Below are positions 1 through 64,000 of a DNA stretch of 64,000 nucleotides, piece by piece. Under the pieces are notes generated by a model that saw only the letters and a list, made by a program, of their open reading frames with translations, was not told where the DNA came from and did no database searches. The stretch is from Kingdonia uniflora (Eukaryota; Streptophyta; Magnoliopsida; Ranunculales; Circaeasteraceae), in assembly GCA_014058105.1 (NCBI GenBank), contig JACGCM010002885.1, positions 434,001-498,000 of the forward strand, in the 5' to 3' direction. A program made the position numbers and the translations under genes. How positions within the stretch are numbered: position 1 is the stretch's first letter; every line of letters begins with the position of its first letter.

Positions 1-853
1 CTTCAAAAGCTGCACCGCTTACAAATGCCATTTGATCAGAGTGACATTTCTCCAACTCTTCAATCACAAAACCAAGCTCCGAAAATATACTTCTCGGGTC
101 TAAACACTTCATCAGATAATTGACCATTTGAATAGCCGATAAGCGCTTCTGTGAATTATTCTCCACAACCCCAACATTCAAAATCCTCAATCCAGATCTT
201 ATTAGTGATCTAGCATATGCCTCTACGATCAAGCTGTTATGCTTTGCCAATGCCATAGCCAAACCCATGTGAGAATTGGTTTGGGTGGGCTTCTCCTCCA
301 ACGCCCCAGCGACTCTAAGACAAACCTCATTCACAATCTCATCCGAAGCAAATCGCCAATTGTCGGAATCAACAAGCGCTTTCAAGCACAAAGCAGCCCC
401 AAAAGCAAGGCTCTCTTGAGAACCCAAAAGCGAATCGGACAGAGGCTTACACAGAAACTGGATTATTTCTTTCTTCTTATCCTCTGGAGTAGATGGGTCG
501 ATCGCATACCGTGCAATCGCAGGGACTACTTTTGAGCAAGCTTGTTGAAGTGGGAAAGATCCCGCACTTGATGTTAAGGTATTGATGATGGTAGACATGA
601 TATTGTCTATCTGAGGGACAATTTTGGAACCGTGAACTCGTGCAAGAACTTCATAAAGCGAAATTGTGTGCTCCACAGATGAAGGGCTCGGATCTTTGGT
701 TTCGGAAACTTGGGCAACAAAGTAAGGAATGGCCTTCGAATCGAGGTCTTTCACATAGGATTTCAATACCGTCATTGCCATTTTCCGACTCTCCGCGTCT
801 TTGTCAAGATTCTCAAGCTGTCGTTGAATCACTGGACTAATAGTTCTTCCCAT
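1..853 (-). CDS. SINE1/2: ARM-repeat nuclear-envelope protein, SINE1/SINE2-like (5' part, runs off window)
   Basis: The reverse strand is open from the ATG at 853-851 to the window edge: 284 codons with no stop. The product begins MGRTISPVIQRQLENL. Read-through shows a conserved N-terminal block containing YVKDLDSKAIP, then SLYEVLARVHG, SSAGSFPLQQACSKVVPAIA and LCLKALVDSDNWRFASDE. I recognise these as the helical ARM/HEAT repeats of the plant SINE1/SINE2 family (SUN-domain-interacting nuclear envelope proteins). Family members are tail-anchored at the outer nuclear membrane through a C-terminal KASH-like tail, which lies outside this window; SINE1 is known to bind actin and to act in guard cells. 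The ATG is chosen because it matches the family N-terminus and lies nine bases after a good 3' splice site (TTGTTTCAG), so the leader is probably spliced. It is the only intact-looking host gene here. SINE1 versus SINE2 cannot be decided from this part. Confidence 0.85.
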   Translation of the reverse strand, partial: MGRTISPVIQRQLENLDKDAESRKMAMTVLKSYVKDLDSKAIPYFVAQVSETKDPSPSSVEHTISLYEVLARVHGSKIVPQIDNIMSTIINTLTSSAGSFPLQQACSKVVPAIARYAIDPSTPEDKKKEIIQFLCKPLSDSLLGSQESLAFGAALCLKALVDSDNWRFASDEIVNEVCLRVAGALEEKPTQTNSHMGLAMALAKHNSLIVEAYARSLIRSGLRILNVGVVENNSQKRLSAIQMVNYLMKCLDPRSIFSELGFVIEELEKCHSDQMAFVSGAAFE

Positions 854-861
854 TTCACAAT

Positions 862-1275
862 CTGAAACAAACAAACAACCCGAATACTCAAAAATCATTA
901 CTTTTTTTTCAACTAGAATCACACCCAATACACAAGAAACACACAACAAATCTGCAATAAATTAAACATAGATTCTTAAGAAATCCAACAACATGGCTTC
1001 CCCTAAATCTCCTCACCCATTGATTCTCTCAAGAGTTTTATCCTCTGGGGTTATCTTAATGATGAAAAAAACTCAAACTACCTGAGATGGGTAGCTCATG
1101 TTTCTCCACTAAAACACAAAATGCTTAAAAATGGAGTCTTTTTTACTCAAAAATCAAATAAAGATTGCATTTTTATCATGAAACAAACATTTACAAACGA
1201 TGGGTATCTTATATTATGGATGCAAACGCAACCCAGTACCTAAAAACTAATAAAAAGATGATAATAAAAAATTAC
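862..1275 (-). other. Probable 5'UTR intron of the SINE1/2-like gene
   Basis: On the minus strand a polypyrimidine tract ends in TTGTTTCAG at 870-862, just before the start codon. A donor-like sequence CAG|GTAATTTTT lies at about 1278-1270, giving an AT-rich intron of 414 bases. A second possible donor, CAG|GTAGTTTG, occurs near 1083, so the leader may be alternatively spliced. Splice sites were judged by eye. Confidence 0.5.
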
Positions 1276-2156
1276 CTGATTAAGACACCAAAAAGCTCTG
1301 AAATTTCTTAAGTTTTCCTCTTTATTATCAGCTAATTCAACACTTTTCCATCAAACATACACCAAATTCAAAGTGAAATTTACAAAATTGGAACAAAAGG
1401 GTATGTGAAAGAAGCAATTTTGGATGCCGGGTTTAGCTAAGATTTTGCAGATCAGTGAGGGTTATAGGGTTCTTTCTTCCTATTTTTATCTCTGTCTGAA
1501 AACCTATCCTTTTGTGTTTCTATAAATCTGAGATTTTTAGGGGTACCGAAAAATTCAAAATCTTTGAAAGAAATCCCCCCGCTGTCCGTTTTCAATTTTT
1601 AATTTAAACGCTAGAAATGAGATTAGATTTTATACTCCAGGGAGAGTATCAGGTTTCCTACTCCCGCTCTATGAAATATTTTTTTGTAAAACTTTTTTTC
1701 TCGGATCATTTATCATCGCCAATGCGACTATTTGGAAAATTTGGTTCCTTATGATATGTTTTTGTACTAGTATTTTGATGTTTTTCGGTGTTTGAACATT
1801 AAGAGAATCGCCTTACTACAAGTGTTAACTTTTTATTTATTTATTCCAAAGACGCATCAGTCTTTAGGTGTATGCGGTCGAATCTTAAATGGTCTATCGA
1901 AAGCAAACACTGAAGCAACATCCACCTCATTTTTATTTTAAATAAAATAGTATCTTCAGTTATCTACTTGGTCCTTTCGAGCATATAATTGTTTTCTTGT
2001 TTGTATGCTTATCATATTAATTTACGCTTAGATAGTGCATTCTCATGATTAAAACCAAAGGGTAATGAATCAACAATTGGGGATATTCTCTCAATTACAA
2101 ATAAAAAGACCTAAGAATGGCATAAAAAAGAACAATTTCACTAGGAATATCATACG
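1276..2156. other. Leader/promoter side of the SINE1/2-like gene; no further gene seen
   Basis: AT-rich intergenic sequence upstream of the minus-strand gene. The first leader exon and the transcription start should lie at about 1300-1600. I see no long reading frame, RNA gene or clear TATA box I would commit to. Confidence 0.4.
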
Positions 2157-2161
2157 GTAAA

Positions 2162-2751
2162 TGTTAGAAACCGAGGGGGGAAATCATAACGCGGAAGCAC
2201 AATACGATTAACAAGAACTTAAGATCTAACTCTAACAACAGAGAATTCAAATAAAAGCAATAAAACACATACACAATGTTTAAATAAGGTAGACACCCCA
2301 AATGATCAAAACCACCCCCGACAGGCAAAACGAATATATTATCACTTAGGGTTACAAGAAGTTACAGAAATCATTCAATCTCACCTCTACTCTTACAGAT
2401 AATCCTCAGCAAGAAACCCTATAAAGAAAACCCAAAAAATCTCTCCAAAGCAAAATCCTAGATTTCTCCCTTTTTTTCTCTCTAACTCTTTCTACCTGTA
2501 TAGAGGCCTTTAACTTACACTCTATATTTATAGACTTTCCATTAGGTTACCTTCGAAGTACGCATCACGAGATAAACCATCGTTTTGGAATAAATTCCCT
2601 CCAGAACGAACTTAGAAACAAACAAATATAGTATTTTTCGTTCAAACGACTTCATGGCTCGTTCGAACGACTTCAACGTTTTTCGTTTTCGATCGAACAA
2701 CTTCATTACTCGTTCGAACGACTTCCCTTTTTTTTGAGCCGTAACCTAACA
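2162..2751 (-). mobile_element. Solo LTR (590 bp) with 5-bp target-site duplication
   Basis: The block starts TGTTAG and ends CTAACA on the plus strand, so its termini are a 6-bp inverted repeat with canonical TG..CA. It is flanked by GTAAA (2157-2161) and GCAAA (2752-2756), a 5-bp duplication with one mismatch. Read on the minus strand, U3 holds four copies of a TCGTTCGAACGACTT-like motif, then a TATA box (TCTATAAATATAG, about 2526-2538), then a pyrimidine-rich leader, as expected for a retrotransposon promoter. No internal region or partner LTR is adjacent, so it is a recombined solo LTR. No coding domain remains to assign a superfamily. Confidence 0.8.
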
Positions 2752-2797
2752 GCAAAAGCATTTAATCTGCTGCGAAATTAGTAGATACAACCTTGAT

Positions 2798-2911
2798 CAA
2801 CCAACGAGGGCTTGCCTAGTTGGTAGGACTAGTGGCTTGGAAAATAAAAACCAAGAGGTCCTGGAATCAATTCCCACGAGCAGCTTCCAACTCACAAAAA
2901 AAAAAAAAAAA
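2798..2911 (+). mobile_element. tRNA-derived SINE with poly(A) tail
   Basis: A short module carries a pol III A box-like stretch (GCCTAGTTGGTAGGACTAG, about 2814-2832) and a B box-like stretch (GGTCCTGGAATCAATTCC, about 2857-2874) at tRNA-like spacing. It ends in a run of about 16 A (2896-2911). This is the layout of plant tRNA-type SINEs. A weak flanking match (GATCAA at about 2795 and 2915) may be an eroded target duplication. The family and the parental tRNA were not identified. Confidence 0.7.
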
Positions 2912-3096
2912 CTGGATCAAGGCTTAATGAACTAAAAGAGTTCTGAAACTCAAATCTCTTACATCTCATGTGTTAGCTAGATACAAGTTGTTAAGGCTAT
3001 ATTGAGGATACCAAGCCGTAGAGAATTAATAAAAGCTTTCTGAATTATCCATGGTCAAAAACATAGCATCAGCTAGAAACATTCTCGGATTTATAA

Positions 3097-3186
3097 CTAA
3101 TCCAAATCTTCTAGCAGTTGAAGATACTTGCGAGCGTTCTTGCAATGTATTTGCTCACTAGGTCCGTGGCTTCCCAAGGCTTCAAC
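3097..3186 (-). pseudogene. 3' half of a terminal coding exon of an unidentified host gene, split by transposons
   Basis: On the minus strand this reads as the end of a protein (contains ALGSHGPSEQIHCKNARKYL, then LQLLEDLD and a stop at 3099-3097). The frame continues without shift into 27127-27105 (ending DLMREVIE) if the copia and CACTA insertions are ignored. A 3' splice site (TTTTCACTAG) precedes that upstream half. Sequence further left looks like 3'UTR. I do not recognise the protein. The reading is supported mainly by frame continuity across the insertion point. Confidence 0.45.
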
Positions 3187-3206
3187 TACTACGTAAAAAG
3201 TGTAAA
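3187..3206 (+). repeat. CACTA left terminal inverted repeat
   Basis: TACTACGTAAAAA then GTGTAAA. It matches the inverted right end with one substitution at the first base and one single-base gap. The AAC duplication precedes it. Confidence 0.9.
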
Positions 3207-3720
3207 AAACGACTTTGCAAGTCAGTCGTTCTTTGCCTAAAGAGACTTGTTTTTTTGTCGAAATAAGAGTCGCATTTTTTGCAGTAGTTTTTTGTTCTCA
3301 ACTTTTACTTGAGTCGTAATATTACGACTGAAAGTTAAGTTGTACAAATAGTCATTTTTTACCATTTTTGCGACACATTAGAACGTCGTTTTATGCGTCG
3401 CAATTAAATGACATAAATAAGAGTCGTAATATTTGTCTCATTTACCGCAATTTGCAACTGATATAGTTATTGTTTTATTGGTCGAATTATAACGACTATA
3501 CTATAAGTCGCCAAATACATAATATTCTTTTCATTTTTGCAACTAACATGAGAGTCATATTAAGCTTTATACAAAACACGACATAAATAAGGGTTGTTGC
3601 AATCGTCGTTTTTGATAAAACTTTGTAACACAAAAGTATGTCGTATTATGTGTCACATGAAAAAATGACTTAGATATGCGTTGTAGGTACTGCCTTATTT
3701 TTTTATATTTTACTAATTTT
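3207..3720. repeat. CACTA left subterminal repeat region
   Basis: AT-rich DNA studded with GTCG, CGAC and AAGAGTCGTAATAT-like words in both orientations, for example near 3205, 3225, 3250, 3310, 3375, 3425, 3505 and 3605. Such subterminal repeats bind the CACTA TNP1/TNPA-type protein in well-studied elements. That role is inferred here from position and pattern. Confidence 0.65.
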
Positions 3721-4365
3721 TTTATTGTTTTTTGCAGCTCAGACAAGCCCTCACGAATTTTTAATAATCAAACAGCACAATCAACTAACATATAAAGCAA
3801 TAATGACAAACAATTATCAATAAAAAGAAGATAGTAAAATTCCAATTAAAAGATCATGTCAAACAGCTTACCAATATCCAAAATGAAAATAGAAATGTCA
3901 AACAACTTACCAAGGTTGGCTTTAAATTCTATAAAAAAAATACAAAAAAACTCTTCACTGGATAATGGTAAAAATCTTAAGCCAAGCTACGATTTCACTT
4001 GCAGAGACGTCACCAAGGGTACAACTCTCAACATTCAAACACGCCTCTTCACGAATAACTTCATCGATTATAACCCTGTAAAACCCTTCAGGTGTAGTTG
4101 TATTAAACTGCACAATTCTGTAAGCAACATTAGTGCCAAACATATCTTTCAATATGCATGAATTACCGCTCGATGACTCAGGAGGTAGTGGTGAACATCG
4201 TCTTCCCTACAAGTAAATTGAAATAGTATGATGTTAACATTAAATGATAAAAACTATAACAATATTAAGTTTAAAAACCATACAAAGATTTATACCAATA
4301 GAAGAAGAAGCATATTTCAAACACATGAGTTATACTAATAGTTATTTTAAAGTATAAGTATTACA

Positions 4366-4671
4366 GAAGTCGTAGAAAGAAACAGATGGAAGCTTAAATC
4401 TGAAATCAATATTGATATTGAACTCGTGGAATTATTGCACAAAGACTTAGCTAAAAATGAAAGAAATGCCGCCCACGAGTTTTTCCTAACATTGACCGCT
4501 TGTCATCCCAATTGTTACTCAAAGTTCATCTTCTAGTTCTACAATGAGTGAATTAGATGAGCTTGTGGGTGCTATAGACCATCAGGGTGAATCCCCTTAT
4601 GAGCATGCTCTTATTTTTGTTGTACCTGCTTATGGATACACGCTCATTGACAAGAAAATGGATTGAAAAGA
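4366..4671 (+). pseudogene. Captured fragment of a P4-type ATPase (ALA1-like phospholipid flippase)
   Basis: The plus strand reads RWKLKSEI, then ELVELLHKDLA, AAHEFFLTLTAC, and after a short degenerate stretch SELDELVGAIDHQGESP and AYGYTL. I recognise the cytoplasmic nucleotide-binding region of plant aminophospholipid ATPases of the ALA1 group, where the family has AAHEFFLTLAAC and IDYQGESPDEQALV. Here PDEQ has become PYEH, and a stop follows the YGYTL segment. Only about 100 codons of a protein of roughly 1,150 residues are present, inside a CACTA intron, so it is a transduplicated gene piece. Its downstream end is the founder of the tandem repeats that follow. Confidence 0.8.
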
Positions 4672-5200
4672 TATAACAGATCCAGATGGTAATTCTAGGC
4701 ATACCTACTTATGGATACAATGGATATACGCTCATTGACAGGAAAATAGATTGAAAAGATATAGCAGATCATTGACAGGAAAATGGATTACGAGCAGGCT
4801 CTTATTTATGCTGTACCTGCTTATGGATACACGCTCATTGACAGGAAAATGGATTGAAAAGATATAGCAGATCTAGATGGTAATTCTTGGCATACCTGCT
4901 TATGGATACAATGGATACACACTCATTGATAGGAAAATGGATTGAAAAGATATAGCTGATCATTGACAGGAAAATGGATTACGAGCAGGCTCTTATTTAT
5001 GTTGTACCTGTTTATGGATACACGCTCATTGACAGGAAAATGGATTGAAAAGATATAGCAGATCCAGATGGTAATTCTAGGCATACCTGCTTATGGATAC
5101 AATGGATACACGCTCATTGACAGTAAAATGGATTGAAAAGATATAGCAGATTCAGATGGTAATTCTAGGCATATCTGCTTATGGATACACGCCCATTCTA
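4620..5200. repeat. Tandem repeats seeded from the flippase fragment
   Basis: A core beginning ACACGCTCATTGACAGG and continuing AAAATGGATTG, AAAAGATATAGC recurs about seven times. A longer unit of about 190 bp, marked by ACGAGCAGGCTCTTATTTAT at 4790 and 4981, is present in near-identical copies. The first copy is the end of the flippase-like reading frame (YGYTL), so the array arose by amplification after capture. Confidence 0.8.
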
Positions 5201-5301
5201 GGCATCCTCTCTACCCTTCTTTCCATTAAGTTAATAAAAAAATATATGATGCTTGCATAGCAACAACATTAGACAATTAACATGGACTAATTAGGTTTAG
5301 C

Positions 5302-6399
5302 TTAGCATATATATGATAAGTATCTATTGCGGTTTAAGCCATCAAACCCTGCCATTTTGTTTTGATCTGGCATCCCTAATCTACCCAACCGCCCTGACCC
5401 TGGATAAGCCTTGTTTGTGAAGTTTACGCGCAAAGTCAAAAGCCTCTGAGCACTATAATACCTCTTGGTTGAACTAGATTTTTCCAACTCAAGCCTCTGC
5501 CTTGGAGAACTCTGTGATCGGACCTTAGCCCTTGAAGATTCAGTGTTGGTCATACAATTTGGGTGGTCCAAGTACCCACTGTAAAAGCTTTGAGAGTATT
5601 CACTTTTTGTGGGAGTGAAGGGTCCTCCTCCCTTTGCGCTACCTGGTCTTGAAGTTGCTGAGTAACTCTTTGTGGGAGTGAAGGATCCTCCTTCCTTTGC
5701 GTTGCCTGGTCTTGAAGTTGCTGAGTAGAACTGTGGGCTGTCTTCTATTGCGGAGAACATTTCATCGTTAATGTCATGGTGAAATCTTCAAGGTTTCACC
5801 GTGGACTGAACTTCACCAGATGATACACTTGAAGTTGATCATTGATTTGTTGTAGAGTCTCTTGAAGTTGAGTCTATTGATGTTAAGCTTTGACTATTTC
5901 GGTCCAAAGATAAGGCATTATATGAAGAATGCAAGCCTCTGCGTCCTGTGGAATTGAAAAGTGGTTTCCCAGTATCTATCTCAAGTATCTTTTCTCTCTT
6001 CTCGTCATCCGTTGGGGTACTTCTTATCAGAGTTTCTCTATATTTTTCCATTCGACACTCTAAATAATGCCAACCCAAATGTGCTTTGCCAAAGTCAAAG
6101 TTGTCGCAACTGTTTTGCTTCACTGCACTTCCCTTGAGGTTCGAGAACCGATTATGGCTAGTACTGTTGGAGTATCTTGTGCGTTCATATTTCTCAGGTG
6201 TCAGTGGACCAGGGTGCGACATTGATGGCTTGTTGCTATGACGACGTGTCTCCATAATGGACCCACTACTAGCTCGTGCTCTGGCCCGAGCCTGGACTCG
6301 AACCAAAACTTGCATGGCCCTTATAGTATCTGCTATTTTCTTCCTCACAATATGCCCTCTTACAAGAGCTTAAAGCTTCACCAAACCCTTTAGCGCCCA
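5302..6399 (-). pseudogene. Captured fragment of an IQD (IQ67-domain) calmodulin-binding protein gene
   Basis: The minus strand begins within the IQ67 domain (ALKGLVKL*ALVRGHIVRKK, then AMQVLVRVQARARAR). It runs as one frame through a middle region with EKILEIDTGKP to the family's C-terminal block (ANTESSRAKVRSQS-like, PRQRLELE, FTNKAYPGSGRLGRLG). IQD proteins are plant microtubule/membrane scaffolds that bind calmodulin through IQ motifs. The frame stays open apart from three in-frame stops: one in the IQ67 domain, where other members have Q, and two near 5785-5825. A short internal duplication (SATSRPG...FTPTKS twice, about 5600-5740) is present. The N-terminal exons are missing, and the fragment abuts a LINE scrap. 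Confidence 0.88.
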
Positions 6400-7020
6400 C
6401 AAAGCCTATGGATTTAATATAGGCTTCTACAAACACAGTTGGAAGATTGTTGGCATGGATGTAATCAGAGCTATAAAAGCTTTCTTTAGATCATCCAAAA
6501 TCCTCAAGGAGACTGATCTAACCATCATCAAGCTTTTACCAAAAAGCAAAAATCCCAACTTCTTTGCCTTAGCAAAAATCCTCAAGAATAGACCTATCTT
6601 CCTTTGGAATGTCATTTACAAATTTATATCAAACTCATGGCACTGAGAATGAGGGATGCAACAATGAAGCAATTACTTGATTAATGCCAACTAGACTTTA
6701 TCAGGGGTAGATTTATTCAAGAAAATATATTGTTGGGTGTTGGCACATGAATTCTCAAGAGGCTTTGATAGGAAGTACTTCAAAGATGTGTTAGAAATAG
6801 ATCTGCATAAAGCCTCCGATTCAGTAAAATGGGGCATATCTTTTGTTGCCTCGAAAAATATATGCATCCCAAAGAGAAGAGGGTTGGATTTATAGATTTT
6901 AATGACTCCATTATGATGAGGACTCTATGGAACTTGGTCTCTGTGACAATCCATGGATTAGATGGATAAAAAAATTTACTTGAAAGAAAGAACATTTTGG
7001 ACAGTTGAAATACCTACAAA
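6393..7020 (+). pseudogene. LINE reverse-transcriptase scrap inside the CACTA
   Basis: The plus strand reads GFYKHSWKIVGMDVIRAIKA, then LPKSKNP and NVIYKFIS, matching the fingers/palm entry of plant L1 reverse transcriptases. FIQENILLGV and LEIDLHKASDSVKW follow from the same domain. It then jumps to ICIPKRRG and WIKKFYLKERTFW, normally several hundred residues later, so there is an internal deletion. Several stops are present. It begins exactly where the IQD fragment stops. Confidence 0.75.
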
Positions 7021-7439
7021 CTACTTCTAAACACGGAGATACCTACTTAAGAAAAAAAAAATAACTCTAAATTGCTGCAGAGTCATTGTGGAATAGGGTA
7101 AATACATATATTTAGCATAATCATTGGATGACAGGAGGAGTCTTATACTAGATGTATGAAATACCTGAGATGTGGAAGCATTGTTTTCAAAAGGACGATG
7201 CATATGCGCTTCACGTGGACACTCACGAGATTTAAAAGCCGCAACCTTTTTTTTAAGTTGCCTATGTTCATTAGCCTCAACCTCCAAACTTTCTTGCACC
7301 TCGTTAAGCATAGCTTGTTTTACCCTTTCCCGCTTAATAACCCTCCTAAAGGGTGCTGAAACTCTGAGGTTACTATTGTTGAGGCGGCCATTGTATCCCC
7401 TGACATGGCCATTTCCATCTGCCCCATATTCCTTTTACA

Positions 7440-8330
7440 TATAAAATCTTTTTGATGAAAACTAAGTAGAGTTCAATGTATATAAAATAAACTTGTATTT
7501 GAAACTACTAGAATTCAGAACTATATATACAAAAATAATAGAGTACTCTCAATTCACGACTATCGAAGTTCTCACTCAATTATTTATGAAAATTTAGGAG
7601 TACAAATGCTACTTACAATCGCTACTGCATCGTTATCTAAATCCTTATCCATGAGCATATGGTCTTTTTGAATAGCTTTGTTCATACGTTCCTGTGTTAC
7701 AGAAATAGTAAGTTTATCTTATTACTTAACTATACCTTTAAATATTCTAATAGTAAAATTTTCGAGTTCTTATACCATTCGTTCTTTCTTCTCCTCAGGA
7801 TATGTGCCATCCTCCTTAGTATGACAAGCCATAAAAATCTCATACCTTCACAGAAACTTTAGGTCTACCTTTTTCCTGCAAAACAATCATTAATTAAGTT
7901 TATTGTCAGGTTGATTTAACAAAACTTGTGAAGCATACTATAAATAAGAAATATCATTTATTAGCAGAAAATATATAAATACTTATGGAGTTTTATATAT
8001 AATTTTATTTTAGAAGAAGGCAATGACTAGTTTCAACAATTAGCACTTTCTATCTTACTTTTTATTACAATAAGTTCCAAAACTACTGTCCTGAAAAGAG
8101 AGAAATGACTCTTCAACAACACAGAGTAAAATAAAGCTACTGCTTTAAAAATAAAGCTACTAAAATCGTAATTATTAGAGCAAAACACGGGGGTTTTAAG
8201 TTAGGATTAGTACTACGAGGTTTTCCTAACCTTTGATTTTGATGAGTCTACGCAAAGTAATGAAATATAAACATTAAGCCATGTCCTTTAGGAAAAAAAT
8301 AACATGGATGTAAGATATATACCAGTATTT
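7440..8330. other. Intronic sequence of the CACTA second gene
   Basis: AT-rich, with short minus-strand coding scraps only (near 7620-7880). I see no independent gene. Confidence 0.4.
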
Positions 8331-9339
8331 CATTCTTTCCAGACGCGCCCAATCGACTTGTCGTGTACGGGCTATGCATTTTACTTCTAGCCGCCTTTCC
8401 CTTTTCACGCTTTGCTTGTTCTTCGGGAATTGATAAACGATCTACGAATTCGATCCAGTCTTCTTTCTTAACACCTTTTGGTCTCTTACTTTTCCTCTCC
8501 TCATCCGTTTTATATGCATTATAATTATTTGTTCTAAGCCTAGATTTCCAGTTTTGAATGCCATGCCTTGTAATCTAACATAACTTGGTGTTCATCAGGG
8601 TCAAGATTAAATGTTTCCTGCTTCGACAAAATTTAAATAAACCTACCAGGAAGAACAAATAGGCAATAATTGAACATATGGACTTAACTTACCGCAACAA
8701 CCTTCCGTATTTATTCTTTATCTTCTTCTTCTAGATCACGCCAATCACTGACCAATGGAGAAAGATTTTCCCTTATAGTCTCTCCAATGAAAGTATACAA
8801 AAATTTGCGATTTAGACCGATTGATTGGCCAACATCATCAAATTGTATAGGTATTAGCCCACCTCAACAGAAATACAAATAAACCAATATAAGTATTACA
8901 TAAATTTATGCATTATTAAAAGGATAATGATCTAAAAACTTTATATACCTCGTGGAGTTTGGAGACCACGTGGACGGTACTCTTTCTGCTGAGTAGTAGG
9001 TGGCTCCGAACTCACTCCCATAGATAACCCATCCTCGCCCGACATAAATACTAAAAATAAAGCAATATATGACATAGTTACTAAAACAAGGGTAGATAAA
9101 GCTAAATATTTAATAAATTTTTTTTTGCACAAAACGAAGCAGTAGATGATATGATTATTAGAACAAAGTAATGAATAGCTAAATAAACATAAAACAATAT
9201 AAAGATAACCACTATAATCCTTAACAAGATATATAATTACAACTGCGTGAAGAAAATATCCATAAATATGAGAACCATTATTTTAAAATTTTGAATTGCA
9301 AAACCAATTCCAAGGAATCAAATAAAAAATATTAAACAT

Positions 9340-12300
9340 TTAATGTAACGTATCTTCAACATCTTCAATGATATTATCTTCTACAACATCATCTACCAAT
9401 GATAAAATTGAATCGTCAACATTTATTCTCGCGGCAAAAACTAAGGGGTCCTCATAAGCATCTACATCTTTACTTAACCTCTTTGGAGAATCTAAGATAA
9501 TATGCCATTGCTCATCAGGTCGACTATGATCCTTGTAATAAAAGACTTGAGTAGCTTGAGATGCAAAAATAAATAGCTCATCGTCATCCTTTAAGTTTCT
9601 TTGCAACTTAGCAAGATTGACATGTCTCAAGTTCGTCACAACATCTACTGAACATCCACTTTCTTCTATGCGAACCCAATCACAATAAAAAACTAGCTTT
9701 TTGAATTCAATGTAATCTAACTCTAGTATTGATTTGACTATCCCGTAATATGTGACTTCCTCGTTGATGGGGTTTCTATCACCGACTTTTGAAATGAGTG
9801 AAGTTACAGCCCTCATGGACACACCACTATTTTGGGTAGTCTTATGTTTCTCTGACTCTGATGTACAAAAGACATATCCATTAACTTGGTATGACTTATA
9901 TGAAATAGCTTTAAAACTTGGTCCATCCACAAGCTTCTTGAAACTATAATTTTCATCATTTTTTAATTGTTGTCTTAACCAAGAAATATAATCTATCGGT
10001 TTCTCCGTTCGATGATTTCCTCTTTGACTTTGACTATGAGAATTAAGGTTTTCTTTGTAAGTGTTGTACTTCATGCAAATGAAATATTAACATAGATCAG
10101 GAGAATTACTAACCAAAGAATATAATTTTTTTATTTAATTTACTTACTCCTCCCACTTAGATTTTTTAGCTGCTTGCCGAAGAACCCATTTGCGTGCTTG
10201 CTCATACTCTACCGTGTTAAGATAGTATTCCTTCCCTTTCTTATTTAGCGGTTTGGCACATTCGTCATCATAATCACCTAACATTCTTAAACCTCGCGTA
10301 TAATTTCCTTTTGCTCTGTCATTCATATACTCCTTGCAATACATCATTGCTTCTCCGCCGAGGTATTTTTGCGCAATACACCCTTCTGGATATGTCTTAT
10401 TTGTTACATATTTTTTTATACCATTTCATCATCCTGTTGCATAGTCAATAATTTAGATATTGGAGGTATACCTAGTACATGTAAATAAATAAAAAAATAT
10501 AGATATTATTTACCACTCAAATGGGTACATCCATTGATAACGAACGGGTCCGCCAATTAACGCCTCATCTACCAAATGCACAACAATGTGTATCATAGAA
10601 ACAAAAAATGAAGGAAAGAAATACTTCTCAAATACACACAGTATTTCCGCAATCTGCTCCTTCATCTTTGTAAGCTCGCCGCGGTTTATAACCTTCGAAC
10701 ATAATACATTACAGAATTTTGACAACTCTCGGATAGCAACACGTAACGGCTTATACTTATTAAATGCATGTATTAATAATACTAGCAATAATTGCTACAT
10801 GAGGATATGATAATCATGGGATTTTAAATTTTTTAGTTGAAAATCGTCCATGTTCACATTATGTTGCCAATTTCTGCAGTAGCCGATAGGAACTTTGAAG
10901 TTGAATAAGGTTTTACAAATTAACTCTCTTTCGGATCAGGACAAACAAAATGGAGCTTCAGGCAAAACTAATATTCTAATCTTTTCTATTCGCCACAACT
11001 TTATCCTTATCTTCATTCTTTTAAGGTCTTTACAAGCTTTAACTCCATCCTTTTTCTTACCCTTTGTATTCATAATTGTTGCAAACAAAATCTCTGCACA
11101 ATTCTTTTCTGTGTGCATTACATCAAAATTATGGCAAAGCGATAAATCCTGTATAAATAACATGCATTTGTTATCATACATATAATTACGGTATATATAT
11201 ATTTAGGAAAATAAATTAACGCACCTTCCAGTACGGCAAATCAAATAGTATTGATCTCTTTGACCAAGCGGTAAATTTATTACCCTTATTTTTTTCTTGA
11301 GGAGATTCATTAACCTGTTTTGTACCTCTCTTCCTTTTTAAATCCTTCTTCTTATTTTTTTCTACATTACCGTATTTGGTATCAATAGCTTCCATCTTAC
11401 GTAACACTTCTACACCATTCATACGACGTTGAGGCTTGTCATGCTCTTCATTCCCATCAAATTGTGACTTTTGGCTTCTGAATGGGTGGTTTGCATCTTT
11501 TAGCTATATTCGGTGCTTCATATAAACAAACTTCCCTCCGTGCTTAAGCCACACTGACTTTGTCCCTTCATCACATACAGGAAAACTGTACCTTTCGGCG
11601 GTCTTGCAACCCGATAGATGCCCATACGTTGGGAAATCATGTATAACCCAAAACAATATTACTCTCATATTGAACCTACTCTTAGTGTAAGAGTCATACG
11701 TTTCTTTCCCATCTGACCACAACTCTTTTAGTTCTTCAATTAATGGTTACAAATACACGTCAATATCTTTTTTGGGACTCTCTTTCCCGGGGATTAAGAG
11801 TGTCAACATCGTAAACTCTTTTCGCATGCACAAAGATGGGGGGAGATTATAAGGAACAACCATTATGGGCCAACAACTGTAAGAGATATTCATGTTACCA
11901 AATGGATTAAACCCATTAGTTGCAAACCCTAAATGAGCATTATGCGCCTCAGATCCAAACTTGGGAAATTTACGATGAACCTGTTTCCAACAAGAAGCAT
12001 CTACGGGGTGCCTCATGGTATCTTCGTTTGCAGTTAAGTTTGCCTTTGCATGCCATGCCATTTCGTTTGCAATCCATGGAGCACTGTACATTTGTCGCAA
12101 TCTTGGTGTTAAAGGAAAGTATCATAACTTTTTCCATGGTTTATTAAGTTTGGGCTTCAATGGGTTTGTCGATCTCCATCTGCTTATATCGCATGTTGGA
12201 CAACTATCTTTGTCCGCATTCTCCCTCCAATACAATATGCAATCGTTACGACATGCATGTATTATCTTGTACTCCATACACGATGACTTAACTAATTTCT

Positions 12301-12994
12301 TCGCAGTGTATGTTCTATTTGGTAAAGTATTGTCATCTGGTAGAATCTCTTTAACATACCCTAAAAGTATTGTAAAACATTCGTTTGAAATATTGTATCT
12401 GGACTTCATGCTCAAGAACTTAACAACAACTGCTAATCTGGTATGTTCCTCTCGACAAACGGAATATAAAGATAGTAATGCATCTTCTATTAACTCTTTG
12501 TACTTTACATTCTCTTCAAGATCAATTTGTGCTTGATTAACACCTTCATTGTTGCATGTAAATGTAGTAGCCTCGACATGAGCTTCAACATTAACCTCAT
12601 CTTCAACATTGGCCTCATTAGGAAGATGTTCAAGTGTATCATTAACCATGGAGACCAACGGTGGACAAGGATCTTTAACATTATTGGTTGGAAGCGTACT
12701 ACTTTGGGAGTTCACATAGGATCTAGAGAATTGTTCTCCATGGTGAATCCATGTTGTGTATGTCGTATCAAAACCATTAATTATCAAATGCTCATGTATA
12801 TGTTCCAAGTCATTCTTCCCTTTCCTATTACGACATTTGATACACGGATAACTATACCAATCTACACCTCCTAAATTTGGTCTATTCTTGATTAATAAAT
12901 AAATAAATAACTCAAGACCACTCATATATTCCCGTGACCCTCGCGGTGCTTTCATCTATTTCTTGTCTAGGATTGCTGGCATAGATGATGTCAT
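9340..12994 (-). pseudogene. CACTA TNP2-type transposase gene (Transpos_assoc, Transposase_21, DUF4218, DUF4216), decayed
   Basis: From the ATG at 12994-12992 the domains occur in the canonical order. The transposase-associated domain (SREYMSGLELF, YPCIKCRNRKG, TTWIHHGEQF) lies at about 12945-12720. Transposase_21 segments (DNDTLPNRTYTAKKLV region, then HLGFATNGFNPFGNM, FPTYGHLSGCKTAERYSFPV, DLPYWKVR and HNFDVMHTEKN) lie at about 12400-11100. DUF4218 (FNKYKPLRVAIRELSKF, FPSFFVSMIHIVVHLVDEA, YQWMYPFEW) lies at 10788-10510 with a tail to 10144. DUF4216 (TYYGIVKSILELDY, VFYCDWVRIEESG, ATQVFYYKD) lies at 10074-9340. A stop falls where relatives have W near the N-terminus, and frame breaks separate the blocks; some gaps are introns. 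The family acts as nuclear CACTA transposase; this copy cannot encode a full protein. Confidence 0.9.
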
Positions 12995-14860
12995 TGTGTA
13001 GAGACGAATAAAAAAACCCAATAAATCTAGTTGCTGCACAATAAAATTTTATTTCATTGAGAAGTTGTATAAGTTAATGCTAGAAAGGATAAAAATTTCA
13101 ATATTTACACAAGTTGAATCGTTAATTATCTATATCGACCAATTAGTTTAAAATTCAGAACAATAATCTAATTATTACCAATCTGGTTTCAATAAAAAGT
13201 GTTGTTCTTCCAAACTTCACATTCTATAATTTTACAGTTAGTACAGGTGCAACACGAAAGAGTTATCTCTTTAATATAGACCATCATCGTCCACAAATTA
13301 TCCTAACCATATTTTTCTCCCTTCGTATGGTTGTTTGAATCCATGAATATGATGCAATGCAAATTCATCAATTACTTGAAACTAGCCAAATTATAGGTCC
13401 GTCAGCTAAGCTAATTAGGCACATCTACAAATGGTTGGTGACTTCTTTTAGTTTTCGTTGAAAGAGTAGATAGATTTTAATATCACATGCATATGGTTAT
13501 AGTATATAAGGAATACCAGGCTGAGCTGTTATGGAATAAATTAGCTACAACATGCTAATATATTTTTCTTATAATGTGAAGGGCATCTGACCTAAAATGT
13601 TTGATTCTTTCTAACTGTGACCTCAATTAAGTAGAAGACATATATTTTCTTTGGGAAGACTTGATACATTCACATCTAGTACAGCGGTGCCATCATATTT
13701 TAGCTCATTGTAAACTTTCAATCTAGACCTTCAATATTGTCCCGATATTTATCCTAACCGTTGATTAAGTGTGACATTGGAATCTATAACTCTATAAACA
13801 TTGCAATGTATGTTGGGCAAAGTAGAAGTCGGTCAAGAAGACTTCCAAATGTAATTACTTAAACCAAAATACAGCAAATTAGGCATGATGGATGTTTCTT
13901 TTCTTTTATTTCCATCGAAAGAGTCGGTGGGGTTGTATTATATAGCAGATAGATTTAAACCATTGTGTCTGCACAATGGAAGCGGCCACATATATTAAAT
14001 ACCATTTCGATGCAACTATCTGCAGTATATCTATTTTGGTATAAAAATGAAAATGAGCTTCCAAAGAAATTGGTATTAAATACCATTTCATATGTACGAA
14101 TTCTTTGTTTTATAGTGTTGAATTACCATGATATTGTTCATTTATATATATTGTTCAAAATATGGAGTGAAAGTTTTTACATTAACGAGAAACAACAGTT
14201 TACTTTCGTCATTTATTCTTTGGAATTTAGAAGTTCTAGACATATTCATCTGAGTTTCATTACTTGTTATAGTCTCAGACAATATCGTTGCTACTTTCTG
14301 TCTGCCATTGTTTAGTTAGTGACTGAAAGACAGTCTCAGAAAATGAGTAAAAAATTGGAATCTAGAAAATAAATTATGACAGGATATGAACATAACCAAA
14401 GCCAATCTGCCAAAAACATAGGCCTTTAGCGATCCATATACTGTCTCTAGATAATGCAGAGGGACATGAAGTTAGAAGTTCAACTGTTTCATCTGAACAA
14501 GGGGTTTCTGGGGAGATAGCTTAAACAAAAATGAACAGTACTGAATCCCGAGAATGTCACATTTTACGTTAGAGACAGTATAAATATAATAAAAATTGTA
14601 GGCAAGATAGTTGCCAGTAGGGAGCTTGAAGACCAGGTATGAATTTGTTGTTGGTACAAAGGCATAAAGTTTCTTCAGTTTAGATAATTAGTAAAACAAA
14701 ATACAAATGAAAATTCGATCTAGCGATGTATGGCTTAATTTACTTGATGTTTTTACAAGATCTTTGGTTAAGCAGTGATTACAGTATTTCATGAGTTAAA
14801 GCCTTGTGAATATGTTTGAGATAAGAAGAAGATTCATGTGAACTCAAGCTGGAATTCTTG
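12995..14860. other. Unassigned AT-rich sequence, probably leader intron of TNP2
   Basis: There is no convincing coding homology on either strand. The position between the TNP2 start codon and the likely leader exon near 18.1-18.4 kb suggests it is intronic DNA that also hosts the captured mannosidase fragment. Confidence 0.35.
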
Positions 14861-14904
14861 GCAAGGATTTGAACACAATAAGGGTGTTTGTTACACAAGT
14901 TATT

Positions 14905-16326
14905 GAACACACTGGAGGGTTGAACTTCTCAAATCTGGACTAAATACACTGGTGTTCTAATATGGAAGACTTAGAATCCTTGGACTGGTCTTTGGGGTCA
15001 GTTCTCTTATCATCTCCATGACCAAATAGCAGGTTTCAATGGCTGCCGTTCCGCAGCTGAACCAATTCATGTCCAACTTAATCTTGCAACGTATTTCATA
15101 GGGGTAGTCATCGCCACCTCAGAGGAACTATCTAATGTAACAGTTGAAATCTCAGTATGGGATTTAGATGGGAACCATCCATATTACAAAGTCACTGAAA
15201 AATTCATAGTGCTGGCCAAAACAACACAATCCGTCATCGAGATGAAGTACCCCAAGTCGAAATACCCGAAACCGGTTTACTTTCTCCTTCTCAGGCTTTT
15301 TGGAAAATAGGACTTTACAATTATGTCAAGGAACTTTTAATGGTTGCATCTCCAAGGTGGAGATTACAAGCTTTTGGAGACTTATAGACAAAGAAAATAC
15401 CCCTATAGATGATGTCTATATAAAAAAAATAAAAAAATAGAAAGAAAAAAAAGCAAGCAAGCTTTCTACGATAAAAGATTCAGTAGAATGCTTCCAGCTT
15501 TTGTTAATTAGTACTACTAATTAGCAAACAGCATAATGGAAAAAGTTAAAACGTTCTTAATTTCTTATTCTAGTGAAGCTTACATTTCATATCGAAAAGT
15601 TGGAGGAAACGACTTTGTTTTTCTTAATATGTTCCTCTTGTGGGGGAATCCCAGCTATTTTTCCCTTAATAAAAAATGTATGGCACAAGGTCAGCTGAGT
15701 TGGAACCTGGGATAACTTCTAGTAGTAGTGGGATTGAGGGCAGAGAAAGCAAGTCAAAGAACTTAGAAGTCCATTGTATATAGAAAACTACCAAAAGATC
15801 AGAGCACAGAAAGAGCACCACATCAGTCATTAGGATGCTATGGTCATGGAGAACAAGCAGCTATTATAGAAGTTAGATAGTGTCAAGTCCTTCTGTCCAA
15901 AACAACAAACTTCAAAACATTAAGCTGCAAGAATCATATCATTGATAGACATGACAATGATTATGATATGGGCTCTGTTGAACCAATGGAAATCCCTTCA
16001 GAGAAGTCGTATAATTATGGTTTATTACAGAGGATATATAGAAGGTTTTCAACAGGGGGCGATGGTGTGAATTTTGTAGAAACAAATGGGACTAACTCTG
16101 GAGTTGCCTTCTTTCCCCACTTTTCAGTCCACGCCACAAAGAAAGTCAAGCAAGAAGGAGAAGGCACAAGAATTCTCCCAATGCATTATTCTGATAACTA
16201 CTTCTCTTTGGTTCCAGGGGAGACGACAACTATTAATATGTCACTCCCAGGGTCACGCTTTATGGATGGAACTATCACGGGGGCCATACTGTCTATTGAG
16301 GTTACTAAATTTGTAGGCGTTTATTG
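14905..16326 (+). pseudogene. Captured fragment of mannosylglycoprotein endo-beta-mannosidase (GH2 family)
   Basis: The plus strand reads [82 protein letters not shown] and LLETYRQRKYP (to about 15410). After about 550 bases of non-coding or intronic DNA, a second block from 15968 reads GLLQRIYRRFSTGG, NSGVAFFPHFSVHATKK and RILPMHYSDNYFSLVPGE. These match the C-terminal half of plant endo-beta-mannosidase, which cleaves Man-beta-1,4-GlcNAc in N-glycans. In-frame stops (such as EG*TSQ, and one after MSRNF) and the missing catalytic N-terminal domains make it a pseudogene. Similarity fades after about residue 100 of the last block. It lies antisense to TNP2. Confidence 0.88.
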
Positions 16327-16329
16327 AAG

Positions 16330-17890
16330 TTAACTTTGAGATAAGCTGAACTTTTGTACTATTGAACCAATCATGCAATTTGATTGAATATGTGAGCTCA
16401 TGGTTTATGGCGTTCATATAAAAAAAATTGACTATCTCAACATACAATAGTCATTCCCGACCAACTGATGAGAACCTTTACACCTTAACGAAATTCTTCA
16501 AGCAAAATGGAGTCAGCCTCGATGATGTTCAGGCATGATCTTAACCCAAATACCCACTATATTAATATAATTCCAGTAAGAACTCGAATACACACTATAT
16601 TAAGCATCTATAGTAGCTTCTCTGAATGTTCAATCTAGTGGAGAAACATTGAATACGTCACACTTGACACTCTGGCAGTGCCAACTCGGTCATTATGTAC
16701 TACTACATATATTGGATTTAAACGATTTGTTCAGTCACACTTGATGGTGATTTTCAACTTTTTAATCTTGACTCATGTTTTGTTACCTCAAATACGCTCA
16801 CAAACTTATCATGACTATGAGAACTATGACGAAGGAGTGTGAATAGTATGTTAATAACAAATCCTGAACCTCCCGTACTGGAGGAAATGGCAAAAGGTAT
16901 TGCTTCAGAACTGTTTGAAAGTAGAGCTACTTATTAAAGAACTAAAATCAACATATTATATATATCTCCCTGAATTATGTATACTATCAAACTAAAAATA
17001 ACATAACTATTAAGTAATACACATGAAACAAATTATGTATGTTATTAAAGTAAAAAAAAACACATTAACAGATTAGAAATATCTTACCTCAGTCTGAATC
17101 CCCAATTCAATTTCAATGACCCAAATCTTCCAGCAATTATGTGAGAACAAGCATATACCTTTGTAAAACAAAAACAACAACAAAACAAATAGAAGTTGTA
17201 AGAAATTCTAAGAACAATCAATTTAATTAATAATTGAGTATACCCAACAATTGATCTTTACCCAAATTAATAATTAAGTAAAATAAAAAGAGAAAATAGA
17301 TATGTAGGGAATAAATAATATGAGTGAATCAGGGTTTGTTTTCGTTTGACCCAGATTGAGTTTCTTATTTGAAAAATATAAATTTGGTCCTGGTTGTACT
17401 ACGATCTTATACTTTAACTTTTTTTTTATAAATATCATTAAAATTGTACATCTACATTGAAATGGAAAACTAGGTAACCATGAGAATACTCGAAAGTTGT
17501 TTTCTAAAGAAAATAATTGAAAAAAAAATCACTTTTATCACAGAAGGAACCCTAGAGCAAACATCCACCTGAAACTTTTCTAGCTAAAACTTTTAATAAA
17601 ATTTAATATGATTCAAAATATTGAACCTACAACTCAAATTTTATGCCTGGTAGATATCAATTCACAGTCATGTTATAGTTTGCCGAACAGATAGATATAT
17701 TAAACAATTCCACTATTGCTCCTCAAAATATAACAAAGTATGTACAAAATCTATTATCCTCTCTAACAAGAAAGACGACAAGAAATATATAGCAAAGATG
17801 TCAAAGCATAATCAAACTAGAAACAAACTCCTAACTCTAAACAAGATTATAAGAACATGGTTTCACGTGAAAATACAAAGAACTATATGT
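16330..17890. other. Unassigned AT-rich sequence of the CACTA
   Basis: No gene or RNA seen. Only short chance reading frames are present. Confidence 0.35.
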
Positions 17891-17895
17891 ATAGA

Positions 17896-18072
17896 AACTG
17901 TGAAGCAAAACAAAAACATATATAATGAAGCAAAATTAAAATTAAAAACTTGCAGTAACTGTGAAGCAAAACAAAAAATATATAATTAAGCAAAATTAAA
18001 ACCAAAAACTTACTGAAACTGTGAAGCAAATCAAAAAAAATATAATGAAACAAAATTAAAACCAAAAACTTA
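17896..18072. repeat. Three-copy tandem repeat, about 60-bp unit
   Basis: Copies start at about 17896, 17957 and 18017. Each begins AACTGTGAAGCAAAACAAAAA-like and ends AAAAACTT. The repeat creates a chance reading frame on each strand. It lies in the probable TNP2 leader intron. Confidence 0.85.
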
Positions 18073-18105
18073 TTTAGATCAACAAAAGAGAGAGAGAGGT
18101 CGTAC

Positions 18106-18400
18106 CTTCAACTATTTGTGAAAGGGATTAGAATCCTCAGATTTACGAAGAAGTAATTCGAATCCCAATTTGAAACCTAACTGATTTTGAAATCCTAAAA
18201 TATTGGGAGAGTATCATGGGGAGCGGGGAAGAGAATCGTGGGCAGGAGGGAATCCAATTTTACAATTAAATTTTTTGCGGGAGATCGCGAGGGAACCGTG
18301 GGAGGGGAGAGTTGTAGGAAGGAGGGAAAGGGAATTGCTAAGGAGGGAAAAAATTAGACTCAAATCAAAGTCTATGAATGCCAAATAAAACGATAAATAA
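18106..18400 (-). promoter_or_regulatory. Probable TNP2 leader exon and promoter region
   Basis: A locally G/C-rich island stands out from its AT-rich surroundings. Read on the minus strand it is pyrimidine-rich (CTCCCCTCCC, TCTTCCCCGC) and ends in a good donor (TGAAG|GTACG at about 18110-18101). CACTA transposase genes commonly start with an untranslated exon near the 5' end. The assignment is by position and splice signal only. Confidence 0.35.
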
Positions 18401-19687
18401 AATAAATAAAACCTACAAGGTAATTTAAGTCATTTGTCAGTTATTTTTTCCTATTTTTGGTGTAACGAAGGATCTCACTTTGTTCAAGAGCAGTTCCCAA
18501 ACAAGGTTAACCATCTGATTATCACATTTCTCAATAAGCACACCTGATCAAGCACCTTTCTACCAAATTATGTTTCTGGCAAAAGCAATATTTATAGTAG
18601 TTCTTATTACGTTGAAACCTGGTATATGAATTATGTCAGGCATCTAAGACCCTTGATTATTTTGTTATGTTCATTTCTTCTTCCCTTGTTGAATGAGTTT
18701 TTTGTTTATAAGATCACTTTATGCTCTCAAATAAAAGTCTTATGTTTAGTCCATAGAAGGATGCAAGATCATATGGCTTAGTACTTTCCTCAATTGACAA
18801 ACAATCTATTTTATCAGTACCTCAAGAATGAAGGAACAAACTATCACAAAATATAGGGAACATAATCTAGAAGAGTTAACTAGAAACATTCATCACTCGA
18901 TATTCAAAAAAGTTTTTACCATTTAAAATATCCGGGTAAACCTAATCAGATCAAAGGCCAAAAGATTAGTAAACATCTCCTGTAGGCCAGTGTTTGATGT
19001 TAGTATACATTGTATAGTTTTCGAGTGGTATCCCTTTCTACGAGACAATGCCCCTTAAGTGTTGTTTCCAAATGGCTCCTATATTTTATATGTTTCTTTG
19101 TTGCATTTCCATGTTCAATTAAGAATGATTGTTAGGGATGGGTTTGTTTCTCAGTAGTTACTTTAATGAAATCTTAGAAAAATACCCAATTCAGATTGTG
19201 GCAGAATTATTGGAGATTGATCGATTTGTACGGGGTTAGGGTTTTTTGGGTGTTTGACTTGAGAGGGAATTATAGAATTTCCTGTGAGAGACAAATTTGT
19301 AGAGAGATACATGGATTGGAAAGTTATATTTTAACTTTACCTTAGAGATTTAAGGAATCCCAACTTAATTGGATCCTAATTTTAGATTTGCGCGGGTATA
19401 TTGGTTTTCTATTCGTTTAATTTGAGCGGGGAATTAATAGAGTTTGTTTTTTGGGAGAAGGATTAAAGTTGTATATTACTGATAAAATAAAATGACTTGA
19501 TCAAGTGGCCAAATTAAAATAGTTTTACAACTCCTTAAACAGTCATATAATTTAAGACATAAATAAGAAGGAAAAAAATTAAAACGACGGGGGTTCTAAA
19601 ATTGCGACTTCTAATAGAAGTCTTATTTTTTATTCAAAGTATGATACATGCACCAAGTCGCAAATTACTATCCAAAAGTGTTGGTAT
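18400..19687. other. CACTA right internal and subterminal sequence
   Basis: AT-rich with no gene. GTCGC/CGAC subterminal words appear at about 19584-19665, just inside the right end. Confidence 0.45.
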
Positions 19688-19707
19688 TTACACATTTTTA
19701 CGTAGTG
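19688..19707 (-). repeat. CACTA right terminal inverted repeat
   Basis: It reads CACTACGTAAAAATGTG on the minus strand, keeping the canonical CACTA. It is followed by the AAC duplication at 19708-19710. Confidence 0.92.
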
Positions 19708-19710
19708 AAC

Positions 19711-20353
19711 TATTGAGTGTGAATTCAAATTGTCGAAAAACTAGAATTGTCAAAGTCGTTCGAGCAAAAATAGGTGTCATTTGAACGACTCGTTTGAACG
19801 AGTATGGATTTCGTTCGAGCGAGATAGTAGTTTTCGCGTTGGAAACTTGGAGACCAAAGAAGTCGTTGGAACGAGCTTGGATGTCGTTGGAACGAGTTGT
19901 TATTTTCTAGGGCTGAAGACATTTTATTGTTAAAGTCGTTCGAACGAGCTTTGAGACGTTCGACCGAGATGTGCTTAGGTTTGTTTTAGAAGCTATTTTG
20001 GGACGTAGAGTTTGCCTCGAGATCCGTTCTACTTGTAATTAGTCTTCTAGTATATAAAGAGGATGTTCGTTATTTGTTTGCCTATCTTTTTTCTGTGAGT
20101 TGAATTCTATAGAGCTAAGATTTGAGAGACTCCATTACAAAGCTTGAGAAGGTTGGATAGATCGTATAATCTGTTTGATCATAGTGGATTATTTGTGGGG
20201 AGAAGTTTTTTTCTTTCTAAGGGTTTTCCACTTCCCTCCTTTAGGAAAATTCTTGCCTTCTTTATTATTCTTTGGTTAATTGTTCACTTGTTAGGCATAT
20301 TCCACGTATCGTTCTTAGCGTAAAAGAGATAGTTGCTACCTCAATTCTCAATA
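19711..20353 (+). repeat. Copia 5' LTR
   Basis: Starts TATTGAGTGTG (the 3' copy has TGTTGAGTGTG) and ends CTCAATA (the 3' copy has TTCAACA). U3 carries about eight GTCGTTCGAACGAG-like motifs. A TATA box (TATATAAAG) lies near 20053. Confidence 0.88.
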
Positions 20354-20397
20354 GTTGGTATCAAAGTGCTTGTTGCAGGGCTTGTGTGGTAAATAAT

Positions 20398-23300
20398 GAT
20401 GGCTGATCTAGAGAAATAGAAGATTACAAAGTTCAATGGTTCAAATTTTGGAGTATAGGAGATATATATAGAACATTACCTCTATCAAAAGGATCTTGAT
20501 TTACCACTGGGTGGAGTTGAGAGATGAAGCCAACAGATTATGATACTGCTGAGTGGGCGTGATTGGATCGTAAGACACTTGGAACTGTTAGGTTAGCGTT
20601 ATCATCTCAAATCCTGCATATGATTTCCAAAGTTACGACAACAAAGAGTTTGATGGTGACTTTATCCTCTATGTACTTGGAACCGTCTGGGGCAAATAAG
20701 GTACATCTTTTATGGTGTTTATTTACTTTGAAGATGAAAGAGAACGGTAGTGTGCAAGCTCAAATTAGTGAGTTCAATACTATTCATGCTTAGCTTGAAT
20801 CTGTGAAAACTACTTTTACTGAGGAGTTGATAGCGTGGGCACTTCTAGGGGATATGCCTAAGAGCTGGGAAGGGTTTATTATAGCTGTGAGCAATTCATC
20901 AGGAAAGGAAAACATTAAATTTGAAACTATAATCTCTTTGTTTATGAGTGAAGAGAATAAGCATAAAACATCTGAACCCTCCTCGAGTTCAAACAGTAGT
21001 GCGTTGAACGTCAAGGAAATAAGGAGGTCTTACAGAAAAGGACCAAAATATGGAAGGGGTCATTCACAGTCAAGAGGAAAGTCTAAGCCACCCAGTGCGT
21101 GTTGGAATTGTAGAAAGAAGGGTCACTTCAAGCGAGATTGTAACTCTTCTTCTAAAAAAGTTGATGATGAGGGAAAAGAAATAATGAACCTTACTGAGGA
21201 GATTAGTTATAATGAAGTTCTACTACTTTCGTGTACCGATGTTAATAAATCCTGGATAGTTGATTCGGGTGCCTCATTCCATACTACTGCAAACGTAGGT
21301 TTCCTAACCAATATTGTTAAAGGCTACTTTTGTATGATCTTTCTTGCAGATAAGAACGTACGCAATATTACTAGAAAGGGAAACACTAGGTTGATGTTGC
21401 CTTCGGAGGCGATGTTGGTTTTACAGAATGTGTGACTTGTACCCAAATTAGGGCGTAACCTTATATCAGTTAGCAAATTGGCGGATAATGGTAGATATGT
21501 AAACACCTTTGGTATAACCTTCTGGAAGGTTATAAAGAGAGCTATGGTAGTAGCTCGAGGCTTAAGATAAAGAACATTGTATATAACGCAAAGCACAATC
21601 TTTACTATTTGTGCGGCCAATCCGAGGATTGATACAAGTACTTGGCACAAACGGCTCGGTCATATGAGTGAATATGGGATGAATATGATGGTAATAAAGG
21701 GAAAACTATAGTTTCTTGATGCGGTTGATCATAAGTTTTGTGAAGAGTGTGTTCTTGCGAAGCAGAAGAATGTTAGTTTCAAAATAATTGAAAGATCAAG
21801 GAAACCTGGAAAACTGGATCTTGTACACATAGATGTTTGCGGGCCAACCAAGGTGTCTTATCTTGGTGGTTCCCATTACTACGTTACTTTCATTTGTGAT
21901 GTTACTCGTAAACTGTAGGTCTATTTCGATCGTGAAGAATAAATTAGATGTGTTCGATAAATTTAAGAAGTTGAGGGCTCTAGTTGAAAATGAAACCGGT
22001 TTGAAACTGAAGTATCTCAGTTCGGATAATGGGGACCAATACAATAGTGACGAGTTTGAAGACTTTTGCACATCAAATGGGATTAGGAGATAAAAGATTA
22101 TTCTCAAAATACCGCAACAAAATGGTGTTACAGAACGCATGAACTGAACCATAAACGAAAGAGAAAGGAGTATGAGATTCAACGATGGATTGCCAAAATG
22201 TTTTTGGGCGGATGAGGTTAGTACGGCAACGTACTTGATTAACATATGGCCTTTAACAGCTTTAGACTTTAGACTTCCTGACGAAGCATGAACCAGTAAA
22301 GAGGTAAACCTTTCTCACTTGCGTATTTTTGGCTGTACCTCATATGTTCTTGATAATTCAGATACAAAAACAAAGTTAGATGTAAAGTCGATGAAGTGCA
22401 TATTCATTGGATATGGTGGTGATGAGTTTAGGTACCAATTTTGGGATGCGAAGAATTGGAAATTCATCCGGAGCCGTAATGTTACATTCAATGAGGAAGT
22501 TTTGTATAAAGACTTCAAAGTACCTGTAGAAAGGAATCGAAGTAAAATAGCGGAATGTGTCGACATTAAATTTGGACCCCTCTTGAGAGGTTGATGAAGA
22601 AGTCGTGGTTGAGTCTGATGCACCAGATCAAGACGAGGAACCTAATAATCTAGACATTCTAATAGTACTTCGAAAGGAGCCGAGAATTGCAAGAGTTCCG
22701 GCTAGGTACGCTAACTCTCTAAATCACTTGTTACTTACGGATGGTGGTGAACCAAAAAGTTACAAGGAGGCTTTAGATGTGGAAGCCAAGAGAAAGTTGG
22801 AACTTTCTATGGATGATGAGATGTAGTCATTATCAGTAAATCAAACTTAGGATTTAGTTTAGTTACTAAAAGGGACGAGAGCATTGCACAACAAGTGGGT
22901 ATACAGACTAAAACAGGAATCTGACGGTTCAAGGAGATTCAAGGCTAAACTTGTGGTAAAGGGCTTTCAGCATAAAGAATGTATTAATTTTGGTGAGATC
23001 TTTGCTCCTGTTGTGAAGATGTCTACTATTCAGGTTGTGATGAATATAGTTGCAGTTGAAGATTTGCATTTTGAGCAGCTTGATGTCAAGACAACATTTC
23101 TTCACAGCAACCTTGATGAAGAAATATATATGAAGCAGCCAGAAGGGTATTCAATTAATGGGAAAGATGATCTTGTGTGTAGGCTCACAAAGAGCTTATA
23201 TGGTTTGAAACAATCGCCGAAACAGTGGTATTTAAAGTTTGAACAATTCTTGTCTAGAAATGGTTTTTCGAAGAGCAATGCGGATCACTATTATTTTATC

Positions 23301-24239
23301 AAAAATATGGGAAACTCATATATTATTCTACTTATGTATGTAGATGATATGTTAGTAGTAAGTGTCGACATGGGAGAGATTGTTAAGTTGAAAGAACAAT
23401 TATCCCGGGAGTTTTCTATGAAGGACTTGGGTGCGGTAAAACAAGTTCTTGGTATGCGTGTTCAAGAGACAAAAAGTGGTAGGAATTGAAGTTATCTCAA
23501 GCTGAGTACATCGGCAAAGTACTTAAGCGGTTTAAAATGGATGGTTCTAAAGTTGTTAGTACACCATTGGGAGTTCACTTTAAATTGTCAAAAGATTGTT
23601 GTCCGAGGACGCAGAAGGATCGTGGTGAATGTGAAAGGTTCCTTATCAATCTGCGGTTGGTAGCCTTATGTACACTATGATTTATATGAGACCGGATATT
23701 GCCCAAGCAGTAGGAGTTGTTAACAGGTAAATAAGTAATCTAGGCAAGGAGCATTAGAGAGCTGTAAAATAGATAATGAGGTATCTAAAGGGGATTCAAG
23801 ATATGGTATTATGTTATGGAGGTTTTCAAATATGCTTATAAGGTTTTGTTGATTTTGATATAGCGGGTGACATTAATAGGCGGAAGAACACTAGTGGTTT
23901 CGTGTTTACATAGGGAAGCGGTGCGGTTACATGGGTTTCTAGGCTATAGAAGATTGTAGCTTTGTCTTCGACGGAGGCAGAATATATTGCAATACAGAAG
24001 TGTGCAAGGATATAGTTTGGCTTAAAGGGTTGATAAAAGAGCTTGGTAGAGAACCACTTTCTCCTAAGTTGTATAATGATAATCAAAGCGCTATACACTT
24101 AGCGAAGAATTTAGCTTTTTACTCTAGGACCAAGCATATTGATATACAATATCATTATATTTGCTCGCTCCTCGAGGATGGTGCGTTGAAGCTTGTGAAG
24201 ATTCATATTGATGTGATCATCCGGCTAATATATTTATGA
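20398..24239 (+). pseudogene. Copia gag-pol remnant
   Basis: Gag-like sequence runs from about 20398 and holds a CCHC zinc knuckle (CWNCRKKGHFKRDC, about 21100). The protease motif WIVDSGASFHTT is near 21253. The GAG-pre-integrase motif WHKRLGHMS is at about 21640, and the integrase core (LDLVHIDVCGP, LSSDNGDQYNSDEF) at 21810-22090. Reverse transcriptase has FAPVVKMSTI, LDVKTTFLH and the catalytic YVDDM (22884-23490). RNase H has SSTEAEYIA and KHIDIQYHY (23940-24170). More than ten stops, many where relatives have Q, W or R, interrupt it, so it encodes no functional polyprotein. Confidence 0.92.
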
Positions 24240-24752
24240 AGGTAGTGACTTTTCAGAAGTTGATGACATGTACAACTTCTAAGAGTTTTCAAGATTGAAG
24301 ATCCGGCTAGTGCGAGCAATTCATTTGAAGATCTGAAGATGGGTTACTGGATTTAATTTCAAGTGAGGATTGTTGAGTGTGAATTCGAATTGTCGAAGAA
24401 CTGGAATTGTTGAAGTCGTTCGAACAAAAATGGGTGTCGTTCAAATGACTCATTCGATTTCGTTCGAACGAGATAATAGTTTTCATGTTGGAAACTTGGA
24501 GACCGAAGAAGCTGTTCGAACAAGCTTGGATGTCATTTGAATGAGTTATTGTTTTCTAGGGCTAGAAACCTTTTATCGTCAAACTCGTTCTAATGAGCTT
24601 AGAGTCGTTCGAGTGAGATGTGCGTAGGTTTGTTTTAGAAGCTATTTTGGGACGTTGAATTTGCCTCGAAATCTCTTCTACTTGTAATTAGTCTTTTAGT
24701 ATATAAAGAGGACTTATGTTATTTGTTAGCCTATATTTTCTTTGTGAGTTTA

Positions 24753-25137
24753 TGATGTGGCGCATCCCTCATAGGATCGTTTACCCACCATACCACATAT
24801 GTTTATTTATACTTTTAATACTTTGTATTTTAGTCTTTAGCTTAAGCCCTGTCAGCGAGGCCCAACCTAGGTTATTAGCAGTTTCCTAGTTTAAGCAGAA
24901 TTTCATTTCAATTAAAATTATGGTTCCTAATTCTAATCCCCCCCCCTTGTGTTCTATAAAAGGGAAGGTGTAGGTTATTTTGTTTCTTAGTTATTTTTAC
25001 AGTTAATTCAGTTAAGTTAGTTTTGTTAAGAACAAGAGTTTTATTTAATAAAATTAGGGTTCCTCAAGAACCTAATTCCTCTTGTTAAAACTGGTGTTCT
25101 TCTTGATTATTGGCTTCCGCATAATCAGTTTACATCA
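24753..25137 (+). repeat. 5' LTR of the nested non-autonomous element
   Basis: It contains a poly-C run and TTCTATAAAAGGG, a TATA box at about 24954-24962, and ends ACATCA. Confidence 0.88.
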
Positions 25138-26468
25138 AAGTGTTACCAGAGCTGCGAGAGATCTAAGTGTAGTCAGTTTCAAGAGCAAAGATGCCTCATG
25201 AAAGAACCGCGACCAAGAAACCTACTTTAACTCAAGATGTATTAAGGATAGAGGATAAACTTGATAAGTTTGTCGAGGCTTTGGGTAGAGGAGCCTTTTT
25301 CCTGCCCCTCTAACCACCTCTATTGGGAATAATCGAAGATCTCTCTTTAGAGGGAAGTGTCGCCGTGAGGAGCGACAATCTCAATAACCCATTTGTAAGT
25401 ATTGGAGTTGAAATTGAGGCTTCTAACACTTTGGGAATCAAAATCCAAACCATCGCCAAAGGTCTGGCAACGACAACCGGCAACCAAACAAATGGCCTGC
25501 ACGAAGAGATGACCCAACAATAGTAGGATATGCTTTCCGTCAAGATTATAAACCCAAATGATAATTGGTTTCTACAATTTAAACCAATCGATGTGCTGAT
25601 CAGAAGGTTTGAAGAGAGTGAGGAGTAGGGCTACGACAATTCGTTCGCAGCAACGGCGAACCCACTTCTTCGATTGAAGATAAGTTCGTTATTGAAGCCA
25701 AAACTTGTGATATTGAGGAAATTAGGGTGCAACCCAAAGCCAATGGACCGACCACGACAACTACCGACCAACCACGGGGTTTCTGCCTAGAGACGACCCT
25801 GGAATACAACCAACAAGGAGTGCCGACGCCGACATCACTCCCGGTAGTGGTCGGTACCACAACTTATCATTAAGGAGAGACAACTCCTTAAGTACATGTT
25901 GTGCACATGCTTCATGAACAACAACCAGCTCCAGTAGTGAGTACGGTTAAAAGGCTGAGCCGAGTCGAACAAAACAATGCATCTTCGGCGGTAGCTCCCA
26001 ATAAGCATGTTACTCAATAGTGGATTCAGGAGACACATATGAATCACAAGATGCAGATCGGCCTCGTCCAACAGTTCCGTTCACGAGTGTTATATAGTCC
26101 GAGGTATCCCAATATTTAATCCGTACGGGGAAGATAATGGCCTTAGGCGAAGAATTATTTTTGTAATTTTGGGAAAGCTTCATAGCCGGGTTCGAGGAGC
26201 GGACCACGGTATTTTTTTAGCCTTTAATTTTAGACATCAATGGACGTAGGGATGTTGGTGACGACATCGTACCCCCGCTCAATCTCTGGGTACGGAAAAT
26301 TCTGTAGAAGACTTCAAGATTTCCAGAAGAGTTCCACCATACAGATTTCATGCGTGTTCTGCGGGATGAAGACGAAGAGACTGAGATGATAACTACATTC
26401 GTGCGTGAGTCCTCTGGAATACCGCCCCCCCTTGATTTCGTGGACGAAATCTTCTCAGACAGAGGGTT

Positions 26469-26846
26469 TGATGTGGTGCATCCCTTATAAGATCGTTTAC
26501 CCACAGTACCACCTATGTTTATTTAATGTTTTGTATTTTAGTCTTTAGCTTAAGCCCTGTTGGAGATGCCCAACCTAGGTTATTAGTAGTTTCCCAGTTT
26601 CAGTAAAATTCTATTTTAATTAGAATTCGGGTTCTTAATTTTAACCCCCCCCCCTTTGTGTTCTATAAAAGGGGAGGTCTAGGTTATTTTGTTTCTTAGT
26701 TATTTTTATAGTTAATTTAGTTAAGTTAGTTTTGTTCATAACAAGAGTTCTAGTTAATAAAATTAAGGTTCCTCAAGAACCTAATTCTTCTTATTAAAAC
26801 TGATGTTCTTCTTGATTATTGGCTTCCGCATAATCAGTTTATATCA
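26469..26846 (+). repeat. 3' LTR of the nested non-autonomous element
   Basis: Same order of landmarks as the 5' copy: TGATGTGGTGCATCC, poly-C, TATAAAAGGGG, end ATATCA. The purine-rich CAGACAGAGGG precedes it. Confidence 0.88.
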
Positions 26847-27104
26847 ATTTAATTCTAGAGAGCTAGGATTTGAGAAATTTCATTACAAAACTTGAGAAGC
26901 TTGGAGAGATCGTACAATCTTTTTGATCATAGTGGATTGTTCGCGGGGAGTAGTTTTTATCTGTAAGGGTTTTCCACTTCCCTCCTCTGGGAAAAGTCTT
27001 GTCTTATTTATTGTTCTTTGGTTGATTGTTCACTTATTAGGCATATTCCGCGTATCGTTCTTGGCATAAAAAAGAGAGTAGCTACCTCGATTTTCAACAT
27101 CAAT

Positions 27105-27127
27105 GACTTCCCGCATCAAGTCTGTTG
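27105..27127 (-). pseudogene. 5' half of the split terminal exon of an unidentified host gene
   Basis: The minus strand reads in the same frame as 3186-3097 once the insertions are ignored. A splice acceptor TTTTCACTAG immediately precedes it at about 27137-27128. The product is not recognised. Confidence 0.4.
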
Positions 27128-27139
27128 CTAGTGAAAATT

Positions 27140-27400
27140 TGTAATTGCCAGGAAGTAAGGTAAACTAATTACATTATTTATTCAAATTACTAAAAAATAT
27201 ATATAAGATAGCAGAAAAAATAAGCTCATAGCTTATCAGTTATAATGGTCATACACACAGATACTGGAGCGTACATTTTTGTTTAATTGCCAAGTCATAC
27301 AAAAATCCCACGATAGAAGATGATGGAATAAGACAAAGTCATACAAAAATCCCACGATAGAAGATGAAGGAACAAGGCAAAGTGAAACACAAGAAGAGCA
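27140..27400. other. Host-derived intronic or intergenic sequence with a direct repeat
   Basis: AT-rich. It holds two copies of a 44-bp unit (27292-27335 and 27336-27379, core CATACAAAAATCCCACGATA). No gene seen. Confidence 0.5.
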
Positions 27401-27404
27401 AGTG

Positions 27405-28250
27405 AACAAATACAAGAATATAGCTCAGAGTTCTGACAGATTTATTTTGCATTTCATACCAACGGATAGAATGAAAAGAAGAGCAAGTGTGGCATCTAGA
27501 AGACAATAGCTTCCTTGCTTTAAAATATCATTCCTTGTCAAGAGCAAGTTTGTAACACTGTGCCCTTCACTAATGGGAGAGCAGGGTTATGCTACAACGT
27601 TATCGCTGAATACCAGACCCCTATTGTATCTTGTATAAGGTAAGGTACAGCTGGTTAATTATTCAGCAGGAAGGCCCTGCCACTATTAATGGCGGCACCT
27701 GCATTCCAATAAGGACAGCACCCTGCTACAACCTTACTCTTGTTGAAATCTTTGAAAGTCTAGAAACCAAACATCAAAAGGAAGTTCTCTAGGCCAAGAG
27801 GGGAAAAATTAGGATGGGTCCATTTGAGGCAGCGGTCGTTACAGTTAAAAATTGCAAAATCCACTTGGTGGCGAAGCCTGAATTGATTGAATTTCAATAA
27901 GGGAAACACCCTACTACAAACTTACTCTTGTTGAAATCTTTACAAGTCTAGACACCAAGCATGAAAAGGGTATTCTCTAGGCCATACGACGCATCAGTTA
28001 AAACTGTAAAACTACTTACATTAAACAATAAATAGGGATCTTTTGCAAAACAACCAAACTAAGAAAAGATGAAAACAGCTCCAGCAGATAAAAAAATGAA
28101 TGTAAAATCATTGATCCTTGAACTTTTTGAGCAAACATTTTTGTTTAAGCCAAAAAAGAGCCTGAAGATTGAGCATCACTAATTCCTTATGATCCTGAGT
28201 GATCCCCTATGTGGCCTATTTCCATGCAATGACCAATGAGAGATTCGAGA
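27405..28250 (+). pseudogene. Degenerate OB-fold/RPA-like dispersed repeat, copy A
   Basis: This block aligns with 51495-53110 over most of its length. Fragments such as IAEYQTPIVS and a serine/proline-rich strand pattern resemble the single-stranded-DNA-binding OB fold of RPA70-like proteins, which is clearer in copy B. Copy A has an internal direct duplication of about 188 bp (27707 and 27895, each starting CAATAAGG), many stops, and lacks the MITE found in copy B. It could be a gene fragment carried by an unrecognised element. I saw no Helitron ends. Confidence 0.5.
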
Positions 28251-28409
28251 AGTATGATCCAACAAAGTCATTGGTTATAAGTTTGTAATACCTTTTTAAT
28301 GTGAGGGCATATGCTCCTTTTCTCCACTCACGAATACATACCTATTAGAGGACTCGTCCTCTTCTTCCCCAATTTTTATTCTTAATATTTATTTCTTTTC
28401 TTTCAGTTA

Positions 28410-28863
28410 GCTCAGTTTGGTTCACGGCAAACATGATGCAAATACAAACAATTTATATTTCTAACTGCTTCCATGTGTTTGGTTTGATTTGCAATTACAA
28501 TGTGGTGCCTTTAAAATATTTATATGTATTTTGTTCACTTTTGCAAAGCAAACAACTTGCATTCCTATCCAAAAGGTTCTCTTTTTGCTTGCAGTGAAAA
28601 ATCTCGGCAGCATAGTTTGCATTTGGGAGACAAAATAGGAGAAAAATAAGGACCTTTTAAGAGATAAAAAAAAGTTGCAGTTATCATTTGCATTTGCAAG
28701 TTATGCACCTAACCAAACACAAAACATCATTTTGCAATCACTTTATTATGCAATGCATTACAAATCTTCTCTTACTAAACAAATACATTGGCTTGTATTA
28801 CAACTCATTGTAAATGTATTGCAGTTGCCTTTGCATCTTACTTGCAGCGAACCAAACTGAGCC
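28410..28863. mobile_element. Tourist-like (PIF/Harbinger) MITE, 454 bp
   Basis: The left end GCTCAGTTTGGTTCACGGCA and the inverted right end GGCTCAGTTTGGTTCGCTGC are terminal inverted repeats; the left copy has lost one G. Both sides are flanked by TTA (28407-28409 and 28864-28866), the PIF/Harbinger duplication. It encodes no protein. Confidence 0.85.
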
Positions 28864-28866
28864 TTA

Positions 28867-29132
28867 GTATTTGATTTGCTTTATTGAATTCCTATCTTAT
28901 TTGTGTTGTAAAAGGAGTTAAAACTTAGTTTCTTTCTAAAATAAAGCAATGCTTCCACATAGTCGACACAATTAAGAAGAAAAAAATTCATTCTGAATTA
29001 GACACTTAAAGATTTAAGATTTCAACCTAACTTTTAAACTAAAGCTTTATGCATAAATATTTGAAGCTTTCGCCCCCTACCTTTTTCAGGCCACTATTAC
29101 CCATAGTTGTTTCTAGTTTTCATAGTAAAAGA
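28867..29132. other. Short AT-rich spacer, no gene seen
   Basis: It lies between the MITE and the left target duplication of the LINE. No structure recognised. Confidence 0.4.
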
Positions 29133-29609
29133 AGATATCTCAGTTTTTTTTTTCTTTTGCAAAATGTTTAGTAGATATAATCAAAAAAAAATTTAAAGGA
29201 TGAGGGAAAGCCATCCATTCCTTACCCTAGTACATGCACTAGGGTAAATGTATGGGGCTCTCTACAAAGATAAATAAATACAGAGGTAAAAAAGCCATAA
29301 ACTCATATGCCTCAGGGCTAATCGTTCAAACCAATCCAGAGTCGTTCAAACGCCAGAAATGTATTTCGTTCGAACGACCTCCAATGTCGTTCGAACAAAA
29401 ATATCAAAATCCATCGAAATGTTGTCTTTCTCGACAATTTAAGATACCCTATTTTGAGGTTAGAGTGTAAGTCATTCAAACCACTTCCAAATCCGTTTGA
29501 ACGACCTGTTGAAACTTGTCTTCATAATGTCGTCTGAATTGACAAGTTTGAAATTTTTTCCATTTCGTTCGAATAACTTTTTATCTCGTTCGAACGACTT
29601 TCCTCACTT

Positions 29610-32600
29610 TATAGTACTTCATACCATGGTCTTCGATTATCTCTAGGTATTCTGGTTTGCCATCTGTCCATTTTTCTAGCGGTTGGTTTGGGTCTGAGCC
29701 TCTCCGTGCGAGGTGATCTGTAAAGAAGTTGCATTCTCTTCATACATGACTGAACCAGATATTCTGAAGGAGAGGAGTAATCAGAGTCCACACTGTTCTG
29801 AGAGACCATGGTATACTATCTTTGAGGAAAACTTTAATAGCTGCAGCAGAATCGGAGACAACCTAAACTCGTCTCCAGCCCTGTGCTACAGAACGTTGAA
29901 TGCCCGATATAATTGCAGTGATCTCTGTTATATAGTTTGTAGCTTGACCAATTGATTTGCTGGAAGTGCCCAAGACCTCCCCGGTATTATTTCTGTACAT
30001 TATACCAATCCACGCCGGTCCTGGATTACCCATAGCCGATCGATCACAGTAGATTTTTACCTCATTCGCTTTAGGGATTAACCATCTGTAGCTCTCGATG
30101 TTGCTATGTTTTTGTGGATTGCATTGGAAATTTAGCACCTTTATGATCTTCAGGTCATGAACCGTGTTGTTCATCGTATGTTAAGAGAGGTGGACAGCAT
30201 TTGCCATATTCGTTAAGATGTTCAGCGTGATTTTTTGGATTGTAATCCTGAGTCCATCTGAGTGCCACCTATTTCTTGCGTACCAAATGTTGCTGCAGAT
30301 TGAGAAGACCATGGCAACCCATAAGTCATTAATATATGGGCTAGACGATTTTCCCCTTTCCAGAATGGTTCTCCAAGTATCTGTATGTGTAATTGAATAA
30401 TAGGAGAAGCAGTTTATAGCCCTTTGCTAGAGAGAGGCCGCAGGGGGGCAATGTAAAAGTATATATGTTTCCATTTCTGAGTTGTTGTGGCATTGGTGAC
30501 AGTCCGAGACCAAGGCTATGCCTTTCTTCCTGATGATGCCATTTATAGGCAGGAGATGGTTCAGCAGACGCCATGCAAAACCTCCCAGCCTTGGGTAGAT
30601 TGCTTTACTCTACACATATCTCCACCACCATATCGTGTTCTCTTTTTTGCGGAGAGTGTCAAAAACATTCTTGGTTGTGAACGTACCGTGTAGGTCTGGC
30701 TTCCAGATCATTTCTTCCTGCACATTTGGGTTACACCAGATTTATTGTAAGTCTATTCCTAAGGCAAGAAGGAGAAGGCGGATATCAATAGGGAAGTTCT
30801 AGCCTTGTGGGTTGATGAAGTTGCTGAGTTTTGACGTACAAGTTTTTTACAAGTGCCTAGGCAAGTTGATGTATTCCATGATAGGAATGTCAATCACTCA
30901 AGTGTCTTCAAAAATCAATTTGCGTACCATTTCCGATAAGCCAGCCAATGTAAGGTTTTGAAAGTGCAACTCCTGTTTGAATGCCTTTCCATATAGTAAA
31001 GGGTTTGTGGCAACGAATTGGGTCTTCGCTCTTGCTTCTGAATTTGGATTTTCATAAATTTTTCCCATTCTTCTGTACCTTGTTTGAAAACCCAGTGTAG
31101 TTTGCAGAGCATTGCGTTATTTACTTCCCTCAGACTTCGAACTCCAAGTCCCCCTTCCTTTACCTGTTTGCTGACTTTCTCCCACTTCAGTGTCACTCCT
31201 TTTCGCTTTGTCGGGTCTCCCGTCCAGATATAGTTTCTAATGATGTTGTCCCCCTCTTTGATAAACGACCGAGGCCACTTGTAAATTACCATATTATGAA
31301 TGGAGATACTGTTAAGGGTAGACTTTACTAGAGTAACTCTTCCCTGAAAAGAAATTATGCTTCCAGTCCAGCTGTTAGCCCTCTTTCAGATCTTTTCAAT
31401 AAACGATATAATAGCTTGCTTTGTAACCCTCCCTTGTATAAGTGGGATGGCAAAATATGTTTCAGGGAATATTCCCTCTTTGAAGCCAAATATATCTGAG
31501 ACAATTCTTCTTCGGGTAAGAGGAATACTGCTCATGAAAATCTTGCTTTTGGCCACACTGATCTCTTACCCAGACACCATCAGATAATCTATAAGGAAGA
31601 GCTTAAGCTGTCGCAGGCATTTGGTGTTCCCGTTTATAAACAGAAAAATATCATCTGCAAATAGAAGGTGAGTGGGGTCGTGTGTCAGCTTTGTTGATGC
31701 CATAGTTTGTATTCTGCCTTGTTCCCTTGCTATGTGAAGATTGATGCTAAGAATGTCTTCTGCAATTGTAAAGAGGATTAGGGAGACAGGGCCCCCCCTA
31801 CTTGAGGCCCTGAAACATTTGAAAGAACCCAGACGGACTTCCATTCATAAGGATAAATATTATACTGCTATTGATAATCGTCTGAATCCAGTTGTAGAAT
31901 TTATGGTCGAACCCAAAAGCTCTTTAGGTAGTGATGAGGATTGTCCAGCTTAGAGTATCATATGCTTGATGGATATCATTCTTGAGAGCCACATTGCCTT
32001 TTTTTATCTTGATTTTCATCTCATTAACCATTCCAGACACCATACAGATGTTGTTGTGTATGTTTCAATTTTTGATAAATGCACTCTGTTCCATTGTAAT
32101 ACTTCTATTTGGAGAGAGCCTCGTGGCTAGTATTTTTGTAATTACTTTAATAAGAAAGTTACTAAGACAAATCGATCTATAGTGCAGAATGGAGGATGGG
32201 TTACTGATTTTTGGAATCTAGACAATGATGTTGGAGTTAAAGGTCAGAGGGATCATACCATCGCGGAAAAAGGAGGATATCCCTGAGTATATGTCTGTAC
32301 TTATCGTATCCCAATATTTTTGGAAAAAAACCCTGAAATCCCGTCTGGACCGGGTACGCTGTTGTTATCCATGGAGAAAACTGCCTTTTGTATCTCATCA
32401 TTAGTTGGGACTGGGGTAAGATGTGCATTTTCCTCCTCTGACACTTGCTGGGGGAGATGTGTAAATAGTGATGGGCAATATTGAGTTTCTGTTGCCATGA
32501 ATTTATAGGTGTAGTATTGGACGATGTGTTCTTGGATGCTGGTTTGGCTAGTAATGTTTCGTCCCGTATCGCCCTTTATTTCCGTGATAAGAGCTTTGGC

Positions 32601-33695
32601 ATTATGAGCCTTTGTAGTTACGTGAAAGTATTTGGTATTTCTGTCTCCTACGTGAAGCCATTTAATCTTCGACTTTTGCCTCCAATACACCTCTTCTGTT
32701 TCCTCCCATCTATTGAGTAGTTTCGTTTGGGTAAGAAAGCACTTCTCAATTAGATCATTGGTGATATCTTCTTCCAACTAGAGTTGGAGTTGCAGCACCT
32801 CTCTCTCTAGTCTCATTTTATTTTTTTGGTGGGTTACGAAATTCTCTCTCCACAACTTAATGTCTATTTTTAGGTATCTTAGCTTCAACATAAGGCAAAA
32901 TAGTAGAGCAGCATGCAGCGCCTGTCCCCAGCTATTAACAATTAGGGTCTCAAACCCAGGTTCCTCTTCCCAGGACTGAAGGTATCAGAACAGGATATTA
33001 TGCGGCCTAGGAACTTAGCAGCACTCACCCATAATCAGTGAATGGTCGGAATGGGTCCTAGGCATCACCTTCATTCTCCAACCCGTGAATTTAGTTTGCC
33101 ATTATGCATTCTGTAAACATCTATCCAGAACCACCAGAGTTCGGTTAATTCTACTTTGAGCATTGCTCCAGGTAAACTGAAGTCCATTACTCTAGGCTAA
33201 TTTTGATAGCCGAGCAGTATCCAGAATATTATTGAAGTTCATTACTGTGTTAAGTTGGGGTAGTCTTCTCCCACTTTTCTCCGAGGTTCGCAACACCACA
33301 TTAAAGTCTCTAATGCATATCCATGGTTTTGTATTGGTTGCAGCAAAACTAGAGAGGTTAGTTCAAAGCGCTAACCTGTTAATTCTATTACAGTCTGCAT
33401 GAATAAACGTAAAGCAGCATTCCAAGTATTGCACTGTAATATGTTGTTTTGAAATCTCAATAATGCCAGGTTCATGCCTTCCTTTAGTCCATAGAATCCA
33501 TATGTTGCCTTTCTCCCCATTAAATTCATTGGTAATGATTTTGGTTTCATACCCCGGCAGAACAAAGTCCTTACAAAATATTTTTGGTTCAGCAATGCCC
33601 ACTATGTCTGGTATTGTTCTTGCAGTTATTTTTATGAGATATCGAGTTGTTTTTCTGTTCCCCAGCCCTTAAGCATTCCAGAAGAGAACTTTCAT
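29610..33695 (-). pseudogene. LINE ORF2: endonuclease, reverse transcriptase, zf-RVT region, RNase H
   Basis: The ATG at 33695-33693 starts MKVLFWNA*GLGNRK, the plant L1 endonuclease N-terminus with a stop where relatives have R. VGIAEPKI follows. Entry to the reverse transcriptase is YWRQKSKIKWLHVGDRNTKYF and NNSVPGPDGI (32777-32301). The palm motif LLFADDIFLF is near 31660. The post-RT region has KWPRSFIKEGDNIIRNYIW and GGLGVRSL (31292-30915). RNase H has VKIYCDRSAMGNPGPAWIGI and ATNYITEITAI (30174-29863), ending near 29610. Frame breaks and stops separate all blocks. It would have nicked the target and copied the element. Confidence 0.9.
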
Positions 33696-33770
33696 TAATC
33701 TTTGTGGGTAGACCATATAATTATTGGGGCTCTGGTATACACCTTGCCTCCTTTCAAAACTTGGTTAGGG

Positions 33771-35573
33771 CCTAGTTGCATTTGTTCTTCCTGTTCCATT
33801 TCATCCGACCAACTTGCAGGGTTTTAGGTTGTGTCGGACGTCATGTATCGCCTGAAAATAAGTTTCTCCCTCATTAGAAATTTCAGCTGTTGGTAGTTTC
33901 TTTGCACAATCTGCAGATGTTGTATTATCTATATTCTCAGATAGTGGTGATATCAGGATCTCTATGTCTTTTGTGTGTCTCTCCCCTGGCAGACTCGGGC
34001 TGCTATCCTTCTCTTTTGACGGTACTGAGTTGGACTGTTCTATATCTGCCTCCACATCCCTTAGTGTTGCAAACTTCATTACTGAGCTAGCATCGCTGTT
34101 CTCTTTGGGTGATGTGGGTTGTTTGCTGTTGCTCTTTGTTCATGACCATTCAGAGTTAGCAGGAATTTTTTCATGTTGGTGCAAATGATTCGCTGGCCTT
34201 GGCATGCCTAGGGGGAAGATTGGTGGTGAAGCCGTACTACTCTCTTCCAGTGTCTCATGTATGTTTGCTTGCATGATCAGTATTTTTTCTTCCCATGTCC
34301 TTGGTTTGGGGTTGATTCTCATGGATTATGGCGCCTTGGTTGCCCCTACTATCCTTAGGACCTCCTTGTGTTGGCTTCGGCTTGTTCTTGATTAGATCCA
34401 AGTCATTCAACCAAAATACTTTTTGTACTATTTTGCATTCGGCAATAATGTTCCCAACATTTTTGTAGTGATTGCAGTATTTTGGGACTTAATGTAGTGT
34501 ACTTCTTGTTTGATGATGTTGCCATCCACCTCAAGCAGAATGTAGTCAGGGATTGGTTTTGACAGGTCGATATCAACTAGCACATTCGCATGGTATCCAT
34601 AGTCTTGATTTTGTGTCGAGTGATCGAGCTAAATAAAAGTTCCAATCGTCTTCACAAGTGACATAATATTTTTTTTGCTCCACATTTCTATAGGCAACCC
34701 AGGGAATTTACACCCAATCAAAGCATTTGAATTACAATTTCTATCCACCAAAAGGAATGGGTTATAAGGCATAAGTCTCATAGGTATTTGTTCGACCATC
34801 CTGGGCCCTCTGCCCCATATATAAATCTTGTCCTCCTCGGACTCCAGTTTGATAATAAAGAACCCTTTGCCTATCAGAATCAATTTTCATGTGCCCTTAA
34901 TCTTCCAATTTGTTCTTGCGTATGCTTGTACCGTTACGAGCTTGATCTTCTGTAGGTCCAACCGGCCGATCAGACTATATTGATATGTTGAGATACCTTC
35001 AGACAATTCAGCCCTAGGGATTGAGATAATTGGTGTGTCTCCTCTTCTTCCAGTTGTAATAAACCCAGTCGGTTCCTTGCTTTTCGTTACTGTGCCTCGA
35101 ACCTTGTCAGCAAACGTTTGGCATGGTGTTCCTCCATTTGGGCCAGGGATGTTACCATGGGAAGTAGAAACCCTCCCCATAGCTTGGTTTCCCATGAGTT
35201 CATTTTCTGGTTGGATTGCCTTTGTGGTGTTTACTTCCCCCGTAGCCTTACCCGTGAATCCCCAGGGACATATAACTCGTTCTTGAGTCGTATGTGCCAA
35301 AATGGAGTCAGAGATTTTACTCTGTAGGGCCTGAGTCCCATGCAGAACCTGATCATCATCTCCCTGATAATCTGTTGCTGAAGGTATAGTCAGAGTTAGA
35401 TTGTTGTTTGTTGTTGCATCAGTATACATCGTGAGGGTTGATTGCAGTTTTAGGATTTCGGTGAGAATGGTTGTAGGGTGATTATTATCCAGCAATTTTT
35501 TTTCTCCTATCGAATGGATTCCTCGAGTGATGATGTCTTGAAGGAGTTTGAGAGTTACAATATCTATCTCCAT
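33771..35573 (-). pseudogene. LINE ORF1 (DUF4283, RNA-binding)
   Basis: From 35573 the frame runs through a low-complexity N-terminal part into a DUF4283-type domain (SLIGRLDLQKIKL, one stop, then GKGFFIIKLESEEDK, PMRLMPYNPF and FPGLPIEMWS). The knuckle near 34475-34430 reads YCNHYKNVGNIIAEC, where a C and an H of the expected CCHC are replaced by Y and N. The C-terminal part extends to about 33771. It would bind LINE RNA as ORF1p. Confidence 0.8.
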
Positions 35574-35666
35574 TACGATTGCTAGCTCACTTAGGATTTG
35601 GTGGTTTTGATGAAGAATTACGCATCACTCATACTTATGTTTAAATTACTTGTTGAGATATCTCAG

Positions 35667-36600
35667 TTCATTACATACAATAACTGTTATTAATGTTATA
35701 TTAGGCTGGACTGCTGGATCAAAAAATAGAAAAAGGATGCTAACACGGTAACATAATTTTAAGACCTTCTGCCATATACTCACTCAAATAACTAATGCAT
35801 CAAGCACCTATATAATGTCTTGGACATCAAGGTAACACCTATTTAAAAATAAATTATAGCAGAATTACCCAGTGTAGGCAAAGGTAAAAGCATTACCCTA
35901 AGTATTTTCTTACAAATCACTTAAAGCGTTAATTGAAAAGTGAAGAGACCGCTTAATGATAAAAAATATATTTCGGATATTAAAAATATAAAATGATAAA
36001 CATTCATGTAAAACCGTAGTGCACTATTATCACATTAAAGTTCATAATAATTAAATACAACTTTCCATAAATCAATAAGTAAATTGTGAGATCATTGAAT
36101 ATTTTCTTCATGTTTTTTTTTCAAGGTCGAAGTCCAACTTTGTGGGTTATGGGAGAGATAATGCAAATAGAAAAGAGAGAGAAACCTAATAAGAGCTTCT
36201 CCGACAGGGTGTAGGTTCGCTTGAGCCTTGCAAAACCTACACCCAATACCCTCTTAGGAGACGTTCTCTCTCCTACATAGAGTTAAGTAATCCAAACATT
36301 ATGTATAAGATGATGCTAGTCGGCAAAGTGGGAGTCGCGATGCTCTCCAAGATTTTAAATCCTAGATGTACTCCTTCTAATCTCAGTTGTTTATTTACCT
36401 ATAGTATTTAACAAGGGAATCACGGCTTTTAGTTAGCCATATAGTATCTCAGAGGGATATTCTCTGATCCTAACCATGGTAGCACGGACCAACTTAAACA
36501 CAAGCTTGGTACGTATGACACTCAAGGCACGTGCCTCAAGTAAGCCTAATTATTCATCTCTTTCAATTGTCTTTTTAACACAATATCACATAAGATATTT
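35667..36600. other. AT-rich spacer with a short perfect inverted repeat
   Basis: No gene seen. GGGTGTAGGTT (36207-36217) and AACCTACACCC (36234-36244) are perfect 11-bp inverted arms around a 16-base loop. Around 36560-36625 there are also nested palindromic ATCACATAAGAT words. Confidence 0.5.
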
Positions 36601-36611
36601 TTGATATTATG

Positions 36612-36990
36612 TGATCTTATGTGATATGGCATAATACTATACCGACTAAAGTGCAAGTCATGAACTGGAAAGTGTGGAAGAAGATCCTTCCAGTTGATTC
36701 ACTTATACAAAAATATGTCTGCCTACCTTCAAATTGTTGTTCTTGTGCTCATGGTCACTCTGAAAATTTGGATCACTTATTGGTACATGGGGAGTTTGCA
36801 ACAGATTTATAGAGATATTTTAGCAAAGCTTGTGGAGTTCCTTACATTAAAAATCAATCAGTATGAGCTAGACAGTGCAGCTGGTGGAACCTAGCAAAGA
36901 TGAGATCACATATGGGCATCCTGAGAGGGTTGTTTCCTTCATTCATTTGCTGGGAAATTTAAAAAAGCAGATGCAGTTTCATATTTGAGT
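36612..36990 (+). pseudogene. LINE/RNase H-type remnant, zf-RVT half (left of gypsy insertion)
   Basis: The plus strand reads IWHNTIPTKVQVMNWKVWKK and LPSNCCSCAHGHSENLDHLL, the zinc-binding zf-RVT domain (C-x2-C ... H). A shifted frame gives FSKACGVPYIKNQSV, SWWNLAKMRSHMGILRGL and PSFICWEI. These are typical of LINE-derived 'ribonuclease H-like' proteins of plants. Its RNase H half lies at 43345-43840, beyond the gypsy element. Confidence 0.75.
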
Positions 36991-37208
36991 TTAAACCTAT
37001 GTAACACATGGACACTCCATATTCCAAAAAAAAATTGTGTCCAAACGTATAGGACACTTGGACACACCGACACTCATGTGGACACTCCAACAGATACTTC
37101 TTCCTTAGATCATCAACTTTTTGACACAGTTTTTAGAAAGTTTCCAATTCTTATACATGTTATTCAGCCCTACTAACTATTATCATTGTTTTATGTTTGT
37201 TATTAATT
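36991..37208. other. Spacer with GGACAC-rich words
   Basis: Contains repeated GGACAC/GACACT words (37005-37085). Similar words occur right of the gypsy element (43135-43175). No gene. Confidence 0.4.
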
Positions 37209-37213
37209 GTAAA

Positions 37214-37831
37214 TGATCCAGGAGGGTTTAGGGACGTTTTGATGTGAACTAAAATGTGAAGAATGAAATTGTCGAAGACTGATATTGTCAAAGTCGTTCG
37301 AACGAGCTTGGATGCCATTCGAACGAGTGGTCATGTTTCTAGGGCTGAAGACTAATTATTGTAAAGTCGTTCGAACGGGCTTGGATGCAGTTCGAACGAG
37401 AAATTTATTTTTGCGATTTTGGATTTTGTTCGTCAAAGTCGTTTGAACGAGCTTAGATGCCGTCCGAATGAGTTATCATGTTTCTACGGCTAGAGACCAA
37501 TTATCGTAAAGTCGTTCGAACAGGCTTGGATGTCGCTTGAATGAGCTTGGCGTAGGTTTGCTTTAGATATTATTATGAGACGTTGGGTTTGCCTCGTGAT
37601 CCGTTCTACTGGTATTTTTAGTTCCCTAGTATATAAAGGGTACTTAGGTTATTTTCTAAGGGAGGTTAGTTCAATAAAAGTTCTGAGAGAGAAGCTTAGG
37701 GATTGAGAGTAATTATATTGTAATTAACTTCGTTTAAGCAATTGAAGCTCTTAAAGGGATTTTCCCAACCAATCGGTAGTTCTTCTTATAATTATTCGTT
37801 TTAGGGTTTTCTCTCTTCGTATTTTGGATTA
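37214..37831 (+). repeat. Gypsy 5' LTR
   Basis: Its U3 holds about six to eight GTCGTTCGAACGAGCTTGGAT-like motifs, then GTTTGCCTCGTGATCCGTTC and a TATA box (GTATATAAAG) near 37630. Both stretches closely match the copia LTR. Confidence 0.9.
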
Positions 37832-37982
37832 AATGGTTTCAGTTTTCCAGTTACGATTCTCACGGGGTGATTGTGGTTTATAGTCTCTACACGTGACCGT
37901 CACAAGCAAACTAAAGAGAAGTTAGTGAGTCCGTTGAAGATTTAGCGAAAAACCCAATTCGAAGAAGAAAGACGATTTTGAG

Positions 37983-40900
37983 ATGGGCTATTCCAACGAT
38001 TGACTCGCGACTTTGGAAACGACAGTTTCTGACTTATCTTCTACTATAGAGGAGTTGGTAGAACAATTGCATCTCACGAACTTCGCGAAGGCTTCCGCTT
38101 CGGTGAAACGGCGAGGCCGCTCGAGGAAGAAATGGGTTATGGAGGTCGATGGAGATGAGGATATTGCGGAGATAGATAGCAATTCTAGTGATGCCAAATC
38201 CGTTAAGGAGCGCCCGAGTTTTGGTAAGTTAATGAATCTTATGCGTAATCTTTGTATTGACTTTAAGATTGAAATTCCGGTATTCGATGGTTCAGTCGAT
38301 GCCGAGAAGTTGGATAATTGGTTAGAGACCTATTTTTTTGTTTATGAATATTCCAACGCTCAGAAAATTTGTTTTCTGTACTTTGAAATTCGTAAGTCAT
38401 TCACTAACGTGGTGGAAATCCTATCAGAAATGCTACGAAGTAGAAAGTTTGAGTTAGAAAGAATTCAAGGTTTTGGTGAAGAAGCAATTCTATCCAATTG
38501 GGTATGAACAGGAGCGATGGTACAAATGGCCCAATTTGCGCCAAAGATTTGGGTAATCCGTACAACAATTCACTGCGGAGTTTCATAACCAAGCATTGGT
38601 TTTGGATATTGATGTGGATGTGTACAAGGTATTCATGAAATATATACGGGAAGTTTGTCGGAGTTCATTAGAAGAGAATTAAAACTCTTTAATGTAGAAA
38701 ATATCGAAGATGCTACCGTTAAAGCAATTGCTATTGAAGGCAAGTACTTGTAGAATGGCATGAAAAACGACAAGAGTAAGTCGGGGTACATGTCTACTTT
38801 GAAGTATGATCAGAAAAGGGAGTCCAAAGGAGATGGGTCTTTATCCAAGGGGAATATCTGTAGTAATTGTAAGGCTAATAGGCACATTTCAGATAAATGT
38901 TGGAAATTTTACCCGGAGCTTCGGCCGAAGGAGGAGAGGGGCAAGAAAGAGAAACGTGCACTAACCGCAATGATTGTAGATCTTCTAGATTTAGATAAGC
39001 CAAATTTTAAGCTTACTCTAATGTTCAAGCAACCTTTAGCTATCGACGAGGCGAGTCGGGAAGAACTTTTTTATGTCAACATTCAGGTGAAGCAGAGCCT
39101 AGTCTAGGCCATCATTGATTTGGGTAGTCAGAAGAATTTAATTTTTGAGGTGGTGGTGAAGAGGATAGGTTTGGCTAGTGTGGCTCATCCCAAGCCGCAT
39201 GGTTTGGGTTAGATTCAGAAAGATGCAGAGTTGAAGATCACTAAGCAGTGTACGTTCAAGTTTGCGATTACTAAGAAGTTTATTTACGAAGTGACATGTG
39301 AGGTGGTTCTGTTGGACGTGTGTCAAGTCATTTTGGGTAGCCCTTATCTTTGGGAACGAGATGCAATCCTTTACCGTAAAGCTCGCAAGTATCGTCTTGT
39401 GAAGGAGGGGACGAAGTTTCATATCAATGCGTGCAAGGAACATATCACTACCAGTAATTTAGTAACGGTGACTCAGGCGAAGTGGTTGGTTAATACGAGC
39501 GGTAATTTTTTATTGTCGTTGGTGCAACCGGTTCAAGGGGATCCATCGGCTAAGGGATTGTCTTCTTTGGCAATGTCTCCTAAGGAACAAACTGATATGG
39601 GGAAGTTATAACATGAGTATGGAGACTTGTTTCTGGGCATAGAAGGGATGTCACATAAGAGGGATGTGAGCATGATATCACCTTGGTGAATGGTGGGCCA
39701 CTACCTAATATTGGGTTATATTGGGTTATATTGGACTTCTATTACAGAGTTTGATGAGATCAAGAAATAGATGCAAGAACTCTTTGAGCAAGGAGTAATC
39801 TAAGTTCTTCACCTTACGGTTCACCGGTGTTATTGGTGTCGAAGAAGGATGCGTCTTGGAGGATGTGTGCAGATTATCGGGCGCTGAACAAGATTATTGT
39901 GAAGAATCGGTATCCGCTTCCACGGATTGATGAACTTTTAAATGAGTTGTAGATGGCTCAATTTTTCACCAAGTTGGATCTTAAGTCAGGTTACCTTCAA
40001 GTTAGAATCCGGGAAGAAGATGCTTGGAAGACAGCTTTCAAAACCAAATAAGGACTATTTGAGTGGTTGGTGATGCCCTTTGGGTTATGCAATGCTCCGA
40101 CAATGTTTATGCGGTTAATGAATGAGGTACTTCGTGTTTTTATTTATGATTTTGTGATTGTGTATTTGGATGATATCTTAATATATAGTCATACATGGAA
40201 GGAACACCTTGGGCATTTACGTAAAGTGTTGGGCGTTTTGCGATCACAACAACTTTTTCTAAACGAGTGCGAGTTTGGGAAGAGGGAGCTAGTATATTTG
40301 GGATTTAATGTTGGTGGCGGCGAGCTTAAGGTCGATCCAGAGAAAGTCTCAGTCATTATTACTTGGCCTCGACCCCGTACAGTGATGGAAGTGAGGAGTT
40401 TTATGGGTTCTTGTCAGTACTTATGGAAGTTTATTCAGCATTTTTCACAAATAGCCGCACCGTTACAATCTTTGACAAAGACCGGAGTATAGTTTATATG
40501 GGAAGAACACCATGAGAAGACTATTCTGTTACTGAAGCACAAGATTATAGATGCACTAGTGTTAGCATTGCCCAATTTGCAGTGGCCTTTTGAGGTGGAG
40601 ACAGATGCATCAGACTATGCATTGAGGGCAATCCTTTTACAGAATGGGAAGCCAATTGCTTACCATTATGAGGTATTTACAGGAGCAGTACGCAACTATC
40701 CTACCTACGATAAGGAGTTCTACGTGTTATATGAATCAGTGAAATATTGGTGGAGTTACTTATTGGGGATTGAGGTTGTGGTACATTCAGATCACAAACC
40801 ATTACAGTTCTTATCTACGGAATCCAAGCTACAACAAGCTCGCCATATGAAGTAGATGTCGTACCTTTAGCAGTTTACCTTATTAATCAATTATAAGAAA

Positions 40901-42260
40901 GGAGTAGGCAACAAATTGGGTAGTATGTTATCTCGACGCCCATTACCAACTTTTCCGCTTTGTTGGTAGTTACGCAGATACAACCAATTGTTCCTTCTGA
41001 GTACGTTTCAGGGTCTGACGACGACAAGGAGCTTAATGTGATTCATAAAAAGTTGCTACAAGGCAAGATATGCGAGTATATTTTGAAGGATGGTTTGTTT
41101 TATAGGGGCAGTCTATTATGTATTCCAGAGGGTGGAAACTGTTTGTATTGGATTCGAGAGGCATATTGTTCCCGGGTGGCAGGTCATTTTGGGGTTGAGA
41201 AGACTCTTTTAAATTTGCAGTGTTATGTCTATTAGCCAAAGATGCAGGTGGATGTTGCTTGTGTGGTTCGTGGTTGCGTGCTATGTAACACATCGAAGCC
41301 TTCCAATCAGAAGATAGGACTGTACTTGCCATTACCGGTTCCTAGCCGATCTTGGGATAACATTTCGATGGATTTTTTGGGTGGTTTGCTCATGACCAGG
41401 TGTAAGAATGAATATTTGTCTATGGTGGTAGATCGATTCAGTAAGATGATTGTTCTTATTCCATGCTAGAAGACGGTCACCGAGGAAGGAGCAGCGCGAT
41501 TATTTTTCAGGGACGTTTGGAGGAATTTCGGGCTCTATTATTTCTTATAGGGATAGCCGCTTTTTGGGGCATTTCTAGAGATTGTTATGGGGGATGATAG
41601 ACACTAAGTTCAGGAGAAGTACCACTTTTTATCTACAAACGGACGGGCAAACAGAGGTAGTTAATCGTACTTTGGTACATTTACTACGGGAATTACATTC
41701 TAAGCATCCTAAAACTTGGGATGAGAGTTTACCGTATCTTCAGTTTGCATTTAACCGGGCGATTAATGGTTCCACTTTGAAGTCTCCATTTGAAATTTGT
41801 TTGGGGTACTTGCCTCAAAGCTCTTTAGATTTGGCTTTTAGTCTTGGCGACAAGACGGTGTCAGGGAAGGAGGAAGAGGAACAAGTTAAAGCTCAGCGTT
41901 TCATTCAGAGGATAAGCAAGGTTTATGAGGCAGTTGGAGAACAATTTACGAAGACTCAAGTGAAGTACAAGGCTCGCCACGATAAGTATCAGGTTAAGTG
42001 TACTTTTTAAGAGGGCGACCTAGTTTGGTTGCATTTGGGTAAAGAACGGCTTAATCGGGAAGGTAAGAAGCTCAAACATATCCATTATGGTCCATTTTTG
42101 ATACTCAAGAAGATTAGCGACAATGAATTCTAGTTGGATTTGCCACCTTTAATGAAGATGTATTCGGTGATTAATGCCGAGCATTTGAAGCTATTTGAGC
42201 CGTCTCTTTTAGATGAAGGCTTTACAATCGATACTCGCCTACCGTCAGTTGATGACTTAT
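37983..42260 (+). pseudogene. Gypsy gag-pol remnant
   Basis: Gag (about 37983-39100) includes EIPVFDGSVDAEKLDNWLE and a zinc knuckle-like CSNCKANRHISDKCWKFYP. A protease-like AIIDLGSQKNLI is near 39108, with the catalytic DSG replaced by DLG. Reverse transcriptase (39800-40490) has [12 protein letters not shown] entry, MPFGLCNAPTMF and the catalytic YLDDILIYS. RNase H (40559-40855) has FEVETDASDYALRAIL and HSDHKPLQFL. Integrase (41160-41990) has AGHFGVEKTL, CVLCNTSKP, MDFLGGL, TDGQTEVVNRTL and LPYLQFAFN. Many stops are present, several at CAG/CAA/TGG-type positions, so it is dead. Confidence 0.92.
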
Positions 42261-42474
42261 AGATGGAAATAGAAGATCCATTGCAGGAGGATAGAATTCT
42301 AGAGAGGAAAGTACATACTACAAGATGGGGTAGTATTGAATCGTTCTGAGTTGGGAAGAAGGGTCAGCTACCTAGTAAGTCGAAGTGGTACAGTAGGGAA
42401 ATGGGCAGCGCCGCATTCCCACATCTCCAGTTCTTGCTTGAGCAGGAGCTCGGCTCCTAAAAGGGGGAGCCATG

Positions 42475-42988
42475 ATAGAATGAGTGGTCATGTTTCTAGG
42501 GCTGAAGACCAATTATCGTAAAGTCGTTCGAACGGGCTTGGATGTCGTTCGAACAAGAACTCTGTTTTCACAGTTTTGAACTTTGTTCGTCAAAGTCGTT
42601 CGAACGAGTTTGGATGCTGTTCGAACGAGTTGTCATACTTCAAGGGCTGAAGACCAATTATCTTAAAGTTGTTAAAACAGGCTTAGATGCCGTTCGAATG
42701 AGCTTAGAATAGGTTTGTTTTAAATGTTATTCTAAGACGTTAGGTTTGCCTCGAGATCTGTTCTACTGGTATTTTTAGTTCCCTAGTATATAATGGGGAC
42801 TTAGGCTATTTTCTTAGGAAGATTAGTTTAATAAAAGTTATGAGAGATAAGTTTTGGGCTTGAGAGTAATTCCATTGTAATTAACTTCGCTTAAGCAATT
42901 GAAGCTCTTAAAGAGATTTTCCCAACCAATTGGTGGTTCTTCTTACAATTATTCGTTTTAGGGTTTTCTCTCTTCGTATTGTGGATTA
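42475..42988 (+). repeat. Gypsy 3' LTR, shortened at its 5' end
   Basis: It aligns with the 5' LTR from GAGTGGTCATGTTTCTAGGG onward but lacks about the first 100 bases. The polypurine tract AAAAGGGGGAGCCATGATAG runs straight into the shortened U3. Confidence 0.85.
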
Positions 42989-42993
42989 ATAAA

Positions 42994-43330
42994 TTAACCC
43001 ATAAGTTACTATTACAATTATATATTCCTAGTACATTCATATATAATAAGACACAATACATAAAACATGAAAAATGATACTATATGTTTAGGTAAAAGGC
43101 CGTGTTTGAGCTTTCACTAATTTTGAAATTGCTATGCCCGACACCTCGTACCTGTGTTGGACACTGACACGCATACCCGTATCAATGTTACGTAGTTCTA
43201 AACCCATAGTATCTCAAGATATCATCTACAACTAAGTAAGATGGATACAAGACATTCAAGGAAAGCTAAATGTTATTATGGAAAGTAATTACTCGGATTT
43301 AATATCTCTACATGTGTTGTAGCTAAACAA
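42994..43330. other. AT-rich spacer, no gene seen
   Basis: Contains GGACACTGACACG-type words at about 43150, echoing those left of the gypsy element. Confidence 0.4.
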
Positions 43331-43344
43331 AAGGAAAATGAAGT

Positions 43345-43840
43345 GTAAGCCTCTATAACTGGTTAGATGGTTAAAACCAATACCAGGACACTTCAAACTA
43401 AACACAGATGGGTCTGCTTCCAGCTCTTCTCTGTTGTGTGAAGCAGGTACGACAATTTTTGATTGGACTTGAATCAAATACAATTGTTGATCTATATGAT
43501 GTCCTTGTGGGATTACAATTTTTCATACAACATGACTAGTTCCCACTCACTGTTAAGGTAGATTTAGAAATAATTGTTGATTGCTACAACTATGTTGGCA
43601 AGGTATCTCCCTATTTTAGTGGAGTGTGGCAGAAAATTATTGAGATTGCTAGACATAAGAATATTAGATTGCAACATATATATAGAGAAGGAAACAACGT
43701 ACCTGATGGCTTGGCTAAGGATGATACTCTTCAGATCACTCAAAATATTGGCTTGTGAGCACACTTCCTAGAAATGTAAGAGCCTCTTACATTCTAGATG
43801 AGATGGGGATAGCTAATATAAGGAAATAAGATTGTTGTTT
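43345..43840 (+). pseudogene. LINE/RNase H-type remnant, RNase H half (right of gypsy insertion)
   Basis: The plus strand reads WLKPIPGHFKLNTDGSASSS, then after a gap KVDLEIIVDCYN and LQHIYREGNNVPDGLA. This gives the substrate-strand D, a central acidic residue and the DxLA tail of LINE-type RNase H. Stops are present. Strand, domain order and decay match 36612-36990, so the two are one unit opened by the gypsy element. Confidence 0.75.
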
Positions 43841-44084
43841 GTATTATTGTGCCCAGGGGCACAGGGAATAATATTTGAACTACTACTTTTCTTTTTACAA
43901 ACCTAACAATACTAGATGATCAAGTCTTCAGGTCATTGTCACTCCTCAATGTGAAAATCCCAAATTTGAATAAAAACAAAGAATGGGATATGGCAATGAG
44001 GAAGAGCTATAAGGACCAGGTACTGAGTATTACGAATAATAACTTACATCCGAAATAGCAGCCAAGAGTTATCAGAGTCCTCTA
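43841..44084. other. Tail of the remnant and target of the second LINE; no gene seen
   Basis: AT-rich 3'UTR-like sequence. GCTAAACAAGG at 44085-44095 is the left target-site duplication. Confidence 0.4.
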
Positions 44085-44237
44085 GCTAAACAAGGTTTTT
44101 TTTTTTTATTGGTCAACCATAATTATTAAGTAAAAGGGGTTACAAAAGTGGTTCCATCATTCCCGAGAGGCTCCTGAAGCCATCCAGGCGGGAATCCAAG
44201 CCACGAAAAAATACATTATCGCCCGTAGGCCTAGCTG

Positions 44238-47200
44238 CTATACAATGTGTTGCAGAGTTAGCGCTCCTAGGCGCATAGTCAATACAAATATCCTCAAAAT
44301 ATTTAAAGACGCTAAGACGTCCTGCATAATGGCTTTAGTAGACCAGGAGATGGTAGCCGCACCCGTCTGACAGAAGGAGGAGATAGCCTCGGCATCTGTT
44401 TCAATTATCACCCGACCAATACCTTGCTCACGATCCCAGCTAGCACCACCCAGAACTGTTAATGCCTCACCTTCTTCGCTACTTTTGAATCTGCATGAGG
44501 AACTTTGGGCTGCAACAAAAGTATTTTGAGCATCACGGATAACAAAACCAATGTGATTATAAAATTTATCTTTACAGTAAGAGACATCAACATTTATTTT
44601 GGCCCATCCCTGAGCTGGAGGAACCCAGGAAACCTTGATATTCAAACAGTCCAGGCGAGAAAATGGTTCATCATATAAAATTTTATTAATGGTCTCTGAA
44701 AGCTGAGTCAGATCCATTTTATTCATTTGAAAGACCCATGCACATCGGGCCTTCCAAATTAACCAGTAGAGAGAGCAGATGATCCTAGTCCAAACCTCCC
44801 TATCGAGAGGCCACACCAAGGGTGGCTAAAACCATAACTTAATCCACTCCAAAGGAGGGAGAAGTACATACTTGTGAATTAACACTCCAAGAGTCGTGCC
44901 AACCCACATGCCCTCGTAAAAGGACAGCCAAGAAGAAAGTGATGGAGAGTCTCCTCAGGGGCCGAGCAAAGTGGGCAGGATATATCGGATAAAGCTAACC
45001 GCTTCCCAATCTTCTCTCTGCAAGGAACTAGGTCCCGAGGCATTTCTAGGAAAATAACTGGGCCCGGGGATTCACCTTATTATGCCAAATTTTTAACATA
45101 AACGAGGGGGGACCTGCTACTGGTTCGACCTCAGTATCCGCTAAAATCACGCGATAGGCCGATTTGATCAAAAATTCGAAAATTTCCCATCTTAAGATGG
45201 GCACCATTTAAGTTCATCCTCCTCGCCTTCCTGAGGAATTAATACCTGGGATATCAGGTTGGCGGATTCATCATCACACCAATAAATAATTTCGTTCCTA
45301 CGCTAAGTGCGCCTAATAGGGTCAATAAAGTGACTAACCCATAGAGGATGGTCTTCCATATGGGTTCCCTCCCTAGGAGTAGGAATCCAGTTGGGCATCG
45401 CCGGCATCAAGTAATCAGAACAGAAACGTACTTGGGTACCCGTGTGAATTTGCCAACACGAGTGGGCGTTCACGTTTCCAATCGCGGCTGGATACTTCTC
45501 CATGTCCAGGATGCATCCGCTTTAGAGGGAGCCTGCAGAATATTATAGCTCGGGAAGTATTTGGCCTTTAGAACTTGTCCCCAAAGGTCCTTCGGGTTTT
45601 GGTGAAGGCGTCAGACCATCTTAAAGAGATGTGCTTTGTTCGTAGTCTCTGCCTCGCCAATACCAGGACCTTCTTGCCTTTTCGGCCGGCAGATTTCCTT
45701 CCACTTCTTAAGGTACAGGGGTTTCTTCGCATCCTTCCTCTTGCCCCACCAGAAATCTCGTTGAAGGCCGTTGATGGATTTGCAAGTAGATTTGGGTAGG
45801 GAAAAACAAGACATTTGATACGCCGGGATAGCCGAAGTCACCGATTGAATGAGGACCGTACGGCCGGCTTGGGACACGAGTTTGCCTCTCCAGGTTTGAA
45901 GACGATTTGAGATATGATTGTAAATGCGATGAAATGCCTTAGCCTTAGAGCGGGCAAATAACAAGTTGGTTCTAAGGTAACGTTCCTCTAGAGGCATCAT
46001 CTTTACTTTCAGTAGGCGTGCGATAAGGCTCCTAAAGCGTAGAGGAAGATTTTTGCTAAAGAAAATACCAGATTTCCCTAGATTTAATTGTTGCCCAGTG
46101 GCTCAACAGAAATCATCAAGGGTGTCCTTAACTTCGTTCGCTTCGCCGAGGTCTGCCCGACAAAAAATGAGGCAGTCGTCGGCAAACAAAAGATGAGAGA
46201 CGGAAGGGGCCCGTCGTGAGATTTTGATGCCATGGATTTTCCCTGCAAGATCTTTCACCCCCAGAGCACGCGAAAGCCCCTCGATTAACTTGATAAAAAG
46301 AAAGGGGGACAAGGGGTCTCCCTGTCTCGGTCCCCTAGTCAGCTTCAAAAGCCATGGGCCGATCCATTAATCAGGACAGAGTATCTCACCGTCGAGATAC
46401 ATTGTTCAATCCAGTGGTACCATTGAGAGCTGAAGCCCAGGGCTTCCAAAGTTTAAATAAGAGTGCTCCATTCAATCCGATCATACGCTTTAGACATATC
46501 CAACTTTATACCCATCAGACCCGCCCAGCCTTGTTTCCTCTTCATTGTATGGATAATTATGTGGGCAGCCAATACGTTATCCAAAATTTGGTGCCCCTTC
46601 ACGAAAGCCCCTTAAAAGGGGGAGATGATCTTATCAAGGAGAGGTTTGAGCCGAGTAGACAGAATTTTGGAGATAATTTTGTAGGCCACATTACAAAGGC
46701 TGATCGGACGAAAATCTCGCGGGTGGACTTTAGCAATGTTTTTTGGGATCATTACCACATGAGTAACATTGATAGATTTAGGCATAAAGCCTGAAGAAAA
46801 GAAGGAAGTAACGAGGTTGCAAATATCTGGTCCAACAATGTCCCACGATTGTTGGAAGAACATCGTAGGGAAGCCATCCGGACCAGGAGCTTTGTGGGGA
46901 CCAATACTATCAAGCGCCGGCTTGATTTCCTCATGTGTGACTCCCCGAACAAGAGCAATGTTATCCTCCTCCGAAATACACGGGGAAAAGGTTTGAAGAA
47001 ACGTTGGAACTTCCTCAGGAAAGGACATTTAAAAATTCGTTTCCAAATCTTGGAGAAAAATATTCCCAATTTCTACTTGATCCGAAATCCAGAGGCCAGG
47101 CGTATTTTTAATCCAGTCAATGGAATTCTTTTTCCGCCGCGCCAGGGTTTACATATGAAAGAATTAGGAGTTCCGATCTCCCTCAGCCAACCACAAAATG

Positions 47201-48249
47201 CATGATTTTTGGCGCCAGAACATCTCTTCTCTCACATGGATTTTATCTAACTCGGCCAACAGGATTTTTTCACGAGAGTCAACTACCTCATTAAAAGGAA
47301 GAGTCTGGAGATGGGAGATCTCTTTTTTTAGCGCTAAAATTTTGCTAGGGACATTTCCAAAGATTTTTTTATTCCAGGTCCTAAGGTCCGCTTTCGTGTT
47401 TAGAAGTTTTTCCTTTACCATATGCGTTGGGGAGCCTCTGGCATCATACTGCCAGAGATCCTTAATCAGGTGGGGGAATTGTGGTTCTCGAGTCCACATA
47501 GTTTGGAAACGAAAGCATTTACCTAAGGTTGCAAATTGTGGAAGAGTATTAAGGCATAACGGGGTATGATCTGAGCCCAAAGCAGGTAAATGGAAAACCT
47601 TTGCTGTTGAAAAGATAAACATCCAGTCAACATTGGCCAAGCATCGGTCCAAACGTTCTTTTATATTATCTCCTCCCCGTCGTTTGTTATTCCAAGTGAA
47701 AGGGTGTCCAGAGAAACCTATATCAATAAGTCCAACATTCTGGGTGACCTCTTTAGCAAAAGCACACGGGGCCACTTGGAAAGGAATCCCCCCCAATTTA
47801 TTCTCATTGTCAAAAATAATGTTAAAATCCCCCAGCATAAACCAGGGACCATTATATCCCTGGGCTGTAGTTTCAACTAGTCGCCAACTCTCGTATTTAC
47901 CGCGGTGATAGGGGCTCCCATAAAAAAAGGAAATCATCCACGGCTGGTCCATCGGGTCTGAAGACACTAGAATATTTATAATATATTTATTGCTAAAAAC
48001 TACCTCTATATCAATATTATCTTTCCACATCACTCATAAACCCCTCGAGCGTCCCTGGATACCTGAGGCCGGTACATCAATCCAATTAGAAAATTTACAA
48101 CTACGAACCAAAGTCAACATTTTTGCGGTGGATCTTTTGGTTTCAGATAAAAAGATGATGCCTCCTTTAGAGGACCAAATAAGCTCTTTAAGATGCCGAA
48201 CTGCCGCCGGTCGACCCAAACCCCGACAGTTCCAGGATATAATAATCAT
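44238..48249 (-). pseudogene. LINE ORF2: endonuclease, reverse transcriptase, zf-RVT region, RNase H
   Basis: The ATG at 48249-48247 starts MIIISWNCRGLGRPAAVRHL. One stop near 48034 interrupts an otherwise continuous endonuclease (GPWFMLGDFNIIF, FTWNNKRRGGDNIKERLDR, ALGSDHTPL) that runs into the RT lead-in MFWRQKSCILWLAEGDRNS. Reverse transcriptase has IGPHKAPGPDGF, HPRDFRPISLCNVAYKIISK, TRGPRQGDPLSPFLF and LLFADDCLIF (47028-46103). Post-RT sequence (GKLVSQAGRTVLIQSV, 46000-45611) and RNase H (WAKINVDVSYC, 44819-44238) follow. Only a handful of stops and shifts are present. Catalytic D of GDFN, H of SDH and the RT FADD are intact. Confidence 0.92.
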
Positions 48250-48519
48250 AATGGCCCGGGTGGTCTCCGTAGAGCCACCCAAACCCTAGCACTATGATCA
48301 AGGAAAAGATAATAACGTCGTATGTGCATAAAGGAAAGAAACAAGGAGTTGTGCACCTGCGTGTTAGAAAATCTGCGGTTACTTGCCAAAGGAGACTGAA
48401 ATGGTATAACAAGCTCTGTCAATAGTGTAGCTGCACATAATTGCCAGCGCGTTACTCAGGAAGTAGACAGGGGATACCCAGTAGCAGTCCCAGTTATTTT
48501 TCGTGTCTGCCTAGAGCCC

Positions 48520-49982
48520 TGAGAGCCCTACCCTCTAGTAGATGAACTCATAGTACCCCCTGAGCTGCCGTCCCTTCTCGACGTCTGGGGGTGAGATGGT
48601 ACAATTTGAAGCTCCCCTGAGCTACTGCTCCTTACATAAATTAGGCCAGCCTCCTCACTACCAGACCTCTGTCTTCCCCTCCCTGTCGTGTCATCTGCCT
48701 CCCTTTCCTCCTCATTCTTATCAATCCGTTGTCCCCCCTCTTGCTCCGCCTCAGTCTTCATGCCCCGTCTCTCAGAGGCTGTCCCGGCTATTTAAAAAAT
48801 AAGTTTTTCCTCCTCAAAAGAAAATAGCCTCGTCTGTCTCCCCTCCGATAAACCCTTAAAAAACTCTCGGCCATCCTCCCCAATCCTTTGAATCCTCAGG
48901 TCCTCAAAAGGATCTACCCTCCCTGAATCAACGATATCCCTGAGCGTCGCAAAATCGTATCCACTATGAAAAGGTGGCCAGTCGGAAGGATCCGTTTGTC
49001 CCCCCATCTGATACGGGCTCCCCTGATATGTGGGCCGAATCTGCAATCCCGACTGATCATATAATGCGAGATCCTTTCCTTTTGCCTGTCTACTGGGGCG
49101 AGGTGGCATTCTATGGATCACACGGTTCGTGGCCTCTATCAGTTCAGAATTCCGGGGGGCTGATTGACGAGGGGTCCACTTGGGTGCTCCTCACTCCGTC
49201 CCAGGTTCCGGTTGAAGATGTTTTCATTTGTCTCGACCCTTCTCTCCTCCGTCATATTGTCCTCCTCCAGGTTCGTGGAGCAGCCCGTAAATCGGTGACC
49301 CATCTTATTACATCGTTCGCATAGATTTACTGGAGCCCCTTCCTAGATTGTGTTAAACATAATTGGACCACTGTCCATTTCTGTCCAGACAGCTGGGGGG
49401 GGGGGGAACTCCATAGATATCCATAACTACTCTTGCTCGGTACCTTTCTTTTGTCACCTTCCTGTTTTCCGCACTCAAATCCGTTACCAAGACTTCACCC
49501 AGCCTTTGTCCAAACACATTAATGAATTCCAGCATCCCAAAGAAAGGATCCCTGATGTCAAATCTCACCCAGAATGGAACATGCTTAAAGATGAGCGGTT
49601 CAATAGGAGTACGGGCCACATAGGGTAACATGATGAATGCATGTCCGAAAGGATTCCATGGTTGGTTTAATAAAACAAAGTTGTACTCATAAGTGGATCG
49701 GAATTTAATGAGAAAATGCATTTTACCATTCACCACGTGTTTCAAGAACTGTACATTCGCTGCAGCTTCCATATTCCAGAAGCTCTTTAGAGTCGATGCA
49801 ATCTTCGTAAAACCCCAGTTTGTTTCAAACGACATAGTTCCTATAATAGCATGTCTCCACCGAGCTTCTTCTGCTGGTATACTTTCGGGGGGCAACTTCA
49901 CAAAAACCGCTGCTCTTTGTTTACATACTGAGAGGCGTTCCATACTAGACACAAAGTCTTGTGTAATAGAAAAGGAAGACAT
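48520..49982 (-). pseudogene. LINE ORF1 (DUF4283 plus CCHC zinc knuckle)
   Basis: From the ATG at 49982-49980 (MSSFSITQDFV) an open frame runs to about 49353. It reads ARWRHAIIGTMSF, ASTLKSFWNME, KMHFLIKFRSTYEYNFVLLN and VPFWVRFDIRDPFFG, a typical DUF4283 fold. An intact CCHC knuckle (CERCNKMGHRFTGC) follows at about 49325-49280. A charged, low-complexity C-terminal part reaches about 48520 with frame breaks. A run of G/C at 49391-49406 may mark a slippage error. Confidence 0.85.
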
Positions 49983-51212
49983 CCAGGCGTCACTTGTAGA
50001 AGCTATATATAATACACACAAAAAACACACAGCAGCTAAACCAAATTATCCACACGAAACTTGCATACAACAGCCGACCAAACGCCAAACACCAAATTCT
50101 CCTAGTGGCCCTACCCAACTACACCGGTTACTCAATATATCCCTTCACAATAATAAAACCCAAAGAGAAAACACCCAAAACCCACTTTAATTTACAAACT
50201 GTAAAGGAAGAAACTCTTACCCATACTCCATTACGACTTCCTCTCAAGGCACCATTAAACTTTCCTTCAAAACACCACCTGAAGTCACCACTGGAAAGAG
50301 CCAAAACTACTCCCAGAGTCACCCTTCGGTTGTAGAAAACAAGCCACCCACTCTTCGTTCAAACATGAATGAAGCAAGAAAATCAAGAGTGAAATGGAAA
50401 CTCAAAGATCAGAGCTCATCTTCAAGACTTATGGAAAACCACCTGATTGACTATACATCTGAAGGAATAGTAATCTCTACGTAGCCAGATTTTTTACCTC
50501 ACAATTTTACGCCAGATGTCACTGCCTCTCAGGTAGTAAGTAAAAAAAAGGTGAGAACTGCTTTATTCTCTTCTAGACAATAGCCCAGCCCAACCACCAC
50601 CACCTGATGCACAAAGATTAAATTTTCTTTTTCTTTTTCTCAATTCTTTTTTTTTCCCCTTTTTTTTATACCGAAAATGCCCTTGAAACCCTCCTTCAAC
50701 CCTAATCTCGAAAGTGATTCAAGACTTCTCACTCGCCGTCGGTGTCATCAAACTAGTTCCTTTGCTACACCATTCCATGGAGACTCCACAAACCAATAAG
50801 CCACAAATTCCTCACCTCCAAAAGAAACCAACCAAGAAAATAATGATTATGATGGAAAATGAAGAAGAAAATCAGGATCGAAACGAAACTACAATGCAAA
50901 ATGATGGGTTCCAAAGGAATTCAGATTCAAAGGAAGGGAGAAGGAAGTTAGGGAGTTGTAATCCCGTCCACCCTCATCCAAACATTCCACAACCACAAAA
51001 TCAAAAACCGGCGTGAAACCGCCCTCCCTACACGGCCTCAGTATCAAAACACACCCACACGTAGTCCAGACAACACCTTCCTAGCCTCGGAGATGGGGGT
51101 GGGTGGATTAGGCTAGGGTAGAGAAATGGTAGAAATGGTGGAAATGGGGAAGGGTTTGGGTCTTGTAAAGGAACTGGACTCTCTCTCTCTCTAGAAGTTT
51201 TTTTTCCTTCTG
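49983..51212 (-). promoter_or_regulatory. 5'UTR and internal promoter region of the second LINE
   Basis: Non-coding leader between the 5' target duplication and ORF1, with a GAGAGA/CTCTCT simple repeat at 51179-51193 close to the element start. Plant L1 promoters lie in this region; no specific box was identified. Confidence 0.5.
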
Positions 51213-51223
51213 GCTAAACAAGG

Positions 51224-51490
51224 TTTGGTATGTTTTGCAAGTTATGCTTATAGTTAACAATACTATGCACCATGTTCTATGTGATCAAAAGCGAAACATA
51301 ACTTGCATTCAATTAACCTATAATTTTAGGTTGGGTAATCTCTAACCTCATATCTTACATATATACTTAATCAAAGCTTCTAGATGATCCAATTAACTAA
51401 GCATACAAATATCAAATTTTAACCATAACAAATAATTTAGCAAACCAAATATCTATATAAGAAGCAACAAGGAAATGTGAAACAAAAATA
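51224..51490. other. AT-rich spacer, no gene seen
   Basis: Continues the pre-LINE locus. Nothing recognised. Confidence 0.4.
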
Positions 51491-51494
51491 TGTC

Positions 51495-53110
51495 AATTAA
51501 ATATAAGAATATAGCTCAGAACTACATAAATATTCCATATTTCGTACTAACAGATATAATGAAAAGAAGAGCAATCTAGAAGGCAATAGCTAACTCTCAA
51601 GAAGGTGGGAAATTTGATCATTTTGTTCTTTACCAAATTGGCTAAACTATTAGATCAATGGTGGAGATTTATTTCTACCAATTTTGGCATGTTAGCAAGC
51701 GGTAGCATGTCCTTTCAATTTCAAGTACAATTCTTTTGCATATGAAGAGAGGCTCACCCCTACTAACGCAAGGCAACTATGTTAATCTAGGCGCAAACTC
51801 TTTTGATTGGTAGTGTCTATATCCTAAACGTGAAGACAAGGTCTATATGAAGAAATCATTTTTCTTATTCTTCCCTTACATGCACCCCCTGCTATACGAC
51901 CAGCACAAGCCATAACTAGTTAGCGAGAATAGATTAGATTATGTCCCCTGTTCTCAAGCTCATAAACAGAGTTCATTGCCATCTACGTATTGCTCAATAC
52001 CCGCTCCCTTGCCCTAATAAGTCGTTTCCAGGCCAAGACCAAGTATGTCACTCTGTGCTTTTCACTCTGGGAGCATGATCCTGCTGCAAACCTAACCGCT
52101 GAATACCAGCCCCCTATTGTATCTCGTACAAACATAAGGTACGATAAGTTTATTATTCAGCAGGAAGGCCTATCCACTATTAGTGGCAGCACCTGTATTC
52201 CAATGAGGGAAGCGCCATACCACAACAACCTTACTCTTATTGAAATCATTGGAAGTCTGGAAAGCAAACATCAAAAATGGAATTCTCTAGGCCAAGAGGG
52301 GAAAAATCAGGGAGGGTCCAATTGAGGCAGCGGTCGTTTATAGTCAAAAACTGTAAAATCTGCTTAGTGGTGGGGCTTGAATTCCAATAAGGGCAACACC
52401 CTATTAGAGCATCCAGTGTAGATTACCTATCATTTTAGCTAGTGGTATGACGTGGATATGAGATTTGAATGTCCTGTAAAAATCAAACTCCTCAAAATTA
52501 CAAGTTTAATAGGTAATGTGTCATAAATTTATTGGGTAAAAGTAGTTTTAATTTTTCCAAACACTTTCTACGTATTGATTTTAGTTTAAAAAAAGGTTTT
52601 CCACGTAATAAAGTTGTTCTAGGTGGCTACCCAAAATTCTCTCTTTCCTCATTGTTGAGGAGAGAAGTATTGAAACCCAAAATAACTACCCTATTGGGGA
52701 GGCTAAAAACTTGATTTTTAGCACTCTCTTCTTTATTTTAATTATAGGGAGCCTACACTAGATGCTCTTACAGCCTTAATCCTGTAGAAATCTTTGAAGT
52801 CTAGAACCAAGCATCAGAAGGGGGGAAATCAGGACGGGTTCATACGTGGCATCGGTCAAAAGCTATAAAGTCCGCTTATATCAACGATAAATAGGGATCT
52901 TTAGCAAAACAACGAAAATATGAAAATAAGTCCAGTACACAACACATAAACACATATCCATGCACTCTTTGAATCCATACACTCTTTGAGCAAACGGTTA
53001 TTAGTTCAGCCAAACAAGTGCCTGAAACACAAGTGGCTTTGAGCAGATTTGATCCTAAATGATCCCCCTATATCGCCCATATCCTTATTGTAATGACATA
53101 ATTCCAAGAT
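51495..53110 (+). pseudogene. OB-fold/RPA-like dispersed repeat, copy B
   Basis: The exon after a splice acceptor at about 52031 (CGTTTCCAG) reads AKTKYVTLCFSLWEHDPAAN, AEYQPPIVSRTNIRY, GLSTISGSTCIP and LTLIEIIGSLESK. The 'VTLW..DPAA' and 'LST.SGS' strands are reminiscent of the DNA-binding OB fold of RPA70-like proteins. Function is not claimed beyond that. Upstream 51495-52030 matches copy A with an extra intron-like stretch. A MITE interrupts the block at 52407-52767, after which homology to copy A resumes to about 53110. Confidence 0.55.
52407..52767. mobile_element. PIF/Harbinger-type MITE, 361 bp
   Basis: The left end GAGCATCCAGTGTAG and the inverted right end GAGCATCTAGTGTAG are terminal repeats differing at one position. 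TTA duplications flank both ends (52404-52406 and 52768-52770). Copy A of the surrounding repeat (about 27905) lacks the insertion and has a single CTACTACA at the site, which confirms the boundaries. Confidence 0.92.
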
Positions 53111-54050
53111 TCGGACTTAGCCTTTACACCAGATGTGTTCAGATTACTCAAAGACAGCAAATAATAATCAACAAGATGATTTAGCGTGAAAAACTTTTAA
53201 ATAGGTTAAAAACCACGACCTCTCTTGAGGATTTTGAGAAAGAGAAGATGATCTTATTGAATTTGCTAGCTTATTACCATGAGTGTTCTGAGTATGTAGA
53301 ATTTTGGAAGGATTCTTCTGTGTAGAATTTCCTGTCTGAGAAAAAGGGTCCCCTCATCTTGAATTCTTTGGTCCTACTTATAGGTCTTCTAATATGACCG
53401 TTTGATGACCATTAAGATTCTTAATGATGGATGTTACAAAGTATATGTAAGATACTCTTTGACTAGATTGTGTAACGTTCTGATCTCCGTTGCTGTACAA
53501 CGGCTCTATTGATGATTGTACACTAACGTAGATCGAACTGTTGATGTGGAGGTCGAAAGTGATAGCTCGAACTAAAGAATGTTGAATATGTCTTTAGCAG
53601 TGTTTCTTGTATGCTAATGAGGTCAAGGATGATGCTTGAGTCCGAGATACAAAATAAGTTATTATAAGACGTCTCTCAACCAAGAGTATGAGAAGTATCA
53701 TAGACGAGTGGTGTTGGTTGAGAAACTAGGGTTGTACGTACTTTCTGATGATGTTTTCTTATTTCTGACTGTGCCACGTGTTCTGTTGGTGAGGTCGAAA
53801 GTTCATATGTTGGTTGAAGATGACGCATGAGCCCATGATGCAGAATAAGCCACTACAGCCACCCCTCTCAGCCAATAGTACGATAAACATTGTGTGCGAG
53901 TGGTGTTGGTTGAGAAGTATCATTATTGCTATAGTTATTATCTGAGGATCATTTCTAATTCATATTCATAAGTATCTGTTTGTGTCTTTTGGGTTTCCTA
54001 GAACCAATGATTCTAGTCAATGTTGATGCATGGGGAATCTTTCTGACATT
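53110..54050 (-). repeat. Probable 3' LTR region of the Tat-like gypsy element
   Basis: On the minus strand, CCTATAAGTAGGACC (near 53385-53371) resembles an LTR TATA box. Two related segments, each ending CGAGTGGTGTTGGTTGAGAA (about 53705-53724 and 53898-53917), form an imperfect direct repeat of about 190 bp, as often seen in U3. Boundaries and target duplication are not resolved. Confidence 0.4.
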
Positions 54051-54192
54051 AGGAATTTGGGGAGTTGCCTTTAATGCTGACTGTAGTATAAAGAGGATTC
54101 TGATTTGTGCATGATGAACCAAGTCTTCTTCTGTATTCCTCTATTGCAAACTGTCTTACTATTAATAAGTAACTTCTGAGTGTTTTGAGAAT

Positions 54193-57100
54193 ATGGTGAC
54201 GACAAGGACTCAGGCTCGGGAGTCTAGGATTCGTAGAAAGATGGAAGAACTGCACTTCAAGTATTTTGGATACCAACTGTTGCATCTTCTAACGCCAATT
54301 CTTATATCTCCCACCTATTATCATATGTCATATAAAAAAGAGATGGAGGCGGGGGATGATCATTATCAGATGGTACGCTTCCACTATCTGTTAAAATATG
54401 AGGCAGAGCGCCAAAATAGACTTCAGTTGCTAACGGAGTAGGCTGTGACAACTGAAGATGAAGCGACAGGCGTTTGTCTGAGGGAGTCTCGTCGGTACCT
54501 GCTAATAAGTGTGTCTTGTTGAAAAAATAAGACCTTCCATTTGTCTCTAGCATGCAAGAATGTGGGGGCTATGGCAGAAGAGACGGGGAGGATGGAGGAG
54601 ATCATTTTCTTCCATGTGAATTGAAAGTAATTTGTCAAATGTCTGCACTGGTAGCGTATCTGTAAAGGAATATGTTAGATTTATTTTGGACATTTTGTTA
54701 TCTGTAATAGAAAATTTTGAACTTAATGAAATATCTTCGTTCTGGTATCATGATTCCTCATATCGAACTTGTTTGTGTAATTTTCTGTTGGAAAATAGGA
54801 GTCTGTAAAATAGGCGTTAATTGATTATGGGGTGTGATGGGGAAACTCGATCTGTAAGGATCACAGTGTGGGGTGTAAAATTTAGAGGAGTTCAAAAATG
54901 TGATGATAGGAAGTATGTAATGTAAGTAAGATGATGGGTTATTTTGAAGATATACGGTTTGTCAGCGATCTGTATGTTCAAACTAGGTAAAAAATGTCTC
55001 GAACTGCTTGGAAAAAATTAGTTTAGATCTGTAGGTGGTACTGCTGGATTTGCTGGATTTGGTATGCTGTCATGTGCATATCTGTAAGTAGAAGATTTGC
55101 GGAGATCTTTCATAATATAGAAAGAATGATCTGTTGTAATATTTTGGATTTGATGCTGATCTTTTGCTTCGTACAAACTTTTCTTGAATAATATATCCTT
55201 CGGCCAAATCAGTGGGTTGATATGGATTTCTAAAGATCTTCTTGGTGGCTATAAATTTATGAATCTTGGCTGTTATGACTTGTATCTACTATAAGAATAA
55301 TTTTGCTGTGAAGGTAGTGCGTTTAACCATGGTAAGGACTCGTGCTCAACGTTTTCGTCAAGCGGCAGATGGTCGGTTCCATATCAAGGTTGTTGAACTT
55401 TGTGAGCGGTATTTTTTTTTACTGCCATATGATGTTGTGTTACAGGAATAGCCATTAAATCTGGTCGGATTAGATGAGAAAGGCAGGTGTGCGAAACAGG
55501 ATCGTTTTATATTGGTGCGATATCTTTTGTAGGTCTATATTGGATCTCAGGATACAATAACTGACTATTCGATAGCTCGCATGTGATAAGATTGTTGAAG
55601 AGGCTGCTAGGGCAGCCAGAGGAGAGATCATTCTGTGTGGGGAAGTGAACCATCGGGGCTGCTTTAGATATGGTCATTGTACTCAATAATTTCGAAGTGT
55701 AAAAGCTTGCAATAAGTAATCTATTTTTAGTATTCTGTGTTCATACTTCAATAAAATATATTCTGTGTTGATGCATCGATCAGATTGAAATAAAAATAAA
55801 GTGTTCTGCTTTATTGTTTGTATACGGATATTATGGGTGACAGCTGTATGATTTTAATAACTGTATAGATATCTCCAAATTTTAAATATTGAACTATTTT
55901 AGGAATGTCGTACGATCTTGATAGAGTATAAAAGTAGGGTGATTGGTCGTTTGTACTGCCTTGGTGAAGAATGGCAGAATTTTTTAATGGCAGACAATAG
56001 AGACAAACGTGATGACGGCAGACGTTATTACAAAAGTCATGATGATGCTTTTAACCAAAAAGATGTGCTTACAGAGATAGTAGGGGTGACTGACACGTGT
56101 CTGAAAGAGCCATCATTTTATATACTGAGGGAGGGTATAAAAACTTGCTTATCTCTCTCCCTCATAAATTATCTATAGTTTCAAAGAGAGAGAAAAGTGG
56201 TACAAATCTTATTTCCAAGGAGATAAAACTTTTGAGTTCTGAGTGTGATTTAAGAATGAAATCTTCATCAGGTGATAAAAAACTGTCGGAGAAGTGATGA
56301 GAGCGCTCATTCTCTGTAAGACGTCCGGACAAAGCAGAAGATTGTTGTTCTTTAAGTACAGGTTGGTAATATAAATCTCTGTCTGTTTGATTTGGTTAGG
56401 AATTTGTACGATTTTGTATATGTACCTTTGTAGATGCGAGAAGTTTTGATAATATAAGGGTTTTGGGAATTTTGAATAAATCTTGATGGTATAAGTTTCA
56501 GTATATGAATAGACTGTAGAGAGAAAAAATATGTGCTTGGAAAAGAAGAGGGAAATTTGAAATAATTGATTTTTGTTTTTTGTTTTTTGGAAATTATAAA
56601 GTAGACGTGTTGACTGGATAGAAGGTAGGGTTATTTGTACTGTATGCAATGTAGAGATAATGATAAAATATGTTTTGTATTTGTTGGTCCAGTATGCATT
56701 CTAAACCTAGCATTCCCACTAGTGAACTTGTAGTATCTTCAAGTTCAGAAGAAACATCGTCTTCAGGTAAGGGGGACCAGTGTAGTGTTATGGAGGAAAC
56801 TGTGAATAGTGTAGAGATGATCGTAGAGGTTGGGGAACCCAGTAAAATTGAGAAAGTGATAGAAAAGAAAAAGATAAAGCTTTTGTTATATACCCAGAGG
56901 GAGTAGATGCAGGAAAAGAATACTTGAAATACAAAAAGAAGTTGTAGGGAAAATGGGAAAGTTATGTGGAGGACCAAGGTCACTGGCTTAGGGCCTATGT
57001 CCCAGGAAAGAGTAAGGAGGAGGTGTACTACCAAGTCCCCTGCTTGGATCAGTAGTAGAAGAAGAAGAGAGGGATTGGTGAAGTTGTGTATCTCTCAAAC

Positions 57101-60100
57101 TATAATGGCCTCGGGCTATTAGGCCCGAGTGATGGATTTTTATATTTTTTGAATCAGGTTGCAAATAGCCTTAGAATATCTCTTACCTACTTTCAGAAAG
57201 GGGTCATGAATGTATTACAGTGTTGCCCTGCCCAGCTAAATGGGAATGTTTATGAGATGATGATGGTATGTAAGGCACTGAATAAAAAGTGGTGAAAAGA
57301 AGAGACTGCTAAGCAGGTCAAAGCGGAAGATGTGATGAAATTTTATAAATGGAAATATGTTAAAGGTCAGAGTAGTGGGTACCTGTATAGTGATTCATCT
57401 AGGGAAAAATTCTTTGACCTTGAATTCGCGGGTAGACCATGGAACGATCACCTTGTGTGGGTAGAGGGTAACTGTATGCAAGTTCCGGATAAACCAGCGC
57501 TCGAACTTAACCATAAATATTATAACCCGAGTAAGTAATGTTGACCAATCTTTAAATAACCAATAACATGCCTTGGAGCTGTAAAATAATGTTTTGTTTT
57601 CCTTGTGTTGGCAGAACCCAATCCTTCATCGGTGTCTGATAAGACCAGCTTGTTCGACCGTGTTGCTCGCGACCAGGTCGAGCTAAAGCAGGTGTTCGAA
57701 GAGCTTGGTATCCGCAGAGATAGAAGGGTAAATTCTGGGGTATCCAAAGTGCAGTGGGATCACGAGAAATGAGCGATGGCTGAGGGGAAAGATTTTTTTA
57801 CTGTTGATGATATCCATAGTCTTCTACTTCCTGCACCTTATGCCACTAAGCAGAATACTCAGAGGTCGCGGAAGTCAGCTTAGCAAAGTACCCCTGCCAT
57901 TGGGTTGGTGGTCACAGAACGAGAGATCGCAAAGACTGTCTCTGGAGATCTGGAGGAGATACTGAAAGTAAGTGTGGCAGCTCTTGCGGAAGTCGAGAAG
58001 AACTCGCTGAAGAGAAAAAGGCATGAGGAAGAGGGTAGTTCTCGAATTAATCCTCATGCTGCGGCCAAGATGAAAGAGCTAGAGCTGAAATACTGTCTGA
58101 TGGCGAGGACGGATCCGGAGCATCTCGATGACGAGTATCACAAACATACTATCGCAGTACATTCTTGGAATCTTTAATTATCTTTGTATTCAGACAGAAA
58201 GTTGTTGTGCTGAATTTATCTCTTTGTATTTTTGTATTGGCAGCTATCTATGCTGCTAAAGGGGGCAAAACAGTGTCTAGAAAAGAGGAGCCAGGAGTTC
58301 AGGGCTCTTACTGTAAATTTTGACGCTCAATCGACTCGTATGAAGAAGCTCAAAGCTGAGCTCAAGCTAGAGAAAGAGAAAAAAGTTGAAGATGCTAGAG
58401 CGGCAGCAGAGCTCACAGAGAAGTATGGTGTGTTGGCGAAGCATGATGACCATATGTCGCAATCAGTCAAAGCACTTTTACTAGAAAGAGATCACTTCGT
58501 CCAATCTTATTATGATTTTGGATTGAGTCCAGCTGATCTGGAGCTAGGTCGGGCCGGTAGGTATAGTGAGCTAGTTTTCCCTTCAGAGGTTCTGGAGGAA
58601 GTTATGGCTGATGCTAATGTTTCTCATGAGAAAACGTTGGAGCTTCCACCAGAAAGTGCTGAGCCAGTTCGAGTGGCTGAAAAGACATTGGATCCTCATT
58701 CGGAACATATTGATCTAGCCCATCCTATTGGAAAAACATTGGATCTTCCATCTGAGGTAAAAATTAGTAAGAATCTTTAAACGTTATGTAGTATTCTATT
58801 TTTGACTTGATTTGGGTGTGATTGTATCTTGTATCTGTCGTCCACTGTTTAAGTTTGATAGATCCTTTGAAGAATTCTCTTTTTGAATGTCTGTATGATA
58901 ACAATATATTTGTACTCTGTGTAGGAGATAGAGCAATTAAGAAAAACTAATTTTGAATTGGAGAGAACGTTGAATAGAGCGAGGGATTTTGTGGCTCATA
59001 TTCAACAGGTACTTAATAAAATTGAATATGAGATAAGGCAATTTAAGCTGAATTTAAATAAAACCTTTAAAGAGTTATATGACATCCAGTGTAGATATGT
59101 TAAGATAAAAATAGAAAGGGATGAGGTGTTAGAAAGGAAGAGGAAAGGGGGGTATTAGTTCAAAAACCAAAAGAGTGGACCTGTTTTAATGACCCAAGTG
59201 ATAAGGCAAGGTGTCATAGTATGTTAATTGCTCTGACATTGTATTTTGAGGTCGAAGTTGATAGTGAATGAGGTTTAAAAGAAGCATATGTAGAGCTTTT
59301 AAAGAATAAAGGTGTAGTTCCTGACCCAGCTCGAGTTATTTGTAGCTCAAGAATTGCGTAATCGTCGTAATTTAGAAGCGAGAAAGTATTCTACTCGAGC
59401 TGGTGTATCTATTATATAGGGCAATGTAGAACCTTTATCTAATGTATTTGGCTTTAAATAGGATCAGAGGGCCATGAGAATTGCATTTTTTTTGGATAAG
59501 AAAAGAGCAAATAGAGGTTCAACAACAATTAGAGGGTAAATTAAAGGGGTTATAGGATGAGTTATTGCAATATGTAGAGCAAAAAATGTCTTTAGCAATA
59601 CGATTGTTAAAAGACGTGACTGTTCGAATGAAGGTAGAAGCTGATATGAGGGCTTTAGGTATATTGTAAAAAAAAACGCGCAAGCAGCTGCACAATACGC
59701 ATATGGCACTGAAGGAGCATCTATATCCGCCGCGAACAAAAGTCGCTGCTCGAACAGAATATGAGCGTCATATAGATAGTGTTATTAATTTTTATGGAGG
59801 AAAGCTGGCTAGAGCAGAGAACGAATTTAGGAAGTTCGTAATGGAATGTGGGAAGGATTTTGATATAGAGAATGTTAAGGCCAAGAATATGTAGTTTACC
59901 AAATATAATGAGGAAATTATTGGTGAAAAACCCATTCCTAGGTCGAGGGAACTGCCATCAGAAGAGGGTGAGGAGGAGGTTGAGAGTCTGATACCCCGAT
60001 CACGGTGCAAACAACACTGGCAGGAGGTGGTGACCCTGGAAAAACTACGTGGAGAGTCTGATACCCCGATTGCCACCGAACATGCAGTCCTCTCATGTCG

Positions 60101-61496
60101 TGAAGAATCAAAAATAAGGTATTCTCGCTTTTCTTTTACCAGCCTTGCATATGTTTTAGATCTTTGTATACTATTTGTGATGTGAAATAAAATCTGTTTC
60201 CTGTGATGGTAAATAGAATGATGTATCGATATTACTCAGATACATGTTCTTGATTTAGACTTGTTTAACTGTGATATGTAATATGTTGGTATAATCGAAC
60301 TATTATAAATATAAACTTTATGACAGGTGGAACTGATAGCTATTCAAGGTCAGTGTGATGCATTATGCATCCAAAACAAACAATTGAACCCTGAGCTAAG
60401 TTTTAGTCAGTGGGCACTAAAAGGTGTTATTGAATTAGAAGAAAATACGAAGGTGGAGATGTTGAAAGAGAAAAATGTAGTAATCCGTGTGACTGAGACG
60501 CTACGAGAAAAAGAGGCTGGACAAGCCATCAAACTGAGAAAGATAGATGGTTTAGAAGAAGTGATAAGGAAAAAGGAGGTTGAAGTTGCAGGTACCCCTG
60601 GACAAACTAGCCAACAAGGGGCTGAATTGGCATCTGCTCGAACTCGAGTTACAAAATTGTTGGCAATGTTGGAGGAGGAAGGAAATAATGTGAAAGATCT
60701 GTAATTTTAAGTAAATGTGTTCGAGGCGGAGATAGCTGATATGCGAACTCGTGCTCGCAAGTATGAGGTATTGTGGTTGGTTACTGATGTGATGGTAAAG
60801 AAGATGGAAGAGGCCCGTGATCAGCATAATGAAAACATAAACAAGGCATGAAACAAGGTATGTATGTTAGAGTATACCGCTCAAATGCGGGATTTTGATA
60901 TTTTAGAGTGTCTAGCGGAAAATACGAGATTACGATGTGAATACCAAATTGAAGGCAGATCTATTGAAGGTTATGGTAGATCTCGATGAGAAGATGGTAA
61001 ATAAACATTACCGTGAGGATGAAGTGGAGTGGGCAATGTCGTTGGTTTGTCATATGGACAATTTTATGACAGTGTTAGAAGATCGGAATTCTGATGTGCA
61101 GGATAAAAAATGATAAGTGGAGAAATGCTGTGATCATTTGAAAGCTATGTTAAAGGAAGCTCAAAGTAAACTTAGCGAGCTTATTTTTTTCAAACAGGTA
61201 AAAAGTGAGGTGGGTGATGTGCACGAGAGAGAGAGAGATGACAGGAGTGATTTTGTTCTTTTTCAGAGTTTAAGAGACTGGAAGTAGAAAGTGCAATGGT
61301 ACAGGATGGTATAATTGCCAAAGGTGTGCAGTGTGACATGGAGGCAATACGATCTAAGTATCTAGATCCCATGGTGGCCAAAATTGGAGCTCATAAACAG
61401 AGTATGGTTAGAGATGGAAAGAAAATTGTCATGAGGAGAATGCCAGAGTTTATTTATCAACGATTGCATAAGGGTTGTGCATGTGACATTGCATGA
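54193..61496 (+). pseudogene. Antisense multi-exon gene of the Tat-like gypsy element (Transposase_28-like, coiled coils)
   Basis: The plus-strand exons carry splice signals. One starts at ATG 56694 (after TTGGTCCAG) and, through a frame slip and stops, reads YLSNYNGLGLLGPSDGFLYF, VMNVLQCCPAQLNGN and FYKWKYVKGQSSGYLY to NPS|GTAAGTAATG (57529). An exon from GTTGGCAG|AACCC (57614) to about 58153 reads SLFDRVARDQVELKQVF. The next, from ATTGGCAG|CTATC (58244), is a strong coiled coil (LKKAELKLEKEK-like). Others begin at 58925, 60327 (after TATGACAG) and about 61268. The QLNGN..E motif recalls the plant 'putative gypsy type transposon' domain (PF04195). Earlier exon-like starts MVTTRTQARES (54193) and MVRTRAQRFRQ (55329) look duplicated. 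Function is unknown; several stops make it a decayed copy. Confidence 0.65.
56092..56143 (+). promoter_or_regulatory. Putative promoter of the antisense gene: G-box plus TATA box
   Basis: GACACGTGTC (56092-56101) is a perfect palindrome with the ACGT G-box core. TATAAAAA (56136-56143) lies 35 bases further on, followed by a pyrimidine-rich CTTATCTCTCTCCCTC start region. The first well-supported coding ATG (56694) follows about 550 bases downstream, behind a splice acceptor. Confidence 0.5.
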
Positions 61497-61734
61497 CCTT
61501 CTAATTTAGGTAATGATTCAAGTGATTGCTCTAGTGAGGAATGACGCTTAACTATTGTGATAAGATTTTGTGTATACTAAACAAATATAATATATAGAAT
61601 AGATGAAGATAGAATTGTTAATAAAGAGAATGATATGTACTAACCTCATGATATACCAACGATAATGTATGAGGTGGATATTTATTTTATAAAAGCTTCA
61701 GTTGAGTAGGTATTTGGCTAAAGCCATGAACGAC

Positions 61735-62045
61735 CTGTAATGTGATATGTGATCAGTTTGGTCGAAGCACCAAGCAAACTGTAATGTTTATAGATGATCA
61801 GTTTTGTCAAAGAAACAAACGATCTGTAATGTAAATAAATAATCAATTTGGCTAAACAAACGATCTGTAGTATATAGATGATCAGTTTGGCAGAAGCAAA
61901 AATTTGTAATGTATATATGATCAGTTTGGCTGAAGTAACAAATGATTTGTAATATATAAATGATCAGTTTGGCAGAAACAACAAATGATCTGTAATGTGT
62001 AGATGATCAGTTTGGCTAAAGCAACAAATGATCTACAATCTGTAT
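61735..62045. repeat. Tandem repeat block, about 43-bp unit, seven copies
   Basis: Units start GATCAGTTTGGCT(A/G)AAGC-like and continue AACAAATGATCTGTAATGT. Starts fall at about 61750, 61795, 61837, 61879, 61919, 61962 and 62006. Tandem repeats between pol and the 3' LTR are common in Tat/Ogre gypsy elements. Confidence 0.85.
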
Positions 62046-62273
62046 ATATAAGTATTTGTTGGATATATTAGAAAAGTACTATAATATAGGGTAATCGAAT
62101 ACAAGTATTTTATTGGTGTAAGATTGACGTACGATAAATAAGTTAGATAGAGTAATATATGAAATAGTATAAAGTACTCAGATGTATGGGGATCAAACAT
62201 AAGTCTTTAATTGATGTAAGATTGTCATGCAAGTTGATAGATTAATTGTAGAAAAGTATACTATGATAGATTA

Positions 62274-63967
62274 TTATCTACGATACAGCTTCAATCTCCA
62301 CGTATTCCAAGGATTAGGTATTGGTTCTCCATGTTCGGTGGCGAGATCGTAAGAACCAAAGCCAATTTTTCCAATAATGACAATAGGACCTTCTTAATTT
62401 TTGGACAGTTTCCTAGCATTGACTTCTTTTATGTGTTTGGGAATTTCTCGTATGACAAGATCTTTGATATCGAACTCTCTATGACAAACGCGCTTGTTGT
62501 AAAATCAGGCTAAAGCTTGGTAGTATTTTCCCAAATTCATGATTGCTCTGACTCTAGTCTCCACGATCTAATTCATGTTACATGCCAACTAGAATTTATT
62601 TTCTTCATCTGTCATGGTATGGTCATAAATTGGGTAATGATACTGAGTGGGGATGATCGCTTCTGTACCATAAGCCAGGAGGATCGGCGTGCATCCAGTT
62701 GATACTCGAGGTGTTGTTCAATATGCCCATAATACATGTGGTAATTCTTGAACCCAATTACCCTTTTTCTTGGTCAAGCACTTTTTGATTCCATTCACGA
62801 TAGTACGATTAGTGATTTCGACCTGACCATTTCCTTGTGGGTAATATGGATTGGAAGGAGAGTGTATGATGTTGTGCTGATTGAGGAATTTATTGACTCT
62901 GGAGCCAACGAATTGAGGTCCATTATCGGTTTTAATGAGATAGGGGCAGCCAAATCGAATAATGATGTTTTCACATATAAACTTGATGACTTCGTCTTCT
63001 CGTATACGACATAGAGGGACTGCTTTTACCCATTTTATAAAGTAATCTATTGCTATTAGGAGGTGCTTTCTTTTGCCTAGTATAGTAGGGAATTCTCCTA
63101 CTAGGTCAAGGGCCTATCTTTTGAATGTCCAAACAATGTTCTTGGAATGGAGTTCCAAGGCTGGAGCCTGAATTTGGGGGTCGTGTGGTTGGCAGGCATC
63201 GTACTTGCTTGCAAGTTCAATGGCTTGAGCTTTAATTTTAGGCCAGAAGACTCCTTGAGTAAGAGCTCGATTGGCTAAAGATCGTCCTGCTGCATGGGAA
63301 CCGCAAGTGCCTTCATGAAGTTCATGCAGGGATTTTTAGCCTCTTTGTTCGATAAACATTCGAGATATGGTTCTATGACCAAAATTTTATATACGAGATC
63401 ATTTTCCATGATATACCGCTTAACATTGTTAAACACTCATCTCCTTTTAGTGGGATCTATAGGAAGTTCGCCGTCAAACATATTTTTAGTTCCAATATAC
63501 TTGAGGAAAGGCCGTCTCCAATCGTTCTCGTCTTTTTCAATGCCCTCAGTATTGACAGAATTTGAACTTATGATATTAATGCTGGGGGTGGACAATATTT
63601 CCATCTTGAGGTATCGAACTTCTGTGCCGAGGATTCCTACTATATAAGCGAGGGAATCAAAATGTATATTTTCCCCGCGTAGTAAATGTTCAATAGTAAT
63701 CATCTTGAATCGGCGCATTCTGTTGAATACTGCTGCTGCGTAATCGATCATCTTTCCGTTCTTCTTAAACTTTTTAGATTCACAATGAGTAAAGAATCTG
63801 TATACACAAATTGTTCGTAAACTCCAATCTCGAGAACCATATCTAGGACGTGAATCATTGCTTCATACTCGGCCTCATTGTTGGTAGCTTTAAAATTGAG
63901 TCTAATTGTCTTTTTGATCCTATCATTGGAAGATGTGATAAGTACGATGCCGATGCCTGACCCTGTA
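62274..63967 (-). pseudogene. Gypsy pol C-terminal part: RNase H and integrase (runs off window)
   Basis: At the right edge the minus strand reads RNase H: NGSSRPTGSGIGIVL, NNEAEYEAMIHVLDM, VYTDSLL (63967-63770), then RRFKMITIEHLLRGENIHFD (63751-63650). The integrase zinc-finger zone is around 63300. The integrase core has FIKWVKAVPL, PYLIKTDNGPQFVG and PYYPQGNGQVEITNRT (63040-62770). The polyprotein ends with PWNTWRLKLYRR and TAA at 62276-62274, resembling the RPWN tail of Tat-type integrases. Scattered stops and shifts indicate decay. It would encode the replication and insertion enzymes. Confidence 0.9.
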
Positions 63968-64000
63968 GGTCTGGAAGATCCATTAGTTAAAAGATGCCAT

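What the first reader, a model, noticed from the sequence alone, without database searches (positions are those of the whole stretch)
3187..19707. A 16.5-kb CACTA element that has collected pieces of three unrelated host genes
Matching ends and an AAC duplication delimit one element. Inside it, beside decayed TNP2 and Transposase_24 genes, lie a flippase fragment (4366-4671, +), an IQD fragment (5302-6399, -) and an endo-beta-mannosidase fragment (14905-16326, +). They differ in strand and source, so they were gathered in separate events. Pack-type CACTA elements are known in plants; this combination and its placement inside introns of both transposon genes appear unusual.
Basis: partly seen in the sequence, partly recalled or inferred. 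Interest (0 to 1): 0.85.

Follow-up and report, generated by a model that had tools for sequence, protein, structure and literature searches.

The report
Gene-carrying CACTA transposon in Kingdonia
This is an old, broken plant jumping gene from the alpine herb Kingdonia uniflora that picked up pieces of three host genes; one of them was carried along as the element's family multiplied, and it has decayed as a passenger.

Summary
One CACTA (En/Spm) element runs from 3187 to 19707: 12/13-bp inverted ends, an AAC target duplication, subterminal repeats, a TNP2 gene and a Transposase_24 gene (ORF2). Removing it restores the target duplication of the copia retrotransposon it landed beside (TCAAC/TCAAT, 4 of 5). 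The flippase, IQD and endo-beta-mannosidase pieces are real. The window is Kingdonia uniflora: protein GIB67_010038 maps residue for residue. Two searches found 28 Kingdonia gene models with pieces of this family; 11 carry IQD sequence. An almost complete IQD gene was most likely captured once, inside ORF2's last intron, and then amplified. Since capture, changes hit conserved and variable IQD sites equally (7.2% and 7.4%, p = 0.89), so the frame shows no constraint: a passenger. Flippase, IQD and LINE pieces lie in a verified ORF2 intron. The mannosidase piece lies upstream of the TNP2 start codon, perhaps in a 5' intron. Multi-gene capture by CACTA elements is known (Tgm-Express1, Tpn1, Jozin, Cactavine-5): a new member of a known kind.

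The parts
3184..3186 (.). target-site duplication AAC, left copy (also the last 3 bases of the older copia TSD TCAAC, 3182-3186)
3187..3199 (+). left terminal inverted repeat TACTACGTAAAAA (3' end of the element with respect to its genes)
3187..3690 (.). subterminal region rich in GTCG/CGAC motifs (16 against 1.0 expected)
3958..4206 (-). last exon of ORF2 (GRRCSP...FTIIQ, stop)
   Evidence: 84% to P0242 residues 424-506; acceptor AG at 4208-4207
4207..7164 (-). last intron of ORF2 (2958 bp, GT..AG kept); holds the flippase, IQD and LINE pieces
   Evidence: spanned by sister gene models P0242, P0243, P0247
4366..4654 (+). P4-ATPase (flippase) fragment, one frameshift
   Evidence: TIGR01652 E 5.3e-6 (two frames joined by X); no Pfam or PDB hit
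4597..5189 (+). tandem expansion of the end of the flippase piece, about 3 copies of 191 bp plus an 88-bp repeat
5305..6405 (-). IQD (IQ67-domain, DUF4005) piece, from ALWALKG to beyond the native C terminus; in-frame stops at 6370-6372, 5839-5841, 5788-5790; tail NRYLSYIC shared with P0121
6425..7035 (+). LINE reverse-transcriptase remnant (edges by eye) that replaces the 5' half of the IQD piece; its antisense reading recurs in sister model P0124
   Evidence: (typed reading joined by X, 28% over 141, E 1.9e-8 to a LINE elsewhere in the window); no Pfam hit on its pieces
7165..9075 (-). remaining ORF2 (Transposase_24) exons: 9075-8947, 8863-8693, 8571-8317, about 7890-7611, 7431-7165
   Evidence: PF03004 on sister models
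9343..12994 (-). TNP2 transposase gene, decayed: in-frame stops at 12956-12958, 12122-12124, 11747-11749, 11504-11506 (and 11216-11218, where an exon may end)
14912..16299 (+). endo-beta-mannosidase piece (last third of the gene, to the native stop), main blocks 14912-15409 and 15896-16296, frame-broken
17087..17158 (-). short exon-like piece followed by GTAAGA, shared with gene models P0248 and P0260; possible 5' exon of the TNP2 transcript
19695..19707 (-). right terminal inverted repeat CACTACGTAAAAA
19708..19710 (.). target-site duplication AAC, right copy
19711..27104 (+). host insertion site: copia retrotransposon (5' LTR 19711-20353; 3' LTR 24371-24752 + 26852-27099; TSD TCAAT 27100-27104)

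Best explanation
A single, now dead CACTA element of a multi-copy Kingdonia family inserted exactly at the 5' edge of an older copia retrotransposon. Long before that, an ancestor of the family acquired an almost complete IQD (IQ67-domain) gene inside the last intron of its second gene (ORF2, Transposase_24), in the same orientation. The intron would remove the cargo from the ORF2 transcript, so it could be carried without breaking ORF2, and transposition spread it to about ten other annotated places. In the window's lineage a LINE remnant replaced the 5' half of the IQD cargo. A flippase piece lies in the same intron on the opposite strand and expanded as a tandem array; a mannosidase piece lies upstream of the TNP2 start codon. 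How the pieces entered was not tested; I favour filler DNA copied from elsewhere during repair of the gap left by excision (recalled), and aberrant excision of neighbouring copies is the published alternative. The IQD cargo does nothing detectable: it decays neutrally. Shown: ends, target duplication, nesting, intron placement of IQD and flippase, sharing of IQD among gene models, neutral change. Inferred: entry mechanism, single IQD capture, the TNP2 5' intron, separate timing of the three captures.
For: Ends, AAC duplication, subterminal repeats and restored copia target duplication. Both CACTA genes present. P0122 (Kingdonia uniflora GIB67_010038) maps 299 of 299 residues in four exact blocks. 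11 of 28 Kingdonia gene models carry IQD sequence (P0257 weakly, 48% over about 40 residues). The IQD pieces compared are 80-96% identical to the window's, about as much as ORF2 exons 3 and 4 (71-92%), while five plant IQDs are 52-53%. P0121 shares the non-native tail NRYLSYIC. P0254, P0256 and P0259 start the IQD at WFRALLGG, almost its native start. Three of 28 models splice ORF2 exon 4 directly to the last exon (P0242, P0243, P0247), with GT..AG kept in the window. Neutrality: changes 43/598, 33/453, 23/309 cells at sites of high, middle and low native conservation, p = 0.89 for high against low.
Against: Sister copies were seen only as predicted proteins, not DNA. The flippase and mannosidase pieces were not seen in any sister copy, but could hardly show on the opposite strand of gene models. 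A tree of ORF2 (19 rows) puts IQD-bearing copies in several places (4 changes against 6.3 shuffled, p 0.037); the absence of IQD from the other models is itself uncertain. The 15410-15895 gap of the mannosidase piece does not behave as a plain retained intron (about 20 residues are missing), so genomic versus spliced copying stays open. The AAC bases serve both boundary tests.
Confidence: 0.85

Rival explanations
1. The gene pieces did not come by CACTA capture: other gene-carrying elements (Helitron, Pack-MULE) inserted into the CACTA element and brought them.
For: Nested elements are common here: a LINE remnant lies inside the same intron and an LTR element is nested in the neighbouring copia. 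Helitrons and MULEs are known gene carriers (PMC1947982, Background).
Against: Of the 22 inverted-repeat pairs of 25 nt or more listed, none brackets a piece closely; shorter ones were not looked for. A stringent scan for Helitron 3' ends found none in the window on either strand (no positive control; old ends could have decayed). IQD pieces of sister gene models are joined to the same ORF2 exons.
Confidence: 0.12
2. The IQD piece became a working domain: ORF2 exon 4 is spliced to the IQD exon and the family makes an ORF2-IQD fusion protein.
For: Same orientation as ORF2. Gene models P0121, P0122 and P0123 join ORF2 exon 4 (...STSQ) straight to IQD sequence; P0252, P0256 and P0259 join IQD to the last ORF2 exon at the same acceptor.
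Against: Those first three models enter the IQD at three different points. Substitutions are equally frequent at conserved and variable IQD sites (7.2, 7.3, 7.4%). The window copy has three in-frame stops. Gene models are predictions; no RNA was seen.
Confidence: 0.04
3. The two ends belong to two different CACTA elements, and the gene pieces are host DNA between them.
For: The left end begins TACTA instead of CACTA, and the right subterminal region has only 3 motifs.
Against: AAC on both sides; 12 of 13 match; shared inverted subterminal 9-mers; excision restores the copia target duplication 4 of 5; both genes run in one direction between the ends, in the order I recall as usual for CACTA elements.
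Confidence: 0.03

Closest known systems
Tgm-Express1 (soybean CACTA element in the wp allele of F3H; PMC1947982, abstract and Background section read)
   Same: CACTA ends around intronic and exonic pieces of five unrelated host genes; captured exons are used by the splicing machinery.
   Different: Tgm-Express1 is 5.7 kb and described as composed of gene fragments; the Kingdonia element is 16.5 kb and keeps both of its own (broken) genes. Splicing there was shown by RT-PCR; here only gene models were seen.
Tpn1 family (Ipomoea nil; PMC5105172, passages read)
   Same: Many copies that capture genic regions; 3-bp target duplications; subterminal repeats; chimeric transcripts reported.
   Different: In the gene-capturing Tpn1 elements the interior is replaced by host sequence; here the cargo was added to an element that still has TNP2 and ORF2 remnants.
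Jozin (Chenopodium CACTA-like element; PMC8978399, passages read)
   Same: A CACTA element with coding domains plus captured gene fragments, and in one case a tandem-repeat array; [quoted passage not shown]
   Different: Other genes (Neprosin, AP2). Capture into an intron of the second gene was not among the passages read.
Cactavine-5 and CACTA-ULP families (grapevine; PMC2528002, passages read)
   Same: Long (21-25 kb) CACTA elements with a 3-bp TSD, transposase and, in two copies, a captured PPR gene piece in opposite orientation; some families carry a ULP domain.
   Different: Different cargo and position.
Pack-CACTA (Arabidopsis and others; PMC8903248, passages read)
   Same: Coding DNA between CACTA ends.
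   Different: Described as non-autonomous elements that hold captured coding DNA; the Kingdonia element carries remnants of both transposase genes as well.

Membership tests
CACTA (En/Spm) superfamily | terminal inverted repeats beginning CACTA | tested here: met
   right end exact, left end TACTA (one change); 12 of 13 over the repeat
CACTA (En/Spm) superfamily | 3-bp target-site duplication | tested here: met
   AAC / AAC
CACTA (En/Spm) superfamily | subterminal repeats at both ends | tested here: met
   left 16 against 1.0 expected; right 3 against 0.5, weak
CACTA (En/Spm) superfamily | TNP2 (Transposase_21) transposase | tested here: met
   Pfam E 2.3e-37 and 1e-25 on two adjacent pieces
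CACTA (En/Spm) superfamily | second protein (Transposase_24 / TNPA-like) | tested here: met
   not by Pfam on the window's own pieces, but by alignment to sister models, several with PF03004
Pack-CACTA | host coding pieces between CACTA ends | tested here: met
Pack-CACTA | no transposase gene of its own | tested here: not met
   remnants of TNP2 and ORF2 present, though broken
Pack-CACTA | intact donor genes elsewhere in the same genome | tested here: inconclusive
   no Kingdonia donor among the listed hits (120 of 321 and 120 of 943); the genome search did not complete
Helitron | 3' hairpin followed by CTRR and T | tested here: not met
   none in the window with a perfect stem of 7 bp or more by my scan (no positive control)
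IQD gene family | IQ67 domain and DUF4005 | tested here: met
   DUF4005 by Pfam in the window; IQ motif by Pfam only in sister models (P0254, P0252; P0256)

The most novel reading that the evidence does not exclude
The last intron of ORF2 in this family is a standing cargo bay and its last exon a splice trap. Different copies have different material after ORF2 exon 4 (IQD; two models with ISIELSET...; one with VSPCSEVV...), and the same terminal exon is part of four gene models that also hold a synaptotagmin-like C2 gene, an alpha-galactosidase, a PPR gene and a LINE RNase H. Some of these fusions could be real transcripts and so a recurrent source of chimeric plant genes.
Probability: 0.12. 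Interest if true: 0.6.

Novelty: new member of a known kind. Interest (0 to 1): 0.38.

Why it matters
It gives an example of how a cut-and-paste transposon may carry an almost whole host gene without losing its own coding gene: the cargo sits in an intron and multiplies with the element. It also offers a direct neutrality test on a captured gene family (equal change at conserved and variable sites). And it suggests that the 11 Kingdonia database proteins with this IQD sequence, several of them labelled 'DUF4005 domain-containing protein', are transposon cargo rather than IQD genes (one, P0259, begins with a host C2 gene).

Tried and rejected
Native gene context for the pieces: rejected, since they lie between CACTA exons or between TNP2 and the right end, on mixed strands, each incomplete. 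Two-element origin of the ends: rejected by the AAC duplication and the restored copia target duplication. Alternative nesting (copia inserted later beside the element): its target duplication would be TGAAC/TCAAT, 3 of 5, against 4 of 5 for the chosen order; less likely, not excluded. Helitron or MULE carriers: no ends found. I first took AG at 6407-6406 for the conserved IQ67 intron acceptor; Abel et al. (PMC1368998, passages) place that intron between codons 16 and 17, by my count three codons earlier, so I dropped intron retention as evidence. A first neutrality test (74/730 against 68/754, p 0.48; 62 of 114 plant proteins) contained misaligned pieces of P0121 and P0259; the cleaned one used 10 of the 11 IQD-bearing models (P0257 left out as frame-shifted; P0122 enters as the window) and 61 of 114 plant IQD proteins, six of them from an unnamed source. 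The ORF2 tree is weak and was not relied on. tRNA and Rfam scans found nothing. Pfam on ten further stretches, nine in the element's remaining space and one in the LINE remnant, found no additional cargo (one hit below cut-off, DUF3392 at 0.026). PDB search of the flippase piece found nothing, Pfam neither. The paper search pairing Kingdonia with CACTA listed 6 papers, by title mostly on plastid genomes and ndh loss; I read none of them.
Full report
WHAT WAS CHECKED. The finding claims one CACTA element at 3187-19707 with three captured host gene pieces. The ends are real. TACTACGTAAAAA (3187-3199) and inverted CACTACGTAAAAA (19695-19707) are the only two sites in 64 kb within one mismatch of that sequence, each flanked by AAC. 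GTCG/CGAC motifs crowd the left subterminal region (16 against 1.0 expected) and less so the right (3 against 0.5).

SECOND, PARTLY INDEPENDENT CHECK OF THE BOUNDARY. The sequence right of the element is a copia 5' LTR that starts at 19711 (reverse transcriptase RVT_2 E 1.7e-60 and copia-type gag E 6.7e-5 inside). Its 3' LTR is at 24371-24752 plus 26852-27099, split by another LTR element with its own 4/5 duplication GTTTA/ATTTA. The two copia LTRs differ at 90 of 630 aligned bases (K80 0.16). With the CACTA element taken out, the copia is flanked by TCAAC and TCAAT. So the CACTA element most likely landed exactly at the junction between the copia's target duplication and its LTR, after the copia's insertion. 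The three bases AAC serve both tests, so they are not wholly independent.

HOST. The database search with the IQD piece returned six Kingdonia uniflora proteins first. P0122 (GIB67_010038) maps onto the window in four exact blocks covering all 299 residues: 7832-7776, 7691-7617, 7431-7165 and 6339-5842. The window is therefore from the Kingdonia uniflora assembly (Circaeasteraceae, Ranunculales). The host gene at the window's left edge has a TORTIFOLIA1 N-terminal domain (E 6.9e-18).

GENES OF THE ELEMENT. TNP2 lies on the minus strand with Transpos_assoc, Transposase_21, DUF4218 and DUF4216. Its frame from the start codon at 12994 is broken by stops at 12956-12958, 12122-12124, 11747-11749 and 11504-11506, and meets another at 11216-11218, where an exon may end. 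ORF2 follows at 9075-7165 and ends in an exon at 4206-3958. Pfam did not recognise the window's own ORF2 pieces, but sister gene models match exons 3 and 4 at 71-92% (P0256, read in another frame there, 26%), and several of them hit Transposase_24. In three of 28 models (P0242, P0243, P0247) ORF2 exon 4 is joined directly to this last exon; the window keeps GT after 7165 and AG before 4206. The 2958 bp between them is therefore ORF2's last intron.

CARGO IN THE ORF2 INTRON. (a) IQD: minus strand, 6405-5320 aligned at 52-53% to IQD proteins of Aquilegia, Coptis and Macleaya, DUF4005 E 1.2e-11, with three in-frame stops. (b) Flippase: plus strand, 4366-4654, 61-68% and 49-55% in two frames to two plant phospholipid ATPases, TIGR01652 E 5.3e-6 when the two frames are joined with X. 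Alone, one piece gives TIGR01652 at 0.05 and the other only chance-level unrelated hits; Pfam and the PDB give nothing even for the joined piece. Its end is repeated as about three 191-bp units to 5189. (c) A LINE remnant, plus strand, about 6425-7035: a typed reading joined with X is 28% identical over 141 positions to a LINE elsewhere in the window, E 1.9e-8; Pfam gave nothing on its pieces. Its antisense reading occurs in sister model P0124 just before the IQD part (26 of 30 residues), so the window and P0124 share the event that replaced the first half of the IQD piece.

CARGO UPSTREAM OF TNP2. The mannosidase piece (plus strand, 14912-16299) is the last third of the gene down to its stop, 73% and 61% identical to Macleaya in two blocks (53-63% over the query among the 120 hits listed). 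It lies between the TNP2 start codon and an exon-like piece at 17158-17087 that is followed by GTAAGA and recurs in gene models P0248 and P0260. A TNP2 5' intron is therefore possible but not shown.

HISTORY OF THE IQD CARGO. Two searches, each limited by length and shared words, gave 28 Kingdonia gene models with a piece of this family (six first seen, 22; P0126 and P0250 have neighbouring locus tags and may be one element; P0272 and P0274 match only by the last exon). Eleven of the 28 carry IQD sequence (P0257 weakly, 48% over about 40 residues and then frame-shifted). P0254, P0256 and P0259 carry it from WFRALLGG, close to its native start MGKTARWFR; P0121 and the window share the non-native tail NRYLSYIC. 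Piece by piece the IQD copies are 80-96% identical to the window's, about as much as ORF2. The simplest reading is one capture of an almost complete gene before the family spread; a tree of ORF2 is too weak to test this.

NO FUNCTION DETECTED. If the IQD frame had been kept for use, changes should avoid sites conserved in plant IQDs. They do not: 43 of 598, 33 of 453 and 23 of 309 cells changed at sites of high, middle and low native conservation (7.2, 7.3, 7.4%; high against low p 0.89, 10 of 11 IQD-bearing models, 61 of 114 plant proteins). The family consensus still agrees with the plant consensus at 86 of 97 highly conserved sites, as expected of a gene that was constrained until capture. 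Cells of related copies are not independent, and codon-level data were not available.

MECHANISM. How the pieces entered was not tested. I favour filler DNA copied during repair of gaps left by excision (recalled; PMC8978399, passages, refers to Rubin and Levy for the mechanism). The review PMC13317346 (passages) describes for Pack-CACTA another route, aberrant excision of closely spaced copies. An intron is a safe place for cargo, since it is spliced away. Helitron or MULE carriers were sought and not found.

COMPARISON. Capture of several host gene pieces by CACTA elements is known: Tgm-Express1 carries five (PMC1947982, abstract and Background), Tpn1 elements capture genic regions (PMC5105172, passages), Jozin and Cactavine-5 carry some beside their own genes (PMC8978399, PMC2528002, passages). 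The Kingdonia element is a CACTA by the five features tested, and is not a Pack-CACTA in the strict sense because remnants of its own genes are present. The combination of genes and the use of ORF2's last intron are particular to it; I did not meet this intron position in the passages I read, which is not a claim that it is absent from print.

LIMITS. No DNA of sister copies could be read (genome search did not answer in nine tries). All statements on sister copies rest on predicted proteins. No donor gene was seen among the listed hits. The timing of the flippase and mannosidase captures is unknown.

Noticed in passing
window 24753-26846: A 2.1-kb LTR element (LTRs 24753-25138 and 26469-26846, 88% alike, TSD GTTTA/ATTTA) nested in the copia 3' LTR.
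   Followed up: partly
window 37321-37832 and 42478-42989: A repeat pair, 87% alike over 512 bp, with motifs of the CGTTCGAACGA type that also occur in the copia LTR at 19711 and at 2638-2734.
   Followed up: no
Kingdonia proteins P0246, P0251 and P0245: Two sister models read from ORF2 exon 4 into another shared sequence (ISIELSET...DIYRTILVDKERNVENN...), and P0245 into a third (VSPCSEVV...): what follows ORF2 exon 4 differs between copies.
   Followed up: partly
Kingdonia proteins P0258, P0259, P0272, P0274: Gene models with LINE RNase H, synaptotagmin-like C2, alpha-galactosidase and PPR domains also contain the CACTA element's last exon: annotation artefact, insertion into genes, or exon trapping.
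   Followed up: partly
No Kingdonia donor gene for the mannosidase or IQD piece appears among the 120 best hits listed in each search, although other Ranunculales genes do; the donors may be lost, unannotated, unnamed or outside the length window.
   Followed up: no
window 17893-18087: A 60-bp tandem repeat (3 copies) inside the element's right half.
   Followed up: no
window 2-853, minus strand: The first coding exon of a host gene with a TORTIFOLIA1 N-terminal domain (PF24714, E 6.9e-18), about 2.3 kb from the element.
   Followed up: partly
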